A stretch of DNA of 64,000 bases from Pseudomonadales bacterium. GTDB taxonomy: Bacteria > Pseudomonadota > Gammaproteobacteria > Pseudomonadales > Ketobacteraceae. Positions 1 to 64,000 of the stretch are shown in pieces. A program made the position numbers and the translations under genes. The DNA is taken from positions 62,001 to 126,000 of the forward strand of contig PAPM01000025.1 in the NCBI GenBank assembly GCA_002708905.1, given 5' to 3'. The notes below the pieces were generated by a model. The model had not been told where the DNA came from. It saw only the letters and a list, made by a program, of their open reading frames with translations, and searched no databases. The number at the start of each line of letters is the position of its first letter. Positions within the stretch are counted from its first letter, which is position 1.

Positions 1-513
1 ACTCAGGCTGACCAAAATGGCGGCTATGGCGAACAGGGTGAAGGCAGAGGGATCGTCCAGCCGCAGCAGCTGCTGCGCCAAAGCCAAGGCCACCAGGTTG
101 ACCACCATGTAGATGGAAAACACCTTGCCACGCTGATCAGACGGCGTATAGCCATTCAACCAGCTCTCGATGACGGTGTAGAGTATCACCAGGGCAATGC
201 CGGTAAGCATCCGCAGCAACGTCCATACCCAGGGGTGGACAACCAACACGTGCAACAACACTGAGCAGGCACCCAATGCAGCGCAGAAAGCAAAGGTACG
301 GACATGACCTATGCGCTGAATAATGGGTAACGCCAGGAAAGTACCGATCAAAAATCCAACAAAATAGCCGGACATGATCAACCCCATACTGCTATCACTG
401 TAGCCTTCCATGCCCCCACGTATCGCCAACAGCGTGTTCAAAAGGCCGCTCCCAAGCAACAACAGCGCTACACCCATCAGTAACGCTCCAATAGGGAGTA
501 TCAGTGGCAGCAT
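1..513 (-). CDS. MFS transporter, N-terminal part (cut by window edge)
   Basis: Reading leftward from an ATG at 513, 171 codons are open to the window edge with no stop, so the C-terminal half lies outside. The visible protein is very hydrophobic, with about five or six membrane spans. After the second span comes a short basic loop (IIQRIGHVRT), and later a conserved-looking ESWLNG segment, typical of YcaD-like major facilitator proteins. A good Shine-Dalgarno (GGAGGTGA) lies just upstream of the ATG. It is divergent from the membrane protein at 666. The family is a sequence judgement; the substrate cannot be told. Confidence 0.8.
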   Translation of the reverse strand, partial: MLPLILPIGALLMGVALLLLGSGLLNTLLAIRGGMEGYSDSSMGLIMSGYFVGFLIGTFLALPIIQRIGHVRTFAFCAALGACSVLLHVLVVHPWVWTLLRMLTGIALVILYTVIESWLNGYTPSDQRGKVFSIYMVVNLVALALAQQLLRLDDPSAFTLFAIAAILVSLS

Positions 514-665
514 TATCTCACCTCCATAATAGACTTCGACTCTAGGATTTTTATGCTAACGTGATTTATAAGAGTTTTGAAATTTTGCTGATTGACCATT
601 CAATGGCAGTCCGCACTGAGATTCCTCGATTTTCGTTCACAGCCATAAAAACAGGGAGTACGCCC

Positions 666-1406
666 ATGAGTAACAACTATTCCGCCCCCAATGCCGCATT
701 GGTGGAAACCAACGAATCCAGTGACTCACTGGAAGCCGGTATTGAAGGCAACTATTCAGTGGAGCTGTCGGACATTCTGTCGGAGTCATGGCAAAAAACC
801 AAAGGGGCAAAGCGTTATATCCTGGGTGCAGGGATTCTCATGTACGTAATCGCCTTTGTGGCCATAACAATAATAACCGCTATCACCATGTTTGCCATTG
901 GGACAGACCCTGAATCACCCGGGCCCATGGCTATCCTGGTTCAAGTGTTGGTGCAAATTCTGTTTATGGCCTTGATTCTGCCTTTTTCAGCTGGAATTTT
1001 TGTGATGTGCCTGAAACAGGTGCAAGGCCAGCAACCTGAATTCGGGGACTTGTTTTCCTGCTTCAACAAAACCGGCAAGTTGCTGGGATGCATGATCCTG
1101 ATGTACATTATGATCTTTATCGGCTATTTGCTCTTTATCATTCCGGGCATTTACCTGAATTTCGCCTACATCCTGGCGATTCCTTTGATTGTGGATCGTG
1201 ACATGGGGCCCTGGGAAGCCCTGGAGACTTCCCGTAAGGCCATCACCAAACACTGGCTTTCCGTCTTTCTGTTTTTCATCGTGCTGACCATCATCATGCT
1301 GATCAGCATGTTGCCACTGATGATCGGTTTAATCTGGACTGTGCCACTGATGGCGATTGCCATGGCTGTGCTGTACCGGGAAGTGTTCGGCATCGCCAGT
1401 TATTAA
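666..1406 (+). CDS. Integral membrane protein of unknown function
   Basis: 246 aa. The frame is open from 561, but the ATG at 666 is preferred because GGGAG lies six bases before it and the upstream residues look non-coding. A polar N-terminus of about 55 residues (rich in Ser, Glu and Asn) is followed by five or six hydrophobic segments, with a soluble loop containing a WEALETSRKAI motif before the last pair. That loop-and-helix layout resembles the DUF975/glycerophosphodiester-phosphodiesterase membrane-domain class of small inner-membrane proteins. No catalytic residues are evident. It is a single gene, convergent with the dihydroorotate-dehydrogenase-like gene. Function unknown. Confidence 0.7.
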   Translation: MSNNYSAPNAALVETNESSDSLEAGIEGNYSVELSDILSESWQKTKGAKRYILGAGILMYVIAFVAITIITAITMFAIGTDPESPGPMAILVQVLVQILFMALILPFSAGIFVMCLKQVQGQQPEFGDLFSCFNKTGKLLGCMILMYIMIFIGYLLFIIPGIYLNFAYILAIPLIVDRDMGPWEALETSRKAITKHWLSVFLFFIVLTIIMLISMLPLMIGLIWTVPLMAIAMAVLYREVFGIASY

Positions 1407-1423
1407 TCAGCATGCAACGCTCT

Positions 1424-1451
1424 GGAGTCAGCGAGGTTATACCCTGACTCC
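1424..1451. terminator. Hairpin between convergent genes, weak terminator candidate
   Basis: GGAGTCAG at 1424-1431 pairs with CTGACTCC at 1444-1451 around a 12-base loop. It spans the stop codon of the leftward gene and lies 18 bases past the rightward stop. There is no U-run on either side, so an intrinsic terminator is doubtful. Confidence 0.3.
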
Positions 1452-2450
1452 GGGGCTGTATGAATAGCTGTCCAGCACCTCCATATAATTTTCCCGCTCA
1501 TAGCCTGCGGGGTTCACTGCATTTTGGTGACTGAGACTGCCTTTGAGCTGTTGCACTGATTCGTACTCTTTGTCTTCCATCCAGTGACTCATGCCACCCA
1601 GAATGTCCTGAATGACGCCCGGCCCGCCCTTCAACAACACACTGCACAGATGCACAACATCGGCACCGGCCAGTAACGCTTTCAACACATCCTGAAAGCC
1701 ATGAAAACCGCCGGTGGCGGCCAGGGTAAACTTAACCTGAGGCCGTAGCAGCGCCAGCCAGCGAATGCGCAGCAGGGTTTCCTGCCAGGAGGAAAGATTC
1801 AACTGGGGTTTGATTTGCAGTGTTTCCAGATCAATATCCGGCTGGTAGAAGCGATTGAACAGGGAAACACCGGCGGCGCCGCTGATTTCAAGCTCAGTAA
1901 CAAAATGCATCAACCCCGTGAACTGGTTGGATAACTTCACGGTACAGGGTATCTGCACAGACTCCACCAGACGCTGCACAATGTGATGGTAGCGTTCTTC
2001 GATGGCTTCACTGCGTGCACCGGGTTCGGCATTCATCCCATACAGGTTCAGCTCAATGGCATCGCCCCCCGCCTCTTCCAGATCCTTGGCATGGTCTACC
2101 CAGCCGCTGTCGGTAATCCCATTGAGACTCGCCACCACCGGAATAGACAGTGCAGACTTGTAACGCGCAATTTTTTCCAGGATCTGATCCAGCTTGGATT
2201 CAAAATTGTGGGCGGTGGGTAAGAAGCTGTCCGCCTCATGATGACCAATATCCTGCATCACCACAAAGCGATCCATTTTTTCCTGTTCGCGAATCAATTC
2301 TTCCTCAAAAATAGAGGGCAGGATCAACGCTGACGCACCAGCGTCTTCCAGCCGTCGGGCGTCGTCGAAGTGCCCGGTTAACGGGCTCGATGACGGCACC
2401 ACTGGATTTTTCAGATTCAATCCCAGATAGGTTGTTGTCAGGTCCACCAT
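1437..2450 (-). CDS. Dihydroorotate dehydrogenase-like FMN protein partnered with nifJ
   Basis: 337 aa, a TIM-barrel flavoprotein of the dihydroorotate dehydrogenase superfamily. The N-terminus (LGLNLKNPVVPSSSPLT), a central SLNGITDSGW segment and the C-terminal AATGGFHG and GADVVHLCSVLL phosphate-binding strands are recognisable. Its start overlaps the nifJ stop by one base (TAATG), so the two are translationally coupled. This DHOD-like protein is often found beside pyruvate:ferredoxin oxidoreductase genes in bacteria, so it is probably not the pyrimidine enzyme PyrD. A role in electron transfer or in a related 2-oxoacid/dihydropyrimidine reaction is only inferred. The actual substrate is unknown. 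Confidence 0.8.
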   Translation of the reverse strand: MVDLTTTYLGLNLKNPVVPSSSPLTGHFDDARRLEDAGASALILPSIFEEELIREQEKMDRFVVMQDIGHHEADSFLPTAHNFESKLDQILEKIARYKSALSIPVVASLNGITDSGWVDHAKDLEEAGGDAIELNLYGMNAEPGARSEAIEERYHHIVQRLVESVQIPCTVKLSNQFTGLMHFVTELEISGAAGVSLFNRFYQPDIDLETLQIKPQLNLSSWQETLLRIRWLALLRPQVKFTLAATGGFHGFQDVLKALLAGADVVHLCSVLLKGGPGVIQDILGGMSHWMEDKEYESVQQLKGSLSHQNAVNPAGYERENYMEVLDSYSYSPGVRV

Positions 2451-5400
2451 TATTGAATCTCCTCATCCCAGTCCAGTGATGCCAGCTGTTGATAGCGCTC
2501 GTAACGTTGTTTCACTTCTTCCCGTGCCTGGTTCAGCAGCTCTTCTGCCCGTTCCGGGTGGGTATTCCACAACATATTGAAGCGGGTTTCGCTCTTCACA
2601 AAGTCCGCATAATCAATGGACGGAGGCTTGGAATCCAATTTCAGGGGATTAGTGCCCTGCTCGGCTTTGCGGGGATCAAAGCGGAACAGCGGCCAGTGGC
2701 CGCTATCCACTGCCAGATTCTGCTGGCGATGGTTATTGCTCATATCCACACCGTGGGCGATGCAGGGCGCATAAGCAATTATCAGCGAGGGTCCCGGATA
2801 CGCCTCCGCCTCCAGGAAGGTATGCAGGGTGTGAACGTCCTTCGCACCATAAGCCACATGGGCCACGTAAACATTTTCATAGGTCATGGCAATGCGGGCC
2901 AGATCCTTTTTGCCGGTAGGTTTGCCACTGGCGGAGAACTTGGCCACCGCACCGCGAGGTGTGGCTTTTGAAGTCTGGCCGCCGGTATTGGAATACACCT
3001 CGGTATCCAACACCAGAATATTCACATCGCGGCCGGATGCCAGCACATGATCCAGGCCACCGTAACCGATGTCATAGGCCCAACCATCACCGCCGATAAT
3101 CCAGATACTCTTGCGCACCAAAGCATCCAGCACCGATTCCAGTTGCCGGGCATGGGGATCGTCCACACTACTGAGCAGACCTCGGACCTGCTCCACCCGC
3201 TGACGTTGTTCATACAAATCCGCTTCACTCGCCTGGGTCGCGTTTAGAATGGAATCAACCAGCTCCTGATTAATGTTTCCTGCCAACTTACGCAGGCAGT
3301 CTTGGGCAATAATGCGTTGCTGATCGTAAGCCGCGCGAATACCCAAGCCGAATTCCGCGTTGTCTTCAAACAGGGAATTATTCCAGGCCGGGCCGCGACC
3401 TTCTGCATTTTTGGCCCAAGGCGTGGTGGGCAGGTTGCCACCGTAAATGGAAGAACAGCCGGTGGCATTGGCCACCACCATGCGATCGCCAAATAACTGG
3501 CTGGCCAGTTTGATATACGGAGTTTCACCACAGCCGCTGCAGGCACCGGAAAATTCAAACAGAGGCTCCAGCAACATGGAACCCTTCATGGTATTGGCTT
3601 TCACTTCACGCCTATCCATATCCGGCAGGCTGAGGAAATAATCCCAGTTGATTTTTTCCTGCTCTTTCAATGGCTCAATAGGTGCCATGTTGACCGCTTT
3701 GTGGCTCGCATTACTTTTGTCACGAATTGGGCAAATGTCCACGCAGAGGGAACAGCCGGTACAATCCTCCGGCGCTACCTGATAGCTGATATGGGTGCCC
3801 TGGGGATAATCCTTGCCTTTGATCTGCACGTGTTTGAAGGTGGGCGGGGCATCCACCACGGCTTCGGCAGGAAACGCTTTACTGCGAATCACACCATGCG
3901 GGCAAACAAATGCGCACTTGCCGCAGTGGGTACACAGGTCTTCATCCCACACTGGAATTTCCAGGCTGATATTGCGCTTTTCAATTCTCGCCGTGCTCAG
4001 TGGATAGGTGCCATCCGGTGGCAACTGGCTCACCGGAATCAGATCACCGCGACCGGCAATAATTTCCGCCGTTACGTTCTTGATGAAATAATCGCTGATG
4101 CCGGCACCCACTTCATGAATTTCAAAGTTGGAATTCACATCGCCCGGTAACGGTACTTTAACCAGGGCCGCCAGGGTATTATCAATGGCTTCGAAATTGC
4201 GGCGGGTAATGTGGCGCCCTTTGCGGCCGTAGGTTTTTTCCACCGAGGCTTTGATCTGTTTGATCGCGTCATCTTTCGGAAGCACGCCGGAGATGGCAAA
4301 GAACACCGTTTGCATCACGGTATTGATGCGCCGCCCCATCCCACTCTGCTGCGCCACCGCATAGGCATCAATGATGTAGAGGCTGATGTTTTTACTGATG
4401 ATGTGTTCCTGAGCGGAACGGGGCAACGAAGCCCATACCTGATCCTGGGACAACGACGTATTCAAGACAAAGACCGCGTTGGGTGCCGCCTTTTTCAACA
4501 TGTCGTACTTTTCCAGGAACACGGTCTGGTGACAACCAACGAATTGCGCCCGGTTATCGCCGATCAGATAGGAAGAACGAATCGGCTGCTTGCCGAAACG
4601 CAGGTGGGAAACAGTCACCGCTCCGGATTTTTTCGAATCATAGACAAAATAGCCCTGCGCATTCAGGTCCGTGCATTCACCGATGATCTTGATGCTGTTC
4701 TTGTTCGCACTCACTGTGCCGTCAGAGCCCAAACCGTAGAACAGACATTCGATGGTGTCCTGCTGGGCTTGCGCTGCGGGCGCTGATGCTTCGTCCCAGG
4801 GCAGGCTGTGGCCCGTGACATCATCGTGAATGCCTACCGTGAAATGATTTTTCGGCAACGACTGTTTTAGATTATCAAACACAGAGCAGACCATGCCGGG
4901 GGTAAATTCCTTGGAAGATAGACCAAAGCGCCCGCCCAATACTTTGGGAATGTCCGCAAACGGCAACGAGCCTTGACAGATGCCCTCCATCACCGCCGCC
5001 GCCACATCCTTGTAAAGGGGTTCACCTTCCGCGCCCGGCTCCTTGGTGCGATCCAGCACCGCAATGGCCCGGGTAGTGGTGGGCAAGGCCGCCAACAGAG
5101 CCCGGCCGTCAAAGGGACGATATAAGCGCGGTTTCAACACGCCTACCTTTTCACCCTGAGCCTGAAGTGCCGACACCGTTTCAGCCACGGTTTCCGCGCC
5201 GGAGCCCATCACGATGATGATCCGCTCCGCATCCTCTGCACCTTCGTAATCAAACAGCCTGTAATGACGCCCCGTGAGCTGGCCAAACTGGTCCATGGAC
5301 TGCTGCAGAATTTCAGGAAACCGCTCGTAGTAGGGGTTCACGGTTTCCCTTGCCTGAAAGAACACATCCGGATTCTGGGAGGTACCCCGAATCACCGGAT

Positions 5401-6043
5401 GATCCGGAGACAACGCCCGCTGCCGATGCTCGCGAATGGCCTGGGTGTTGATCATGGCAGCAATGGTGTCGTCCTCAATCAAACGAATCTTGGCCACTTC
5501 ATGGGAGGTACGGAAGCCATCAAAAAAGTGCAGCACCGGCAAGCGGCTGTTCAAGGTGGCGGCCTGAGTGATCAGCGCCATATCATGGGCTTCCTGCACG
5601 CTGTTGGAGGCCACCATGGCGAAACCGGTGCCCCGGGCGGACATCACATCACTGTGATCGGCAAAGATGGACAGTGCCTGGGCCGCCACCGATCGGGCTG
5701 CGATATGAAACACCGTGGGAGTCAGCTCTCCCGCAATTTTGTACATGTTGGGCAGCATCAACAGCAAACCCTGGGAGGCGGTAAACGTGGTAGCCAGCGT
5801 ACCCGCCTGCAACGCGCCGTGGATGGCACCCGCTGCTCCTGCTTCACTTTGCATCTCGATGATTTGCGGCACCGAGCCGAAGATGTTGGGCCGCTGCTGG
5901 GCAGACCAGGCATCGGCGTGCTCCCCCATGGGTGAGGCCGGTGTAATTGGATAAATGGCAATAACCTCATTGGTTTTGTGGGCGATATACGCCACCGCTT
6001 CATTGCCATCAATGGTTACATAACGTACTGACGGATCGGGCAT
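2450..6043 (-). CDS. nifJ: Pyruvate:ferredoxin (flavodoxin) oxidoreductase
   Basis: 1197 aa, the full length of a single-chain PFOR/NifJ. It oxidises pyruvate and CoA to acetyl-CoA and CO2 and passes electrons to ferredoxin or flavodoxin, using thiamine diphosphate and three 4Fe-4S clusters. Visible features in order: the N-terminal pyrimidine-binding domain with YPITPASPMGE; the gamma-type domain; a two-cluster ferredoxin insert (CTHCGKCAFVCP near residue 700 and CTGCSLCVDICP near 760); and the C-terminal TPP domain with ACSGCGE (about 834) and GGDGWAYDIGYGG (about 984) plus the NTGGQTSKATPRGA loop. A purine-rich Shine-Dalgarno (GGGGAGAGG) precedes the ATG. It heads a two-gene operon with the DHOD-like protein. 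The enzyme is normally oxygen-sensitive. Confidence 0.95.
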   Translation of the reverse strand: MPDPSVRYVTIDGNEAVAYIAHKTNEVIAIYPITPASPMGEHADAWSAQQRPNIFGSVPQIIEMQSEAGAAGAIHGALQAGTLATTFTASQGLLLMLPNMYKIAGELTPTVFHIAARSVAAQALSIFADHSDVMSARGTGFAMVASNSVQEAHDMALITQAATLNSRLPVLHFFDGFRTSHEVAKIRLIEDDTIAAMINTQAIREHRQRALSPDHPVIRGTSQNPDVFFQARETVNPYYERFPEILQQSMDQFGQLTGRHYRLFDYEGAEDAERIIIVMGSGAETVAETVSALQAQGEKVGVLKPRLYRPFDGRALLAALPTTTRAIAVLDRTKEPGAEGEPLYKDVAAAVMEGICQGSLPFADIPKVLGGRFGLSSKEFTPGMVCSVFDNLKQSLPKNHFTVGIHDDVTGHSLPWDEASAPAAQAQQDTIECLFYGLGSDGTVSANKNSIKIIGECTDLNAQGYFVYDSKKSGAVTVSHLRFGKQPIRSSYLIGDNRAQFVGCHQTVFLEKYDMLKKAAPNAVFVLNTSLSQDQVWASLPRSAQEHIISKNISLYIIDAYAVAQQSGMGRRINTVMQTVFFAISGVLPKDDAIKQIKASVEKTYGRKGRHITRRNFEAIDNTLAALVKVPLPGDVNSNFEIHEVGAGISDYFIKNVTAEIIAGRGDLIPVSQLPPDGTYPLSTARIEKRNISLEIPVWDEDLCTHCGKCAFVCPHGVIRSKAFPAEAVVDAPPTFKHVQIKGKDYPQGTHISYQVAPEDCTGCSLCVDICPIRDKSNASHKAVNMAPIEPLKEQEKINWDYFLSLPDMDRREVKANTMKGSMLLEPLFEFSGACSGCGETPYIKLASQLFGDRMVVANATGCSSIYGGNLPTTPWAKNAEGRGPAWNNSLFEDNAEFGLGIRAAYDQQRIIAQDCLRKLAGNINQELVDSILNATQASEADLYEQRQRVEQVRGLLSSVDDPHARQLESVLDALVRKSIWIIGGDGWAYDIGYGGLDHVLASGRDVNILVLDTEVYSNTGGQTSKATPRGAVAKFSASGKPTGKKDLARIAMTYENVYVAHVAYGAKDVHTLHTFLEAEAYPGPSLIIAYAPCIAHGVDMSNNHRQQNLAVDSGHWPLFRFDPRKAEQGTNPLKLDSKPPSIDYADFVKSETRFNMLWNTHPERAEELLNQAREEVKQRYERYQQLASLDWDEEIQ

Positions 6044-6196
6044 CAGCCTCTCCCCTGTTCCCGGACACAGATCTCAGCACTGTTGCACGATGCCCGGGGG
6101 GCAAATTGATCTGGAACAAGGGTGAAAGGGATTTTACGAAACAGTCACATGAGTTAGGCTGTGGAAAACATAAAAATAAAAAGCGGGGGGAACATC

Positions 6197-7912
6197 ATGT
6201 CCAAACCCAAGCCGGATAAACCTGAACAGACAGGCCTGTCCCGTCGTGCCATTATCAAGGGCGCCCTGGCGGGCAGCGCGGTAGCAGCCACCAGCCTGAC
6301 CGGGCCAGCGCTGGCCGGTCCTGAAAGCGTGGCACGATATTTTGATGCCGTCGTCGTGGGCGGAGGGCTCTCCGGACTGGCCGCTGCCCTGGAGCTGAAA
6401 CGTCAGGGTAAGAGTGTACTGGTGCTGGAAGCCCGTAATCGGGTGGGTGGACGGGTTTTCAGTTTCAACAGTCCGGGACAGTTTCAACACCTGACCGTCG
6501 ACGGTGGTGCTGAATTTATCGGTGATCCCCAGTTGCGCATGATGGAATTGGCACAACGCTACAGCATCACCCCGGTACCCACGTTTAACCAGGGCCGAAA
6601 CATTTATTATCGCCGTGCCAAAGCCACTACCTTTAACGCCCAAGGACCGTTCGGTGCTGTTCCCATCGATTACGGCGTGTTCCAGCTGGCCATTGCCCAG
6701 GAAGCCATCCGGGCGGAGTCAAAACGTTTTCCGGTGGGCAAACCCTGGCTGCATCCCAAAGCGGAATACTACGATCAGATGAACTTTGAGCGCTGGATCA
6801 TCAAGCACATTGTGTCCAATGCCGCCCGCAACCTGATGCGGCTGTTCTGTTCTTCTTTGCTGAGTGTGCATCCCAGTGAAGTGTCGGCTTTGTTTATGTT
6901 TCACTATGTGGCAGCGGCCGGCCATGAGGATTTGAACGGCTCCCCGGAAGCCCTGTCCAACGTCGAGGCCAGGCTGAACGGCGCGGACATTGGTGGCGGT
7001 CAACAATATATTCTGGAGGGCGGCGCCCAACAGTTTGCCTGGGCTCTGCTGCAGGAGTTCTTAACCGACTACACCAGCAAGCCACTGGGGCAACCGCGTT
7101 ACGATACTAGCGTTCTGCCAGATTTCGACCGCAACAGCGAGCGCTACTTCGAATATCAATCCGGCCTGGCACTGCAACTGGAATCACCGGTGCGTAAAAT
7201 CAATAAAGATCAGGATAGTGGCATTTTTACCCTGCAATCCGATCGCCTTAGGGTGGAAACCCAGCAGGTTATCGTTGCTCTACCCCCGGCTGTCATTAAA
7301 AACATCGAGTTCAACCCCGCACTGCCGGCGGGCCGGATGCAACTGCATGATCGTATGCCCATGGGCTCCATTGCCAAGGCGATGATTTATTACGAGACCC
7401 CATTCTGGAAAGAGCAGGGCCTCACCGGCCAGGTCATCAGTGACTTAAGCGGCGACAGCGGACCCATCGATGTCATTTACGATAACTCTCCTCAACCCAC
7501 TGCTGATATGCCCAATCCCCCAGGCATTCTGATTGGATTTATCTCCGGCAAAGCCATGCGGGAGCTGGACAACCTGACCAACCAGGTTGATGCGGAGCAG
7601 GATGGCAGTGGCGATTTTTACCAGCAGGTGCGTGAGCGCTGCATTAACAGCCTGGTGCAATACTTCGGTGAAGACGCCGGCGCTGACCACGTTTTAGATT
7701 TTGCTTTGAACCGTTGGGATGATGAGATTTGGTCCCGGGGAGGGCCCACCGGCATCGGCACACCGGGAGTCATCACCGGCTTCTGGGAACAGCATTTACG
7801 GGAACCTTTGAATGGCCTCTACTGGGCCGGCACCGAAACTGCAGATTACTGGGCCGGCTATATGGAAGGTGCGGTGCGGGCAGGCATTCGTGCCGCCCGG
7901 GAGACACTGTAG
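6197..7912 (+). CDS. Tat-exported flavin amine oxidase
   Basis: 571 aa from the ATG at 6197, preceded by GGGGGGAA; the frame is open 12 codons further up but without a better start. A twin-arginine signal (LSRRAIIKG, then a short hydrophobic stretch ending GPALA) predicts folded export to the periplasm. The FAD-binding Rossmann motif VVGGGLSGLAAALEL and EARNRVGGRV lie near residues 50-85, and the C-terminal FAD loop GLYWAGTETADYWAGYMEGAV is canonical for the monoamine/polyamine oxidase family. The likely reaction is oxidative deamination of an amine or amino acid to aldehyde, ammonia and H2O2. It is the first of three genes on this strand, with a lipoprotein and an M20 hydrolase behind it. 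The substrate is unknown. Confidence 0.9.
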   Translation: MSKPKPDKPEQTGLSRRAIIKGALAGSAVAATSLTGPALAGPESVARYFDAVVVGGGLSGLAAALELKRQGKSVLVLEARNRVGGRVFSFNSPGQFQHLTVDGGAEFIGDPQLRMMELAQRYSITPVPTFNQGRNIYYRRAKATTFNAQGPFGAVPIDYGVFQLAIAQEAIRAESKRFPVGKPWLHPKAEYYDQMNFERWIIKHIVSNAARNLMRLFCSSLLSVHPSEVSALFMFHYVAAAGHEDLNGSPEALSNVEARLNGADIGGGQQYILEGGAQQFAWALLQEFLTDYTSKPLGQPRYDTSVLPDFDRNSERYFEYQSGLALQLESPVRKINKDQDSGIFTLQSDRLRVETQQVIVALPPAVIKNIEFNPALPAGRMQLHDRMPMGSIAKAMIYYETPFWKEQGLTGQVISDLSGDSGPIDVIYDNSPQPTADMPNPPGILIGFISGKAMRELDNLTNQVDAEQDGSGDFYQQVRERCINSLVQYFGEDAGADHVLDFALNRWDDEIWSRGGPTGIGTPGVITGFWEQHLREPLNGLYWAGTETADYWAGYMEGAVRAGIRAARETL

Positions 7913-7915
7913 GAT

Positions 7916-8350
7916 ATGAAAGGTGCGATTCTGCCGGCACTCATTGTTATGCTCCTGCTCAGTTGCGGCAAATCAGACAGCACGGAGCAGATCATCATAG
8001 CCAATATCACGGCCTTGGAAGCAGGCATCGAAGAAAAAGACCCTGAGCAGGTACTGGATTTGATCCATGAAAATTTTGGTACCCGCACCGGCGCCGACAA
8101 ACTGTGGATAAAACGAACCATGGCGTTCTACATGCTGAGACACCCTAATATCGAAATTGTCACCAGTAACCTGCATATCGATTTAGAGCCGGAGCAGCAA
8201 CCGCACACAGCCCATGCCCATTTTTCGGCACTGGTTACCGGCGGAGAGGGCCTGATTCCTGAGCAAGGCGCACTCTATCAGATTGAAACCGAATGGCGCC
8301 TGCAGGGAGACCAATGGCAACTGGTGTATGCAGACTGGCAACGACCTTGA
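7916..8350 (+). CDS. Small lipoprotein, NTF2/SnoaL-like
   Basis: 144 aa. It starts three bases after the amine oxidase stop, so the two are almost certainly co-transcribed. The N-terminus is a short lipoprotein signal with the lipobox LLSC (Cys about residue 17). The mature part begins with a long helix (IANITALEAGIEEKDPEQVLDLIHENF) and ends with beta strands finishing WRLQGDQWQLVYADWQ. That is the layout of NTF2-like (SnoaL/DUF4440-type) domains. I infer a periplasmic membrane-anchored helper for the oxidase. The fold is a guess and no function is known. Confidence 0.75.
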   Translation: MKGAILPALIVMLLLSCGKSDSTEQIIIANITALEAGIEEKDPEQVLDLIHENFGTRTGADKLWIKRTMAFYMLRHPNIEIVTSNLHIDLEPEQQPHTAHAHFSALVTGGEGLIPEQGALYQIETEWRLQGDQWQLVYADWQRP

Positions 8351-8406
8351 GTTTTAGAACCAGGCTCAGTAGAGTGACATTAATATTGGATTGAGGAGAG
8401 ATCACC

Positions 8407-9645
8407 ATTACTTATTCCATCAATATCGCTCGGGTCGAAAAGGACCTCTACGAACTGGCCAAATTCGGTTATAACGAGAAAGACAAAGGTATCTATCGGC
8501 AGGGTTTCACAACCGAAGACCGGGAAGCCCGGCACTGGCTGATGGATTACTTCAAACGCTGTGGCCTGCAAACTCACATGGATGGCGCAGGTAATGTCTG
8601 TGGCCGCTATGGTCCGGCAGACAAACCCGCCATTCTGATTGGCTCACACCTGGACTCCGTCCCGGCGGGGGGCATGTTCGACGGCACGTTGGGCGTAGTG
8701 GCAGGTTTGGAGTGTGTGCGTATTATTCAGGAGCAGGATATTCCCCTCACCTACCCCATTGAAATTATTGCCACCAGCGAAGAGGAAGGTCGTTTCGGTG
8801 GCATGTTGGGTGCCCAGGCACTCACCGGAAGTTTGACGCTGGATTGGTTGGAAAACGCCAAAGATCCCAGTGGAATGTCCCTGAAGCAGGCCATGGCGGA
8901 TCAGGGTTTGGACTACCATCAGGCCTTGCACGCCAAACGCAGCCCGGACAGCGTGAAAGCGTTTCTGGAATTGCACATCGAACAGGGCCCGGTGCTGGAA
9001 GCCAGCAAAAATACCATCGGCGTGGTGGAGGGCATCTCCGGTGTCTTCAAATGGCTGATCAAGTTCCTCGGCAAAGCGGACCACGCCGGCACCGCCCCCA
9101 TGGATTTACGCAGCGATGCGTTTATGGGGCTGGCGGACTTCGCCCATGAAATAAAACGTATCATCGATGAAAACGGCACGGACAAATCCCGCCTCACCAT
9201 CGGCCGGGTGGAACTGAAGCCCGGTTATGCCCACACGGTTCCCGGGGAAGCGGATTTCACTTTGGTGGGCCGGGATATGTCAGAAGACGTGATGCGGGAT
9301 CTGGCGGACAGTTGTCGCAAGGCCTTATCCGCCATTGCCCGTCGCCACCGCCTGATGTTTGAATATGAGCAGATGAGCTGGCTGGAACCCAAAGCCTGCT
9401 CGCAACAGATTATGGATGTCTTTGAGGGCACCACCCAGGATCTGGGCTACAGTTATCAGTTGATGCCCAGCGGCGCCGGACATGACGCCCAGTTCTTCAC
9501 GGATATTACGCCCACCGGGATGATTTTTATTCCCAGCGTAGGTGGCGTCAGCCACGCGCCGGACGAGTGGTCCCACTGGGAAGACGTGGAAAAAGGCTGT
9601 AACGTGTTGCTGAACAGCCTGATTCGTTTGCAGAAAACGCTCTAG
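8407..9645 (+). CDS. M20-family Zn hydrolase (N-carbamoyl-amino-acid/ureido hydrolase type) with apparent ATT start
   Basis: 412 aa if it starts at the ATT at 8407; the first in-frame ATG is not until 8542. Conserved family sequence (DKGIYRQGFTTEDREARHWL) lies upstream of that ATG, an in-frame TGA sits at 8392, and no ATG, GTG or TTG lies between. GAGGAG at 8393-8398 is eight bases from the ATT. Metal and catalytic motifs: GSHLDSVPAGGMFDG, SEEEGRFGG, LHIEQGPVLE, DHAGTAPM, PSGAGHDAQ and GVSHAPDEW. This is the allantoate amidohydrolase/beta-ureidopropionase/N-carbamoyl-L-amino-acid hydrolase branch, which cleaves ureido groups to CO2, NH3 and an amine. It is probably co-transcribed with the amine oxidase, and convergent by 13 bases with the carbamoyl/amide operon, whose product it may degrade. 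Confidence 0.88.
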   Translation: MTYSINIARVEKDLYELAKFGYNEKDKGIYRQGFTTEDREARHWLMDYFKRCGLQTHMDGAGNVCGRYGPADKPAILIGSHLDSVPAGGMFDGTLGVVAGLECVRIIQEQDIPLTYPIEIIATSEEEGRFGGMLGAQALTGSLTLDWLENAKDPSGMSLKQAMADQGLDYHQALHAKRSPDSVKAFLELHIEQGPVLEASKNTIGVVEGISGVFKWLIKFLGKADHAGTAPMDLRSDAFMGLADFAHEIKRIIDENGTDKSRLTIGRVELKPGYAHTVPGEADFTLVGRDMSEDVMRDLADSCRKALSAIARRHRLMFEYEQMSWLEPKACSQQIMDVFEGTTQDLGYSYQLMPSGAGHDAQFFTDITPTGMIFIPSVGGVSHAPDEWSHWEDVEKGCNVLLNSLIRLQKTL

Positions 9646-9658
9646 TCAGAGCCTTGAA

Positions 9659-11677
9659 CTACGCAGTAGCGTGCCAGCCCAGTTCATCGGCACGCTGCCG
9701 TGCCAGCTTCGGTAGATCCTGCGCCACAAAATGGTGATGCAACAATTGCACACCCAGCACATGGTTAATCACCGCATCCAGCTGGACTTTCGTCTCCCGG
9801 TCCATATTGGGATCTTCGTGGTCGGCAATCATTTTATCAATAGCGGCACTATCCAGCAGACCGGCGGCTTCCACTTTTTCCTTGCTGGCAAACTCATGCA
9901 TTAACGTCATCATGGATTGCCATTTCTTTTTGTCTGTGTGCGCAGGCGGCGCCATAAAGGCAAACTTCTGGCGTTTATACAAGATCTCCGGCAGCAGCCC
10001 TTTCATGGCTTCCCGCAACACGTACTTCTCCGTTGCCCCCTTGATACGCAATTGCGGTGGTACCGTGGTGGCAAACTTCGCCAGGTGGTGGTCCAGAAAT
10101 GCCGGGCGCGCCTCCATGGAATTAGCCATATCCACCCGATCACCACCCCAGGTCAGGATCTGCCCTTCCAGCATGGTTTTGATCCATACGTACTGGGCCT
10201 TATCCAGAGGATGGCGCCCATCCAGTTGACTACGATCGAAGGTAGCCGCGATCTGAGCACCGGCATCGTAGTCCTTGAGCTGGTTGCGCCACTCCGGATT
10301 CAACAGGGCCATGGCCGGCTCATGACAATGCAACCAGTTCTGCAGACAGGTGGGAGTGAAACCCACCACATCCGTCATGGCTTCAGAATTGAAATCCTCC
10401 CGCGGCAACATGGCACCACGGAACAGACTGTTACTTTCTTCCAGACTGGATTGCCATTCTTTTCTCAGTGTCGCAGGTAAGTCATCCAGACCATACAGGA
10501 ACATGTCCTTGCGGAAAGCAGGATAGCCGGCAAACAGTTCGTCGGACCCTTCACCGGTGAGCACCACCTTGTACTTGTTCTGCTTCACCGTTTCACTCAT
10601 CAACAGCTTGGCCACGGCCAGGGTATTGTAAATGGTCCGTTCCGTATGCCAGATGGTGCGGGCAAAATTATCGTAGAGATGATCAGCAGAGAGGGACAAC
10701 ACCACCTGGTCAGCGCCGGTCATATCCGCCATTTCCCGGGCAATAGGGGTTTCATCATAATCACTGCTGTCAAAGCCGATGGTGAACGCCTTTACCGGGT
10801 CCTGCCGGGCTGCCGCCGAAAGGCCCAGTATCGAACAGCTATCGATGCCGCCCGACAAATAACAACCCACAGGCACGTCGGCATTCAAGCGGTGCTGCAC
10901 AGCTTCCAGCAGGTGGTCACGCACCCCTTCGATGTAGTGGCTCTCATCGTGGTGATTCACATATTCACCGGCCACCGGAAAATCCATATCCCAGTATTTT
11001 TTCTGGTTAACCACCAGCTTGCCGTTTTTGCGCTGGATCTTGATCAAGTGTCCGGGGGGAACCTGATGTACGCCTTCAAACGCCGTACTGCCTGGCACCA
11101 TCACCTGAATCAACTGATGATAGGTGCCGGCTGCGGTCAGTTTCCGTTGCACCGACGGATGGGCAAACAATACTTTCAGTTCCGAGCCAAACACAATTCC
11201 GTCAGCAGTTTCACTCCAATACAACGGCTTGACACCAAACCGGTCCCGCACCAGATAGAGTGCATCTTCACTTTTATCAAACAAAGCAAAGGCGAACTCT
11301 CCGCGCAAATACTGCAGCGTTTTTTCCATGCCGTAGCGGGGATACAAATGCAGAATGATTTCCGAGTCGCTCTTGGTGGCAAAACGGGCACCATTGGATA
11401 CCAACATGGCACGAATACGCTGGAAATCGTAAAACTCACCATTATGCACCAGGTAATACTGTTGATCCTGGGAGATCAGCGGCTGTCGCCCGCGCTCTTC
11501 ATTGAGGTCGATGATGGACAGGCGTGCGTGGCTCAGGCCGATGCCGACACCCGCCGGATTGGTATAGCCGAAATTATCCGGACCTCGATGATACTGAATG
11601 GCGGCCATGTTGACCAAAACCTGAGAATCGATCGGTTGTTGGGGGTCGCGGTGGAACACACCGGCTATACCACACAT
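9659..11677 (-). CDS. Asparagine-synthase-type glutamine amidotransferase
   Basis: 672 aa. The N-terminal class II glutaminase domain begins with the catalytic Cys2 (MCGIAGVFHR) and carries YHRGPD, VHNGEFYDF and RDRFGVKPLY. The C-terminal ATP-pyrophosphatase domain has the PP-loop SGGIDS at 275-280, TGEGSDELFAGYPAFR at about 374-389 and MANSMEARPAFLDH. The family adenylates a carboxylate and replaces AMP with ammonia from glutamine, giving an amide. Ordinary AsnB proteins are near 550 aa, so this one is long. A clear AGGAGAG precedes the ATG. It is the last gene of the operon, 53 bases after an atypical carbamoyltransferase, which suggests amide formation on a carbamoylated amino acid rather than plain asparagine synthesis (inference). 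Confidence 0.9.
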   Translation of the reverse strand: MCGIAGVFHRDPQQPIDSQVLVNMAAIQYHRGPDNFGYTNPAGVGIGLSHARLSIIDLNEERGRQPLISQDQQYYLVHNGEFYDFQRIRAMLVSNGARFATKSDSEIILHLYPRYGMEKTLQYLRGEFAFALFDKSEDALYLVRDRFGVKPLYWSETADGIVFGSELKVLFAHPSVQRKLTAAGTYHQLIQVMVPGSTAFEGVHQVPPGHLIKIQRKNGKLVVNQKKYWDMDFPVAGEYVNHHDESHYIEGVRDHLLEAVQHRLNADVPVGCYLSGGIDSCSILGLSAAARQDPVKAFTIGFDSSDYDETPIAREMADMTGADQVVLSLSADHLYDNFARTIWHTERTIYNTLAVAKLLMSETVKQNKYKVVLTGEGSDELFAGYPAFRKDMFLYGLDDLPATLRKEWQSSLEESNSLFRGAMLPREDFNSEAMTDVVGFTPTCLQNWLHCHEPAMALLNPEWRNQLKDYDAGAQIAATFDRSQLDGRHPLDKAQYVWIKTMLEGQILTWGGDRVDMANSMEARPAFLDHHLAKFATTVPPQLRIKGATEKYVLREAMKGLLPEILYKRQKFAFMAPPAHTDKKKWQSMMTLMHEFASKEKVEAAGLLDSAAIDKMIADHEDPNMDRETKVQLDAVINHVLGVQLLHHHFVAQDLPKLARQRADELGWHATA

Positions 11678-11730
11678 AATGCTCTCCTGTTACTTCTTCA
11701 AATTAGAATCGGCAAACCGGATTCAGAACG

Positions 11731-12810
11731 TCACATCCAGACGTCCATAACCCGTTCAATTCGCTCACACATGCAGGTAAGCAGGGCCATCCGCAGAAAC
11801 ACCGCACCCCGGGCCTGGGAAAAATACCAATTGTGGGATGTTTCATCCAAATCCGACGACAGCTCATCACCCCGTGCCAACGGGTGCATCACGATGGCAT
11901 CCTTTTTCAAGGGAGAATTACGGTCCAGAACAAAGCGGGTGCCGTAGGATTCAAATCCATCGCCTTTCCAGGCAATCGCATTGATATACACCACATCAAT
12001 CTTGGGTAAGACCGATTCCATATCCGTGGTGGTCGCGATTTTTAATCCGGCCTGCTGCAGCTGCTCCAGCTGCCCTTTATCCCAGATGCGATCGCTGTCA
12101 TCATGAATGATGGTGACTTCCTCAAAACACTCCGGGAAAATGGCGACCATTTTTAACAAACTGCGTACCGTACGCATTTTGTTGGGCACACCAATGATGC
12201 CAAGACGTATCGGACTGAAACCGCTGCCCGGCTCACCCAGCATTTCGGGTTTCCATTTAAAAATGGTATAGAGATCGGCTAAAGCCTGGGTGGGATGCTC
12301 ATCCAATCCATTACCGGCGTTAATGATGGGAATGCGCAAGCTCCTCATCATTTCCTTCACCGAGGATTCATTGGTATCACGCAGAACAACGCAATCACCG
12401 TAATTGTTGAACATCTCCCCCACATCGGAGAGGGATTCACCTTTGGCAATCCCCGTGGTGGAACGATCCGTGATGGACATGATGTCCCCACCCAAACGAT
12501 GCCAGGCGCTCTCAAACGACAACCGGGTTCGGGTGCTGGGCTCATAGAAAGCACTGATCAGAATTTTACCCTGCAAAGGCGTACGAAAACGCTGCGGATT
12601 GGCTTCAAATTTTGCCGCCAGACGAAACAACTGCAACAGCACATCGCGATCAAACTGATCCGACGAAATAATATGTTGCGAAGAGAGTTGCTTCAGGTGC
12701 TCACCATCTTCGTGGATGGCTTTCAAAAGACCTTTGGGGTGGGCATCGCCATACACGTCAGGCACCTTGCGCTCAAACTCAACGTTACCCTCTTTCAAAT
12801 TACTCACCAT
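11731..12810 (-). CDS. Aspartate/ornithine carbamoyltransferase family protein with altered acceptor site
   Basis: 359 aa, about 45 residues longer at the N-terminus than catalytic PyrB. Carbamoyl-phosphate residues are kept: STRTR (92-96), the 80s-type loop TTGIAKGES, R144 in VVLRDTNE, HPTQ (172-175) and R213 in KMRTVRS. Where E. coli PyrB has TRVQKER, whose Arg and Gln bind the aspartate side-chain carboxylate, this protein has NAIAWKG (277-283). The HPLPR loop with its cis-proline is HPLAR (309-313). It should therefore transfer carbamoyl to an amine other than that of aspartate (inference). Its ATG overlaps the end of the 40-aa microprotein by seven bases. No PyrI or PyrC gene is nearby. 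It is not the housekeeping pyrB in my judgement. Confidence 0.88.
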   Translation of the reverse strand: MVSNLKEGNVEFERKVPDVYGDAHPKGLLKAIHEDGEHLKQLSSQHIISSDQFDRDVLLQLFRLAAKFEANPQRFRTPLQGKILISAFYEPSTRTRLSFESAWHRLGGDIMSITDRSTTGIAKGESLSDVGEMFNNYGDCVVLRDTNESSVKEMMRSLRIPIINAGNGLDEHPTQALADLYTIFKWKPEMLGEPGSGFSPIRLGIIGVPNKMRTVRSLLKMVAIFPECFEEVTIIHDDSDRIWDKGQLEQLQQAGLKIATTTDMESVLPKIDVVYINAIAWKGDGFESYGTRFVLDRNSPLKKDAIVMHPLARGDELSSDLDETSHNWYFSQARGAVFLRMALLTCMCERIERVMDVWM

Positions 12811-12926
12811 AATGTACCCCGCTTCCAGTCAACCAGCAGTAGTCCCAGCAGAACCAGGGGAGAAACACAGGTCACCAACAGTGCTCCCCCCACCAACAAC
12901 TCAAATAACGCTTCACTTATCGGCAC
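12804..12926 (-). CDS. 40-aa membrane microprotein, probable symporter partner
   Basis: A GTG at 12926 starts one base after the symporter stop, with GGAG (inside the symporter's last codons) nine bases upstream. The frame runs 40 codons and its stop overlaps the carbamoyltransferase ATG (ATGGTGA). The product is a single hydrophobic helix, about residues 8-33, with a short acidic N-terminus (PISEALFE) and a basic/aromatic tail (DWKRGTLW). Overlap at both ends argues that it is translated. Small accessory membrane proteins are known next to SSS transporters (for example YjcH with ActP and YhdT with PanF), though this one resembles neither clearly. Function inferred only from position. Confidence 0.65.
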   Translation of the reverse strand: MPISEALFELLVGGALLVTCVSPLVLLGLLLVDWKRGTLW

Positions 12927-12927
12927 G

Positions 12928-14349
12928 TTATTTCTCCATACGCTGCAAGCGTTCCCAGTTAAACTCTTCGTTATACAACGCCAGACCAAACAAACATACC
13001 ACCAGCGACACCAGGCAGGATGTTAAGGCCGCCACGTAAAAACCAATCTGTACGAAAGCAATCAATCCCAACAGGGTACCCAGCAACATGGCCAGGCCGG
13101 CGTACAACCCACCGAGACGGGGCCTGTACAATCCAAATACGATGGGCCAGATGGTACTGGCCACAAATGCTCCGGTGAAATTCAGCAGTTCTCCCAGGGT
13201 GGTCATACGCGGTAGGCACAGCACCCAGGTCAACAGTCCCAGCCCCAGAATGACCCACTTCCCAACCTTGAACAGGTGTTCGTTACTGGCACCCGGCTTA
13301 AGTATTCCACGATAGATGTCCTCAGTCAGCAAATCGCTGGTGGCCGCCAACAATGAGTCCAAACTGGACGCCAATGCGGAAAACACCACGATGAAGACGA
13401 ACACGGCACCCACACTACCTAGCAATTTTGCGGCCACCAGAGGCCCCACCATGTCCGGGCTGGGTGGATAAATATTCAGTGCGGGGGCTGCCAGGGCGAT
13501 AAAGCCGGTCACAATGGGAATGGGCAACCATAGCAATCCGGAAATCAGGTAGGCCTTTTTCCCGATCCCTTCGCGAAACGCAAAGGCGCGCGACCACCAG
13601 ACGTTGGAATGGAAGATCTCACCGATACCAAAGAAAATGTTATTGAACAGGAACATAATGGCGGCAGGAAACAGCAGATTGAGTAATTGGGGCTGTTCCT
13701 GGCTGACGGTTTCATAAATCCTGGTCAACCCTACGTCCTGCCAGCAGACATAGCCGATGAACAACACACCACATAAAATGATGAGCGTCTGGATGAAGTC
13801 TGTGGCAATTACCGCTTTGAGTCCACCCAGCAAGGTATAACCCACGCAGATCGCCAGAATAACCGTCATGCCCACGTGATAATCCAGCCCGCTGAGGGAG
13901 TGCAGCAGAATGCCCCCCGCCATCCCCAGGCTGATCAACCAACCCATGGCGTAACAGAACGACACTACAAGAAACACATACCAGGCACCCCGGCCATAAC
14001 GTACACGGATAAAGTCGCCGCAGGTAAACCCCTTCGGCATCAGAGCCTTAATCCGCTTGGCCATGGGTGCAAACAGAATCAGCCCCAGCGCCGCCATGGA
14101 ATATCCCACCATGCCCCAGACGCCAAACTGGTAGGTGAGCTGGGGTGCCACCAGCGTAGTATTGCTGGTTACCCAGGTGGCCATCGCCGTAGCCGAAGCC
14201 AGTGCCAACCCCACGTTGCGCCCGGCCAGCATAAAGTCGTCGACAGTACGATTACGACGCCCCAGCCACCAGCCAAAGCTGACCCAGGCCAAGCCAAACA
14301 AAACGAGGATAACGATTGCGGTTTGGGTAGAGATTTGTGCAGCGAACAT
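12928..14349 (-). CDS. Sodium:solute symporter (SSS family), DUR3/urea-like branch possible
   Basis: 473 aa with about 13 membrane spans, the usual SSS architecture. Characteristic stretches are GRRNRTVDDFMLAGRN after the first span, TWVTSNTTLVAPQLTYQFG, KGFTCGDFIRVRYG, and the sodium-site region FSALASSLDSLLAATSDLL. The N-terminal third (unwound helix followed by YQFGVWG) resembles DUR3-type urea/polyamine symporters more than PutP or PanF, but I cannot confirm this without a tree. It follows the Fn3-like protein by 20 bases and is followed after one base by the membrane microprotein. In this operon it may take up a ureido or amide solute, or its precursor. Confidence 0.85.
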   Translation of the reverse strand: MFAAQISTQTAIVILVLFGLAWVSFGWWLGRRNRTVDDFMLAGRNVGLALASATAMATWVTSNTTLVAPQLTYQFGVWGMVGYSMAALGLILFAPMAKRIKALMPKGFTCGDFIRVRYGRGAWYVFLVVSFCYAMGWLISLGMAGGILLHSLSGLDYHVGMTVILAICVGYTLLGGLKAVIATDFIQTLIILCGVLFIGYVCWQDVGLTRIYETVSQEQPQLLNLLFPAAIMFLFNNIFFGIGEIFHSNVWWSRAFAFREGIGKKAYLISGLLWLPIPIVTGFIALAAPALNIYPPSPDMVGPLVAAKLLGSVGAVFVFIVVFSALASSLDSLLAATSDLLTEDIYRGILKPGASNEHLFKVGKWVILGLGLLTWVLCLPRMTTLGELLNFTGAFVASTIWPIVFGLYRPRLGGLYAGLAMLLGTLLGLIAFVQIGFYVAALTSCLVSLVVCLFGLALYNEEFNWERLQRMEK

Positions 14350-14369
14350 AGAATCCGTTTCTGATTATT

Positions 14370-14819
14370 TTATGAATCTGAGCGAGTGAAACGGAACAGC
14401 GTGACCACCAGAGAACCAAACAAAGCTGCACCGATCGAAAACAAAAGAGAAGCCGAACGCAGAGACCGATGCTCAACGTCAAAGCGTACCGTGTTTGAGA
14501 GTGAAGCACCGGTGTCACTCAGTAATCGGGCGAAATAAACCCCGTCCTCAAACCCGCTGAGATGAACCTGATCCTGACCGGTAAGCTGCAATGACCGCAT
14601 CACCTGATCAAATTCCCGATCGCGCCCCACCTGCAATGTAACGGAGCCATCGCCCAAATCCTTCCAACTCAAAGTAATGAAGCCCTCGCTTACTTTCTGA
14701 GCACTGGCAATCAGGTTCTCAGCAGGTGCTCCGATTACGAAGGGGGACTGCACCAAAAATGCACAGACAAGCAGCATTTTTGCCACATTATTGAAATAAA
14801 AGGGGGATTTGGGAGCCAT
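14370..14819 (-). CDS. Fn3-like protein with signal peptide and C-terminal membrane anchor
   Basis: 149 aa. Residues 1-30 form a signal peptide (hydrophobic core MLLVCAFLVQSPFVIG, cleavage after GA). Residues about 32-115 look like one fibronectin-type-III-like beta sandwich: SEGFITLSWKDLGDG, then VTLQVGRDREFD and DGVYFARLLSDTG, which have the spacing of Fn3 strands. A single membrane span follows (LLFSIGAALFGSLVVTLFRF) with a short polar tail, placing the Fn3 domain in the periplasm. It is the first gene of the operon ending at the amidotransferase. I infer a periplasmic sensor or binding accessory of the symporter; no homologue with known function is recognised. Confidence 0.7.
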   Translation of the reverse strand: MAPKSPFYFNNVAKMLLVCAFLVQSPFVIGAPAENLIASAQKVSEGFITLSWKDLGDGSVTLQVGRDREFDQVMRSLQLTGQDQVHLSGFEDGVYFARLLSDTGASLSNTVRFDVEHRSLRSASLLFSIGAALFGSLVVTLFRFTRSDS

Positions 14820-14920
14820 AGGGAGTATAAGGGGACTGTAAATCAGCCTTCGCCTGTGGATTAAGCTCCCAGACTAACAAAGCTTAGAACTCAATTCAAT
14901 TTTTGGGCGGATGCCCGATG

Positions 14921-17900
14921 TCAGGGGTACTGCTGCTCCTGCGCTTCCAGCTTGCGCGCCACATCCCCCGGCGAACCGGTCTTACGTGCCAGCAACTCGT
15001 ACGCCACGGGGACCACATACAGGGTAAACAGGGTTGCCGCCAGGGTGCCGGCCAGTACCACCACACCGATCACAAGACGGGTTTCCGCCCCGGCCCCACT
15101 GGAGGCAATCAGGGGGATGGAACCGGCTGCCGTGGTAATACCGGTAATCAGTATGGGACGGAAACGCACCTGGGTTGCCTCAATGATGGCTTGTTTGAAT
15201 TCCTCTCCCTGGTCACGCAGCTGGTTGGCAAACTCAACAATCAGTATTCCGTTTTTGGAGGCCAACCCCACCAGCATCATCAAGCCGATCTGGGAATAAA
15301 TATTCAAACTGCTCCCTGTCAGGTACAACCCCAATAATCCACCACACATGGCTAAAGGCACGGTCAGCATAATAATAAAAGGATGCACATAACTTTCGAA
15401 TTGCGCCGCCAGCACCAGGAAGGTCACCATTACCCCCAGCAGGAAAATAAACAGCACACTGTCGCCGGAAAATTTATAATCCCGGGACTGGCCTTTATAA
15501 TCAATATTCACATTGGCCGGGAGATGTTCCCTCACCAACCCTTCCAGGTAGTTGAGTGCTTCCCCCAGCGACAGGTTATCCGCCAGATTGGCCTCGAGCG
15601 TAATCGCGCGCACCCGGTTGTAGCGATTCAACGATGTGGCCCCGGCAAACTCTTCCAGTTTCACCAGATTCGCCAACGGCACCAATTGATCCAGCTTTTC
15701 CGAGCGCACGTATATATTCTGCAGACTGATAGGAGTGCTCTGGTTATCCCGCACTCCCTCCAAAATCACGTCGTATTCTTCACCCTGGTCGTTGTAGGTG
15801 GTAACGCGACGGGAACCGAGCATGGTCTCCAGTGTGCGCCCCATATTGCCAACGGACACACCCAGGTCAGCAGCCCGATTATAATCAATCACTACATTCA
15901 ACTGCGGCTGGGTCTCTTTTAAATCCCAGTCCATGCCTACCAGGCCGGGGTTATCCGCTTCAATCTTTGCCGTCAGGATGTCACGCCACTGAGCCAACTC
16001 CTCATAGGTTCCACCGCCGAGCACAAACTGCACCGGCTTCTGCAAGCCACCACCGAATCCTTGCCGCATAATGGGGAACGCATTAACACCGGGCAGGTCC
16101 GCCAGTTTTTGTCGCACCTCGTTGATAATGACGAAGGCACCTCGGCGTTTACTCCAGTCATTCAGCAACACAATTACCACCCCCGTATTGAAGTTGGCCA
16201 CATTGCCCCAACCACGAGGCGTACGCACCAACAAGCGGGTAATCTCATTGTTCTCCACATAGGGCATCATGCGCTGTTCGATCTCATCCATATACTTGGT
16301 CATGTAGTCGAACGTTGCCCCTTCCGGGCCATTTACAATCAGAAAAAAGGCACCACGATCCTCCCGCGGCGCGTACTCCGAAGGAATGGCCTTAAACAGG
16401 TAATAGCTGGCGGCCATCAAACCGATAAAGCCCAACACCACAACCCAGGGCGCGCGCATACAGAACACGATGGAATGTCCATAACCGGTCTTGAGCCAAT
16501 CAAACAGAACGTCCACCATGCGCACAACCGGACTGTGTTGCTCATTGGCACGCAAAACTTTTGAGGCCAGCATAGGGGATAAGGTGAGCGCAATCAGCGT
16601 GGAAAAACACACCGCCGCTGTCATGGTGAGTGCGAACTCGGAAAACAACCGCCCCAGATCGCCCTGTAAAAACGAGATGGGAACAAACACAGCCACCAGC
16701 ACCAGGGTGGTGGCAATTACCGCAAAGCCCACCTGACGTGCACCCCGATAGGCCGCCAGCAACGGTGGTTCATCATATTCCTGCATGCGGCGTACGATGT
16801 TTTCCAGTACCACCACCGCGTCATCAACCACCAGACCGATCGCCAGCACCAGGGCCAACAGCGTGAGCAGGTTGACGGAGAAACCAAACATCAGCAGTGC
16901 AATAAAAGTAGCCACTATGGAGACCGGTACCGTCACCGCCGGCACCAGCATGGCCCTGGCACTGCCCAGGAACAAATAGATCATCAACACCACCAGACCA
17001 ATGGCGATGGCCAATGTGGAGTAAACCTGGTTAACCGCACCTTCCACAAACACCGACGAATCATAACTTTGCTCCAGGCTCATGTGCGACGGGAGCACAG
17101 CATTGACCCGGTCCCGCTCTGCTTTGGCTGCACGGGTTACCTCAATGGTGTTGGCCGTAGACTGCTTGATAATACCGATGCCGACCTGGGGAATGCCGTT
17201 ACCACGAAACACAATGCGGCTTTCCTCAGTACCGCGCTCCACCCGCGCCACATCCCCCAGGCGCACCAGATAGCCGTTTTCGCCCCGCGCCAGCACCAGG
17301 TTACGAAAGTCTTCTGCACTGGCAAAGGCCCGTTGCACCCGCACCGTTAGCTGCCGGGTTTGGCCCTCGATGGCCCCTGCGGGCAACTCAACGTTCTCAG
17401 CCCTTAACGCCGCTTCCACATCATTGGCGGTTAAGCCACGGGCCGCCAATTGATTCCGATCAAGCCAGACCCGCATGGCATAACGCTGGGCACCACCCAC
17501 GATAATCCGTGCCACACCATTCAAAGTGGAAAAGCGATCCACCAGGTAACGATCCGCATAATCCGACAACTCCGGAACCGTCATGCCCTCCCCCACCAGG
17601 TTCAGCCACATGATTACGTCATCATCGCCGGACTCCTTGCGAATCTCGGGTGGATCGGCTTCTTCCGGCAGATCGTTAGCGATACCGGCCACCCGATCGC
17701 GCACATCATTGGCTGCAGCATCAATGTCCCGGTCCACATCAAACTCAATGGTGATACGGGAATTGCCGTCACTGCTGACGGAAGCCACATACTTGATGCC
17801 TTCCACACCGGCAATGCGCTCTTCGATAATCTGGGTAATGCGGGTTTCCACCACCGCTGCTGCAGCACCACGATAGCCGGTACTGATGGTTACCACTGGC

Positions 17901-18025
17901 GGATCGATACGGGGATATTCGCGCAGGGTAAGGCGATCAAATGCCACCAGGCCAAAGGCAATCAACAACAAAGAAATAACCGACGCGAACACCGGTCGCT
18001 TGATGGATAGGTCGGATATCAGCAT
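14921..18025 (-). CDS. RND efflux permease (HAE1/AcrB-like)
   Basis: 1034 aa, full length for an AcrB-type trimeric inner-membrane proton/drug antiporter. The N-terminus MLISDLSIKRPVFASVISLLL is the classic first span, and TM4 carries the proton-relay pair in IGLVVDDAVVVLENI. The two large periplasmic porter loops are present, and the C-terminal spans include GITTAAGSIPLIASSGAGAE. The sequence type (LREYPRIDPPVVTI, ETRITQIIEERIAGVEGI) is close to the MexK/VexK-like clade. It follows the adaptor gene by two bases. No outer-membrane channel gene is in this operon, so it must use a TolC encoded elsewhere. Substrate unknown. Confidence 0.93.
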   Translation of the reverse strand: MLISDLSIKRPVFASVISLLLIAFGLVAFDRLTLREYPRIDPPVVTISTGYRGAAAAVVETRITQIIEERIAGVEGIKYVASVSSDGNSRITIEFDVDRDIDAAANDVRDRVAGIANDLPEEADPPEIRKESGDDDVIMWLNLVGEGMTVPELSDYADRYLVDRFSTLNGVARIIVGGAQRYAMRVWLDRNQLAARGLTANDVEAALRAENVELPAGAIEGQTRQLTVRVQRAFASAEDFRNLVLARGENGYLVRLGDVARVERGTEESRIVFRGNGIPQVGIGIIKQSTANTIEVTRAAKAERDRVNAVLPSHMSLEQSYDSSVFVEGAVNQVYSTLAIAIGLVVLMIYLFLGSARAMLVPAVTVPVSIVATFIALLMFGFSVNLLTLLALVLAIGLVVDDAVVVLENIVRRMQEYDEPPLLAAYRGARQVGFAVIATTLVLVAVFVPISFLQGDLGRLFSEFALTMTAAVCFSTLIALTLSPMLASKVLRANEQHSPVVRMVDVLFDWLKTGYGHSIVFCMRAPWVVVLGFIGLMAASYYLFKAIPSEYAPREDRGAFFLIVNGPEGATFDYMTKYMDEIEQRMMPYVENNEITRLLVRTPRGWGNVANFNTGVVIVLLNDWSKRRGAFVIINEVRQKLADLPGVNAFPIMRQGFGGGLQKPVQFVLGGGTYEELAQWRDILTAKIEADNPGLVGMDWDLKETQPQLNVVIDYNRAADLGVSVGNMGRTLETMLGSRRVTTYNDQGEEYDVILEGVRDNQSTPISLQNIYVRSEKLDQLVPLANLVKLEEFAGATSLNRYNRVRAITLEANLADNLSLGEALNYLEGLVREHLPANVNIDYKGQSRDYKFSGDSVLFIFLLGVMVTFLVLAAQFESYVHPFIIMLTVPLAMCGGLLGLYLTGSSLNIYSQIGLMMLVGLASKNGILIVEFANQLRDQGEEFKQAIIEATQVRFRPILITGITTAAGSIPLIASSGAGAETRLVIGVVVLAGTLAATLFTLYVVPVAYELLARKTGSPGDVARKLEAQEQQYP

Positions 18026-18027
18026 AT

Positions 18028-19092
18028 TCAGATACCCGAAGCGTTTGCAGAGAAAGCCGGTGAAGCCTCCACCACTTTCACCAAGGCACCGTCCCTGAGC
18101 TTAAGGCTGCCATCCACAACCACCTGCTCCATGGGCGCCAGTCCTTTTACTATTTCGACCCGCCCCAGCAGGCGCGTTCCGATCAACACCCGGCGGCGTT
18201 GCGCCTGCATTCCATCTGCCTGCGGCACCACGACAAATACATAATGCTCGTTTCGATCCTGCACTAAAGCGGATTCGGAAATCACAATGGCCTCACGGGG
18301 GTTGCTCTGCAATTTCACCTCCATCAGCAGACCGGCTTTCAACCGGCTCCCGCTGTTATCCAGAATCGCCCGCACCGTCACCGAGCGGGACACCGGATCC
18401 ACCTGGTTATCCACCGACTCCACCACGCCATCAAACACGGCATTGTCCAGCGCGCGGGCCTTGGCCTGAATGGCAACACCCGGCTTCAGGGAAGCCAAAA
18501 ACAAAGAGGGCACGCTGAAGTCGAGTTTCATACGGCGGTCATCCACCAGTGTGGTAATGACCTCGCCGGGAGAGACAAAAGCACCGCGACTGACATTACG
18601 CAGCCCCACCACCCCGGAGAACGGCGCCCGCACCAGCCGGTTTTCCAGACGGGATTCAATGGCAGCCACCCGGGCACGGGCCACATAAAATTCTCTTTGC
18701 TTTTCATCCAGCAGGGATTGAGACGCGTCGCCACGCTTGGCCACCGCTTTGATTCGATCCAGCTGCGACTGGGCTTCATCCAAGGTATATCGGGCTTCCT
18801 GCAGAACCGCCTGTTCTTCCGAGCTGTCCAGCTCCACCAGCACGGCGCCTTGCTTCACCCGCTGTCCGCTTTCAAAGTGAATGGCACGGATGGTTTCCGC
18901 CACATTCGCCGTCAACACCACGGCCTCGTTGGCCTTGAGCGTTCCCAGAGCCTCCAGGGGATCGGCGATGGACTCAGTCTGCACCGGCCTGACCACGACA
19001 TCCAGCGCCGGGGCGGCGGCCCACGCGCACGAAGGCAGCAGCAACAGGATTACAACACGCATACACACCAATAGGGAACACTCAGCCCGCAT
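18028..19092 (-). CDS. RND periplasmic adaptor (membrane fusion protein)
   Basis: 354 aa. The ATG at 19092 has GGAG nine bases upstream; an internal ATG at 19062 directly before the hydrophobic signal core is a possible alternative. The signal peptide ends around SCAWAAAP. The order is that of HlyD/AcrA-type adaptors: beta-barrel strand, lipoyl half (GTLKANEAVVLTANVAETI), a hairpin of about 60 residues (EEQAVLQEARYTLDEAQSQLDRI), the second lipoyl half (RAPFSGVVGLRNVSRGAFVSPGE) and the beta-barrel domain (LDFSVPSLFLASL). It links the permease to an outer-membrane channel. Two-gene operon with the permease. Confidence 0.92.
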   Translation of the reverse strand: MRAECSLLVCMRVVILLLLPSCAWAAAPALDVVVRPVQTESIADPLEALGTLKANEAVVLTANVAETIRAIHFESGQRVKQGAVLVELDSSEEQAVLQEARYTLDEAQSQLDRIKAVAKRGDASQSLLDEKQREFYVARARVAAIESRLENRLVRAPFSGVVGLRNVSRGAFVSPGEVITTLVDDRRMKLDFSVPSLFLASLKPGVAIQAKARALDNAVFDGVVESVDNQVDPVSRSVTVRAILDNSGSRLKAGLLMEVKLQSNPREAIVISESALVQDRNEHYVFVVVPQADGMQAQRRRVLIGTRLLGRVEIVKGLAPMEQVVVDGSLKLRDGALVKVVEASPAFSANASGI

Positions 19093-19178
19093 GGACAGAT
19101 CTCCGATTCAATACAGCGCAGGAAATTAAGATTGAGACACTATGCCATGAAATTAGTTTTACATGGTCATTATTTGCC

Positions 19179-19198
19179 TAATGACGGCATACTCATTA
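19179..19198. promoter_or_regulatory. Inverted repeat upstream of the RND pump operon
   Basis: TAATGA at 19179-19184 and TCATTA at 19193-19198 form perfect six-base arms around an eight-base spacer, about 90 bases upstream of the adaptor start. Size and symmetry suit a dimeric TetR/MarR-type repressor. No regulator gene is adjacent. Confidence 0.35.
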
Positions 19199-19251
19199 AG
19201 GATATAAGAAATGAAAAACGAGAAGGGATTGGCCTTGCAAGATGAGACCTT

Positions 19252-20649
19252 TCAGGTCCGAGCCAGCCTTTCACCTGCAAGCAGCACCGTCAACCCCAGC
19301 AGCATGGCGGGCATACCTTCATAGACAACCGAATGGAGCCCCGCAAAGCGCCACAGCAATGACACGCCCAGCCCTGTAAGCACGGCGATAATCGCCAGGG
19401 TTTGCCCTGGACGCCGCCCGATACAAAGCACCAGTAACAAGGGAGCGAAGGCACTGGCCAGACCGGACCAAGCCAGAATCACCAGGCTGAACACAGACTC
19501 CTGGTTCAGCAACGCCCAGGCCAGTGCCAGAGCGCAGACCAGGGCCGTAATCATTTTTATCTCGCGGGTATTTTCGATGTTGTGGGGCAACACGTCATGG
19601 GTGATAGCGGCTGAACAACTCAGGATCAAGGAGTCGGCCGTAGACAGGGTGGCCGCAAAAATGCCGGCCAACACCACCCCGACAAAAACTGGCGGGAATA
19701 ATTGTTGCGCCATGGTGGGCAAGGCGAGTTCCGCGTCAAATGCGGCCGGATCACCCAGATAAACACGGGACAGCATACCGACCGCGGTCGCCATGGCATA
19801 AAAAGCGATAAACCAGAGGTAATACCAGGCTCTTGCCCGCAGCATACTGCGGTGATCATCCAAGGCCATAAAGCGGACCATGATGTGAGGTTGGCCGATA
19901 ACCGACATACCGGCAAACAGCCAGCTCACGGCAAACACCAGCCCACCGGCCAGTCCCGGCAACACCAGATCCTTGGGAAACCAGTCCAGAAACCCGTCCA
20001 CCGACGACATCAACGTCAGCGATTCCGACACCCCGCCCAGTGAGAGTGTCGCCACCACCAGCAGCATACCCATGGCCACAATCATCACCAGGGACTGAGC
20101 CGCATCCGTCCAGATGGAGGCCCGTATGCCACCGGCCCAGCAATAGGCCAGCACCAGGGTCGCCCCCATTACTGCACCACCCCATGAAGGCCAGCCAAAC
20201 AACACCTGCAGAGCCTTGCTGCCGGCAACCAGCTGAGCACTGGCATAGGCCAATAAGAATACCAGGGACACGATTCCAATAAGCCGCTGCAACGCATCAT
20301 GTTTACCGCCATACCAGTTACTCAGCACGCCAGCATAACTGACTTCGTCACAATGCTGAGTGGCTTTGCGCAAACGCTGGTGAACAAAAATGGATGCCAG
20401 GAAATCCCCCAGTATCCAGCCGAACATAATCCAGATCGCCGCCAACCCTGTGGCATAGGTGTAACCAATAACACCTATGAACATATAGCCACTGTTATTG
20501 GTGGCTACCGCCGACAGTCCCACCAGAGCAGGATGCACCGAACTGCTGGCCAGATAATAATCCTGCTTGGTATGTCTGCTCTGCCTGACGGAACTCAGGC
20601 CGATTACCACGAACACCCCCAGGAAAAACAGAAAACTGGCCACTACCAA
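19252..20649 (-). CDS. Sodium:solute symporter (SSS, PutP-like)
   Basis: 465 aa starting at a TTG (20649) with AAGGA eight bases upstream; the next codons are GTA and GTG, so the TTG is the best-supported start. The fold is SSS: GLSSVRQSRHTKQDYYLASSS after the first span, SAVATNNSGYMFIG, a WLFAGMSVIGQPH motif typical of PutP-type proline/osmolyte symporters, and ILSCSAAITHDV near the sodium site. It lies directly downstream of the ectoine aspartokinase, separated by a terminator. It may therefore be expressed partly with the ectoine genes and import an osmolyte such as proline or ectoine (inference). Confidence 0.88.
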   Translation of the reverse strand: MVVASFLFFLGVFVVIGLSSVRQSRHTKQDYYLASSSVHPALVGLSAVATNNSGYMFIGVIGYTYATGLAAIWIMFGWILGDFLASIFVHQRLRKATQHCDEVSYAGVLSNWYGGKHDALQRLIGIVSLVFLLAYASAQLVAGSKALQVLFGWPSWGGAVMGATLVLAYCWAGGIRASIWTDAAQSLVMIVAMGMLLVVATLSLGGVSESLTLMSSVDGFLDWFPKDLVLPGLAGGLVFAVSWLFAGMSVIGQPHIMVRFMALDDHRSMLRARAWYYLWFIAFYAMATAVGMLSRVYLGDPAAFDAELALPTMAQQLFPPVFVGVVLAGIFAATLSTADSLILSCSAAITHDVLPHNIENTREIKMITALVCALALAWALLNQESVFSLVILAWSGLASAFAPLLLVLCIGRRPGQTLAIIAVLTGLGVSLLWRFAGLHSVVYEGMPAMLLGLTVLLAGERLART

Positions 20650-20667
20650 GATCGGATTCCTTCTGCG

Positions 20668-20698
20668 AAAAGCCCGCTGTCACATGTATGCAGCGGGC
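20668..20698 (-). terminator. Intrinsic terminator after the ectoine operon
   Basis: On the minus strand GCCCGCTG (20698-20691) pairs with CAGCGGGC (20679-20672) around an 11-base loop, followed by TTTT (20671-20668). It begins about ten bases past the Ask_Ect stop and ends before the symporter's ribosome site, so it should reduce read-through into the symporter. Confidence 0.8.
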
Positions 20699-20708
20699 AT
20701 TCTATCGG

Positions 20709-22151
20709 TTAACAGGCCAGGCAGATCGCTCGCCCATGATCATGCACTTCCACCAACTGGCCGTGCAACGCTTTGATGGCATCGGCGTAATCGTCTTCAT
20801 CCACGATGAATTGCATGTCCACCTGGCGCATGGACTGGTGCATGGCCAATACGCTGATATTGCGTTCTGCCAAAGCAGCTACAGTTTGTGCCAACATACC
20901 CGGCACCTGCATGTCACTACCAATGGCGGAAACAATGGCTATTTTCTTTTGATTGATTTCGGCATCACCAAAACGCTCTTCCAGCGCAGCCCGAATACGC
21001 TTTACGGTCTTCAGGTTAGTGGAGAGATAATGGGTAATGGTGTTGGCGTTAATATCTTTGGAAACGATATAACCGTTGAAGCGTTTTATCGTTGCCAGGA
21101 TCTCCTGATCATAACGATCAATATTCCCCGCCATGTCCTGATCAAACACTTCGATGGCATAGACCCCGCGGCAACCGGCAATGATCTCCACCCGGGGTGA
21201 CTCACTGACGTAATCGCTGGTGATCAGCGTGCCCGTATGTTCCGGCTCAAAGGTGTTTTTCACCCGCAGGGGGATGCTGTGTTTGCGCAAGCCTTTTGCC
21301 GCCTTGGGATGGATGGCTTCCATTCCCAAATTGGCCAATTGGTCCGCCACATCGTAATTGGTGCGTCCTATGGGAACGGCATTGGCTTCTCCCACCAAGC
21401 GGGGATCAGCACTACTGAGATGAAATTCTTTGTGGATGACAGCTTCCCGGGCACCAGTCAGTACGGCAATTCGACTAAACGTCATTTCGCTGTAGCCGCG
21501 ATCAAAGGTGGACATCAAGCCCTGATCACTATGGGCATAACCGGTGGCGATGGGGAGCTGAGAATTCAGGTCCAGATCCTTGAATGCCGCTTCGATCCGT
21601 TGATCCAACGACATGTGCTGCGCCGAACGCCAACCGGTCAGATCCACAAAGCAGGCATTAACGCCATCCTGTTGCAGCAGCTTCGCCATATTCCAGGCGC
21701 TGTGGGCCTCACCGATACTGGCCAGCATTTCCCGCACGGTGTGCAAGTGCGCATCCAGGGCAAAGTGGCCATGCTGGCACAGGCGACCCAGGTCCGTCAG
21801 ACAACGCTCGGCATCTTCCAAGCGCTCCAGGACGAAAGCATTGGCTTCCTGCAGGGCAAGCTCATCGGTAAACAGATCACCGTTGATGCCCAGCAGCTCC
21901 TGCTTCAGCGCTGACAACGCATCACGCCAGCCGGCTTCACTGACACCGCGGGAAAACAGCTCGTACACTCCGGGCTGCCCCGTCTTTTTGTGTTCCAGCA
22001 ATTGATTGGTGACACCACCGTAGGCAGAGACCACAAAAATCCGGTTATAACGCACTGCCCCACGTTCGGGCCCCAAAATGATATTGTCACGTACAGCGGC
22101 GTAATTGCTCATGGAAGTGCCGCCAATCTTCTCAACACTGTGAAAAGACAT
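20709..22151 (-). CDS. ask: Aspartate kinase of the ectoine operon (Ask_Ect)
   Basis: 480 aa. It phosphorylates L-aspartate, the first step towards aspartate-semialdehyde and ectoine, in the cytoplasm. The N-terminal kinase domain opens with HSVEKIGGTSMSNY, the Ask_Ect version of the KFGGTS motif, and includes ATGYAHSDQGLMSTFDRGYSE. The C-terminal half carries two ACT-type regulatory repeats (EIIAGCRGVYAIEVFDQDM and KKIAIVSAIGSDMQVPGM). Ask_Ect isoenzymes are typically less sensitive to feedback and belong to ectABC-ask operons. It follows ectC by seven bases, with GAGGAA upstream of the ATG. Confidence 0.95.
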   Translation of the reverse strand: MSFHSVEKIGGTSMSNYAAVRDNIILGPERGAVRYNRIFVVSAYGGVTNQLLEHKKTGQPGVYELFSRGVSEAGWRDALSALKQELLGINGDLFTDELALQEANAFVLERLEDAERCLTDLGRLCQHGHFALDAHLHTVREMLASIGEAHSAWNMAKLLQQDGVNACFVDLTGWRSAQHMSLDQRIEAAFKDLDLNSQLPIATGYAHSDQGLMSTFDRGYSEMTFSRIAVLTGAREAVIHKEFHLSSADPRLVGEANAVPIGRTNYDVADQLANLGMEAIHPKAAKGLRKHSIPLRVKNTFEPEHTGTLITSDYVSESPRVEIIAGCRGVYAIEVFDQDMAGNIDRYDQEILATIKRFNGYIVSKDINANTITHYLSTNLKTVKRIRAALEERFGDAEINQKKIAIVSAIGSDMQVPGMLAQTVAALAERNISVLAMHQSMRQVDMQFIVDEDDYADAIKALHGQLVEVHDHGRAICLAC

Positions 22152-22158
22152 TACAGAT

Positions 22159-22563
22159 TTATTCCTCTATTGATTCCGCTTCCAGTTCATAGGCGCCTTC
22201 GGCATTGTGCACTTCTTTGCCTGTTAAAGGCGGATTGAACACACAGGCCATCTTCATTTCTTCAAAGGCGCGCAACACGTGCTTGTCGTTTTGGTCCAGG
22301 ATGTAAATAGTGCCCGGCTCGATGGGGTATTTCTTCCCGTCGGCCAGGGTTTCCACCTCACCACGCCCCGACATGCAGAACACCGACTCCAGGTGATTCT
22401 GATAATGCATCTGGAAATCAGCACCCTTGTAGATGGTGGTGATATGAAACGAAAAGCCCATGTTGTCGTCTTTCAGCAACAGGCGGGTGCTGTCCCAGTT
22501 ACCATTGGGATCGACAATTTTACGCCCGCTGTTTTCGGCTTCTTGTAGCTTTCTTACGATCAT
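22159..22563 (-). CDS. ectC: L-ectoine synthase
   Basis: 134 aa cupin. It cyclises N-gamma-acetyl-L-2,4-diaminobutyrate to ectoine with loss of water. Family motifs are evident: [23 protein letters not shown] at the N-terminus (shown here in part as the opening of EctC), FHITTIYKG, the metal-cupin region [29 protein letters not shown], and a C-terminus ending in acidic residues. AGGAA precedes the ATG. It lies between the EctA-EctB fusion and ask in the usual ectABC-ask order. No ectoine hydroxylase (ectD) is in the window. Confidence 0.97.
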
Positions 22564-22598
22564 GTTGATTCCTGTTCTCTAAATGCTTGATAAAGGAC

Positions 22599-24781
<2,183 letters not shown>

Positions 24782-25282
24782 TTGAGCCGAATCGAAGATG
24801 TACTGATTGCCTTGCGCCGGGTGATCCGGGCCACGGATCTCCACTCCAAGCATCTTGCCAAAACCACCGGACTGACCGCGCCCCAGATCATGCTGCTGCA
24901 GGCCATAAGAGATAAGGGACGCGCATCCATTGGAGAGCTGGCCAACGACATCAGCCTGAGCCAGGCAACGGTGACCACCATCATGGATCGATTGGAAAAG
25001 CGCGGACTGGTCTATCGACAGCGCTCACAGGCGGACAAACGCAAAGTTCACGCCCATCTCACAGAGACCGCCCATGAAGTCCTGAAAACGGCGCCCCTGC
25101 CCCTGCAGGAGCATTTCACCCGGGAATTCCAGAACCTGAAGGAATGGGAGCAATCCATGATCATTGCTTCACTGCAGCGGGTGGCGGAGATGATGGATGC
25201 AGAGGACATTGATGCGTCTCCGGTGCTGGATGTAGGCACTCTGGACCGCATGGATACCGAGCTGGACCAGCAGACCCCATAA
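24782..25282 (+). CDS. ectR: MarR-family regulator EctR
   Basis: 166 aa from a TTG with AAAGGA seven bases upstream; no in-frame ATG is better placed. It is a winged-helix MarR protein: N-terminal dimer helix (IEDVLIALRRVIRATDLHSKHL), LTAPQIMLLQAI, recognition helix LSQATVTTIMDRLEKRGLV, and wing YRQRSQADKRKVHAHLT. It is divergent from the ectoine operon, the standard place for EctR1-type repressors, which repress ectABC-ask and usually themselves. The C-terminal acidic tail (AEDIDASPVLDVGTLDRMD) is in keeping with this subgroup. Confidence 0.9.
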   Translation: MSRIEDVLIALRRVIRATDLHSKHLAKTTGLTAPQIMLLQAIRDKGRASIGELANDISLSQATVTTIMDRLEKRGLVYRQRSQADKRKVHAHLTETAHEVLKTAPLPLQEHFTREFQNLKEWEQSMIIASLQRVAEMMDAEDIDASPVLDVGTLDRMDTELDQQTP

Positions 25283-25543
25283 ACTCCTCACTTTTTCCAT
25301 GGCTTTACAAAAAGCTACATTTATCTGATCGGCGCACCAACATTACGCAGCCGCCAATAATCATCTGAAAAAACAGGTCAAAAAAAGCACTATATTAGCG
25401 CTGTCTTTTAATGACAGTGTTTAATTGCATCACCCAGACATGGTCTCACTTGCACGATTCTTGACCAGCCAAAAGCGCCTTACTACACCTGTTATTGACT
25501 CTAAAAAATTTAACTCCGTCACACTATTAATGAGGAACAGCCC

Positions 25544-26827
25544 GTGAAACGCATCACTCTGTCATGCGCAGGCCTTCTTTTGTCTGCGATTTCCGGTAGC
25601 GCATTTGCAGGAGAGCAGGACATCACCATCAACATGAACACGCTCTGGATTGTCACCGCTTCGGTGTTGGTGTTTTTCATGCAGGCGGGGTTTGCCCTGC
25701 TGGAATCCGGCAGCACCCGGGCCAAAAACTCCATCAACGTGATGATGAAAAACTTTATCGATGTGTGCCTGGCCAGCCTGGTGTTCTGGGCAGTGGGTTA
25801 CGGACTGATGTTCGGACAGAGCACCACCGGCTGGTTCGGCGAATCCCACTTCATGATGAACGATGCCTCGCACCAGGATTACACCGTATTGCTGTTTCAG
25901 TCCATGTTCGCCGCCACCGCCGCCACCATCGTCAGCGGGGCAATCGCGGAACGCACTAAATTCACAAGCTATATTGTCTGTGCCGTAGTGGTAACCGCCG
26001 CCATCTATCCCATTTATGGTTCCTGGGTATGGAACGGTGACGGCTGGCTGGCAGAGAAGGGCTTTGTCGACTTCGCCGGTTCCACCGTTGTGCATTCCGT
26101 GGGTGGCTGGTGCGCCCTGGCTGCAGCCATCGTAATCGGTCCCCGTTTGGGCCGCTTTGATCGCGCCACCGGAGCGCCACGGGAAATCCCCGGCCATAAC
26201 CTTTCGCTGGTGGCACTTGGCGGTTTCATTTTGTGGATGGGCTGGTTTGGGTTTAACGCGGGCTCCACCCTGGAAGCATCTGAAAACCTGGGCACCATTG
26301 CCCTCAACACCCACCTGGCCGCCTGCGCCGGTGCGGTGGGAACCGTAGTCTTCTGCATCCTGGGTCGGCAGCCGATCTTGCTGACTTCCTGTGTCAACGG
26401 CGCGCTGGCAGGCTTGGTCGGCATCACCGCAGGTTGCGCCACCATGGATCCCCAATACGCAGTGCTGACCGGATTTGTCGGCGGCATGCTGGTCATCCCC
26501 AGTGTCAACCTCCTGCTCCGCTTCAAGATCGATGATGTGGTGGGTGCGATTCCGGTACACGGTATTGGCGGCGCCTGGGGCACTCTGGCCGCGGGAATTT
26601 TCTACCAGGGTGACCTGTACAACACGGACCGCATCCTCACGCAACTGGTGGGTATTGGCGCTGGTTTCGCCTGGGCCTTCTTCGGCAGCCTGGTTCTGTT
26701 CCACCTGGTGAACCTGGCCATCGGCATGCGGGTGGACAGCGAACATGAACAACGGGGGCTGGATTTCACTGAGCACCATGAAGTGGGTTATCCGGAATTC
26801 CATCAACTCACCCAAAGCTTCAAATAA
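25544..26827 (+). CDS. amt: Ammonium transporter (Amt)
   Basis: 427 aa from a GTG with TGAGGA upstream. A signal peptide (to GSAFA, about residue 22) precedes 11 spans, as in AmtB. The twin pore histidines are in FAGSTVVHSVGGW and GAIPVHGIGGAWGT. The aspartate-containing outer recruitment region and the GFNAGSTLEA segment are present. It conducts ammonium/ammonia into the cell. Amt genes are usually followed by glnK, but here a 208-aa protein of unknown function follows after 17 bases, and no PII gene is near. The 261-base upstream region holds no clear NtrC or sigma-54 site. Confidence 0.96.
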   Translation: MKRITLSCAGLLLSAISGSAFAGEQDITINMNTLWIVTASVLVFFMQAGFALLESGSTRAKNSINVMMKNFIDVCLASLVFWAVGYGLMFGQSTTGWFGESHFMMNDASHQDYTVLLFQSMFAATAATIVSGAIAERTKFTSYIVCAVVVTAAIYPIYGSWVWNGDGWLAEKGFVDFAGSTVVHSVGGWCALAAAIVIGPRLGRFDRATGAPREIPGHNLSLVALGGFILWMGWFGFNAGSTLEASENLGTIALNTHLAACAGAVGTVVFCILGRQPILLTSCVNGALAGLVGITAGCATMDPQYAVLTGFVGGMLVIPSVNLLLRFKIDDVVGAIPVHGIGGAWGTLAAGIFYQGDLYNTDRILTQLVGIGAGFAWAFFGSLVLFHLVNLAIGMRVDSEHEQRGLDFTEHHEVGYPEFHQLTQSFK

Positions 26828-26844
26828 TAATCAGGAGGTGAGCC

Positions 26845-27471
26845 ATGTCTCTCAAGGATCGAAAAAATGCTTTTCTAACGGTTCTGGCGGCAAACCTGGA
26901 CAAAGGGGTACGGGAAGAAGTCATGAACTTCTGGGAAGAGAAATATTCTTCCCGCCCACAGTTCGGAGTCAGCGCGTTTCTGGATGAGCTGTACAGCAAA
27001 TACAGCATTCCCATCAAGAAAGGCCAGCTGTTCAGAGAACTGTCCCGGGCTACCATGTCCGCAGGTGGAAGCGCCAGGGCTGAACGTTCCAATGCATTGG
27101 AACCGGATGCGGCGGAAATCATCGATAAGAATGGTCTGGTGGTGTATCAGGCCCTGCAGGATGAATTCACCGCCCTGGCCAAGCCAGCGGATCGCATGAA
27201 AATAACCAGAGCCCAGTTCGATGGCATCCAGCAGCAAAACCAGTACGACTCCAGTAGCATCCGCAATGTGATGGAGTGGTTACGGGGCGGCGCCAGGGCC
27301 ATGCCCAACCGTGCCGAGCTTGGCCTGCTGCGCAAGCTGTTCAACCTGGGCTATGTGGAAAGCTGTCAGCTGTATGGCCCGGTGAAAGCCGATCAGATGC
27401 TGAATACCGCATTACAAAAAACCAATAACATACCTGAGGCGCATATCACGCCACCTGTTTATTTTATTTGA
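26845..27471 (+). CDS. Unknown cytoplasmic protein co-transcribed with amt
   Basis: 208 aa, preceded by a very strong Shine-Dalgarno (AGGAGGTGA) and 17 bases after the amt stop. It has no signal peptide or membrane span, is mostly helical and charged, and begins MSLKDRKNAFLTVLAANLDKG. It includes WEEKYSSRPQFGVSAFLDEL, a loop rich in Gly, Ala and Ser near residue 75, and WLRGGARAMPNRAELGLLRKL. The C-terminus PPVYFI is short and hydrophobic. I recognise no family. The position suggests a partner or regulator of ammonium transport or ammonium-dependent metabolism, but that is inference. A terminator follows at once, so the operon is amt plus this gene. Confidence 0.75.
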   Translation: MSLKDRKNAFLTVLAANLDKGVREEVMNFWEEKYSSRPQFGVSAFLDELYSKYSIPIKKGQLFRELSRATMSAGGSARAERSNALEPDAAEIIDKNGLVVYQALQDEFTALAKPADRMKITRAQFDGIQQQNQYDSSSIRNVMEWLRGGARAMPNRAELGLLRKLFNLGYVESCQLYGPVKADQMLNTALQKTNNIPEAHITPPVYFI

Positions 27472-27510
27472 TGTTTCGATCGGCACATTTACGCTTATAA
27501 CGTATTGACA

Positions 27511-27538
27511 GAGCTGGCCAACACCAGCTCCATTTTTT
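27511..27538 (+). terminator. Intrinsic terminator of the amt operon
   Basis: GAGCTGG (27511-27517) pairs with CCAGCTC (27524-27530) around a six-base loop, followed by CA and TTTTTT (27533-27538). It is 40 bases past the last stop and also lies between convergent operons. Confidence 0.85.
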
Positions 27539-27560
27539 GCTCTTGGCGCGCGACGTTGTA

Positions 27561-30500
27561 TTACCGGTTACACCAGCGCAACCACAGATAATACAATGCA
27601 GGCAGCACAAACAGCGTCAACAACACCGCCGTCATCATACCGCCTACCATCGGCGCAGCAATACGACTCATCACCTCTGACCCGGTACCCGTGCCGTACA
27701 TCACTGGAATCAAACCGACGATGGTGGCAATGGCCGTCATCATAACCGGTCGCACCCGCAGACTGGCACCGTTCATCACCGCCTGCCGCAATGCTTGCGA
27801 GGTCAGCTTCCCAGCATCCGGCGCAACTTTCAGCTCCAGATAGGCCTGTTTGAGGTATTGCAGCATGATAACCCCGGTTTCCGCCGCCACCCCCGCAAGC
27901 GCGATAAAGCCAACGGCGGTGGCCACCGAGAAGTTAAAGCTCTCATACCACATCAACAAAACGCCACCCACCATCGCAAGGGGCAAGGTGATGATGATCA
28001 TGGTGACTTCAGCAAAGCTGCGGAAATTCATGTACAACAACACCACTATCAGCATGAAAGTCAGGGGCACTACGTAAGTCATTTTCTCCTTGGCCCGTTG
28101 CATGTATTCATACTGACCAGCCCAGGCAACGGAATAGCCCGGTGGCAAATCCAGTTTCTCCTTTACGGTTTCCCGAGCCTGCTCCACATAGCTACCCACA
28201 TCCACATTGTCGATATCAATAAAAGTCCAGCCGTTCAACCGTGCATTCTCACTCTTGATGCCCGGTGGCCCCTGCTCGATATAAACCCTTGCCACATCCT
28301 GCAACGACACCACCTGCCCACCGGGAGTGACGATAGGTAACAAAGCCAACTTTTCCGGAGTGTCCCGATAATCCTGCGGATACCTCAGGTTAATGGGATA
28401 GCGCTCCAACCCTTCCACCGTTTGTGCCACGTTCATACCACCAATGGCGGTAGCCACCACTTGCTGAATATCCGCCACATTTAATCCATAGCGCGCTGCT
28501 TTTTCCCGTTGAATGTCCACTTTGATATAGCGGCCACCGGCAACTCGTTCGGAGTACACAGATGCAGTACCGGGCACATCCTTCAAGAGGGTTTCCAGTT
28601 GCTGGCCGATGTCCTGAATCACGCTCAGATCCGGACCGGCCACCTTGATACCCACCGGCGTTTTAATCCCGGTAGCCAGCATATCAATACGGGTTTTGAT
28701 GGGCATGACCCAGGCATTGGTCAGGCCGGGCAGCTGTACCAATCGATCCAGTTCCTTTTTCAAACTCTCGGTGGTTACGCCATCACGCCATTGATCCTGC
28801 GGCTTCAATTGGATAAACGTTTCGATCATGGTTAAGGGTGCCGGGTCCGTTGCGGTTTCTGCCCGGCCCACTTTACCGAACACGTTATCCACTTCGGGAA
28901 CGGTGCGTATCAGTTTATCGGTTTGCTGTAACAGCTCCCGTGCTTTACCAATGGAGATGCCCGGATAAGTGGTGGGCATGTACATAAGATCCCCTTCATC
29001 CAGCGGCGGCATAAACTCACTGCCGATCTGCCGCAGGGGAATCAGCCCCAGCAGGGTAATCAATAACGCCACCAGTGCCGTGCTGACAGGAAACCGCAAC
29101 AACAGCCCAATCACCGGCCGATAACTCGCGATCAGCAGGCGATTAACCGGGTTACGGTTTTCTGCGATCACCTTGCCGCGAATAAAATAGCCCATCAACA
29201 CTGGCACCAGGGTAATGGCCAGGGCAGCGGCCGCCGCCATGGCATAGGTTTTGGTATAGGCCAGGGGAGAAAACATGCGTCCTTCCTGCGCCTCCAATGT
29301 AAACACCGGAATAAAACTGACGGTGATGATCAGCAAACTGAAGAATAATGCCGGCCCCACTTCGGCGGCGGAGTCCGCCACCACCTGCCACCGGTTTTGT
29401 GGCGTTAACGGGGTACGCTCCATGTGCTTGTGCATGTTTTCAATCAGCACAATGGCACCGTCTATCATGGCACCAATGGCGATAGCGATACCACCCAGGG
29501 ACATAATGTTGGCATTCAATCCCTGCCAGTACATGATGATGAACGCCACCAGAATACCCACCGGCAAACTGATGATCGCCACCAGCGATGAACGCACATG
29601 CAGCAAAAACACAATACATACCAGCGCCACCATCAGCAGTTCTTCGCCCAGTTTGTGCCACAGGTTTTTCACAGCCCGTTCAATCAGCGAAGAACGGTCG
29701 TAAACGGTCACCAGCTCGACCCCTTCCGGCAAGCCCTGCTTCAGTTGTTCCAGTTTGGCTTTCACACCGTCGATGGTCTTCTGGGCGTTCTCACCAAAAC
29801 GCATCACTACGACACCACCCACGGTTTCACCCTCACCATTGAGCTCAGCAATGCCGCGACGCATTTGCGGGCCCAACGCCACTTCCGCCACATCTTTCAA
29901 CAACAATGGCGTACCGCTGCGGTTAACACCCAACGGAATATTTTCCAGATCCGCTGCGTTTTGCACATAGCCGGTGGCCCGCACCATGTATTCCGCTTCG
30001 GCCATTTCCACCACTGAGGCCCCCACTTCCTGATTGCCCTGACGAATGGCATTTTGTATATGGGCGAGAGGAATACCAAAGGCGCGCAGCTTATCCGGAT
30101 TCACCTTGACCTGATATTGCTTCACCATACCGCCCACCGAGGCCACTTCCGACACACCGGGCACAGTCTGCAATTCAAACTTTAAAAACCAATCCTGGAT
30201 CGTGCGCAGTTGACTGATGTCGTGACGACCGCTGCGATCAACCAGTGCATACAGATACACCCAACCCACACCGGTGGCGTCCGGCCCTAACTGGGGATTG
30301 GCATTAGGTGGCAGATTGGGCGCCACCTGGCTCAAGTATTCCAGCACCCGGCTGCGGGCCCAATACAGATCCGTTTTTTCATTGAAGATCACGTAGACAT
30401 AGGAATCGCCAAAGAAGGAATAACCGCGTACCGTCACCGCGCCCGGCACCGACAGCATGGCCGTGGTAAGCGGATAAGTAACCTGGTCTTCCACCACCTG

Positions 30501-30674
30501 GGGGGCCTGTCCCGGATAGCTGGTTTTGATAATCACCTGCACGTCCGACAAATCCGGAATGGCATCCACCGGCGTATTCTTGAGAGCATAACCGCCCACA
30601 CCAATGATCATGACCATGGCCAGCAACACAAAGAACCGATTGAAGACCGACCAACGAATAATGGCTTCAATCAT
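27561..30674 (-). CDS. cusA: CusA-type copper/silver RND efflux permease
   Basis: 1037 aa from the ATG at 30674, which overlaps the CusB stop and has GGAG nine bases upstream; an ATG five codons earlier is less likely. It belongs to the heavy-metal (HME) RND family: N-terminus MIEAIIRWSVFNRFFVLL, TM4 with AIGAMIDGAIVLIENMHKH. The three methionines that carry Cu(I)/Ag(I) in E. coli CusA are conserved in context (LMYMPTTYPG, PLTMIETFIQLKP, RIDMLATGIKTP). It exports monovalent copper or silver from periplasm and cytoplasm together with CusB and the CusC-like channel. Last gene of the operon. Confidence 0.95.
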   Translation of the reverse strand: MIEAIIRWSVFNRFFVLLAMVMIIGVGGYALKNTPVDAIPDLSDVQVIIKTSYPGQAPQVVEDQVTYPLTTAMLSVPGAVTVRGYSFFGDSYVYVIFNEKTDLYWARSRVLEYLSQVAPNLPPNANPQLGPDATGVGWVYLYALVDRSGRHDISQLRTIQDWFLKFELQTVPGVSEVASVGGMVKQYQVKVNPDKLRAFGIPLAHIQNAIRQGNQEVGASVVEMAEAEYMVRATGYVQNAADLENIPLGVNRSGTPLLLKDVAEVALGPQMRRGIAELNGEGETVGGVVVMRFGENAQKTIDGVKAKLEQLKQGLPEGVELVTVYDRSSLIERAVKNLWHKLGEELLMVALVCIVFLLHVRSSLVAIISLPVGILVAFIIMYWQGLNANIMSLGGIAIAIGAMIDGAIVLIENMHKHMERTPLTPQNRWQVVADSAAEVGPALFFSLLIITVSFIPVFTLEAQEGRMFSPLAYTKTYAMAAAAALAITLVPVLMGYFIRGKVIAENRNPVNRLLIASYRPVIGLLLRFPVSTALVALLITLLGLIPLRQIGSEFMPPLDEGDLMYMPTTYPGISIGKARELLQQTDKLIRTVPEVDNVFGKVGRAETATDPAPLTMIETFIQLKPQDQWRDGVTTESLKKELDRLVQLPGLTNAWVMPIKTRIDMLATGIKTPVGIKVAGPDLSVIQDIGQQLETLLKDVPGTASVYSERVAGGRYIKVDIQREKAARYGLNVADIQQVVATAIGGMNVAQTVEGLERYPINLRYPQDYRDTPEKLALLPIVTPGGQVVSLQDVARVYIEQGPPGIKSENARLNGWTFIDIDNVDVGSYVEQARETVKEKLDLPPGYSVAWAGQYEYMQRAKEKMTYVVPLTFMLIVVLLYMNFRSFAEVTMIIITLPLAMVGGVLLMWYESFNFSVATAVGFIALAGVAAETGVIMLQYLKQAYLELKVAPDAGKLTSQALRQAVMNGASLRVRPVMMTAIATIVGLIPVMYGTGTGSEVMSRIAAPMVGGMMTAVLLTLFVLPALYYLWLRWCNR

Positions 30675-32184
30675 GGGACATCGCTCCATTCATTGCATGA
30701 CCGTCATCCAAAATATGGATCATCGTGACCAAAAAGGACCAGTCTTCTGTGATTTCGAATACGAAATGAATCTGCATGCCGGGCTTGAGACTACCCATGT
30801 CCACAGATTCCGCCACATCAAAATCCATGGTGGCCGGATCGCGGCCCCACTTTGGAATGGCATCGCGGGAAATATTCAGCACGCGATTTTCCCTATCCAC
30901 GGAATTGATGACCCCCATGACGTCGGCGGTTTTATCCATAGTGCTGTCATCAGAGCCGTCACCCAATTCTTCATGGTGCATACGCTTGAAGTCAGAAGTC
31001 TTGGAAGACTCGGAGTCCAACAGGAACTGCGCGGCCGTGACCACCGCTTCATCCGGTTGCAGACCGTCGAGAATCTCCACCCGGCCCTCCGCAATGCGCC
31101 CCACTTTCACATTGATGGACTTGAAGCGGCCATCTCCCAGCGCCAGCACCACACGATCAGTCTTGCCGGTGCGAATCAGCGCCTCGCGGGGAATCAACAG
31201 ATTACTGCTTTCCGACAGCGCGTGAATCATTACCTGGGCGAACATATTGGGCTTGAGTTCGCCGTCGGGATTGGCAAAGCGCATGCGCAGTTTGATAGTG
31301 CGGGTTTTCTCATCCAGGGTGGGATAGACATAGTCCACTTTGCCCTTCCACTCCCGCCCCGGCAGGTAATCCAGAGTCATGGTGACTTCCGCCCCCACCT
31401 TTACCAATGATGCCTGGCGTTCAAATACTTCCGCTTCCACCCAGACTTCATCCAGAGCACCGATAGACATCACGGTGGTACCGGGTTGAATAAAAAAACC
31501 TTCACGAATGTTAAGGTTGTCCACCACGCCTTTCTGGGGTGAATACAAGGTTACGGTTTGACTGACCTTGCGATTTTTGCGCAACTGATTAATGGTGTTT
31601 TCCGAGATCTGCAGCGCTTTCAGTCGATCGTGGCCAGCACTGATCAGCCGTTTATTGTTGCGCTCCAATGCCAGCAAATATTCTTCCTGGGCATTCACCA
31701 GCTCCGGCGAATACAGATCATAAAGCGGTTGTCCCTTTTCCACCGGATCGCCTTCGGCTTTTACGTACAGCTTTTCCACCCAACCCTGCACCCGAGGATG
31801 GATATGGATCAGGGTATCCTGGTTGTATTGCACATAACCCACCGTATTGATTTCGGTAAGCAGCACGCCGCTCTGGGCTTTTTCGGTACGCACCCCCAGA
31901 TTGTTCACCACCTCCGGTGAGATGCGGACGGTACCGGGGCCGGAATCGTTACCCGTGTTATCGTCGGCATATACCGGGATCAGATCCATGCCCATCGGCG
32001 ACTTGCCGGGCTGATCCCGCTTGTAATTGGGGTCCATGGGCGCTACCCAGTAGAGCGGTTCAGGCTCGCCACTGTCGCCTTTTTCTGCGTCTCCCATGTT
32101 CGATTGGGGAGCCAGAAACCAGGTCAGTGCCGCACCGACCACTGCACCCACAACAACTGCAGGCAATAATACAAGCTTATTCAT
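30667..32184 (-). CDS. cusB: CusB-type adaptor with fused CusF-like C-terminal domain
   Basis: 505 aa. A membrane-anchoring N-terminal helix is followed by a heavy-metal-binding segment (LYWVAPMDPNYKRDQPGKSPMGMDL). Then comes the adaptor core: lipoyl motifs YSPELVNAQEEYLLALERN and SPQKGVVDNLNIREG, barrel domain LDEVWVEAEVFE. The last 90 residues (from about 412) resemble the periplasmic copper chaperone CusF: TADVMGVINSVDRENRVLNIS, KW and TMDF. The CusF metal-binding histidine is not present and one of its two methionines seems missing, while the Trp and one Met remain. The CusC-like stop overlaps its start and CusA overlaps its end, so the operon is tightly coupled. Confidence 0.92.
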   Translation of the reverse strand: MNKLVLLPAVVVGAVVGAALTWFLAPQSNMGDAEKGDSGEPEPLYWVAPMDPNYKRDQPGKSPMGMDLIPVYADDNTGNDSGPGTVRISPEVVNNLGVRTEKAQSGVLLTEINTVGYVQYNQDTLIHIHPRVQGWVEKLYVKAEGDPVEKGQPLYDLYSPELVNAQEEYLLALERNNKRLISAGHDRLKALQISENTINQLRKNRKVSQTVTLYSPQKGVVDNLNIREGFFIQPGTTVMSIGALDEVWVEAEVFERQASLVKVGAEVTMTLDYLPGREWKGKVDYVYPTLDEKTRTIKLRMRFANPDGELKPNMFAQVMIHALSESSNLLIPREALIRTGKTDRVVLALGDGRFKSINVKVGRIAEGRVEILDGLQPDEAVVTAAQFLLDSESSKTSDFKRMHHEELGDGSDDSTMDKTADVMGVINSVDRENRVLNISRDAIPKWGRDPATMDFDVAESVDMGSLKPGMQIHFVFEITEDWSFLVTMIHILDDGHAMNGAMSHD

Positions 32185-33568
32185 GGACAGAATCTCCCAC
32201 GCTTAATCCGGTTGCAGCGGCTTCATCGGCCGAGGCAAAAAAGTAGTTCAACTGTGCTGCGGTCTGCTGCTGTTGCACGGCGATGGCCAACGCGTCAATC
32301 TCGGCGTTGAGTTCCGCGATACGGGCCCGCATCACTTCGGCAAAGTCACCGTTGTCATTGGTGTAGGCGGTCAGCGCGGCTTCTGCCTGCTCGTGCATTT
32401 GTGGTAACAACGTTTGTTGGTAAAGCTGATGCCGCTGTCTCAGGCGCGTCCACTGGGCGCGGGCCGCTTCAAACTCGGACAGCAGGGCTTTCAGCCGCAA
32501 CCATTTCTGGGTTTTGATGGATTCCACTTTGGATACTGCAGCCGACACCTCACGATCCTGCCGGTTACCGGTAAAGATGGGCAAATCAAAGGACAGGCCG
32601 ACGGAAAAGAAATCTGCCCGCTCGTTGCCCATGGGGTCATCATCGCGATAACCATAACTGGCATTCAGGCCCCACTCCGGTTTGTACTTTTGGCGGGCCA
32701 GATCCACATCGGCACCGCTGGCGACAATCTGCTGATCCAACATGCGGATAGAAGGATGCTGCATAAAATAGGGAGCCAGTTGTTGCCAATCACTGGTTTG
32801 ATCCATGGCCGCCTGCGGAGCGATCAAGCCAACGGCAGGCAACTGTTCAGGCAGCTCGATCTGCGGACGAGTGATCAACAATGTGCTGGTGTTTACATCC
32901 TCTTGCGGTTGGTCCTGGATGTTGCCTACCCATTGGGACAGCGTCGCCAATCCGGAATCCCGCTGCTGCTGCAACTGAGTCAGCCGATCATCAAGGCGCG
33001 TCAACTCCAGTTGCGCACGGATGACGTCCTGCTGCCGGGTGCGGCCCAAGGCGGAAGAGTAACTGCTCTGACTGATATCGGACATCTGCTCAAACAGATA
33101 GCGGTTGCGTTCAATCAGTTCAATGGTGGCCTCACTTCTCCAGGTTTCCAGCCACAGTCGACTGACCTGCAGTTGAATCTGGGCCTGCCGTTCCTGGCGC
33201 TCGAATGGCATTACGGCACTGCGCAGCTGTAGTTGCTTTTGCTTCAGTTCCAATTGCTCCCCACGGGGAAACATCTGGGTAATACCCACCTTGAACTGGG
33301 TCATGGGCTCCTGATTGAAATCCCAGGTATCTGTGGGCAGGTTGGCAAAGGCCAGGCTGACCTTGGGATCCGGCAAAGCACCGGAAGCCACGCTCATTTC
33401 CTCCATGGAACGCTGGGAGTGACGGTTCCCCTGCAACCAGGGGTCCTGTTCCCTGGCCAGGGCAACCGCCTGATCCAGGGTAAGTAATTGCGAATGCACG
33501 GATGCACTGCCCAACAGGCAGAACGCAGCCAACACTTGCTGAAAAAAGGGTAATGACGGACGTTTCAT
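32177..33568 (-). CDS. cusC: TolC-family outer membrane channel of the Cus system
   Basis: 463 aa with a signal peptide ending near SASVHSQ. Two repeats of the outer membrane efflux protein family are visible: LTLDQAVALAREQDPWLQGNR at the start and a second half from about residue 250. Long helices rich in Gln, Arg and Glu, such as LELKQKQLQLRSAVMPFERQE, form the periplasmic coiled coils. There is no lipobox cysteine, unlike E. coli CusC. It overlaps cusB by eight bases. It provides the outer-membrane exit for copper/silver pumped by CusBA. Confidence 0.9.
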   Translation of the reverse strand: MKRPSLPFFQQVLAAFCLLGSASVHSQLLTLDQAVALAREQDPWLQGNRHSQRSMEEMSVASGALPDPKVSLAFANLPTDTWDFNQEPMTQFKVGITQMFPRGEQLELKQKQLQLRSAVMPFERQERQAQIQLQVSRLWLETWRSEATIELIERNRYLFEQMSDISQSSYSSALGRTRQQDVIRAQLELTRLDDRLTQLQQQRDSGLATLSQWVGNIQDQPQEDVNTSTLLITRPQIELPEQLPAVGLIAPQAAMDQTSDWQQLAPYFMQHPSIRMLDQQIVASGADVDLARQKYKPEWGLNASYGYRDDDPMGNERADFFSVGLSFDLPIFTGNRQDREVSAAVSKVESIKTQKWLRLKALLSEFEAARAQWTRLRQRHQLYQQTLLPQMHEQAEAALTAYTNDNGDFAEVMRARIAELNAEIDALAIAVQQQQTAAQLNYFFASADEAAATGLSVGDSVHE

Positions 33569-33630
33569 AACGGCCCCGAATCAAGTTAAACGGTACGCCC
33601 GAGCGATCGGGCAGACGGATTTATCCTGTT

Positions 33631-34050
33631 TCAGGCCGCCATTGGCGGTTTAATGGGCTGAGAGGGAGGGAGCAGGGAATACAGGTCGATGCCACACTGG
33701 ATCTGTTCCGTGGCGCCGAACACAGGGAGGGTGAATATGTTAGTCAAAGGTACACCATGGCCCCCACCACAGAGAGCAGAGGGACAGTGACAGCCAGGGG
33801 AGCAACAGTCATGGTCAGCTGAATCTGCCTGGTTTGAGGCCTGATCCACCATCGCGGTGGGTACAGCTCGATGCATTAGGTGAGAAGGCCCTGCTTGAGC
33901 CGTTGACACCATATGATCCTGGCCGGACAGGCCGTTGTGTTCCTCATGGCATGCCGCCTGCGCTGTAGCAGCAAACACAACCAAACCCCAGATGCTCATC
34001 AGCATCAGGGTGGTTCGAATTACATTCTGCACAGAGTAAATCAGTGGCAC
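33631..34050 (-). CDS. Small exported Cys/His-rich protein heading the cus operon
   Basis: 139 aa if it starts at the GTG at 34050; an ATG at 34005 is a possible alternative that still keeps the signal core (GLVVFAATAQA). The mature protein has a His/Met-rich stretch (HEEHNGLSGQDHMVS, HLMH) and a compact cysteine/histidine cluster (HDCCSPGCHCPSALCGGGH), which looks like a copper or silver ligand set. Small proteins of this kind often precede cusCBA or copper-resistance genes in gammaproteobacteria. I infer metal binding or sensing in the periplasm. It ends 62 bases before cusC, so it is probably the first gene of the operon. Confidence 0.7.
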   Translation of the reverse strand: MPLIYSVQNVIRTTLMLMSIWGLVVFAATAQAACHEEHNGLSGQDHMVSTAQAGPSHLMHRAVPTAMVDQASNQADSADHDCCSPGCHCPSALCGGGHGVPLTNIFTLPVFGATEQIQCGIDLYSLLPPSQPIKPPMAA

Positions 34051-34054
34051 CGGG

Positions 34055-34129
34055 AAACTCGTCTTTCACGTCGAGTTTTCATGATAGAACATCCCACCCT
34101 GACAGGGAAGCCTGACCAGAGTGGGATGT
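34055..34129 (-). promoter_or_regulatory. Structured leader / promoter region of the cus operon
   Basis: Two hairpins and a palindrome lie in the 105 bases before the Cys/His-rich gene. ACATCCCAC (34089-34097) pairs with GTGGGATGT (34121-34129). Inside it is the perfect palindrome CCCTGACAGGG (34097-34107). AAACTCG (34055-34061) pairs with CGAGTTT (34072-34078), ending four bases before the GTG. The outer hairpin could instead end the acyl-CoA dehydrogenase transcript, although no U-run follows. A TATCAT-like -10 for the leftward operon lies between the hairpins. Metal-dependent control by a MerR- or CusR-type regulator is inferred only. Confidence 0.4.
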
Positions 34130-34155
34130 GAATCCGTGGACTTGGTTAACCGGCA

Positions 34156-35298
34156 CTATCGACCGACGATACCACGGGAGATCACTTCCTTCATGATCTC
34201 GGAAGAACCGGCATAGATGGTCTGGATACGGGCATCCACATAGAAACGGGAGATGGGATATTCCACGGTGTAACCGTAACCACCGAACATCTGCAGACAG
34301 TCGTTGACCGCACGCAGCTGCATTTCAGTGGTGGCCAGTTTCAATACCGCAGCGTCGTCCACCGTCATTTTGCCCTGCTTGAACTTGGCGATGTTCTTTT
34401 CCAGCAGCGCCAGGTTCAGCTCGATGTCGGTCTTCACGTCCGCCAGCTTGAAACGGGTGTTCTGGAATTTGGCAATAGGCTGACCAAAGGCCTGACGTTC
34501 CTGCACATAGGCAGCAGCCAGATCCAGGGCACCCTGGGCCGCACCCACTGCCTGGGTGGAACAACCCAGACGCTCACGGGGCAGCTCTTCCATCAGGTAG
34601 ACAAAGCCTTTGCCTTCTTCACCCAGCAGGGCGTCAGCGGGCACCCGCAGATCACTGAAGAACAACTCGGCGGTGTCACTGGAGTGCTGGCCGATTTTCT
34701 CGATTTTCTTGCCGGTGGAGTAACCCGGCAGGGTTGTGTCCACCAGGAACAGGGAAATCCCCTTGGCACCGGCCTTCGGATCGGTCTTGGCACAGACGAT
34801 GACCATATCAGCGTGAATACCGTTGGTAATAAAGACTTTGGAGCCGTTGATGACGTATTCGTCGCCGTCTTTCACCGCAGTGGTACGCAGAGCGGCCAGG
34901 TCACTACCTGCACCGGGCTCGGTCATGCCAATGGCCGTCACCACTTCACCGGTAACCATCTTCGGCAGCCACTTGGCCTTTTGCTCTTCAGTACCGATGT
35001 TGTTGATATAGGGGGCACAGATATTGGCGTGGATGTTATAACCGGTGGCGAGACCGGCGTAACCCAGGCGGGACATCTCCCACATGATCATCTGGGTGAC
35101 GTCAAAGCTGGCGCCGGCCGAGCCGTATTCTTCCGGCATGTCCACCAGCAGCAAACCGGCTGCACCCATGGTGTTCCAAACCTCACGGGGCATCATATGG
35201 TTCTTTTCCCATTCTTCGAAATGGGGTTCGATTTCCTGCTCCAGGAAACGCAAAACCATGTCACGAAACAGATCCAATTCTTCGTTTTGCTCGCTCAT
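34156..35298 (-). CDS. Acyl-CoA dehydrogenase
   Basis: 380 aa, the normal length. It oxidises an acyl-CoA at the alpha-beta bond with FAD and passes electrons to ETF. Motifs: IGMTEPGAGSDL (FAD/substrate loop), FITNGIHADM, ERQAFGQPIAKFQ and QMFGGYGYTVEYP. At the place of the MCAD catalytic base (YEGT) this protein has YAGSSEI. A glutamate in ELPRERLGCS matches the base position of isovaleryl- and long-chain enzymes, so it belongs to that branch. The Shine-Dalgarno lies inside the palindrome AGAGGCCTCT. It is divergent from an AraC regulator that may control it. Confidence 0.93.
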   Translation of the reverse strand: MSEQNEELDLFRDMVLRFLEQEIEPHFEEWEKNHMMPREVWNTMGAAGLLLVDMPEEYGSAGASFDVTQMIMWEMSRLGYAGLATGYNIHANICAPYINNIGTEEQKAKWLPKMVTGEVVTAIGMTEPGAGSDLAALRTTAVKDGDEYVINGSKVFITNGIHADMVIVCAKTDPKAGAKGISLFLVDTTLPGYSTGKKIEKIGQHSSDTAELFFSDLRVPADALLGEEGKGFVYLMEELPRERLGCSTQAVGAAQGALDLAAAYVQERQAFGQPIAKFQNTRFKLADVKTDIELNLALLEKNIAKFKQGKMTVDDAAVLKLATTEMQLRAVNDCLQMFGGYGYTVEYPISRFYVDARIQTIYAGSSEIMKEVISRGIVGR

Positions 35299-35440
35299 GA
35301 GAGGCCTCTTCCAGCTAATGAATGATAAAAACCCCGATCCGCAATCGGACCAGGGTGTGCTGCAGATTGGGCTGCATAAGGTCTAGAAGTGTGGACCACC
35401 TGCGCCATTCCCTCAATGATGAATCAAGCCAAATAATTAG

Positions 35441-35490
35441 CATTTACGGACCACAAATGGCCATATTAGTGAAATTTCGACATTTACAGG
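35441..35490. promoter_or_regulatory. Direct repeats between the acyl-CoA dehydrogenase and araC-type genes
   Basis: CATTTACGG at 35441 and CATTTACAGG at 35481 are direct repeats exactly 40 bases apart (about four helical turns), with a shorter CATTT at 35524. AraC-family dimers typically bind direct repeats in phase, so these are candidate sites for the adjacent regulator. Confidence 0.4.
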
Positions 35491-35544
35491 GCTAGATAGG
35501 CCTCTATACTTACCTATTTCGGACATTTGGCATCCACAGACAAG

Positions 35545-36564
35545 ATGAAGGCCCATTACACCAACCACACCGTATCCATTCACTTTGCCCGCGCCTATCT
35601 GGAACGGGGTCGCCAACTGGGCCTGGATTGCACGGCACTGATGGAATACGCCGCCCTCACCCCGGCCCTGCTGGAGGATGATCGCAACCGCCTGGCCCCC
35701 TATCAATTAGCCCGACTGTTGCACAAAGTCATGGTGGACGGTGATGACGAGTTTATGGGGCTGGCCGCAGAGCAGGCCCGCTTCGGGATCTTTACCCTGT
35801 TGGCAGAACGCCTGATCCATTGCGCCACTCTACGGGATGCTCTGGTGGAAACCCGCCGCTTTTACCGTTTGGTCACCGGCTCAGTGTTGTTTGAGATCCA
35901 CGAGTCCGCCGATGTCACCCGGCTTAGCCTGCGCATGACCCAACCGGAGAAAGATCCGGAGTTTGTGATGACGGAATTGTTGATGCTGATCTGGCACCGG
36001 TTTCCGTCCTGGCTCATTGCCGAAGTCATCCCCTTGAACGCAGTACACATGGTGATGCCAGAACCACGCCACCGAGCCGAGTATCCACTCCTGTTCCCCT
36101 GCCCGGCCTGGTTCAATCAAACTGAAAACAGCCTGCTCTGGCCCACCTATATGATGGAGCGCCCCATTCAGCAAACGGAAGAACAGCTGCGGCGTTATCT
36201 GGCGAAAGTCCCCCTGGTGTGGTTCCGCAAGCTGCAGTTTGCCGAGCAGCTAACCGAGAGGGTTACCCATATTCTTAAGCACTGTGAAGATCTGCAACGG
36301 ATTTCGATAGAAGATGTGGCAGCCCAACTGCATATGACTTCCCGCACCCTGCGCCGCAAGCTCACTGTAGAAGGAACCCAGTTCCAGTCGTTGAAAGACA
36401 ATGTACGACGGGAACGGGCGATTTACTGGTTAAGCCAGAACAGCTCCATAAAGGAGGCGGCGGCCAAAACCGGGTACACCGAGACGGCCTCCTTTGTCCG
36501 CGCTTTCAAACACTGGACCGGGCTCTCACCGGGGCAATACAAACGTCAGCTGCTGGCCCAATAA
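35545..36564 (+). CDS. AraC-family transcriptional regulator (OruR/ArgR-type N-terminal domain)
   Basis: 339 aa from the ATG at 35545; a TTG six codons earlier (35527) is in frame and equally unproven, as neither has a good Shine-Dalgarno. Residues 1-190 form the Arabinose_bd-type ligand domain found in AraC proteins near lipid and acyl-CoA genes (HTVSIHFARAYLERGRQLGLD, LLAERLIHCATLRDALVETRRFY). The C-terminal third has two helix-turn-helix motifs: ISIEDVAAQLHMTSRTLRRKL and SIKEAAAKTGYTETASFVRAFK, ending WTGLSPGQYKRQ. It probably controls the divergent acyl-CoA dehydrogenase. Confidence 0.9.
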   Translation: MKAHYTNHTVSIHFARAYLERGRQLGLDCTALMEYAALTPALLEDDRNRLAPYQLARLLHKVMVDGDDEFMGLAAEQARFGIFTLLAERLIHCATLRDALVETRRFYRLVTGSVLFEIHESADVTRLSLRMTQPEKDPEFVMTELLMLIWHRFPSWLIAEVIPLNAVHMVMPEPRHRAEYPLLFPCPAWFNQTENSLLWPTYMMERPIQQTEEQLRRYLAKVPLVWFRKLQFAEQLTERVTHILKHCEDLQRISIEDVAAQLHMTSRTLRRKLTVEGTQFQSLKDNVRRERAIYWLSQNSSIKEAAAKTGYTETASFVRAFKHWTGLSPGQYKRQLLAQ

Positions 36565-36570
36565 ACCGCC

Positions 36571-37086
36571 CTAAGCCGGCATATGGGGCGGATCAAAATC
36601 CGTGTTGTTCATCCCGGTTTTTTGCAAAAACTGCAATCGTCTCTGCACCGCCTGCACATGCTCAGCTTCTTCCCGGGCAAACCCTTCAGCCAACTGTTGC
36701 AATGCCGTGTTGTGAGTACGCTGCGCCACATCCTGATAAAAGTTCAACGCGTTCTGTTCCACTTCCAATGCCACCTGCAATGCCTGTTCCGGTGTCATCA
36801 GGTAATGGATGCGGCTGTAATGAACCACTTCAGGGGATTCTTCATCGGGCCAACTGTATTCCCACACTTGCAAAGGCGGTAACGCTTTGCCCTGGCAGTG
36901 GACCTGCACCTCGTTTGCATGCCGTTCACTGAAACCAGCCAACTCCAGAAACAAGTCATGCAGCGGCTTGTTGTTATGAACCTGCATGGCGTCCGCCAGC
37001 TCATAGAGCCTTTCCGCGGCTTCCTGTTCCAGTGCCACGCTGTGGGCCAAAAACAGCAATTCATCTTCCAATAACGACGCACTCAC
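36571..37086 (-). CDS. Ferritin-like/rubrerythrin-type diiron protein coupled to KorB
   Basis: 171 aa, a four-helix bundle with the Glu...Glu-x-x-His pattern of the ferritin/rubrerythrin superfamily: EQEAAERLYELAD, ELAGFSERHANEV, EVEQNALNFYQDVA and FAREEAEHVQAVQ. There is no rubredoxin-like C-terminal Cys4 domain. Its start overlaps the korB stop by four bases (ATGA), so it is translated with an oxygen-sensitive 2-oxoacid:ferredoxin oxidoreductase. I infer protection against oxygen or peroxide, or an iron-supply role. The activity itself is not established. Confidence 0.85.
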   Translation of the reverse strand: MSASLLEDELLFLAHSVALEQEAAERLYELADAMQVHNNKPLHDLFLELAGFSERHANEVQVHCQGKALPPLQVWEYSWPDEESPEVVHYSRIHYLMTPEQALQVALEVEQNALNFYQDVAQRTHNTALQQLAEGFAREEAEHVQAVQRRLQFLQKTGMNNTDFDPPHMPA

Positions 37087-37889
37087 AGCCGAAACCCCTC
37101 CCGTAAATCCGCCTCTTTGCGCTCATGAGCCAACGGCCACACCGGTCTGGGGTTACGATAAAAAATGCCCTTGGCGAAACCATCATCGCCATGCAGAAAG
37201 CTTGCGGCCGCCACCGGATCGCTGGTGCATACATCCTCCGTGTGCACGATCTCTTTCCACTGGGCCTGTTCCGGGCAAAAGGTCACACACTGGCTCAACA
37301 CCTGCACAAATGCAAAACCCGGATGCTGCACAGCTTCATACAGAATTTGCGCAAGGCCATTGGGATCACCGGAATGGCCGCGGGCAATAAAACTGGCGCC
37401 CGCCGCCAGGGCCAGCGCACAGGGCTGGAATGGACGCACTTCCGGGCCGTGCGGTGTCAGCTTGCTGTGGTCCCAGTTTTCCGGGGTAGTGGGTGACGCC
37501 TGCCCTTTGGTCATACCATACACTTCGTTATCCATTACCACATAAACGATATCGACGTTGCGACGACACGCGTGCAGAAAATGATTGCCCCCAATGGAAA
37601 AGCCATCACCGTCACCACCCAGGGCCATCACATTCAGTTCCGGCCGTGCCACTTTCAACCCGGCCGCTACCGGCAAAGCCCGACCATGCACACCGTGAAA
37701 GCCGTAACTGTGAACGTAGGCAGGCAAGCGGGAAGAACAACCTATTCCGGAGACCAGCACAGCCTGCTCCGGCGCCTGTTGCAGGGCGGCAAATGCTTTG
37801 GTGATCGCATTGAGGACGCTGTAGTGACCACAGCCCGGACACCAGATGGGTTTAACCCCGGACTTATACTGTTTGGCCTTAAGGATCAT
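37083..37889 (-). CDS. korB: 2-oxoacid:ferredoxin oxidoreductase, beta subunit
   Basis: 268 aa TPP-binding subunit. WCPGCGHYSVLNAI near residue 18 and GIGCSSRLPAY near 50 provide cluster cysteines, with a further CVTFCPE near 200 for the 4Fe-4S cluster. The TPP motif is GGDGDGFSIGGNHFLHACRRN, and MDNEVYGMTKGQASPT follows. With KorA it converts a 2-oxoacid (2-oxoglutarate is most usual for this two-subunit type) and CoA to acyl-CoA, CO2 and reduced ferredoxin. It overlaps korA and the ferritin-like gene by four bases each. Confidence 0.92.
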   Translation of the reverse strand: MILKAKQYKSGVKPIWCPGCGHYSVLNAITKAFAALQQAPEQAVLVSGIGCSSRLPAYVHSYGFHGVHGRALPVAAGLKVARPELNVMALGGDGDGFSIGGNHFLHACRRNVDIVYVVMDNEVYGMTKGQASPTTPENWDHSKLTPHGPEVRPFQPCALALAAGASFIARGHSGDPNGLAQILYEAVQHPGFAFVQVLSQCVTFCPEQAQWKEIVHTEDVCTSDPVAAASFLHGDDGFAKGIFYRNPRPVWPLAHERKEADLREGFRL

Positions 37890-39643
37890 TGTGCCCCTCC
37901 TGCTTTTTCCACCAGCTCAACAATTTCCATGGGCGTAAACAAACGGGGACCGGAGCGGCAATAGCGGATCAGCTCCGGCAGATCCGCGCAATCCGATTGC
38001 GATAAGTGAGAACGCAGGTACTGATCAAACTGACCCTGATGATTTTGTTCCATCACCCAGACTTTGGTCATGCCAACCATACAGTTCCGCAATGCAACAA
38101 CGGGCAATGGAGACAGCAGACGAAGGTTTACCACGTTGACCGCAAGACCGCGCTCCTGCAATCGTTGCTGTGCTTCCAGCGCAATGGGAAACAGTGAGCC
38201 CCAACACAGAATCATCAGCTCTGCGTTGTCTCTTCGGGAAACCTCGCCCCAATGGGAAGACTCCACCAGACTCTGCAACTTACGCCGGCGCTTGTCCAAC
38301 TGCATTTCATGATCCTGGGCCCGGGCCGATGGCACCGCATGCTGCGAATGCTCCAGCCCGTCTGCCGTATATTCCCCTCCGGCTTGTCCCGGCACCGCCA
38401 TGGGTGAGACACCGGACTCCGTATCCAGATAACGAAAGTAATCTTCACCCTCAGCCGGCGGCAATGCGGCTTGAGTAAGGCTTGCTTTAAAGGGCATCGT
38501 GGCTGTTGGCGGCAATATCTGCATGGACTGCCCGAGTAACTGGTCCGACAGTACGATCACCAACGTCTGGCGTTCACTGGCGATCTCCACCGCCCACCCC
38601 ATGGTGAAATGACAATCCGCAATGGACGATGCCGCCAACACCACATGGGGTGCATCCCCATGCATGCCGTATACGGCCAGATTAAAATCACTTTGCTCGC
38701 TCTTAGTGGGTATACCGGTGGAAGGACCACCCCGCATGACGTTGAGAATTACCAAAGGTGTTTCACTGGCAATGGCCAGGCCCATGGCCTCGCTCATCAG
38801 GGCCAACCCGGGGCCGGAGGTGGCCGTCATGGCGGGCACCCCGCCGTAGCCGGCACCAATGGTCATGTTCACCGCGGCCAGTTCATCTTCCGCTTGCACC
38901 AGATGCCCGCCCACAGACTCAATTTTTCCCGCCATCCACTCCAGTGCGTCCGATGCGGGTGTAATAGGATAGGCGGCGACAAAACGAATACCGGCCTCCA
39001 ACGCTCCCAATCCGGCCAACTGGTTACCCGTGGCCAGCCAATGCTCCGGTGTTGCGCCAGGTGCTTGTTTTACAGCGTCTGGCGGTGATAACCCGATAGG
39101 ATGATTCCGTTGCCACTGGGCGCCGGCAGCCGCCACCGACTGAGCCAGCGCCACGGTCTCCTCACTGTGCTTGTGCAGCCGCTGGAACACCGCAGCCTTA
39201 ACCTGCTCCTCGCTGCAGTTCAACCAGGCAGCCACATACCCCAACAAAGCTATGTTACTGTGGGCCGATCCCAACGACTGGGCCAGGCCGCTGAAATCCA
39301 GTGTCTTGATGGAATCACGTGCGCTCAGTTGTGTCGGTCGTTCACCGGCTGCCGTATCCTCAATAATGAGCGTACTGGTGCTTATGGGGATTTCGTCCGC
39401 AAAACGCTGGAAATTGGACCAGTCCAGTGCCAGCAGCAAGTCGATTTCACCGCCGAAACTGGCCAGGGGCTGCGGTCCCAGCCGCAGGATGGCGGCAGAC
39501 TCGCCGCCACGAATCTGGGGGCCGAAGGTTTTACGCAGGATGCCGTAATATCCGGTATTTCCAGCCGCCCGTAACAACATTTCACCCAAGGCGACCACTC
39601 CCGTTCCGCCGGAGCCGGTCAGTGCAATGGTCAGGTTCCTCAT
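37886..39643 (-). CDS. korA: 2-oxoacid:ferredoxin oxidoreductase, fused gamma-alpha subunit
   Basis: 585 aa from the ATG at 39643; a GTG 13 codons earlier is in frame but gives a less typical N-terminus. The first 190 residues are the gamma domain ([24 protein letters not shown]), fused to the alpha domain that starts near [29 protein letters not shown]. Further alpha motifs are [30 protein letters not shown] and [15 protein letters not shown]. This is the aerobic-tolerant KorAB class. No ferredoxin-type delta subunit is encoded here. It is divergent from fabV. Confidence 0.92.
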
Positions 39644-39849
39644 TCTGTTTCCGATGTCCTGTCTATCTGATGAGGTCGACACTCTATCATCTTTACATGA
39701 CCCTAAGCATGCTCTGGCTCAAAGGCAGGCAAATTGTAAGAAAACATAAAAATTGGCCCAGCTGGCAGGACCGCAACTGGCCAACCCCAGAGCACGCCTT
39801 TAGAATGGCTGAAAAGCACAGACCTCATATTAGAATAAAGGTATCCATA

Positions 39850-41031
39850 ATGGTTATTTCACCAAGGGTTAAAGGATTTATCTGTACCACATCTCACCCT
39901 GCCGGTTGCGCCGCCAATGTGCGCAAGCAAATTGAGTTTGTGAAGCAACAGGGAAGCATTGCAGACGCACCGAAACGAGTATTGGTGATCGGTGCATCCA
40001 CCGGATATGGCTTGGCGTCCCGCATTACGGCCGCATTCGGCGGCGGCGCCAGCACCATCGGAATCTTTTTTGAAAAGCCTGCCCAGGGCAAACGTACCGC
40101 GTCCGCCGGTTGGTATAACGCCGCTGCATTCCAACAGGCGGCGGATGAAGCGGGTCTGTATGCAAAAAACATCAACGGCGATGCTTTTTCCCACGAAATC
40201 AAAGCCAAGGCTATTGAACTGATCAAACAGGATCTGGGGCAGGTGGATCTGGTGGTGTACAGCCTGGCATCCCCCCGCCGTCAGCATCCGGACACCGGTG
40301 TTTTGCACTCCTCGACATTAAAACCCATCGGCAGATCCGTTACCCAGACCGGACTGGATACGGACAAGGAAATCATCAAGCAATTCACCCTGGAACCCGC
40401 TGTGCAGGAAGAGATCGACAACACAGTTGCGGTCATGGGTGGTGAAGATTGGGAAATGTGGATGGCGGCACTCAACAAAGCCGGGGTATTGGCTGAGGGT
40501 TGCAAGACCACCGCTTACACCTACGTAGGCGAAGAGGTAACCCGCTCGATCTATTGGGACGGCACCATCGGTGCTGCCAAAAAAGATCTGGATCGGGCCG
40601 CCAGTGCCATGCGCGAGCAGGGATTTGATGCGCGGGTATCGGTACTGAAAGCGGTAGTCACACAATCCAGTGCCGCTATTCCGGTAATGCCGCTCTACCT
40701 GGCTTTGCTGTTCCGCATCATGAAGCAACAGGGTACCCACGAAGGCTGTATCGAACAGATCTACCGGCTGTTCAGCGAATGCCTGTACAACCCGTCACCT
40801 CGCCTCGACGACGCCGGTCGCAACCGGGTGGACGATAAAGAAATCACCCCGGATGTGCAAAAAGAGGTTGAGAAACTGTGGCCACAGGTGACCACTGAGA
40901 ACCTGAACGACATCAGTGACTTCAGAGGCTTCCGCACGGAGTTCATGCAGTTATTTGGTTTTAACGTCGATGGCGTGGATTACGATGCCGACGTCGACGC
41001 AGAAGTACCGGTCAACAATCTGGTGGAATGA
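39850..41031 (+). CDS. fabV: Trans-2-enoyl-CoA/ACP reductase FabV
   Basis: 393 aa from the ATG at 39850 (the frame is open upstream to 39427, but homology starts here and AAGG lies nine bases before). FabV is the long SDR-type enoyl reductase that completes each fatty-acid elongation cycle and is naturally insensitive to triclosan. Motifs: [36 protein letters not shown] (NADH-binding), and the family active site Tyr-x8-Lys in [15 protein letters not shown] strong bidirectional terminator follows. It is divergent from korA. Confidence 0.97.
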
Positions 41032-41050
41032 TTCTGTAGCACCACTGACG

Positions 41051-41078
41051 AAAAAGGCCGCATATTGCGGCCTTTTTT
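41051..41078. terminator. Bidirectional intrinsic terminator between fabV and the PilZ gene
   Basis: GGCCGCA (41056-41062) and TGCGGCC (41066-41072) form a stem with a three-base loop, flanked by A5 on the left and T6 on the right. It therefore works on both strands, for convergent transcripts ending at 41031 and 41095. Confidence 0.88.
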
Positions 41079-41094
41079 ATTATGAGCTTTGTCA

Positions 41095-42573
41095 CTATCG
41101 GCTATTCGCCCGCTTCCAGTGATGATAAACCATCTGCCGTTGCTGACCATAACGTTCCCGAGCATAAGCCGAAAACTCCCGCCACCGCAATGACAACCCA
41201 AACAGGAAACGACTGCCGTAGACCCGGCATTTTTCCGGCAGCGTATAATGGATAATACGCCGCTTGTACAAATACAAACTGACGCTGCCCCATACCCCCC
41301 ACCAGGTCACCGGGTTCATTCCCTTGCCCCACTTGGTGGTGAGGTCATCCATAATCATCACGCTCATTTTCAGGTTCCGATACTTCGGTTGTACAAAAAA
41401 ATAACCGGTATCCTGAAAGCCCACCGTTTTGTACATATCCATTAAGTACTTATCGGTACTGATCACAATGTAGTTGCGACCGTGCATCATGGCGTATTTA
41501 TAAATGTGCTCGAACATGCCGTGCAAGATATCCGTATCACGATAACCCTTGTCCAGGCACAGGGCGGCTACTTCGAAGGTTTTTTCATAGGGCGGAAGTT
41601 TCCCGAAATCCTGGTCGGACATCAGCACTTCCACTTCCATTGGCTCAATACCACGTTTGCCGATAATAATGGTCGCCGAGCCAATCGCCTTACCCTGATG
41701 GTACACCACCAAAATACGGCTATAACGGTCGAAAAAATAGGAGAGCTTCTTAAGCGGCACATCGGCGTCCACTTTCTTCACCGCTGCGTAGTTACGCCGC
41801 CGCAGCCCCAGCACATCCTCGTATTCCTTCTGGGTTTCGACAAACTTGAACTGCACAAAGCCTTTCACAAAGTAAGAATGCAAACCCGAGCGACGCAGGT
41901 CCCGCGGCGTTTTGCGCAGGTAATGAAAGCAGTACTGCGCCAGCTGCTTCTCCACCTCTTTCGTCATTGACTCGATACGGACAAAGCAACGTTGGCCGCT
42001 GCTGTCATCCGAAGAAACATCATAGACCACACCCTCAATGGTTTTATCGCTGTCGAATACGCCCAGGCGCAATGTGATACGCATACCACTGAACAGGACA
42101 CAGCCGGAGTCGACACTTTTTATGTAGAAACCACGGGCCGACAAGCTTTCCACATCAAAATAGAAATTCTGGCGATAGAAAAAAGGATGTTCAAACTGCC
42201 CACGAATGCTGTGTGCAGGCGTAAGTTCGATAGGCGTTAATGCAGCATGGCCATGACTGGCTTCATGCTCAATAACTGCTGAAAGTTTTATTGTAGTACC
42301 ACTAACCTGTTTATCGATAACCAGACCTTGCACGTTATAGCTAACGCCCAACAGCGGACTGACTATCAACCGGATGGCTTCCCCCACTTTCAGTTGTGCC
42401 TCATATCCTGTAGGCAGCAACATGGCGAAACCCAAACTTGAAATATCCAACAGTGTTACCGGAACCCGGACCGACCCGGCAACCCAAGTCGCATCCACCC
42501 CATGATTTCCATTCAATTGTTGCCGAACGATACGGCGCCCTTCCCTAGATGAAAACTTAACGATGGTTTCCAT
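41095..42573 (-). CDS. PilZ-PilZ-FeeM-like N-acyltransferase fusion
   Basis: 492 aa. The N-terminal PilZ domain has both c-di-GMP motifs: RRIVR (RxxxR, residues 13-17) and DISSLGF (D-x-S-x-x-G, about 43-48). A second, PilZ-like domain follows (about 120-210, with DVESLSARGFY, a degenerate version). The C-terminal half (about 245-430) is a GNAT-fold N-acyltransferase like FeeM N-acyl amino acid synthases and LuxI-type enzymes: FKFVETQKEYEDVLGLRRRNY, RILVVYHQGKAIGSATI, PYEKTFEVAALCLDKGYRDTDILHGM and NYIVISTDKYLMDMYKTVGF. I infer c-di-GMP-controlled synthesis of an N-acyl product from acyl-ACP or acyl-CoA. No substrate can be assigned. It is an isolated gene. Confidence 0.85.
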   Translation of the reverse strand: METIVKFSSREGRRIVRQQLNGNHGVDATWVAGSVRVPVTLLDISSLGFAMLLPTGYEAQLKVGEAIRLIVSPLLGVSYNVQGLVIDKQVSGTTIKLSAVIEHEASHGHAALTPIELTPAHSIRGQFEHPFFYRQNFYFDVESLSARGFYIKSVDSGCVLFSGMRITLRLGVFDSDKTIEGVVYDVSSDDSSGQRCFVRIESMTKEVEKQLAQYCFHYLRKTPRDLRRSGLHSYFVKGFVQFKFVETQKEYEDVLGLRRRNYAAVKKVDADVPLKKLSYFFDRYSRILVVYHQGKAIGSATIIIGKRGIEPMEVEVLMSDQDFGKLPPYEKTFEVAALCLDKGYRDTDILHGMFEHIYKYAMMHGRNYIVISTDKYLMDMYKTVGFQDTGYFFVQPKYRNLKMSVMIMDDLTTKWGKGMNPVTWWGVWGSVSLYLYKRRIIHYTLPEKCRVYGSRFLFGLSLRWREFSAYARERYGQQRQMVYHHWKRANSR

Positions 42574-42664
42574 ATAGGCTACGTCTTTTCAGGTTGCTTT
42601 AAATAACATGTGCGTTACAGTGCTGGCACCGCATCCCCATCAGCCAATCACTGCAACGATGTTT

Positions 42665-42708
42665 ATAATCTAATCACTTTTTTTATAGTTTGCCAAACAT
42701 TATTTGGT
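42665..42708 (-). promoter_or_regulatory. Possible promoter and inverted repeat upstream of the PilZ-FeeM gene
   Basis: CCAAA-CATTA-TTTGG (42694-42708) is a perfect five-base inverted repeat. On the minus strand it overlaps a TTGGCA -35-like hexamer (42697-42692), followed 18 bases on by TAGATT. The distance to the ATG is about 95 bases. Weak, sequence-only call. Confidence 0.3.
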
Positions 42709-42828
42709 TAACTAACGAAACCCCAGCGATTACGTTATGTAACCTGTACTTCATTGAGGCAACTGTCAATCCATATTTGTAACCACTCAGTTATCACTGT
42801 TCGCGGTTTACGTTACACCTGCTCCGAT

Positions 42829-45222
42829 TTACGCGTTGTTTAAGCTGAGTTCAGCCGTGTCCATTTCCGAAACGGTAACAGGCTCCGTTTTGGTTGGTGA
42901 ATTGCGATTATCAATAAACAGCAACATGGGAACAAAAAACAGAAAATTTACCGCCAGGGCTACGGCCACGGTTATCGCCGTCAACAACCCCATGCTGGCA
43001 TTGGGATAATAATGAGAGAACGACATCATGCCGAAATTAGCCGATATAACCAACGTCGTTGCCACCAAAGCGATGCCCACTGTCTTAAAAGCGTAACGGG
43101 TTGCCTCTATTGTGGGCAGGTTTGCTTCCGTGCGGGCGCGAATGTACTTCGTCAAAAAATGCACGGTATTATCGATAACAATACCGAGGGTCATGCACGC
43201 CACAATGCTGACGGATATTCCGATATAGCCATCAATCAAAGCCCAGATGCCAAAGGAAATAATAGCCGGAAACAAATTTGGGAGCATGCTCAACAAACCG
43301 TACTTAACTGATTTCAATGCAATTATCAGCAGTACCGACACCACCACCAAAGCCAGTACAGTTCCCACTAACATACCCTGACCGTTCTGATAGGAAAGCT
43401 CCCCCAGCAACAGGTCGAAGCCTACGCCACGCACCTGCATATAACCGGGGAGGTTGTCCTGAATCCAGCGGTCAGCCCGCTGCTCAAAGTCGAGAATCTG
43501 ATTGGAGCTCACTCCGCCCAGCAACACGTTCACCCGCGTGGTGGACTGATCCATGTCGATCTGGTTTTCCAGACCCAAACCAAAAGGCAGGGACATCTGG
43601 AACATGAGAGTGTATTGAGCGATAAGATCTCGGGCTGCGGGAATGGAATAAAAAGCAGGATCTCCCCCGTTCATATCCCGATTAAGGCGTTTGATGGTGT
43701 CCGAGAACGTGGACACGTATTCCACTTCCGGCTGCTGACGCGCCCACTGGGAAAACTGATCCAGCCCCTGCATGTATTCGGGTTCCATAATCCCGGCCTT
43801 CGCCCCCGAAGGAAAAGCAAACTGCAGCCGGTGATTACCGGTCAGCTCGTTCACCATGAACTCCGTTGCCCGGCGCACTTCATAGGATTCATCGAAGTAC
43901 TCCATCCAGACGTCGTTGAACTCGTTCTTGGCACTGAGCGCGGCCAACCCCAGAAAAACCAGGGAGGAAATCACAAATACCGGTTTGCGATGATCCACCA
44001 CGAAGTCGGCAAAACCATTCATGATCCGGTGATCGCTGTCTCCCCCCCGGAAACGCTGCTGGGGCAACACCACCAGCAATGCGGGCAGGAACACCACGCT
44101 GAGAAACCAGGCAGCCATGACACCGATGGAAACCATATTCGCCATATCCGCAAACGGCGGCGATTCTGAGCTGTTCAAAAACAGAAAACCCACTGCCGTG
44201 GTAAGACTGGTGAGAAACACCGGCTGCGCGTTGATTCTGAGGGTTTCAAACGTAGCCTGATATTTATCGGCGCCCTGTCGAATATGATGCTGATAAGTAA
44301 TCAGCAAATGAATACTGTCCGCCACGGCCAAGGTCAGAATAATGGCCGGCGCGCCGCCCATCACCGGCGTTACTTCAACGCCAAACCAAACGATGGTGCC
44401 CATGGCAATCACGATGGACATGGTGATCACCAGCATGGTCTGGATCACAGAGACCACACTGCGCAGCATGAGAAGGAGGCAAATAATGATCGCGACTGTA
44501 CTGTATATGGAAGTGGAGCTGAGCTCCCGTTGGGTGGTGGCACTGGTCTCACTCTTGAAGGAAACCGTGCCGGTCAACATGATCTCTACATCCGGATAAG
44601 CGCGTTCAAATTCGTCCCGCAGCTGATCCACGTAGTCCATGATCATGGGCGCGTCCCGCGCCAGACGATCTTCCGTTATCACGGTGACGGAGACCGATGC
44701 AGCATGCCCCGACGGGGACACCACATTGTTCACCAGGTTCGGTTCCGCCAGGGCAATTCGTTTAATTTCCCGCAAATCCTCATCAGAAAGGGTATCCAGG
44801 TCTGCCACCAGATCACCGATTTCCAACTCATCGCCGTCCACCCGGGTATGCTGGAAGTTGGTCAGGGAATCCACCCGCTGCGTGTTGGGGATGGTCCAGG
44901 CTTGTTCAGTGAGGTCCAGTAACAGGCGCAGGTGCTGCCGGGTAAAAACGTCGCCATTATGCGGCCGCACAATGATGATGACGTTGTCATCCTTGCTGAA
45001 TTGCTCCTCCACCGCCAGCAGACGCTGCAGGCCCGGATTGTCATCCGCAAACATCGCCCTGGAATCGTTGTTGATCTCCACATACTGCAATCCCAACCCG
45101 GACACTATCACCCACGCCAGTGAGAAGAAAATACACACCCAGGGGTGATTGATGATAAATAACTGGGCGCGTTGAATCAGTCCCGGCCGAATATCCCGGC
45201 CCTGAAAGGGATCGAATGTCAT
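42829..45222 (-). CDS. RND-superfamily exporter (HAE3/MMPL-like)
   Basis: 797 aa, with two repeats of one span, a large periplasmic loop and five further spans, plus a C-terminal cytoplasmic tail rich in Thr and Glu. Motifs: first span ending QYVEINNDSRAMF, TLAVADSIHLLITYQHH (with the functional Asp in the sterol-sensing-like TM), and the second-half equivalent MTLGIVIDNTVHFLTKYIRA. Members of this HAE3 class move hydrophobic compounds such as hopanoids, lipids or fatty-acid derivatives. It needs no obvious adaptor. It is divergent from the P450 gene, and the promoters share a palindrome. Confidence 0.88.
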   Translation of the reverse strand: MTFDPFQGRDIRPGLIQRAQLFIINHPWVCIFFSLAWVIVSGLGLQYVEINNDSRAMFADDNPGLQRLLAVEEQFSKDDNVIIIVRPHNGDVFTRQHLRLLLDLTEQAWTIPNTQRVDSLTNFQHTRVDGDELEIGDLVADLDTLSDEDLREIKRIALAEPNLVNNVVSPSGHAASVSVTVITEDRLARDAPMIMDYVDQLRDEFERAYPDVEIMLTGTVSFKSETSATTQRELSSTSIYSTVAIIICLLLMLRSVVSVIQTMLVITMSIVIAMGTIVWFGVEVTPVMGGAPAIILTLAVADSIHLLITYQHHIRQGADKYQATFETLRINAQPVFLTSLTTAVGFLFLNSSESPPFADMANMVSIGVMAAWFLSVVFLPALLVVLPQQRFRGGDSDHRIMNGFADFVVDHRKPVFVISSLVFLGLAALSAKNEFNDVWMEYFDESYEVRRATEFMVNELTGNHRLQFAFPSGAKAGIMEPEYMQGLDQFSQWARQQPEVEYVSTFSDTIKRLNRDMNGGDPAFYSIPAARDLIAQYTLMFQMSLPFGLGLENQIDMDQSTTRVNVLLGGVSSNQILDFEQRADRWIQDNLPGYMQVRGVGFDLLLGELSYQNGQGMLVGTVLALVVVSVLLIIALKSVKYGLLSMLPNLFPAIISFGIWALIDGYIGISVSIVACMTLGIVIDNTVHFLTKYIRARTEANLPTIEATRYAFKTVGIALVATTLVISANFGMMSFSHYYPNASMGLLTAITVAVALAVNFLFFVPMLLFIDNRNSPTKTEPVTVSEMDTAELSLNNA

Positions 45223-45333
45223 GGGTCTATCTCTCTGAATTGTTTTGTATTTTCTAATTGTTATGCGTTAACCGCGGCACCCGGACTGCTTTCATCCGAG
45301 TCTTGCCCTTGCTTTTTGACAGGCATCCACCTT

Positions 45334-45350
45334 AGTATACGGCGTATACT
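45334..45350. promoter_or_regulatory. 17-bp perfect palindrome in the RND/P450 intergenic region
   Basis: AGTATACG-G-CGTATACT is a perfect palindrome about 73 bases before the P450 start and 112 before the RND start. Each arm reads TATACT in one direction, so it supplies a -10-like hexamer facing each gene, and a bound dimer would cover both. A TetR-type regulator is the natural candidate. No regulator gene is adjacent. Confidence 0.6.
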
Positions 45351-45422
45351 CATCAGAGTGCACCACACAAAAACAAAAAGCAACCTGCAAAAACGACTGC
45401 GACGAACGCAGAGGAGTCCCCC

Positions 45423-46895
45423 ATGAGCAACAAACCGCAATTGCCTCCTGGTCCCAAGGAATTCAAATTCAGACAAGGTTTGAAAATGGGCCTCAGCATC
45501 TACGATTATTTACAGCAGTGTGCCGACGAATTCGGCGACGCCTTTACCCTGAACCTGCCGGGGATGGATCCTATGGTGTGGGTGAGTCGGCCGGATATGG
45601 TGAAAGGTTTCTTCAGTCTCAAACCGGACCAGATCGATCAATCCAAACTGGCCATCCCCATCGACATCGGTGATAACCAAACCGGATTCCTCAATAACGA
45701 AGAGCATGCGCATTCGCGCAAAGTGGTGATCCCGACCCTGGTCTCAAAGCGACTGCAGGACCGCGCCCAGGTGATGCATGAGATTGTCACCAAACATATT
45801 GATGCCATGAAACCCGGTGATGAATTTGATGTACCCCGCCTGGTGGGGGACATTACCCTGGATATCGCCTGCTATACCCTGTTGGGTTTGCGCGACGGCC
45901 CCAAGAAAGACCTTTACCGCGACCTGATGCTGCAGTGGATCCAGGCCTCCACCAACAACACCATGTTCCTGCTCGGCACCATGTACGGCCCTTCCAAGTG
46001 GCGTAACCGGTTACATTCGGCCTATCTCAAGAAAACCGCCAAGGGTGATTTCGGCTCCGGTAAAAAGGGACTTATGCCCTGGTCCCACTCCATTGAGCTG
46101 AAAGCCCAGCTGGCCGACCTGATGCGTAAGGATATCCGTGAAGCCCGCAAGAACCCCAACAGTGATCGCACAGACCTGCTGTACACGGTTTCCCACGCCC
46201 ACTACGAAGACGGTGAACTGTTGTCTGAAGAACGGGTGATTGCGGAATCCATGGGTATGCTGGTGGGTGGTCATGAAACCAGTGCGGCCACCTCAGCCTG
46301 GTACATGCTGTGGTTGCTGAAACGCCCTGACGTGTACAAAAAAATGCACGATACCGTATTGCAGGCGATCAAAGAGGAAGGCCGCTTCGACCCGCTGAAA
46401 ATCACCGAAGTACCTTATCTTAATGCCTGTTTGTCAGAGTCACAGCGCCTCACACCCTCAGCAGTGGGCACCATGCGCTGCCTGGTGAAGGAAGCCAAGA
46501 TCGGACCATTAACGCTGCCACCCAACACCAATGTGTTGGCAGCGGCCTACCTGACCCACCGTCGTAAAGACGTCTGGGGCGAAGATGCCCTGGAATTCCG
46601 CCCGGAACGCTGGCTGGAAGGAAAGCTGCCCAGCCCGTTTGAGTACTACCCCTTCGGAGGTGGTCGACGTGCCTGTGTGGGCTCCAACCAGGCCAAGCAA
46701 CAACTGCGCATTATCTTTGCCGAATTTGCCCGCCGGGTGGAGTTCGATTCACCCTATGCCCATACCGAAGAATGGCCGGGGCAGCAGCAGGTCAGCGGCC
46801 AGACTGAACCCCAGGGCGGGGTGCCGGTCACGGTAACCAAAGTGCGTCCGGCCAGCTACGGTATCCAAGAAGCAAGCCTGCAAGCCGCCAGCTGA
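45423..46895 (+). CDS. Cytochrome P450
   Basis: 490 aa with GAGGAG upstream of the ATG. The proline-rich start (PQLPPGPKEF), I-helix oxygen-activation motif GGHETSA, ExxR in SESQR, and the heme-binding FGGGRRACVG with the proximal Cys are all present. It lacks a fused reductase domain and has no signal anchor, so it is a soluble enzyme that needs separate redox partners, none of which is encoded nearby. The heme loop is unlike CYP153 alkane hydroxylases and closer to eukaryote-like, fatty-acid or sterol-type bacterial P450s. Next to RND and FadL genes, a hydrophobic substrate is likely (inference). Confidence 0.93.
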   Translation: MSNKPQLPPGPKEFKFRQGLKMGLSIYDYLQQCADEFGDAFTLNLPGMDPMVWVSRPDMVKGFFSLKPDQIDQSKLAIPIDIGDNQTGFLNNEEHAHSRKVVIPTLVSKRLQDRAQVMHEIVTKHIDAMKPGDEFDVPRLVGDITLDIACYTLLGLRDGPKKDLYRDLMLQWIQASTNNTMFLLGTMYGPSKWRNRLHSAYLKKTAKGDFGSGKKGLMPWSHSIELKAQLADLMRKDIREARKNPNSDRTDLLYTVSHAHYEDGELLSEERVIAESMGMLVGGHETSAATSAWYMLWLLKRPDVYKKMHDTVLQAIKEEGRFDPLKITEVPYLNACLSESQRLTPSAVGTMRCLVKEAKIGPLTLPPNTNVLAAAYLTHRRKDVWGEDALEFRPERWLEGKLPSPFEYYPFGGGRRACVGSNQAKQQLRIIFAEFARRVEFDSPYAHTEEWPGQQQVSGQTEPQGGVPVTVTKVRPASYGIQEASLQAAS

Positions 46896-46932
46896 TTTGG
46901 ATCGGCTTGTGCAGGCAGCGTATGAAGCACAC

Positions 46933-46957
46933 AGGGCTGTGACCAACCCACAGCCCT
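46933..46957 (+). terminator. Hairpin after the P450 gene
   Basis: AGGGCTGTG (46933-46941) pairs with CACAGCCCT (46949-46957) around a seven-base loop, 37 bases after the P450 stop. No U-run follows, so it may be a transcript-stabilising or factor-dependent end. Confidence 0.4.
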
Positions 46958-47044
46958 ACACCCCTACTGTGATTCCCTAGAAATATCCTTTTCAGCTGTT
47001 ATGATTGGTCATCGTTTTTCTGATTTATTTCATGAGATTACATC

Positions 47045-47695
47045 ATGCCAGCACTACGCATTATTGCATTGAGCCTTATCGCCCTCTTTCTGAACGCATG
47101 CCAAAGCATGTATTACGACGCCATGGAACAGGTGGGCTACCACAAACGGGACATACTGGTGGACCGGGTTGAAGATGTGCAGGATGCGCAGAAAGATGCC
47201 AAGCAACAGTTTTCCTCCGCCCTGGAACAATACCAGCAGCTGATCAAAATCCAGGATCAGGATTTGCTGGATAAATACAATGCGCTCAACGACGAGTTCG
47301 AAGACAGCAAGAAAGCAGCCGAAGAGGTAAGCGAACGGATTAACGCCGTGCAAAGTGTCTCGGAAGCATTATTCGAGGAATGGGAAGATGAACTCGCACT
47401 CTACAGCAATGCCAGCCTGAAAAAGCAAAGCGCCCAAAAGCTGGCTGCCACCAAGAAGAAATACAACACCCTGATCAAATCCATGCGCCAGGCCGAGTCC
47501 CGCATGCAACCGGTGCTGGCTGCCTTGCAGGATCAGGTGCTCTATCTCAAGCACAACCTGAACGCCAGAGCCATTGACGGCCTGAAAGGCGAACTGCGCA
47601 CCATCGAAACCAACGTGGCCCGCCTGATCAAGGATATGGAAGCCTCCATTGCGCAATCTGAGGCCTTTATCGCCGAGCTGAATCAGGACAATTGA
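47045..47695 (+). CDS. DUF2959 family lipoprotein
   Basis: 216 aa. The signal peptide ends with the lipobox LNAC (Cys about residue 19). The mature part begins CQSMYYDAMEQVGYHKRDILVDRV and is almost wholly helical and highly charged (QDAQKDAKQQFSSALEQYQQL, KKYNTLIKSMRQAESRMQPVL), so a long coiled coil is likely. These match the DUF2959 family, widespread in marine gammaproteobacteria and of unknown function. It stands alone between the P450 and the FadL-like gene. Confidence 0.85.
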   Translation: MPALRIIALSLIALFLNACQSMYYDAMEQVGYHKRDILVDRVEDVQDAQKDAKQQFSSALEQYQQLIKIQDQDLLDKYNALNDEFEDSKKAAEEVSERINAVQSVSEALFEEWEDELALYSNASLKKQSAQKLAATKKKYNTLIKSMRQAESRMQPVLAALQDQVLYLKHNLNARAIDGLKGELRTIETNVARLIKDMEASIAQSEAFIAELNQDN

Positions 47696-47708
47696 TTTCA
47701 ACCTCCTC

Positions 47709-47736
47709 ACGGTGATGTGACCTGACACATCACCGT
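47709..47736 (+). terminator. Hairpin after the DUF2959 gene
   Basis: ACGGTGATGTG (47709-47719) pairs with CACATCACCGT (47726-47736), an 11-bp perfect stem with a six-base loop, 13 bases past the stop. The downstream run is C-rich rather than T-rich. It probably ends or protects the 3' end. Confidence 0.5.
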
Positions 47737-47911
47737 CCTCCCGCACATGTGCCTTCCTTCAAACGCTGCGGCTGAAATTTGGCCACATTTCACTAGAAAC
47801 CAACCCTAAAATCATTTCTATTGATAGTCTATTGACCATAGGACAAAATTAGCACTAGAGTACCACCCAGGATCACCTTTCGATTCACCCTAAACAACAA
47901 TAAAAAATACA

Positions 47912-49624
47912 ATGAAAAAATTAGCGGTAAACCCAATGCTGGCCCTGGCATTAAGCCTGGTAGCCACCCATGCCTCAGCGCAGCTTTTGAATAACCTGTC
48001 CATCGGCAGCCCTAAAGCCCTGGGTCTGGCCAACGCCGTCACGGCTGACCCACCGGGAATTGATTCAATCCATTTCAATCCGGCTGGACTGGTGCGGATC
48101 CAAGGCCGGCAGGCCAACCTCAAGTTCCTGATCGCCAATGTGGAAATCGACTCCAAATTCGGCGACCCGACCCTGCCCACAGACGTTTATGACTTTCCCT
48201 TTGATCCGGGCAACCCCAGCCCTTCTCCCATCAGCGACAAGCAGCTCTACTACAATCTGACCCAGCACTGCCAGGACGACTATCCCATCAGCGATCCTGC
48301 AGATATAGACGCAGTGGCCCAGGCCCACGACCTGTGCTGGGGCGTGGATCCGGTGGCCAACAGCACCTCCACCACGGGCAGTCCGGTGCTGATGGTACCG
48401 TTGATGGGATTGCAGGAGAGTCCGATCCTGCTACTGCCCATGGGCGGCATGGCCTTCGAAGGCCCGTCCGGCGACTGGGCTTTCGGTTCTGCGGTCTACG
48501 TGCCGGAGGGTATCGGCTATACCCGGGACATCGACAGCGGCGGTTCCTATCAGGGACATCAGGTGGGCCTGACCCGGCTGACCTACTTTTCCCCAACCGT
48601 GGCACTGCGAATCACTGAAAAGCTCTCCGCCGGGGTAGGCATCACCTTGTCCTACCACGGGCTGGGGATCAAAACCAATTTTCGCGCCTCCGGCCTCACC
48701 CTGGGTTACCTGCGCAATCTCAACTCTATTCCCGACAGTCCACTGCCCGCCATCGACCTGGGCCCTTATGACAATGTCGGCCTGCTCACCATGGAGATGG
48801 AAGATCTGTTCTCCGTCGGTTTCAATTTCGGTTTGCTGTGGGAAACCAACGACTGGTTGACGCTGGGATTCAGCTACCGCAGTGAATCCGTGGCCGATCT
48901 GAAAGGGGATTATTCCATGGAATACACGGAGAGCTTCATTCACACCATGGAAGGGCTGCGGGAAGGGGGACTGGATTCCGTGCTCGCCATACTGGACGGC
49001 GGCAGGGTCAATGCCACAGCAGTTGAAAAAGGCACTGTCAAAACCGAGTATATCGTGCCGCAATCCGTTGCCTTCGGTGCATCAGTACAACTGATGCCAA
49101 ATCTGAAAGTAAACCTGGATGCCAAATGGATCGAATACAGCCGCTGGGACGAGCTGAGCTTCAGCTTCAGCCAGAACAACGATTTCCTCACCCTGGCCAG
49201 CGTCATCAACACACTGGCGGGCCTGAACTACGCTGACCCGGACGAACTGCGCCTGCCCCGGAAATATGAGGACACCTGGTCCTGGGCGATCGGCGCTGAA
49301 TACCAATGGAATGACAATGTGGTGCTGCGGGCCGGCTATGAGCCACGTTCATCGGCGATTCCGGACGACCGCGCTGACCTGCTGTTCCCGATTGGGGACG
49401 CTGAACTCTTCACCGCGGGCATAGGTTGGCAATATGATCGGATTACCCGGGTTGAAGCAGCGGTCGGTTACCTGTACTCCCATACCAAAACCGACGCCTG
49501 TGAATCCCTGAATGCCAACAGCTGCAGGGAAGGCGATGTAGTCTATAACCCCTATTACGCCACACCATTCGAAAATGAAGTCAACGCCTATCTGGTGGCG
49601 ATATCCATTGATCGCAAATTCTGA
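47912..49624 (+). CDS. FadL/OmpP1-type outer membrane transport protein
   Basis: 570 aa, about 100 longer than E. coli FadL. A signal peptide ends ATHASAQ. The FadL N-terminal plug with the family NPAG motif is in DSIHFNPAGLVRI, followed by many amphipathic strands (VGITLSYHGLGIKTNF, DWLTLGFSYRSE, DNVVLRAGYEPRSS) and a terminal Phe (SIDRKF), as in outer-membrane barrels. It imports long-chain fatty acids, alkanes or other hydrophobic compounds. An insertion of roughly residues 90-135 with two cysteines is unusual. The leader is AT-rich with no clear Shine-Dalgarno. A bidirectional terminator follows. Confidence 0.9.
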   Translation: MKKLAVNPMLALALSLVATHASAQLLNNLSIGSPKALGLANAVTADPPGIDSIHFNPAGLVRIQGRQANLKFLIANVEIDSKFGDPTLPTDVYDFPFDPGNPSPSPISDKQLYYNLTQHCQDDYPISDPADIDAVAQAHDLCWGVDPVANSTSTTGSPVLMVPLMGLQESPILLLPMGGMAFEGPSGDWAFGSAVYVPEGIGYTRDIDSGGSYQGHQVGLTRLTYFSPTVALRITEKLSAGVGITLSYHGLGIKTNFRASGLTLGYLRNLNSIPDSPLPAIDLGPYDNVGLLTMEMEDLFSVGFNFGLLWETNDWLTLGFSYRSESVADLKGDYSMEYTESFIHTMEGLREGGLDSVLAILDGGRVNATAVEKGTVKTEYIVPQSVAFGASVQLMPNLKVNLDAKWIEYSRWDELSFSFSQNNDFLTLASVINTLAGLNYADPDELRLPRKYEDTWSWAIGAEYQWNDNVVLRAGYEPRSSAIPDDRADLLFPIGDAELFTAGIGWQYDRITRVEAAVGYLYSHTKTDACESLNANSCREGDVVYNPYYATPFENEVNAYLVAISIDRKF

Positions 49625-49635
49625 TTTGGGAAGAA

Positions 49636-49670
49636 CATGAAAAAGGCCGCTTAGAGCGGCCTTTTTCATG
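49636..49670. terminator. Strong bidirectional intrinsic terminator
   Basis: CATGAAAAAGGCCGCT (49636-49651) pairs perfectly with AGCGGCCTTTTTCATG (49655-49670) around a three-base loop. It gives A/T runs on both sides and serves the convergent FadL-like and lipoprotein genes. Confidence 0.9.
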
Positions 49671-49680
49671 TCGATGACGG

Positions 49681-51996
49681 TTACTGTACCGTTGTTGAGA
49701 AGTTCACTGTCGGACAGGATACTTCCCGCTTCAGCAATACGGTGCGGGAACAGACTTCCACGTTATGCTCTCCCGCCAGCAAGCGGCGCAGGTGAATTTC
49801 ATCCCGCCGTTTCCAAATGCTCCAGCCGCCCCCGTCAACCCGGTAACGGTATTCCAGGTCGCCCCGCACGGCTTCCGGGTTAATGCCTTCAACATTGATA
49901 ACAGCCTCACCACCGGACACCATTACGGTTTGGGATTCGATATTCCCGCCAGAGCTGATGGCATCCCGTTTTACGCTGATGTTCTGAGTCTGGTAATCCA
50001 ACAGTGTGCTGGGCGCTGTCGCTGCGGCCGTTACGGAGTAGGGCACCAAGTCCCCTGCCAGCGCCAAGCTGTTGTTGCCAGGGCCGGCAATCCAGAACTC
50101 CCGCATATACAAGCTGTGATTGTAGATGCGAGGCAACGGAATCACCTTCAGTTCTTCCGCCAGACGCGGCAACACCGCCGGCATAAAGTAGTCGATAGTT
50201 TGATTGATAAAACTGGGAGGCAACAGAATCAGGCCTTTATTATCCGTAGCTGAAACATGAATTGTAGGTAACTGCTCAATACCGAGACTGAGGAAACCGT
50301 CTTCCGTGGCGCCCACTTCAAAAGGCACTTCCAGGTTGAATGTCACACCGAACAGGGTACGGAACTCACCCCACTCAGGCTTGTACAGATCAAAGCTTAG
50401 CTTAAGATCATACCAACCCAGTGTCCCGGCCGCCTGATCAGCAGGCATGAATTTCACAAACGGCGCACTGGCCGGCTCTATACGTATACCAATGGCATCC
50501 ACCTGAGCGATGTTGTTGCTGTCTGCGGAATACACCGCAATGCCCTCGGGCGTTGCATTGGAATACACGTCCGGCCGAATAGTCATGGTGGTAATACCGG
50601 ACTCGTGGGCAGCGTACAACGCCTGGTTAATCACGTTGCTGTTAATGGCCGCGCCAAAATCAAAGGGTATTCCCGAAGGCGTAGTCGCTTCCAGGCTTGG
50701 GGTTTCACCTGCCACGTAGAGCGAACCCAACTGTCCGGGTACATCCGCCGGTTCCGGAGCCCAAATACGGGTATTCAGATCCACCGTAATACCCAGGTCC
50801 TTGCTGTCCAGAAATTCAGGCACCGCCCGAATATTCACCTTCTCTCCATCACCGGGTACCGTCACCTGCAGCTCGATAGGGATGTCCTTGATAAAGTCCG
50901 ACACGATGGGCGCAATCACCTTCTCTGAAATAGAAACAATCATTGGCTCGAAGGCATTGATCAGGTTGTTGGTAATGCCGCTGATGATGGCGTCAATATA
51001 GGTATAGGATGGAATGATCAGCAAGTTCACCATCAGTCCCTGCAAACTGTAAGAGGTATCGTCCAGCGCAACCGAGAGATCCGAATCCACGATATCCATC
51101 AGATAATTGGTCTCAATCAACAGGCGATCAAAGTGAACGATGGCGCCACTGTTTAAGGGAATCAGGAAGATGTTGCCCCACACCTGAATGCCCATATCAA
51201 AATCATACAGGTCGATACGCGCATCCACGGTTTCATCATCCTGTACCACCAGGTCAATATCCGGCTGATCCAAGTCAAACTGGGTGATACGGATATTCAG
51301 GTTGATACCCGGCAATGGACTAACCCGGGTAACCGGCAACGTCTCAATGATGGGGCCGAAGTCCGTCTGACCTAATTCCTGCTCCAACACACCCAAAAGA
51401 AAATCCAGCCCTCCCTGATTCAGGCGTGCGGAAATTCCGGTAAAGTTCTGATCTTTGCGGGCGAATTCTGTGGTACTGCTATAGCCGAAGTTATCTGTCG
51501 CCACGAACTGATTAACGGCCTGATCCACAAAGGCTGTGGAGAACGAACCGTCCCCGGCCACCGTGACAGGCTGGCCATCCAGCTGCAGGCTGGCCACGCC
51601 GCCCACGTCTTCAGCGTAACCTGTTACCGTATTGGTACTGCGATCCACATCCAGAATATGGACTGAAGGCCCCAGAATGTCGTAGTAAAAATACACCTGC
51701 TGCACCGCGCCATTGGCTTCCACCCGAAACACATTACGACCGGGAGAGATAAACTCCGCCAACTGATCGCCGGTGGCTTCAGCACCCGTTTCTGAAATCA
51801 GGAAAGCATCATTAACGGTGGCGGTATTGAGTTGGAGCTTTAATGAAGCCGGTATTCCCCCGGTGAACGCCACTTTGAACAGTGGCGGCAGAGCATCATC
51901 TACGTAGTTCGATGCCGGTGCCTCAATGTTTGCTTGCTCACAGGCTGCAATGACAAACAGTGAAAGCAACAACACCAGTTGTTTAAAGGCTTTCAT
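49681..51996 (-). CDS. Large lipoprotein of unknown function, possible TULIP/BPI-like lipid-binding fold
   Basis: 771 aa with AAGGGG before the ATG. The lipobox is FVIAAC (Cys19). Residues 40-180 contain beta-rich Ig-like repeats (VHILDVDRSTNTVTGYAEDVG, DNFGYSSTTEF). From about 190 there are two similar halves: long beta strands and an amphipathic helix, with the stretch LIIPSYTYIDAIISGITNNL then SEKVIAPIVSDFIKDIPIEL in the first, and PPSFINQTIDYFMPAVLPRLAEELKVIPLP in the second. These helix-strand patterns recall BPI/LBP/SMP (TULIP) lipid-binding proteins. That is a pattern judgement, not proven. The C-terminal 90 residues are another beta domain. It sits next to the FadL-like gene, convergent with it. 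Confidence 0.6.
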   Translation of the reverse strand: MKAFKQLVLLLSLFVIAACEQANIEAPASNYVDDALPPLFKVAFTGGIPASLKLQLNTATVNDAFLISETGAEATGDQLAEFISPGRNVFRVEANGAVQQVYFYYDILGPSVHILDVDRSTNTVTGYAEDVGGVASLQLDGQPVTVAGDGSFSTAFVDQAVNQFVATDNFGYSSTTEFARKDQNFTGISARLNQGGLDFLLGVLEQELGQTDFGPIIETLPVTRVSPLPGINLNIRITQFDLDQPDIDLVVQDDETVDARIDLYDFDMGIQVWGNIFLIPLNSGAIVHFDRLLIETNYLMDIVDSDLSVALDDTSYSLQGLMVNLLIIPSYTYIDAIISGITNNLINAFEPMIVSISEKVIAPIVSDFIKDIPIELQVTVPGDGEKVNIRAVPEFLDSKDLGITVDLNTRIWAPEPADVPGQLGSLYVAGETPSLEATTPSGIPFDFGAAINSNVINQALYAAHESGITTMTIRPDVYSNATPEGIAVYSADSNNIAQVDAIGIRIEPASAPFVKFMPADQAAGTLGWYDLKLSFDLYKPEWGEFRTLFGVTFNLEVPFEVGATEDGFLSLGIEQLPTIHVSATDNKGLILLPPSFINQTIDYFMPAVLPRLAEELKVIPLPRIYNHSLYMREFWIAGPGNNSLALAGDLVPYSVTAAATAPSTLLDYQTQNISVKRDAISSGGNIESQTVMVSGGEAVINVEGINPEAVRGDLEYRYRVDGGGWSIWKRRDEIHLRRLLAGEHNVEVCSRTVLLKREVSCPTVNFSTTVQ

Positions 51997-52182
51997 GGGT
52001 ATCCCCTTTGACTGAACTTTATTGTTGTTAGTTGTTTTTTAGTATGACTGGTTAGCCAACAACCAGCATACTCCAGCCGGCAGGGGCAAAGAGGACACAA
52101 AAGCCGGTCAAACAGGCCACCCCGAAGCCAGGACAGCCTGTTAGTACAGCTTTGGCGATAGACGGATTGTAAATTTCGGTTA

Positions 52183-53280
52183 CTAGCGAATCATGCCATC
52201 ATCGATCAGTTGCTGGAAATGGTCGACAAAGGTTTGCTCCAGAGGATGATACTGCAATCCCAAACGCGCTTTACTGCGACTATTGTCGAACTTCAATTCG
52301 TGCCCGACATTCTGTTCAACGAAGCGCGGCTTGGCACTGGAATCAAGCACCCAGCCAAACCACTTCACAATCCGCTTGGGCAATTCGAAAAAGGGAAACT
52401 TGTACTTGCTACCGAAATGATTTTTGAGAATCGTGGCGACCTCCAGCATCGTGGGTTCACCGTTGGAAACAATATGACGGCCCTCCGCATCCGGCCGGAA
52501 GGCCGCTTCCACATGGGCACGGGCCACATCGCGCACATCCACCCATCCCAAGCGCATCCGCGGAACCCCGGGCCATAGCTTGCCATTACCCAGGCTGCGC
52601 AGGGTGTCGATACTGGTGGATTGGCTGTATTGGGTGAGCGCCGGCCCGCCGACCATACTCGGATTGATGGTCACCAGATGCCAGCGTGATTGGGCGTCAT
52701 GGATTTTCCACGCTTCCTTTTCCGCCAGAAACTTGGAATAAGAGTAGGGCTGATGGTCCACACTGCTGGAGAAGTTCCAATCTTCTTCAGTAAAGTAGCC
52801 GCGGGCATTTTTCTTGAGGTCGGCGTTATCACCAAATATAGCGGCGACGCTGCTGGTCAGTACCACTCGTTTCACCGAGTCAGTGCGGTTGACTGCCTCC
52901 AGCACATTACGGGTGCCCTCCACCGCCGGTTTTATCAACGCCTGTTCCGGGTCCGTAAAGCCACGCACCAAAAACGGTGATGCCGTATGGATCACCACTT
53001 CACAGCCTTGCATGGCCTCATCAAAACTACCCTGATCCAGCAGGTCGGCCTTGAACAGTTTCAGCTTGCCGCGGGCAGCATCCGCCTCAATCTTGCGTAA
53101 TGGACCAACGGATTTTTCACTATTGAGATCGCGCACAGTGCCATGCACGGTACACCCCTCCTCCAACAGATACTTTATGATCCAATTGGCAATGTAACCG
53201 GAAGCTCCAGTCACCAGAATAGGCTTGGTCTTGTCGATTGTCTGTTCCATTACTCGATCCATCATTTTGGTCATCATCAA
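52183..53280 (-). CDS. NAD(P)-dependent epimerase/dehydratase (extended SDR, dihydroflavonol-reductase type)
   Basis: 365 aa; several ATGs lie near the start (53280, 53277, 53262 and 53250) and the true one is uncertain, the last with GGA seven bases upstream. NAD(P)-binding GASGYIANWIIKYLLEEG, DLLDQGSF and VIHTASPF are followed by the catalytic YSKFLAEKEAW (YxxxK). This is the fold of 4-dihydroflavonol reductase and 3-beta-hydroxysteroid dehydrogenase-type enzymes, which reduce or oxidise hydroxyl/keto groups on hydrophobic substrates. It is upstream of the large lipoprotein on the same strand (186-base gap), and divergent from the membrane protein at 53455. Confidence 0.85.
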   Translation of the reverse strand: MMMTKMMDRVMEQTIDKTKPILVTGASGYIANWIIKYLLEEGCTVHGTVRDLNSEKSVGPLRKIEADAARGKLKLFKADLLDQGSFDEAMQGCEVVIHTASPFLVRGFTDPEQALIKPAVEGTRNVLEAVNRTDSVKRVVLTSSVAAIFGDNADLKKNARGYFTEEDWNFSSSVDHQPYSYSKFLAEKEAWKIHDAQSRWHLVTINPSMVGGPALTQYSQSTSIDTLRSLGNGKLWPGVPRMRLGWVDVRDVARAHVEAAFRPDAEGRHIVSNGEPTMLEVATILKNHFGSKYKFPFFELPKRIVKWFGWVLDSSAKPRFVEQNVGHELKFDNSRSKARLGLQYHPLEQTFVDHFQQLIDDGMIR

Positions 53281-53454
53281 TCCTGCGAACCCTAGTCCAA
53301 TTCTGGGCTCAACTCAATGGCTGTGCCGCCGCTCCCCAATGGCAGCAGCCCCTACCTTCCTACTCTGCCCGCCCTCCAACAAGGTCAACCATGGTTGACC
53401 ATAATCCCAAAAGCCGATAGACTTGGATCCAATAAGATAAACGGGAAGTAAACG

Positions 53455-53985
53455 ATGATTGAATTTCTCCGAGAAACCCTGGGGCCCCATTACCTGGTAG
53501 TGAAGTTTGTTCACGTGTTTGCCGTAATGGCCTGGTCCTGGAGTACGGCCATTGCGTACACCTCTTATCTTAAACCGGCCTACCTGAAGTGGCGCAAGAA
53601 CCCGGATGACCCGATACTGGAACAGCGAAGGGATTGGGCCTTCGAACAGTTTGATCGCGGCGCAGTGGTTGAACACACGGCCTTTCCGGTTTTACTGCTT
53701 AGCGGCGGCTTGTTGTTTGTATTGGGAAACTGGAACCTGGATTTTCACTGGCTCCTGTTTAAATTATCCATTGTAGTGCTGGTGTTTTTTCCCATTGAGG
53801 TGGCGGACTACTGGCTTTCCCATATGGGGGGCAACAAATATCGCATCCGTACCCGCGGTACGCCGGAGAAATACCAGCGCTATATTCAGCATCATTGGAA
53901 ATTCTTCCGCATTACCACGCCCTTGATTACCATCTTTATGCCGCTGGTGATTTTCCTGGCGATTGTTAAGCCTGCATTTATTTGA
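53455..53985 (+). CDS. Integral membrane protein of unknown function
   Basis: 176 aa with four predicted spans. The first span carries KFVHVFAVMAWSWSTAIAY with two histidines near the membrane edge; the second, third and fourth are AFPVLLLSGGLLFVLGNW, LLFKLSIVVLVFFPIEVADYW and PLITIFMPLVIFLAIVKPAF. A basic loop before the last span has YRIRTRGTPEKYQRY. The histidine/tryptophan pattern recalls small b-type or CopD/DUF2269-like membrane proteins, but I cannot assign it. It is divergent from the SDR and convergent with the MarR gene. Confidence 0.65.
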   Translation: MIEFLRETLGPHYLVVKFVHVFAVMAWSWSTAIAYTSYLKPAYLKWRKNPDDPILEQRRDWAFEQFDRGAVVEHTAFPVLLLSGGLLFVLGNWNLDFHWLLFKLSIVVLVFFPIEVADYWLSHMGGNKYRIRTRGTPEKYQRYIQHHWKFFRITTPLITIFMPLVIFLAIVKPAFI

Positions 53986-54010
53986 AATCAACTATTAAAT
54001 AGAACGGCAG

Positions 54011-54478
54011 CTATTCTTTCTCAAGAACAGGCCCGGGAGATATTTCCAGTATCTCCCGCAAAGCCTGTGCTTTCTCTGCGCCAATGCGGCGGGACAGTTC
54101 CTGCTCCAGTTCATGTAATGCTTTTGCCGCCTGACGCCCTTTATCCAATCCGGCACGAGTGGGCAGGATACGCTTGCTGCGCTTATCTTCCGTATCCGTC
54201 ACCAACGTCAAAAAGCCGCGTTCCACCAGCTCATTCACCGTTTTGTTCACCGCCTGTTTACTCACACCGATGTGACGCGCAATTTCCACCGCAGTATTCC
54301 GTCCCTCAGCCAGATTCATGAAAATGGACGATTGGGCCTTGCTGAAAGCCTTCTCACCCGTGGATTCCAATACCCGCTGCAGACTGGCATCAAACCAATC
54401 ATAATAGTTCAACAACAATTGCATCAGATTGGTTGGATATCCGGAGTCAAAGACCTCATTGTGTGTTGGCTTGCTCAT
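54011..54478 (-). CDS. MarR-family transcriptional regulator
   Basis: 155 aa from the ATG at 54478; a GTG 12 codons upstream (54514) is in frame but gives an untypical N-terminus. The winged helix is clear: SKAQSSIFMNLAEGRNTAVEIARHIGV, recognition helix SKQAVNKTVNELVERGFL, wing DTEDKRSKRILPT, and a C-terminal dimerisation helix. It is divergent from the metallophosphoesterase gene, whose start is about 75 bases away, so it may control that two-gene operon. The effector is unknown. Confidence 0.88.
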   Translation of the reverse strand: MSKPTHNEVFDSGYPTNLMQLLLNYYDWFDASLQRVLESTGEKAFSKAQSSIFMNLAEGRNTAVEIARHIGVSKQAVNKTVNELVERGFLTLVTDTEDKRSKRILPTRAGLDKGRQAAKALHELEQELSRRIGAEKAQALREILEISPGPVLEKE

Positions 54479-54553
54479 AAACTGTTTGTCCCGTGAATTT
54501 GCGCCAGTATACACTAAACCACCTGAAGCCTGAGCGTTGGGAGTGCTTTCTTC

Positions 54554-55723
54554 GTGGGACGCACCACAAAACTGATTTTCGCCCTGTATACCTTGTCTGC
54601 CTTATTGCATGTCTACGTCGGTGCCCGCCTGCTACCGGCGTTACCCCTCCACTGGGGACTGACATTGCTGGCGGCACTGGTGCTGCTCGCCTCGACCATG
54701 CTCATTCCCGCCGCCATGATCCGCAGCCGACAGGAACACAACCTGACGAACACCATGATCATCTGGTGCGGCCTGGTGTTCATGGGATTACTCTCAAGCC
54801 TGATTGTGTTTACCGCGCTGCGCGATCTATTGATGTTAGCGTTGTGGATAGCAGGATCACTTTCCGGGTCAGACTTTCTGAGTACATCCTGGATCAGTAT
54901 CAGCGCTGCCACTGTGCTGCTGGTCAGCATTCTGGTAAGCCTGGTTGGATTCATCAGTATCCTGATGGGACCGGCGGTGGTAAAAGTGGATATTCCCATT
55001 GCAGATCTGCCGCTGGATCTGCAGGGCTTCAGCCTGGCACAACTGACGGATATCCATATTGGGCCGACGATCAAACGCCGCTTCCTCAACAAAGTGGTGC
55101 AAAGGGTAAATGATCTTGCAGTGGACGCTGTGGTCATTACCGGCGACCTGGTGGATGGCAGAGTGCAGCAACTGGGTGAAGAGGTCACTCCGCTGGCGGA
55201 TCTGAACGCCCGCTATGGCACCTATTTTGTGACCGGAAACCACGAATACTATTCCAATGCTCATGAATGGATCGCGTTGCTAGAAAATCTGAAGATTCGC
55301 ATTTTGATGAATGAACACCACGTCATTCAACACCACCGGCAGAAAGTGATCATGGCGGGCGTTACCGACTATTCCGCGCATCAATTCGATCCCGAACATC
55401 GCAGTGATCCTGAGCGGGCGCTGGCGAACGCACCGGACGATGCCGCACTGAAAATACTTCTGGCCCATCAACCGCGCTCTATTTTTCAGGCACGCAACTG
55501 CGGCGCCCATGTGCAGCTGTCCGGCCATACCCACGGCGGCCAGTTCTGGCCCTGGAATCATTTTGTCCCGCTGCAACAACCCTACACCAGTGGTCTGCAC
55601 TGGTTTGAGTCCATGTGGATTTATGTGAGCCGGGGAACCGGTTATTGGGGACCGCCGAAACGCTTTGGAGCCCCCGCTGAAATCACGTTGATTCGTTTCG
55701 TCAGAGCAGTCCTGCCGGAATGA
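54554..55723 (+). CDS. Membrane-anchored calcineurin-like metallophosphoesterase
   Basis: 389 aa from a GTG at 54554, with GGGAG upstream. About 150 N-terminal residues form four membrane spans (ALYTLSALLHVYVGARLL, LLAALVLLASTMLIPAAMI and others). The catalytic domain holds the dimetal motifs LTDIHIG, ITGDLVDGR, VTGNHEYY, LLAHQP and LSGHTHGGQFWP. YaeI/YkuE-type relatives are UDP-2,3-diacylglucosamine- or phospholipid-linked, or of unknown substrate. A 4-base overlap (ATGA) couples it to the MATE gene. Confidence 0.9.
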   Translation: MGRTTKLIFALYTLSALLHVYVGARLLPALPLHWGLTLLAALVLLASTMLIPAAMIRSRQEHNLTNTMIIWCGLVFMGLLSSLIVFTALRDLLMLALWIAGSLSGSDFLSTSWISISAATVLLVSILVSLVGFISILMGPAVVKVDIPIADLPLDLQGFSLAQLTDIHIGPTIKRRFLNKVVQRVNDLAVDAVVITGDLVDGRVQQLGEEVTPLADLNARYGTYFVTGNHEYYSNAHEWIALLENLKIRILMNEHHVIQHHRQKVIMAGVTDYSAHQFDPEHRSDPERALANAPDDAALKILLAHQPRSIFQARNCGAHVQLSGHTHGGQFWPWNHFVPLQQPYTSGLHWFESMWIYVSRGTGYWGPPKRFGAPAEITLIRFVRAVLPE

Positions 55724-57060
55724 GCGATACCACGACGGGCTATCGTCGCATCCTGGGTTTGACCTGGCCCATTATCTTAGCGAACAGTGCCACCCCGTTG
55801 CTGGGGCTGGTGGACACGGCCATCATTGGTAACCTGGCAGGCACAGCCCATCTCGGTGCCATCGCCCTCGGCGCACTGATCTTTAATTTTATCTATTGGG
55901 GCTTCGGCTTTTTGCGCATGAGTACGACCGGGTTCGTGGCACAAGCCTCCGGCCGCAACGATCAGGCAGCTATTCTGGAAACCACCTTGCGTGCCTTAAG
56001 CATGGGCCTGCTGATTGGCCTGACTCTGCTGCTGTTGCAATGGCCCATCATCCGGGTGACGCTCTCCCTGTTTGGGGCCAGTGCCGAAGTGGAATCCATC
56101 AGCGCACAGTATTTCTCAATTCGAATCTGGGGCGCACCGGCGACCCTGGGTCTCTATGCGCTCATGGGTTATTTCATTGGCCAGGGGCTGAGTCGGCGCC
56201 TGCTGTTAATGCAACTGGCCTTGAATGGCCTGAATATCAGCCTGGATCTGTTGTTGGCCGGACATTTCAACATGGGCGCCAGCGGCATCGCACTGGGCAC
56301 AGCCATTTCAGAATGGGTGGTGCTGTTCCTGGCCCTGGCCATGGTGATCAAACATTTTAAAGGCGAGAACACTGCACTCAACCTGTCACTGGGCGCCTTA
56401 CCCTGGAGCGCGTTGTTTCAGCGCGACAAGATCAGGCCGGTTTTACAAGCCAATATCAACCTGATGATCCGCACACTGTTTTTGTTGCTGGGTTTTGCCG
56501 TGTTCACCGATCAGGGGGCTCGCTTCGGGGATACCACACTAGCGGCCAACCACATCCTGTTGCAGTTTATTTCTTTCAGCGCTTTTTTCCTGGATGGATT
56601 CGCTTTCACCTGTGAGTCGTTGGCCGGCAAAGCACTGGGTCAACAGAACCGATCATTGTTCCAGCTAATCATCCGGCGCACCAGCCAATTGGCGGCCGGC
56701 ACAGCGTTGTTACTGGCTGGCGGTATATTGTTGCTGGGAACTCACCTGCTGCAATGGTTAACCGATTTACCCCAGGTGCAGGCATCAGCCCAATCCTTCC
56801 TCCCATTCTGTGCGTTGTACGTCGCGCTCTCCTTTGCCGCCTTTCAACTGGACGGGTTGTTTATCGGAACCACTACCACTGTTCCACTGCGCAATGCTTC
56901 AGTGCTGGCCACCTCGAGTTTTATACTGCTGTGCTACGTGCTGATTCCCGCTCTTGCCAATCAAGGGCTTTGGATCGCCTTCATCAGCTTCGTTGTACTG
57001 CGGGCGGTTTTTCTAGGGGCTTATTTTAAAACATTGCTGGCCAAGCTCTATCCCGCTTAG
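55720..57060 (+). CDS. MATE-family efflux transporter (DinF-like)
   Basis: 446 aa with 12 hydrophobic segments. It begins GYRRILGLTWPIILANSATPLLGLVDTAIIGNL, a typical MATE/DinF N-terminus, and the second half repeats the unit (LLGFAVFTDQGARFGDTTLAANHIL, FSAFFLDGFAFTCESLAGKALGQ). DinF-type transporters use a Na+ or H+ gradient to export toxic compounds. It overlaps the phosphoesterase stop by four bases, forming a two-gene operon. Confidence 0.93.
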   Translation: MSDTTTGYRRILGLTWPIILANSATPLLGLVDTAIIGNLAGTAHLGAIALGALIFNFIYWGFGFLRMSTTGFVAQASGRNDQAAILETTLRALSMGLLIGLTLLLLQWPIIRVTLSLFGASAEVESISAQYFSIRIWGAPATLGLYALMGYFIGQGLSRRLLLMQLALNGLNISLDLLLAGHFNMGASGIALGTAISEWVVLFLALAMVIKHFKGENTALNLSLGALPWSALFQRDKIRPVLQANINLMIRTLFLLLGFAVFTDQGARFGDTTLAANHILLQFISFSAFFLDGFAFTCESLAGKALGQQNRSLFQLIIRRTSQLAAGTALLLAGGILLLGTHLLQWLTDLPQVQASAQSFLPFCALYVALSFAAFQLDGLFIGTTTTVPLRNASVLATSSFILLCYVLIPALANQGLWIAFISFVVLRAVFLGAYFKTLLAKLYPA

Positions 57061-57278
57061 ACCAGGCTGCTTTATCCATTTAACAAGAAAACACCGAGGG
57101 ACTCTGACTCATAGCCAGCAAAAAATACTCGAAGGTTGGCTGTCAACCACGGATTCAATATTCGACTAGCACAGCACCATCTTCCCCCAACCATCCCCCT
57201 CTCCACATTGCTTTTCAGTCACCAGGTTTCAGAGTAGTATCGATCACTATATCCAATCAGGGGCAGTGGGACATCTCT

Positions 57279-58121
57279 GTGAAACTATTAAAAGACCCTT
57301 TTCTCCATTTTTTTATAATCGGCGCACTTCTTTTTGCCACATATCTGTGGATAAATCCTGAAAGCATGGCTGACGATACTGAAATTGTGGTCGATGCTGG
57401 TCGTATTGAACAACTCAGAAGCCGTTTTGAACGTACATGGAAGCGCGCACCTTCTGACGAAGAACTTAAAGGTCTTATCGACAACTTTATTGTCGAGGAA
57501 ATTCTCTACCGACAGGCGCTCGCTATGGGGCTGGACGACAATGATAGTGTGATACGGCGAAGACTGCGCCAGAAACTGGAATTTCTCACCATGGAGGCAA
57601 TGCACATAGAAGAGCCCTCCGCAGACGAATTACAGCAGTATTTGGAACAGAATCCCGAGCTATTCCAGACTTCAGCCCGTTTCAGTTTTGAGCAGATCTA
57701 CATTAACACCGATCAGCCAATACAAAACTGGAAAGCGCAGGTAGCGACTATCCAAGAGCGGCTACAAAAGGGTGAACACGTAACGGGGTCGCGCAGCCTT
57801 ATCCCACAGACATTTGAGCTGGCAACCGATTTTGAAATCGATCGTGTATTTGGACACGGGTTTGCAGCAAGCTTGGCCAAACAACCCCTTGATCAGTGGA
57901 GTGATCCACTGGTATCGGGATTGGGTACGCATTTTGTACGGATCAACACTTATCAGCCAGCGACAACGCCGCCTCTCATGTCGGTGGAGAAAGAGGTCCT
58001 CCGCGAGTGGAGAAACACCAGAAATCAGAAGATGAAAGCTGAGTTGCTGGAACAACTTAAAGCCAAGTACAACATAGTAATTGAGTCTGCAAGCCAATCC
58101 CTTGTTGAAGGAAAGAGTTAA
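57279..58121 (+). CDS. Parvulin-like (PpiC-type) exported protein
   Basis: 280 aa from a GTG at 57279 with a weak GGG upstream. A membrane anchor (FLHFFIIGALLFATYLWI) is followed by a helical N-terminal region like that of SurA/PpiD-type foldases (DEELKGLIDNFIVEEILYRQALAMGLDDND). The part corresponding to the parvulin catalytic fold (ARFSFEQIYINTD through FGHGFAASL and GLGTHFVRINTYQPA) is short and lacks the usual G-G-DLGW segment, so catalytic activity is doubtful. It is two bases from the HupE-type gene, a pairing often seen in marine proteobacteria. Confidence 0.8.
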   Translation: MKLLKDPFLHFFIIGALLFATYLWINPESMADDTEIVVDAGRIEQLRSRFERTWKRAPSDEELKGLIDNFIVEEILYRQALAMGLDDNDSVIRRRLRQKLEFLTMEAMHIEEPSADELQQYLEQNPELFQTSARFSFEQIYINTDQPIQNWKAQVATIQERLQKGEHVTGSRSLIPQTFELATDFEIDRVFGHGFAASLAKQPLDQWSDPLVSGLGTHFVRINTYQPATTPPLMSVEKEVLREWRNTRNQKMKAELLEQLKAKYNIVIESASQSLVEGKS

Positions 58122-58123
58122 CT

Positions 58124-59125
58124 TTGAGATCGAATTTGCTGGTCACAATACTGACTGTATTTTTGGGCACATTTCTGCAAAGCGCCGCGGCCGATGATAT
58201 CCGCCCCGCCTACCTTCAATTGTCTGAAAACGCACCAGATCGCTTTCAGGTACTGTGGAAAGTGCCGGCAAGGGGGCAAGCTAATCGTCTATCACTTGAT
58301 GTGAGATTTGACCCTCAAACCCGGGAACTAACCGTTCCAGTGGATGGTTATATCGGAAGTGCACACCTACAACGCTGGAGTATAGAGCGCAAAGGCGGGT
58401 TGACCGGGCTGCCGATTCAGATTGTCGGACTGGAAAAAATCGCCTCTGAAGTGTTACTGCGCATCGAGTATCTTGATGGAAGAACCTCAGTCAACCGGCT
58501 TACACCGGATGCACCCACCTTTATCGTTACCGCACCACCCGGGATGATTCAGACCATACGCACTTACTTCTCCCTGGGCGTCGAGCATATTTTGATCGGG
58601 TTTGATCACTTGCTGTTTGTCATGGTCTTGATGATGCTGGTGCCGAATCTGCGTAAGCTGGTGTGGACCATCACAGCTTTTACCATTGCCCATAGCATAA
58701 CGTTGAGCCTTGCCGCGTTATCCGTCATACAGGTTCCTGTACCGCCAGTGGAAGCCTGTATTGCGCTAAGCATCGTTTTCGTCTCCACCGAGATTATCCG
58801 ATCACAGCGAGGAAACCCCGGCATTGCCGAACAGCGCCCCTGGTTGGTGGCGTTTATTTTTGGTTTGTTGCACGGCCTTGGGTTCGCTTCAGCGCTGGAT
58901 CGGATTGGCTTGCCGCAAACGGATATTCCCGCCGCCCTGCTGTTTTTCAACCTGGGGGTTGAGGCAGGTCAATTAGCGTTTGTCGCCACTATTTTAATGT
59001 TGGGTGGATTTATAATGCAGTACCTGAAAGTCGGGCCGACCATGATACGCGGAGTACCGGCCTATGTAGCGGGCTCCCTTGCAGCGTTTTGGACCCTAGA
59101 ACGCACCATCGCTTTCTGGAATTGA
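58124..59125 (+). CDS. HupE/UreJ-family membrane protein
   Basis: 333 aa from a TTG with AAGGAAAG upstream, two bases after the parvulin-like gene. A signal peptide precedes a periplasmic beta-rich domain (about 25-150). Six or seven spans follow, with the HupE/UreJ pattern GVEHILIGFDHLLFVMVLM, FTIAHSITLSLAAL, FIFGLLHGLGFASAL and NLGVEAGQLAFV. The His/Asp pairs in the spans suit metal or small-molecule passage, and HupE homologues are proposed nickel permeases. No urease or hydrogenase gene is near, so the substrate remains open. Confidence 0.88.
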   Translation: MRSNLLVTILTVFLGTFLQSAAADDIRPAYLQLSENAPDRFQVLWKVPARGQANRLSLDVRFDPQTRELTVPVDGYIGSAHLQRWSIERKGGLTGLPIQIVGLEKIASEVLLRIEYLDGRTSVNRLTPDAPTFIVTAPPGMIQTIRTYFSLGVEHILIGFDHLLFVMVLMMLVPNLRKLVWTITAFTIAHSITLSLAALSVIQVPVPPVEACIALSIVFVSTEIIRSQRGNPGIAEQRPWLVAFIFGLLHGLGFASALDRIGLPQTDIPAALLFFNLGVEAGQLAFVATILMLGGFIMQYLKVGPTMIRGVPAYVAGSLAAFWTLERTIAFWN

Positions 59126-59186
59126 TATTGCCCCTGACACTGTTTTTTTAGCGAGAGAACAAGCCTTAAAATGAAGGGTCAAAGAC

Positions 59187-60242
59187 ATGGATAACTTACT
59201 ACAACAATTGGGTCTTGTTCCCTTCTTTACCCAGCAACTGGAAGATTCTGCCTTATTGCAGGAGCGGGTGGGGCGAGTGATAGTGGTTCAGCGCTCGAAA
59301 AGCACGGTAGTCTGTGCGTCTGGAGAACGCGTTGTAGATCTTTCTCCCGCCCTGCAACAAGCGGACGCTGTTGATCGGCCGACTGTGGGCGACTGGGTTG
59401 TACTGGATGAACCACTTTCGAGAATTGAAAAGGTGCTGGAGCGGAAAAGTCTGTTCAAGCGCTTGAGCGTAGGCACAAGAAACGAAATCCAGCCCATTGC
59501 GGCAAACATAGATACCCTTTTTATCGTTACATCCTGCAATGAAGAGTTTAAGGAATCACGCCTGGAACGATACCTGGCACTGTGTAGAGAGGCAGGTGCA
59601 ATGCCTGTGATTGTGCTCACCAAGGCTGACCTCACTGAGGACGCAACCACCTACGTCAGTCGTGCCCGAAAAACCCAAGCGGGTGTAGCGGTGGAGGCTA
59701 TCAATGCGCTTGACCCCGAGTCTCTCGCTAGTCTTCAGGCCTGGATTGATAGTAGCTCCACCGTTGCTTTGGTCGGCTCCTCCGGGGTTGGAAAGTCTAC
59801 CATTCTGAATACATTGGCGGGACATTCACTAGCCTCAACCGGCGAAATTCGCGAGGATGACAAGAAGGGACGCCATACAACGACTCACCGTGAACTGCAC
59901 ATCCTGCCTTCCGGCGGTCTCCTTGTGGATGTACCCGGTATGCGAGAACTCAGAGTCGCCGACCTCAGCAACTCGATTGATGCCGTTTTCGATGACATTG
60001 AGATGCTTGCGGCAAAGTGTAAGTTCGCTGATTGCAAACACGAAGCGGAACCAGGCTGTGCCGTACTTCAAGCGATACAAGAAGGCAAGCTCGATACCCG
60101 TCGACTTTCAAACTACAAAAAATTGCTGCGAGAGAACGCGATGGCGACAGCCACTTTAGCTGAGAAACGTGCTCGAGAGCGGGATTTCTCGAAGATGGTC
60201 AAAGGTGCAAAGACCATAAAGCAGAACAAGGGAGAAGCTTGA
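59187..60242 (+). CDS. rsgA: Ribosome-assembly GTPase RsgA
   Basis: 351 aa. It is a circularly permuted GTPase that checks late 30S maturation. Order seen: N-terminal OB domain (RVGRVIVVQRSKSTVVCA), G4 region LTKAD, P-loop GSSGVGKST, switch region KKGRHTTTHRELH, VDVPGMRE (G3), and the C-terminal zinc site CKFADCKHEAEPGC. It ends in a basic tail (KRARERDFSKMVKGAKTIKQNKGEA). AAGGG precedes the ATG. A terminator shared with the opposite-strand gene follows. It may be a second copy rather than the housekeeping gene, since the usual neighbour (orn) is not here. Confidence 0.9.
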   Translation: MDNLLQQLGLVPFFTQQLEDSALLQERVGRVIVVQRSKSTVVCASGERVVDLSPALQQADAVDRPTVGDWVVLDEPLSRIEKVLERKSLFKRLSVGTRNEIQPIAANIDTLFIVTSCNEEFKESRLERYLALCREAGAMPVIVLTKADLTEDATTYVSRARKTQAGVAVEAINALDPESLASLQAWIDSSSTVALVGSSGVGKSTILNTLAGHSLASTGEIREDDKKGRHTTTHRELHILPSGGLLVDVPGMRELRVADLSNSIDAVFDDIEMLAAKCKFADCKHEAEPGCAVLQAIQEGKLDTRRLSNYKKLLRENAMATATLAEKRARERDFSKMVKGAKTIKQNKGEA

Positions 60243-60270
60243 GCAATCATTACAAGCTCAGGAACACAAA

Positions 60271-60290
60271 AAAGCCGGCAGAGCCGGCTT
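60271..60290 (-). terminator. Intrinsic terminator of the ydgA-like gene, shared with rsgA
   Basis: AAGCCGGC (60272-60279) pairs with GCCGGCTT (60283-60290) around a three-base loop. On the minus strand the stem runs into a T6 tract. On the plus strand only TTT follows, so it mainly ends the leftward transcript. Confidence 0.8.
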
Positions 60291-60308
60291 TCTGAGTAAC
60301 TAATCCTT

Positions 60309-61721
60309 TTACTCTATTAACGCTGATCCATCCTGCCCAGGAATGGTCTCCCCTTCCGGTTCCGGCTGCATCGCAGACTGCAGCATAGCCTCCAGGGGCA
60401 AAGGATTGCCATTGAGCATCAACACCCCATCTTGCAGCGCAGCCTTGAGCACCAGCTTACCCTGTTCCGACATCAACAAGCCTTGCTGCTGATAGGGCAG
60501 GACCATATCGGCAAATTGGCTATTCATTACAGCGGGTTCATCCAGTTCCAGATCCAGGGCGCCGCTGAACGCCGGGAGGAACTGCATGGGGTCGTCCAAT
60601 CCTTCCAAGCTCACACCGGCAGGTAAGCCCTCAAATTTGAGATTCATGTGGGTATGGTGCTGGGCACCCAGGGCGCCCAGGTCCAGGCGCTGAACAAAGC
60701 CCAATCCAGGCTGCAACAGTGCCTGCATCACCTGCTCCAATTCGGCCTCCAGCGCAGGTGTCAGCTGCGGCTCGCCTTTGTCATCCAGGGGCAGGGTTCC
60801 GTTGCTGACCGCTTTCTGGATTTCCAGACTGACATCAGACCAGCGTTCCAGTCCCTCAGGAGATACCCCTGTGAATTCCAGGTGCCAGCTGGCAGACTGA
60901 ATGGGAAGCGGTGACTCCAGATTGCCGATCTCCAGGGTCTGGAAGTAATCCATCTTGCCCTGGTTCATTTGGCTGCCGTTATTCATATTGATGTCTTGCA
61001 GCACCAGAGAAAGCGTTTTGCCGTTAACGGCCAGCTTGGGAACGGTGAAAACGCTCTCGCCGACCAAAGTATAGGGTGTAGCGCCCTCATAACTCATGGA
61101 ACCGGAGGCCTCTGTCATATCCAGGGCCAAACCGGTGGTGATCATACTGCTGGGCTGAATCAGCAGCGTGGCATCAAACTTGGTCAGGTCACCATTGGTG
61201 CGCAGAGAAACATTCATACCGCCGAAGCGGATGTGGTCTTCACCCTGGTCGGCAGCGTACTCGGCAATATCCAGCTCAGTGTGGGCCGACTGGTCGAAAT
61301 AAATAATGGTATGAATTTTCAGGGGGGCTGCTTCCAGCCATTGGGCCAGATCCTGCTCCAACCCCTGCAGACCATCTCCCGCGAAACTCAGGCTACCATA
61401 GCCCAAACCAAAACGCGTCCCGAGGTCAGTAAACAAAACCGGGCCGTGATGTAAGTCAGATTTCACCAGGACATCGAAGGTATCATCCTCCAAAGAGGGA
61501 TCTCCCAGCCACTCCCCGAGGTTCAGGCTAACCCTGACCAGGGCGTTGGAGCGAAACCAGCCCCGCTCATAAGACTCGGAGACGATCGTAATCCCCGGCT
61601 GCACCGGCATGTTGGCGACACGGTTTTCATAGGCCCGCTCCAGGGCAAATCCGGTTAATAATGGAAAGCTCAGCAACACCCCAACAGTGATCGCCACCGC
61701 ATAGATCAGTAGTTTCTTCAT
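60309..61721 (-). CDS. YdgA/DUF945 family protein
   Basis: 470 aa. One N-terminal anchor helix (LLIYAVAITVGVLLSFPLL) is followed by the DUF945 start GFALERAYENRVANMP and EPG-like beta-strand-rich repeats (ESYERGWFRSNALVRVSLNL, HHGPVLFTDLGTRFGLGYG). This matches the conserved YdgA family of periplasmic, inner-membrane-tethered proteins. Function is unknown; a role in envelope homeostasis is often guessed. The C-terminus is acidic and low-complexity (PEPEGETIPGQDGSALIE). Confidence 0.88.
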   Translation of the reverse strand: MKKLLIYAVAITVGVLLSFPLLTGFALERAYENRVANMPVQPGITIVSESYERGWFRSNALVRVSLNLGEWLGDPSLEDDTFDVLVKSDLHHGPVLFTDLGTRFGLGYGSLSFAGDGLQGLEQDLAQWLEAAPLKIHTIIYFDQSAHTELDIAEYAADQGEDHIRFGGMNVSLRTNGDLTKFDATLLIQPSSMITTGLALDMTEASGSMSYEGATPYTLVGESVFTVPKLAVNGKTLSLVLQDINMNNGSQMNQGKMDYFQTLEIGNLESPLPIQSASWHLEFTGVSPEGLERWSDVSLEIQKAVSNGTLPLDDKGEPQLTPALEAELEQVMQALLQPGLGFVQRLDLGALGAQHHTHMNLKFEGLPAGVSLEGLDDPMQFLPAFSGALDLELDEPAVMNSQFADMVLPYQQQGLLMSEQGKLVLKAALQDGVLMLNGNPLPLEAMLQSAMQPEPEGETIPGQDGSALIE

Positions 61722-61862
61722 GCAAACGCCTTTTTAGTCTTTATAAATCCATGAGTTATCCAATTCCCCCTAATAATGATAGCGGAGACTGAAACAAATG
61801 CCGATGGAATGCATCAAACTGTGGCATACCCCTCATCCACTGGAAACAAAATAAGGAATTTC

Positions 61863-62363
61863 ATGTCACAGCCACCCGTTCGGATTTTGTTTTTGTGCAC
61901 CCATAACCGCTGTCGCAGCATTCTGGCCGAAGCCCTGACCCGGCATCACGGCCACCCCCTGCTGATCAGTGCCAGTGCGGGCAGCCAGCCGGAGGGCAAG
62001 GTGCATCCGGACACCCTGGCGCAATTATCCGCCTATGGGGTGGCTGTAGACGGACTGCGCAGCAAATCCTGGCATGACATGGCTGATTTCAAACCGGACT
62101 ACAGCATTGCTGTGTGTGAACAGGCGGCCGGAGAGAGCTGTCCAGCCTGGATGGAATCGACCCCGATGATTCACTGGGCGTTGCCGGATCCTTCGAAAAT
62201 CGCTGACTCTGCTGAGCATCGGCAACAGGCATTTCGCGAGGTCATGGCAACGATTGAAGCCCGTATCCAGAACTGGCTGCAGTTACTGAAGGACGACGTT
62301 GCGAGCTTTCACAACCATATGAACACTCAACTTGCCCGGCGTAACACCCAATCCCTGAATTGA
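61863..62363 (+). CDS. arsC: ArsC-type arsenate reductase / low-molecular-weight phosphatase
   Basis: 166 aa from the ATG at 61863, with AAGGA six bases upstream (the frame is open 29 codons earlier, but without homology). The P-loop CTHNRCRS (C-x5-R-S) and the C-terminal WALPDP with the general-acid Asp mark the LMW phosphatase/ArsC fold. SAGSQPEGKVHP, SKSWHDMADFKPD and CEQAAGESCP fit the Pseudomonas-type ArsC subgroup, which reduces arsenate to arsenite. It overlaps the end of the convergent EAL gene by 37 bases. No arsB or arsR is near, so a phosphatase role is also possible. Confidence 0.88.
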   Translation: MSQPPVRILFLCTHNRCRSILAEALTRHHGHPLLISASAGSQPEGKVHPDTLAQLSAYGVAVDGLRSKSWHDMADFKPDYSIAVCEQAAGESCPAWMESTPMIHWALPDPSKIADSAEHRQQAFREVMATIEARIQNWLQLLKDDVASFHNHMNTQLARRNTQSLN

Positions 62364-64000
62364 GACACCGGCATGGGTTTCGCCAGGAAAAATCCCTGTA
62401 CACGATCACAGCCCAGTCGTACCACAGCGGAAAGTGTTTCCTGATCTTCAACACCTTCCGCCACGGTCTGGATCTGCAACGCGCGGGCCAGCTTTACCGT
62501 ATTCTCTACGATTCGATAATCACTGTCGGTACGGGACATCTGACTGATAAAGCTACGATCGATCTTCAACTCATGTACGGGCAGGCGACTGAGATAAGCC
62601 AGCGACGAGTAGCCGGTACCATAGTCATCCAACGCAATACTGCAGCCGGTGGAGGCCAGTTGATTGAGGTTCTCGATCACCGTCTCAAAGTTTTCACTGG
62701 ACGACGTTTCCGTAACCTCAAACACAATGTCCGCCAGGTTCACCATGTGTTGCTCTGCCGTATTGGTCACGAAGGAAATCAGCTTGGCTTCCATCAGGTT
62801 CTTGATGGATAAATTGATACTAAGGGAAAGGACATACCCGCCTTCATTAAAACTGTGCAAGAGGCTGAAGGACTCTTCAATAACGTAACGGGTCAATTCC
62901 GGCATCAAACCGGCCTCCTCCGCCACTTCAATAAATTCTACTGGTGATACCACCCCAAATTTTTCGCTGTGCCAGCGCAGCAGCACTTCGGCACCGGTCA
63001 GGCGGTTCCCCCGACAATCAAATTGCGGCTGCAGATAAATATCCAGCTCCCTAACACGAATGGCATTCAGCAACTCACCGACAATCGCCAGCCGCCGTCG
63101 ACCGAAGGCATCAATGTCGGAACTGTAGATGGTAATGGGCTCCGAAGCCCGAAAACCGTAATCGCGGGCAGCGCTGGCATGCTGCATCAACAAATCAGCA
63201 CGATCACCGTGTTTGGGATAAGTCGCAACACCGCACTTTGCCTTCAATCGGGTAATAGTTCCACCCACCTCAAAGGCCGCCTCATGCAGCAACATGGCAT
63301 GACCAACCAAGTCGTGAATAGAACGATAACCTTCTCCCACTTTCGCCAAAAACGCTACGCTGCCGAATTCCGGTACGGAAATATAAAAGCGCTCGGTCTT
63401 CTCCACAGCAATCGCCTGAATATCAGTGGACAACTCCTGATTAAGACGGCTGGTGACCTGGGCAAACAAATCTTCGGCCAGGCGGCGCCCTAACGAAGAA
63501 GAGATTTCCTTGAACTGGGGAAAGTACATGATTGCCAGTGCAAAAGAATCATAACCGGAACGATGATCAATCAGCTCGGCTAACCGGTTGAGCAGCAGCG
63601 AGTCATTGGGGTATTTGGTGATCGGATCATGCAGGGCTTGCTGCAATGCCTGTTCCTGCACCTGGACGATGGCATGCTGGGCCGCCTTCATTTTTTCCAT
63701 GGCAATTAATTTGTGGCGGCGTTCTTCCTTGATTCGATGCGCCAGTGCAAAGGACAAGAGCAGCGCTTCCAGCATGGAGCCGCCCTGGAACGCATGATTG
63801 GTAAACTGAGAGGGTTCAACATACCCGAATATATTGGCCAGATACAATGCTGTACCACACACAAATGCCGCAGTGGCACACACAAAATAACGGGCAATTT
63901 CCACCCCCGAGAGCAAGGCACTGATACCGGCCGCCAGCACCAGAAACATTGAAACCGCCCCCACACATCCCGCCAGGAACGCACCCTTTTCGGGCACGTA
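62327..64000 (-). CDS. 7TMR-like, degenerate GGDEF plus EAL c-di-GMP phosphodiesterase (N-terminus cut)
   Basis: At least 556 aa visible; the frame runs to the window edge, so the N-terminus is missing. The visible start holds about three spans of a 7TMR-DISM-type sensor (LAAGISALLSGVEIARYF, AFVCGTALYLANIFGY, GGSMLEALLLSFALAHRI), then a coiled coil. A GGDEF-like domain follows with its signature lost (EKTERFYIS at that site). The EAL domain is complete: AEVLLRW, INLSIKNL, FEVTET, ALDDYGTGYSSLAYL, LKIDRSFI, AEGVED and VQGFFLAKP. So c-di-GMP hydrolysis is likely, with the GGDEF part regulatory. Confidence 0.9.
   Translation of the reverse strand, partial: YVPEKGAFLAGCVGAVSMFLVLAAGISALLSGVEIARYFVCATAAFVCGTALYLANIFGYVEPSQFTNHAFQGGSMLEALLLSFALAHRIKEERRHKLIAMEKMKAAQHAIVQVQEQALQQALHDPITKYPNDSLLLNRLAELIDHRSGYDSFALAIMYFPQFKEISSSLGRRLAEDLFAQVTSRLNQELSTDIQAIAVEKTERFYISVPEFGSVAFLAKVGEGYRSIHDLVGHAMLLHEAAFEVGGTITRLKAKCGVATYPKHGDRADLLMQHASAARDYGFRASEPITIYSSDIDAFGRRRLAIVGELLNAIRVRELDIYLQPQFDCRGNRLTGAEVLLRWHSEKFGVVSPVEFIEVAEEAGLMPELTRYVIEESFSLLHSFNEGGYVLSLSINLSIKNLMEAKLISFVTNTAEQHMVNLADIVFEVTETSSSENFETVIENLNQLASTGCSIALDDYGTGYSSLAYLSRLPVHELKIDRSFISQMSRTDSDYRIVENTVKLARALQIQTVAEGVEDQETLSAVVRLGCDRVQGFFLAKPMPVSQFRDWVLRRAS

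Follow-up and report, generated by a model that had tools for sequence, protein, structure and literature searches.

On balance, a conserved gene cassette built around a carbamoyltransferase (CTase) and an asparagine-synthase-type (AsnB) amidotransferase appears to make the osmolyte carbamoylglutamine amide (CGA), with its product, step order and transported solute all predicted from sequence. The cassette lies in the window, i.e., the whole stretch of 64,000 nucleotides of Ketobacter-like DNA that was analyzed. A carbamoylated amino-acid amide had been proposed for this locus by the first-pass annotation, and this interpretation is supported overall: the altered active site of the CTase, the M20 family assignment and the osmotic neighbors are all in line with it. 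CGA was described in 1991, in a single purple sulfur bacterium. If the reading is true, two genes would account for CGA and would be present in many bacteria never examined for this solute, genomes seemingly poor in osmoprotectants would be open to re-reading, and carbamoyl transfer to a neutral amino acid would add a new activity to a textbook enzyme family. The list of carriers provides a precise set of organisms for NMR and LC-MS laboratories.

In the proposed pathway, the CTase would carbamoylate the amino group of glutamine, with carbamoyl phosphate as the donor, and AsnB would then turn the alpha-carboxyl group into an amide with ATP and glutamine-derived ammonia. As this amidation would follow carbamoylation, both charged groups would be masked. 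Re-import of the solute would fall to the SSS symporter, aided by the 40-aa and Fn3-like proteins, and the M20 hydrolase would degrade it after down-shock. Across the larger family branch, an isochorismatase-type amidase would remove the amide first and the M20 hydrolase would act afterwards. As a tentative proposal, the solute could be made by two enzymes unrelated to the N-acetylglutaminylglutamine amide (NAGGN) system and recycled along either of two routes, one through the amidase followed by an N-type M20 hydrolase and the other through an H-type enzyme that now accepts the amide itself.

Gene layout and conservation of the cassette

Every gene named by the first-pass annotation is present in the window. 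The tightly packed operon on the reverse strand runs from an Fn3-like protein (14370..14819; signal-like N-terminal helix, one Fn3 domain and C-terminal TM helix) through an SSS-family sodium/solute symporter (12928..14349; PF00474 and TIGR00813), a 40-aa single-TM protein with a GTG start (12804..12926) and the CTase (11731..12810; PF02729 and PF00185) to the AsnB-type glutamine-dependent amidotransferase (9659..11677; TIGR01536, Cys2 and SGGIDS loop). The gene of the M20 N-carbamoyl-amino-acid amidohydrolase, H-type (AHTVPG), is convergent on the forward strand (8407..9645; NF006771). The stop of the 40-aa gene and the start of the CTase gene overlap by 7 nt, and the two are translationally coupled. 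The M20 gene most likely starts with a non-canonical ATT at 8407 rather than with the first ATG at 8542; an in-frame TGA is located upstream of this start at 8392.

The interval initially delimited, 7916-14819, holds for the cassette genes but not for the 144-aa secreted protein at 7916-8350, which does not belong to the cassette and was seen in only two close relatives (L008 and L077). A flavin oxidoreductase (6161-7912) and RND/MFP genes (14921-19092) were also rejected as cassette genes, having been seen beside it in close relatives only. An Rfam search of the window gave no structural RNA or riboswitch match, and promoter and terminator scans found promoters to be no more numerous than in shuffled sequence.

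The predicted co-occurrence across genomes was borne out, with CTase and AsnB side by side in 114 of the 115 loci read. In 97 loci the symporter gene directly precedes the CTase gene in the same orientation, and all 98 loci with both symporter and CTase encode a 40-aa homologue whose C-terminus carries the D-x-(K/R)-x3-LW signature. Together, the adjacency of CTase and AsnB and the constancy of the 40-aa homologue place the co-location of the cassette genes far beyond chance. One carrier genome (L170) has a CTase with no AsnB alongside.

Carbamoyltransferase and its substrate

The CTase is a member of the OTCase/ATCase superfamily, with OTCace_N and OTCace domains (PF02729, 139.7 bits; PF00185, 51.3 bits) and a carbamoyl-phosphate motif STRT (S92-T95) that is invariant in the alignment. 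While its best NCBIfam model is that of aspartate carbamoyltransferase (ATCase), it scored below the ATCase cut-offs with 196.6 bits against 236.95 for TIGR00670 and 196.2 bits against 263 for NF002032. A plain PyrB or ArgF was rejected, as both are encoded elsewhere in the genome and the CTase forms a separate clade with 100% support in a tree that also holds the carriers' own PyrB and ArgF.

The fold and the carbamoyl-phosphate site are common to the CTase and PyrB, and the ATCase residues S52-T55, K84, R105, H134, Q137, R167 and P266-L267 are kept. In contrast, the ATCase residues for the side-chain carboxylate, R229 and Q231, are replaced by A278 and A280 in the window, and small residues occur at these positions in 26 out of 26 aligned family members. 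With R229 and Q231 missing, the substrate likely has a neutral side chain, and we propose from these residues that the CTase may be a carbamoyltransferase of glutamine or another neutral amino acid. The lost residues would exclude aspartate better than they would name glutamine.

The same chemistry and role with another neutral amino acid (asparagine, alanine, glycine or other), perhaps depending on the lineage, is consistent with these residue changes, since they remove recognition of the aspartate side chain and indicate no single amino acid. It is also consistent with the reviews consulted, which report CGA from E. marismortui only. However, the 240s-loop signature YIN[AST]I[AS]W is identical across the 26 aligned members, so a single substrate for the family is likely, and no solute of this type other than the glutamine compound is known. 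Another amino acid is therefore considered unlikely.

The cassette in Ectothiorhodospira and other carriers

The cassette had been predicted to occur in Ectothiorhodospira, and all ten genomes assigned to this genus carry M20, CTase and AsnB. They additionally hold an isochorismatase-type amidase, giving the set M20-amidase-CTase-AsnB. The genus assignment relies on a HiPIP with the exact sequence of PDB 1hpi and on the sister genus Thioalkalivibrio, whose nitrite reductase is identical to PDB 4q0t over 523 residues, and the link to the CGA producer is made at the genus level. Genomes G336 and G387 share the absence of betA with E. marismortui, whose producing strain is DSM 4180, and are the best candidates for that species. 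The symporter, Fn3-like and 40-aa proteins were not found in the Ectothiorhodospira genomes. Their absence and the presence of the amidase define CTase and AsnB as the core, around which the recycling and transport modules vary.

CGA is on record for E. marismortui (PMC1224877); no CGA genes are named in a genome survey covering Ectothiorhodospira (PMC7824335). An earlier assignment of genes to CGA biosynthesis was not found in the open-access literature. The solute is the expected product of CTase and AsnB, a link drawn by genome comparison only. Many other marine and salt-loving bacteria are carriers, e.g., Kangiella, Idiomarina, Thioalkalivibrio and Alteromonas, for which no reports of CGA were found; these organisms may have had little scrutiny of their solutes, or they may make a different product.

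The CTase family spans Gammaproteobacteria, Alphaproteobacteria, Nitrosomonas and Cyanobium among the 26 aligned members. Its distribution is patchy, with the cassette in 23 of 369 class members, and the CTase is present in all 38 near-complete genomes of the order of Ectothiorhodospira, also described as a haloalkaliphilic family.

Osmotic neighborhood

The ectoine genes noted nearby at the outset were located at 20.7-24.5 kb of the window. This operon (20709..24473, reverse strand), which serves as context, comprises an ectA-ectB fusion in one ORF (22599-24473; TIGR02406 and TIGR02407 over cut-off), ectC (22159-22563; ectoine synthase, NF009806) and an aspartokinase (20709-22151; aspartate kinase, NF006614). 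Divergent from it on the forward strand lies an EctR-like regulator of the MarR type (24782..25282), which was not matched by an NCBIfam EctR model. It shares 48% identity with a MarR protein encoded close to the cassette of L010, and MarR homologues (45-52%) occur near the cassette in L010-L012, L016, L076, L079, L082, L216 and L220. MscS follows AsnB in three lineages, and in G261 the glycine/sarcosine and sarcosine/dimethylglycine methyltransferases of betaine synthesis are found right after AsnB. The neighbors of the cassette (ectoine, betaine, MscS and EctR-like genes) are thus osmotic and would fit salt induction; no salt-induction data set for the cassette was found in the open-access literature.

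These neighbors, which occur in separate lineages, argue against an N-carbamoyl amino-acid derivative that acts as a specialized or signaling metabolite rather than as an osmolyte. AsnB-type enzymes do serve lasso peptides and macrolactams, whose models are weaker matches to this AsnB, and the patchy distribution would also fit such a role. However, the near-universal presence in the haloalkaliphilic family and the lack of NRPS, precursor peptide or resistance genes in the annotated stretches make it rather improbable.

Hydrolase and amidase

The M20 ureido hydrolase of the first-pass annotation belongs to the N-carbamoyl-L-amino-acid hydrolase family, as assigned by NF006771 (532.9 bits, cut-off 399) and by its nearest PDB chain, the N-carbamoyl-L-amino acid hydrolase 3n5f (E 4.7e-78). 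TIGR01879 also matched with 360 bits (cut-off 204). The family and most active-site residues are shared with ErtE (N-carbamoyl-L-glutamate amidohydrolase) and L-N-carbamoylase. However, the window and Ectothiorhodospira proteins reached 382.2 and 384.8 bits, respectively, against the ErtE model NF058540, both below its cut-off of 520, and in the cassette branch that lacks the amidase, the Asn of the xNxxPG motif is replaced by His.

The two types partition with the isochorismatase-type amidase, the H-type occurring without and the N-type with it. This residue was rejected as proof of substrate, as the carboxylate-binding arginine is kept and the split mostly tracks one branch of the tree. The arginine is Arg291 in RrCbetaAA (PMC10952681), which aligns with R289 of M20. 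An independent H/N switch in L083, next to L085, is suggestive only.

Most Idiomarinaceae lack M20 near the cassette, and four of six tested lack it genome-wide, which rules it out as an essential part. Such whole-genome absences also speak against a catabolic cassette that would import and break down ureido compounds or hydantoins, with the CTase reversed to regain carbamoyl phosphate. While ureide breakdown commonly employs M20 enzymes and isochorismatase-type amidases and a symporter is present, it is with the ATP-using AsnB that the CTase is most constantly paired, the symporter was not found in Ectothiorhodospira, and no hydantoinase or carbamate kinase was seen. Catabolism is accordingly regarded as very improbable.

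Symporter and its small partners

Under the proposed CGA pathway, the symporter probably takes up or recaptures the solute. The 40-aa protein is probably a small subunit of it, and the Fn3-like protein probably an accessory protein. The latter had no match in Pfam or NCBIfam. Its AlphaFold model (mean pLDDT 88.9) has a topology of helix, seven strands and helix, and its best PDB matches were all Fn3 domains (E 3e-4, probability 1.00). By tblastn, roughly half of the loci have a homologue in the same position, and a corresponding ORF cluster was present in 72 of 80.

Short TM proteins are encoded beside other SSS symporters, as in YhdT-PanF and DUF485-ActP. The cassette protein is alike in being a short TM protein encoded next to an SSS symporter but differs in its length of only 40 aa, the lack of a Pfam match, the D-x-(K/R)-x3-LW signature and the partner with an Fn3 fold.

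Amidotransferase and the NAGGN system

AsnB is a glutamine-dependent asparagine-synthase-type amidotransferase (TIGR01536, 435 bits, cut-off 267.1), which in the window begins with MCGIAG, with Cys2 as the nucleophile, and has SGGIDS as its PP-loop. It is proposed to amidate the alpha-carboxyl group. The NAGGN system combines a TIGR03104 amidotransferase with an acetyltransferase and a peptidase. Both systems would yield a neutral, doubly masked glutamine derivative through an AsnB-type amidotransferase and include a recycling hydrolase, whereas the cassette has a carbamoyltransferase instead of the acetyltransferase/ligase, an M20 hydrolase and its own symporter set. Despite the similar logic of acyl-type transferase, amidotransferase and hydrolase, a variant of the NAGGN system can practically be dismissed, as AsnB reached only 305.6 bits in the window and 306.8 bits in Ectothiorhodospira against a TIGR03104 cut-off of 570.1, a separate canonical TIGR03104 protein (902-968 bits) coexists in at least four carriers (G033, G120, G393 and G261), and no ATP-grasp or GNAT partner was seen. 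AsnB also remained under the cut-off of the XrtA amidotransferase model TIGR03108. The cassette AsnBs are 62-65% identical to each other, while paralogues of the same genome reach at most 35%.

Gene content, order and conservation

Gene content, conservation, the loss of aspartate-binding residues, occurrence in the producing genus and an osmotic gene neighbourhood all agree with a cassette that would synthesize and recycle a neutral N-carbamoyl amino-acid amide. The predicted product is most likely carbamoylglutamine amide (CGA). Enzyme substrates, transporter cargo and salt induction of the cassette are putative.

Five consecutive genes on the minus strand (14819-9659) encode, in this order, an Fn3-like protein, a sodium/solute symporter (SSS), a 40-aa protein with a single transmembrane (TM) segment, a carbamoyltransferase (CTase) and an asparagine-synthase-type amidotransferase (AsnB), with an M20 hydrolase gene convergent to the row. 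The host genome is Ketobacter-like, Ketobacter sp. being the closest named relative among those listed. Spacing is tight, as the 40-aa gene starts 1 nt past the symporter stop codon and its 3' end overlaps the first 7 nt of the CTase gene. Because the M20 frame is closed upstream by a TGA at 8392, contains no ATG, GTG or TTG before 8542 and shows homology to relatives from about 8413, the gene (plus strand) probably starts with ATT at 8407, preceded by GAGGAGA as apparent ribosome-binding site. In the related locus L077, an ATT at a like place follows CAGGAG. The Fn3 assignment was backed by none of the profile libraries searched; an AlphaFold model built from 30 homologues (pLDDT 88.9) matched Fn3 domains in the PDB and supports a predicted Fn3 fold.

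Scanning one genome per species yielded 422 CTase relatives. Hosts of the best 80 of 422 were Kangiella, Pleionea, Idiomarina, Pseudidiomarina, Alteromonas, Bowmanella, Pseudoalteromonas, Nitrosomonas halophila, Kordiimonas, Hyphomicrobiales and Cyanobium. Of 369 class members sampled evenly, 23 (6%) carried CTase. Among the 115 loci read in total, including genomes added after the first 80, 114 had AsnB directly downstream of CTase and on its strand, and 97 had SSS directly upstream; the 40-aa TM protein with its shared C-terminal signature was found in all 98 loci having both SSS and CTase. Locus L170 (G426) is the sole one of the 115 with a CTase and no AsnB, SSS or M20 nearby. Two Cyanobium loci (L084, L087) hold SSS, CTase and AsnB in order, with enzymes of 61-63% identity; the Cyanobium cassette suggests a transfer to picocyanobacteria.

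Carbamoyltransferase and amidotransferase

The host genome encodes two further carbamoyltransferases. Cassette CTases formed a single clade with 100% support, separated by long branches from these genomes' own PyrB and ArgF. Aligned to the E. coli aspartate carbamoyltransferase (ATCase) chain 1ezz, the CTase retains S52-T53-R54-T55, K84, R105, H134, Q137, R167 and P266-L267. Two residues of the 240s loop differ: R229 and Q231 are replaced in the window by A278 and A280, within the near-invariant motif YIN[AST]I[AS]W. In ATCase the aspartate moiety is bound by R229 together with Q231, and a carboxylate by R167. From the retention of R167 and the loss of the other two, we infer a substrate that is uncharged in its side chain and has its alpha-carboxyl group free; glutamine would fit.

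The window AsnB has the Cys2 nucleophile and SGGIDS loop and scored 435 bits against TIGR01536. It reached 407.7 bits against the XrtA amidotransferase model and 305.6 bits against that for N-acetylglutaminylglutamine amide (NAGGN), both below the respective cut-offs. Cassette members share 62-65% identity with it, and no other AsnB paralogue in their genomes exceeds 35%. Four of those cassette genomes also encode a distinct, canonical NAGGN amidotransferase (902-968 bits), so the cassette stands beside the NAGGN system; together with the score below cut-off, this led us to reject the cassette as the NAGGN system itself.

Putative recycling modules

An M20 gene lay near the cassette in 73 of the 115 loci. 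In 35 loci it was accompanied by an isochorismatase-type amidase (PF00857), which among solved chains comes closest to cysteine hydrolases and N-carbamoylsarcosine amidohydrolase, and the M20 motif there was xNxxPG (N-type). The window and 37 further loci lack the amidase, and their motif was xHTxxG (H-type); a distant M20 protein of Cyanobium was the sole exception to this partition. The split mostly follows one M20 branch, with at least one independent switch, in Alphaproteobacteria. That the M20 gene takes four arrangements among H-type loci favours a functional link over inherited gene order. Both types retain the carboxylate-binding arginine. Possibly, in amidase-bearing loci the amide is removed first by the amidase and the carbamoyl group then by the N-type M20, and in loci lacking the amidase the H-type M20 may take the amide itself as substrate. 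M20 as an essential part is ruled out, since, of six genomes examined that lack it beside the cassette, four lack it altogether.

Ectothiorhodospira

Searching the whole class for photosynthetic reaction centres returned six phototrophs, of which only two, both of genus g114, carried CTase. In the order holding g114, CTase occurred in 41 of 47 genomes and in all 38 near-complete ones. Over 70 residues, the HiPIP of one g114 genome is identical to PDB 1hpi, from Ectothiorhodospira vacuolata; G393 of the sister genus g200 encodes an octaheme nitrite reductase that matches PDB 4q0t, from Thioalkalivibrio nitratireducens, with full identity across 523 residues. By these matches we assign g114 to Ectothiorhodospira and g200 to Thioalkalivibrio. 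The first-pass annotation had suggested looking for the gene set in Ectothiorhodospira, and all ten g114 genomes indeed hold M20, the isochorismatase-type amidase, CTase and AsnB in this order. In L173 (G390, 7654-8657) the Ectothiorhodospira CTase is in two frames, by mutation or sequencing error. A fructokinase-like gene, often on the opposite strand, adjoins the cassette in Ectothiorhodospira and Thioalkalivibrio (L143, L165-L178).

CGA has been reported from E. marismortui (PMC1224877). A genome survey puts Ectothiorhodospira and Thioalkalivibrio together by betaine genes, lists CGA as a possible solute with no genes named, and records the choline pathway as absent in E. mobilis and E. marismortui (PMC7824335). 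Among the g114 genomes, betA above threshold was missing in G336, G385 and G387, so these three probably include the CGA-producing species or a close relative.

Osmotic neighbourhood

In the window, an ectoine gene group of fused ectA-ectB, ectC, aspartokinase and a divergent MarR-type regulator ends 4-5 kb from the cassette. The fusion is one 624-aa ORF (22599-24473, minus strand) with EctA at residues 13-168 and EctB at 191-602, each part exceeding its curated cut-off. EctR, a regulator of the MarR type, represses ectoine genes (PMC5924519). Close to the cassette, homologues of the window's MarR-type regulator at 45-52% occur in Pleionea, Kangiella, Aliikangiella, Kordiimonas, Thalassotalea and two more families; others, at 27-32%, stand beside it in Ectothiorhodospira and Thioalkalivibrio. 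In G261, the first two genes past AsnB encode a glycine/sarcosine N-methyltransferase (500 bits, cut-off 350; E 7e-128 against the solved GSMT) and a sarcosine/dimethylglycine methyltransferase relative, constituting a betaine pathway. An MscS channel gene follows AsnB in several Ectothiorhodospira genomes, genus g278 and G033. These ectoine, betaine, MscS and MarR-type neighbours agree with the osmotic theme earlier read from the nearby ectoine genes.

After the ectoine genes lies a second, PutP-like SSS symporter (19252-20649, minus strand), possibly an ectoine or proline carrier. An AmtB-type ammonium transporter (25544-26827, plus strand) adjoins the MarR regulator and may be linked to nitrogen supply for N-rich solutes. 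Elsewhere in the host assembly (G000), contig C18 (locus L094) carries psbA and an rbcL-like ORF; it is algal chloroplast DNA, and therefore a contaminant or co-culture contig.
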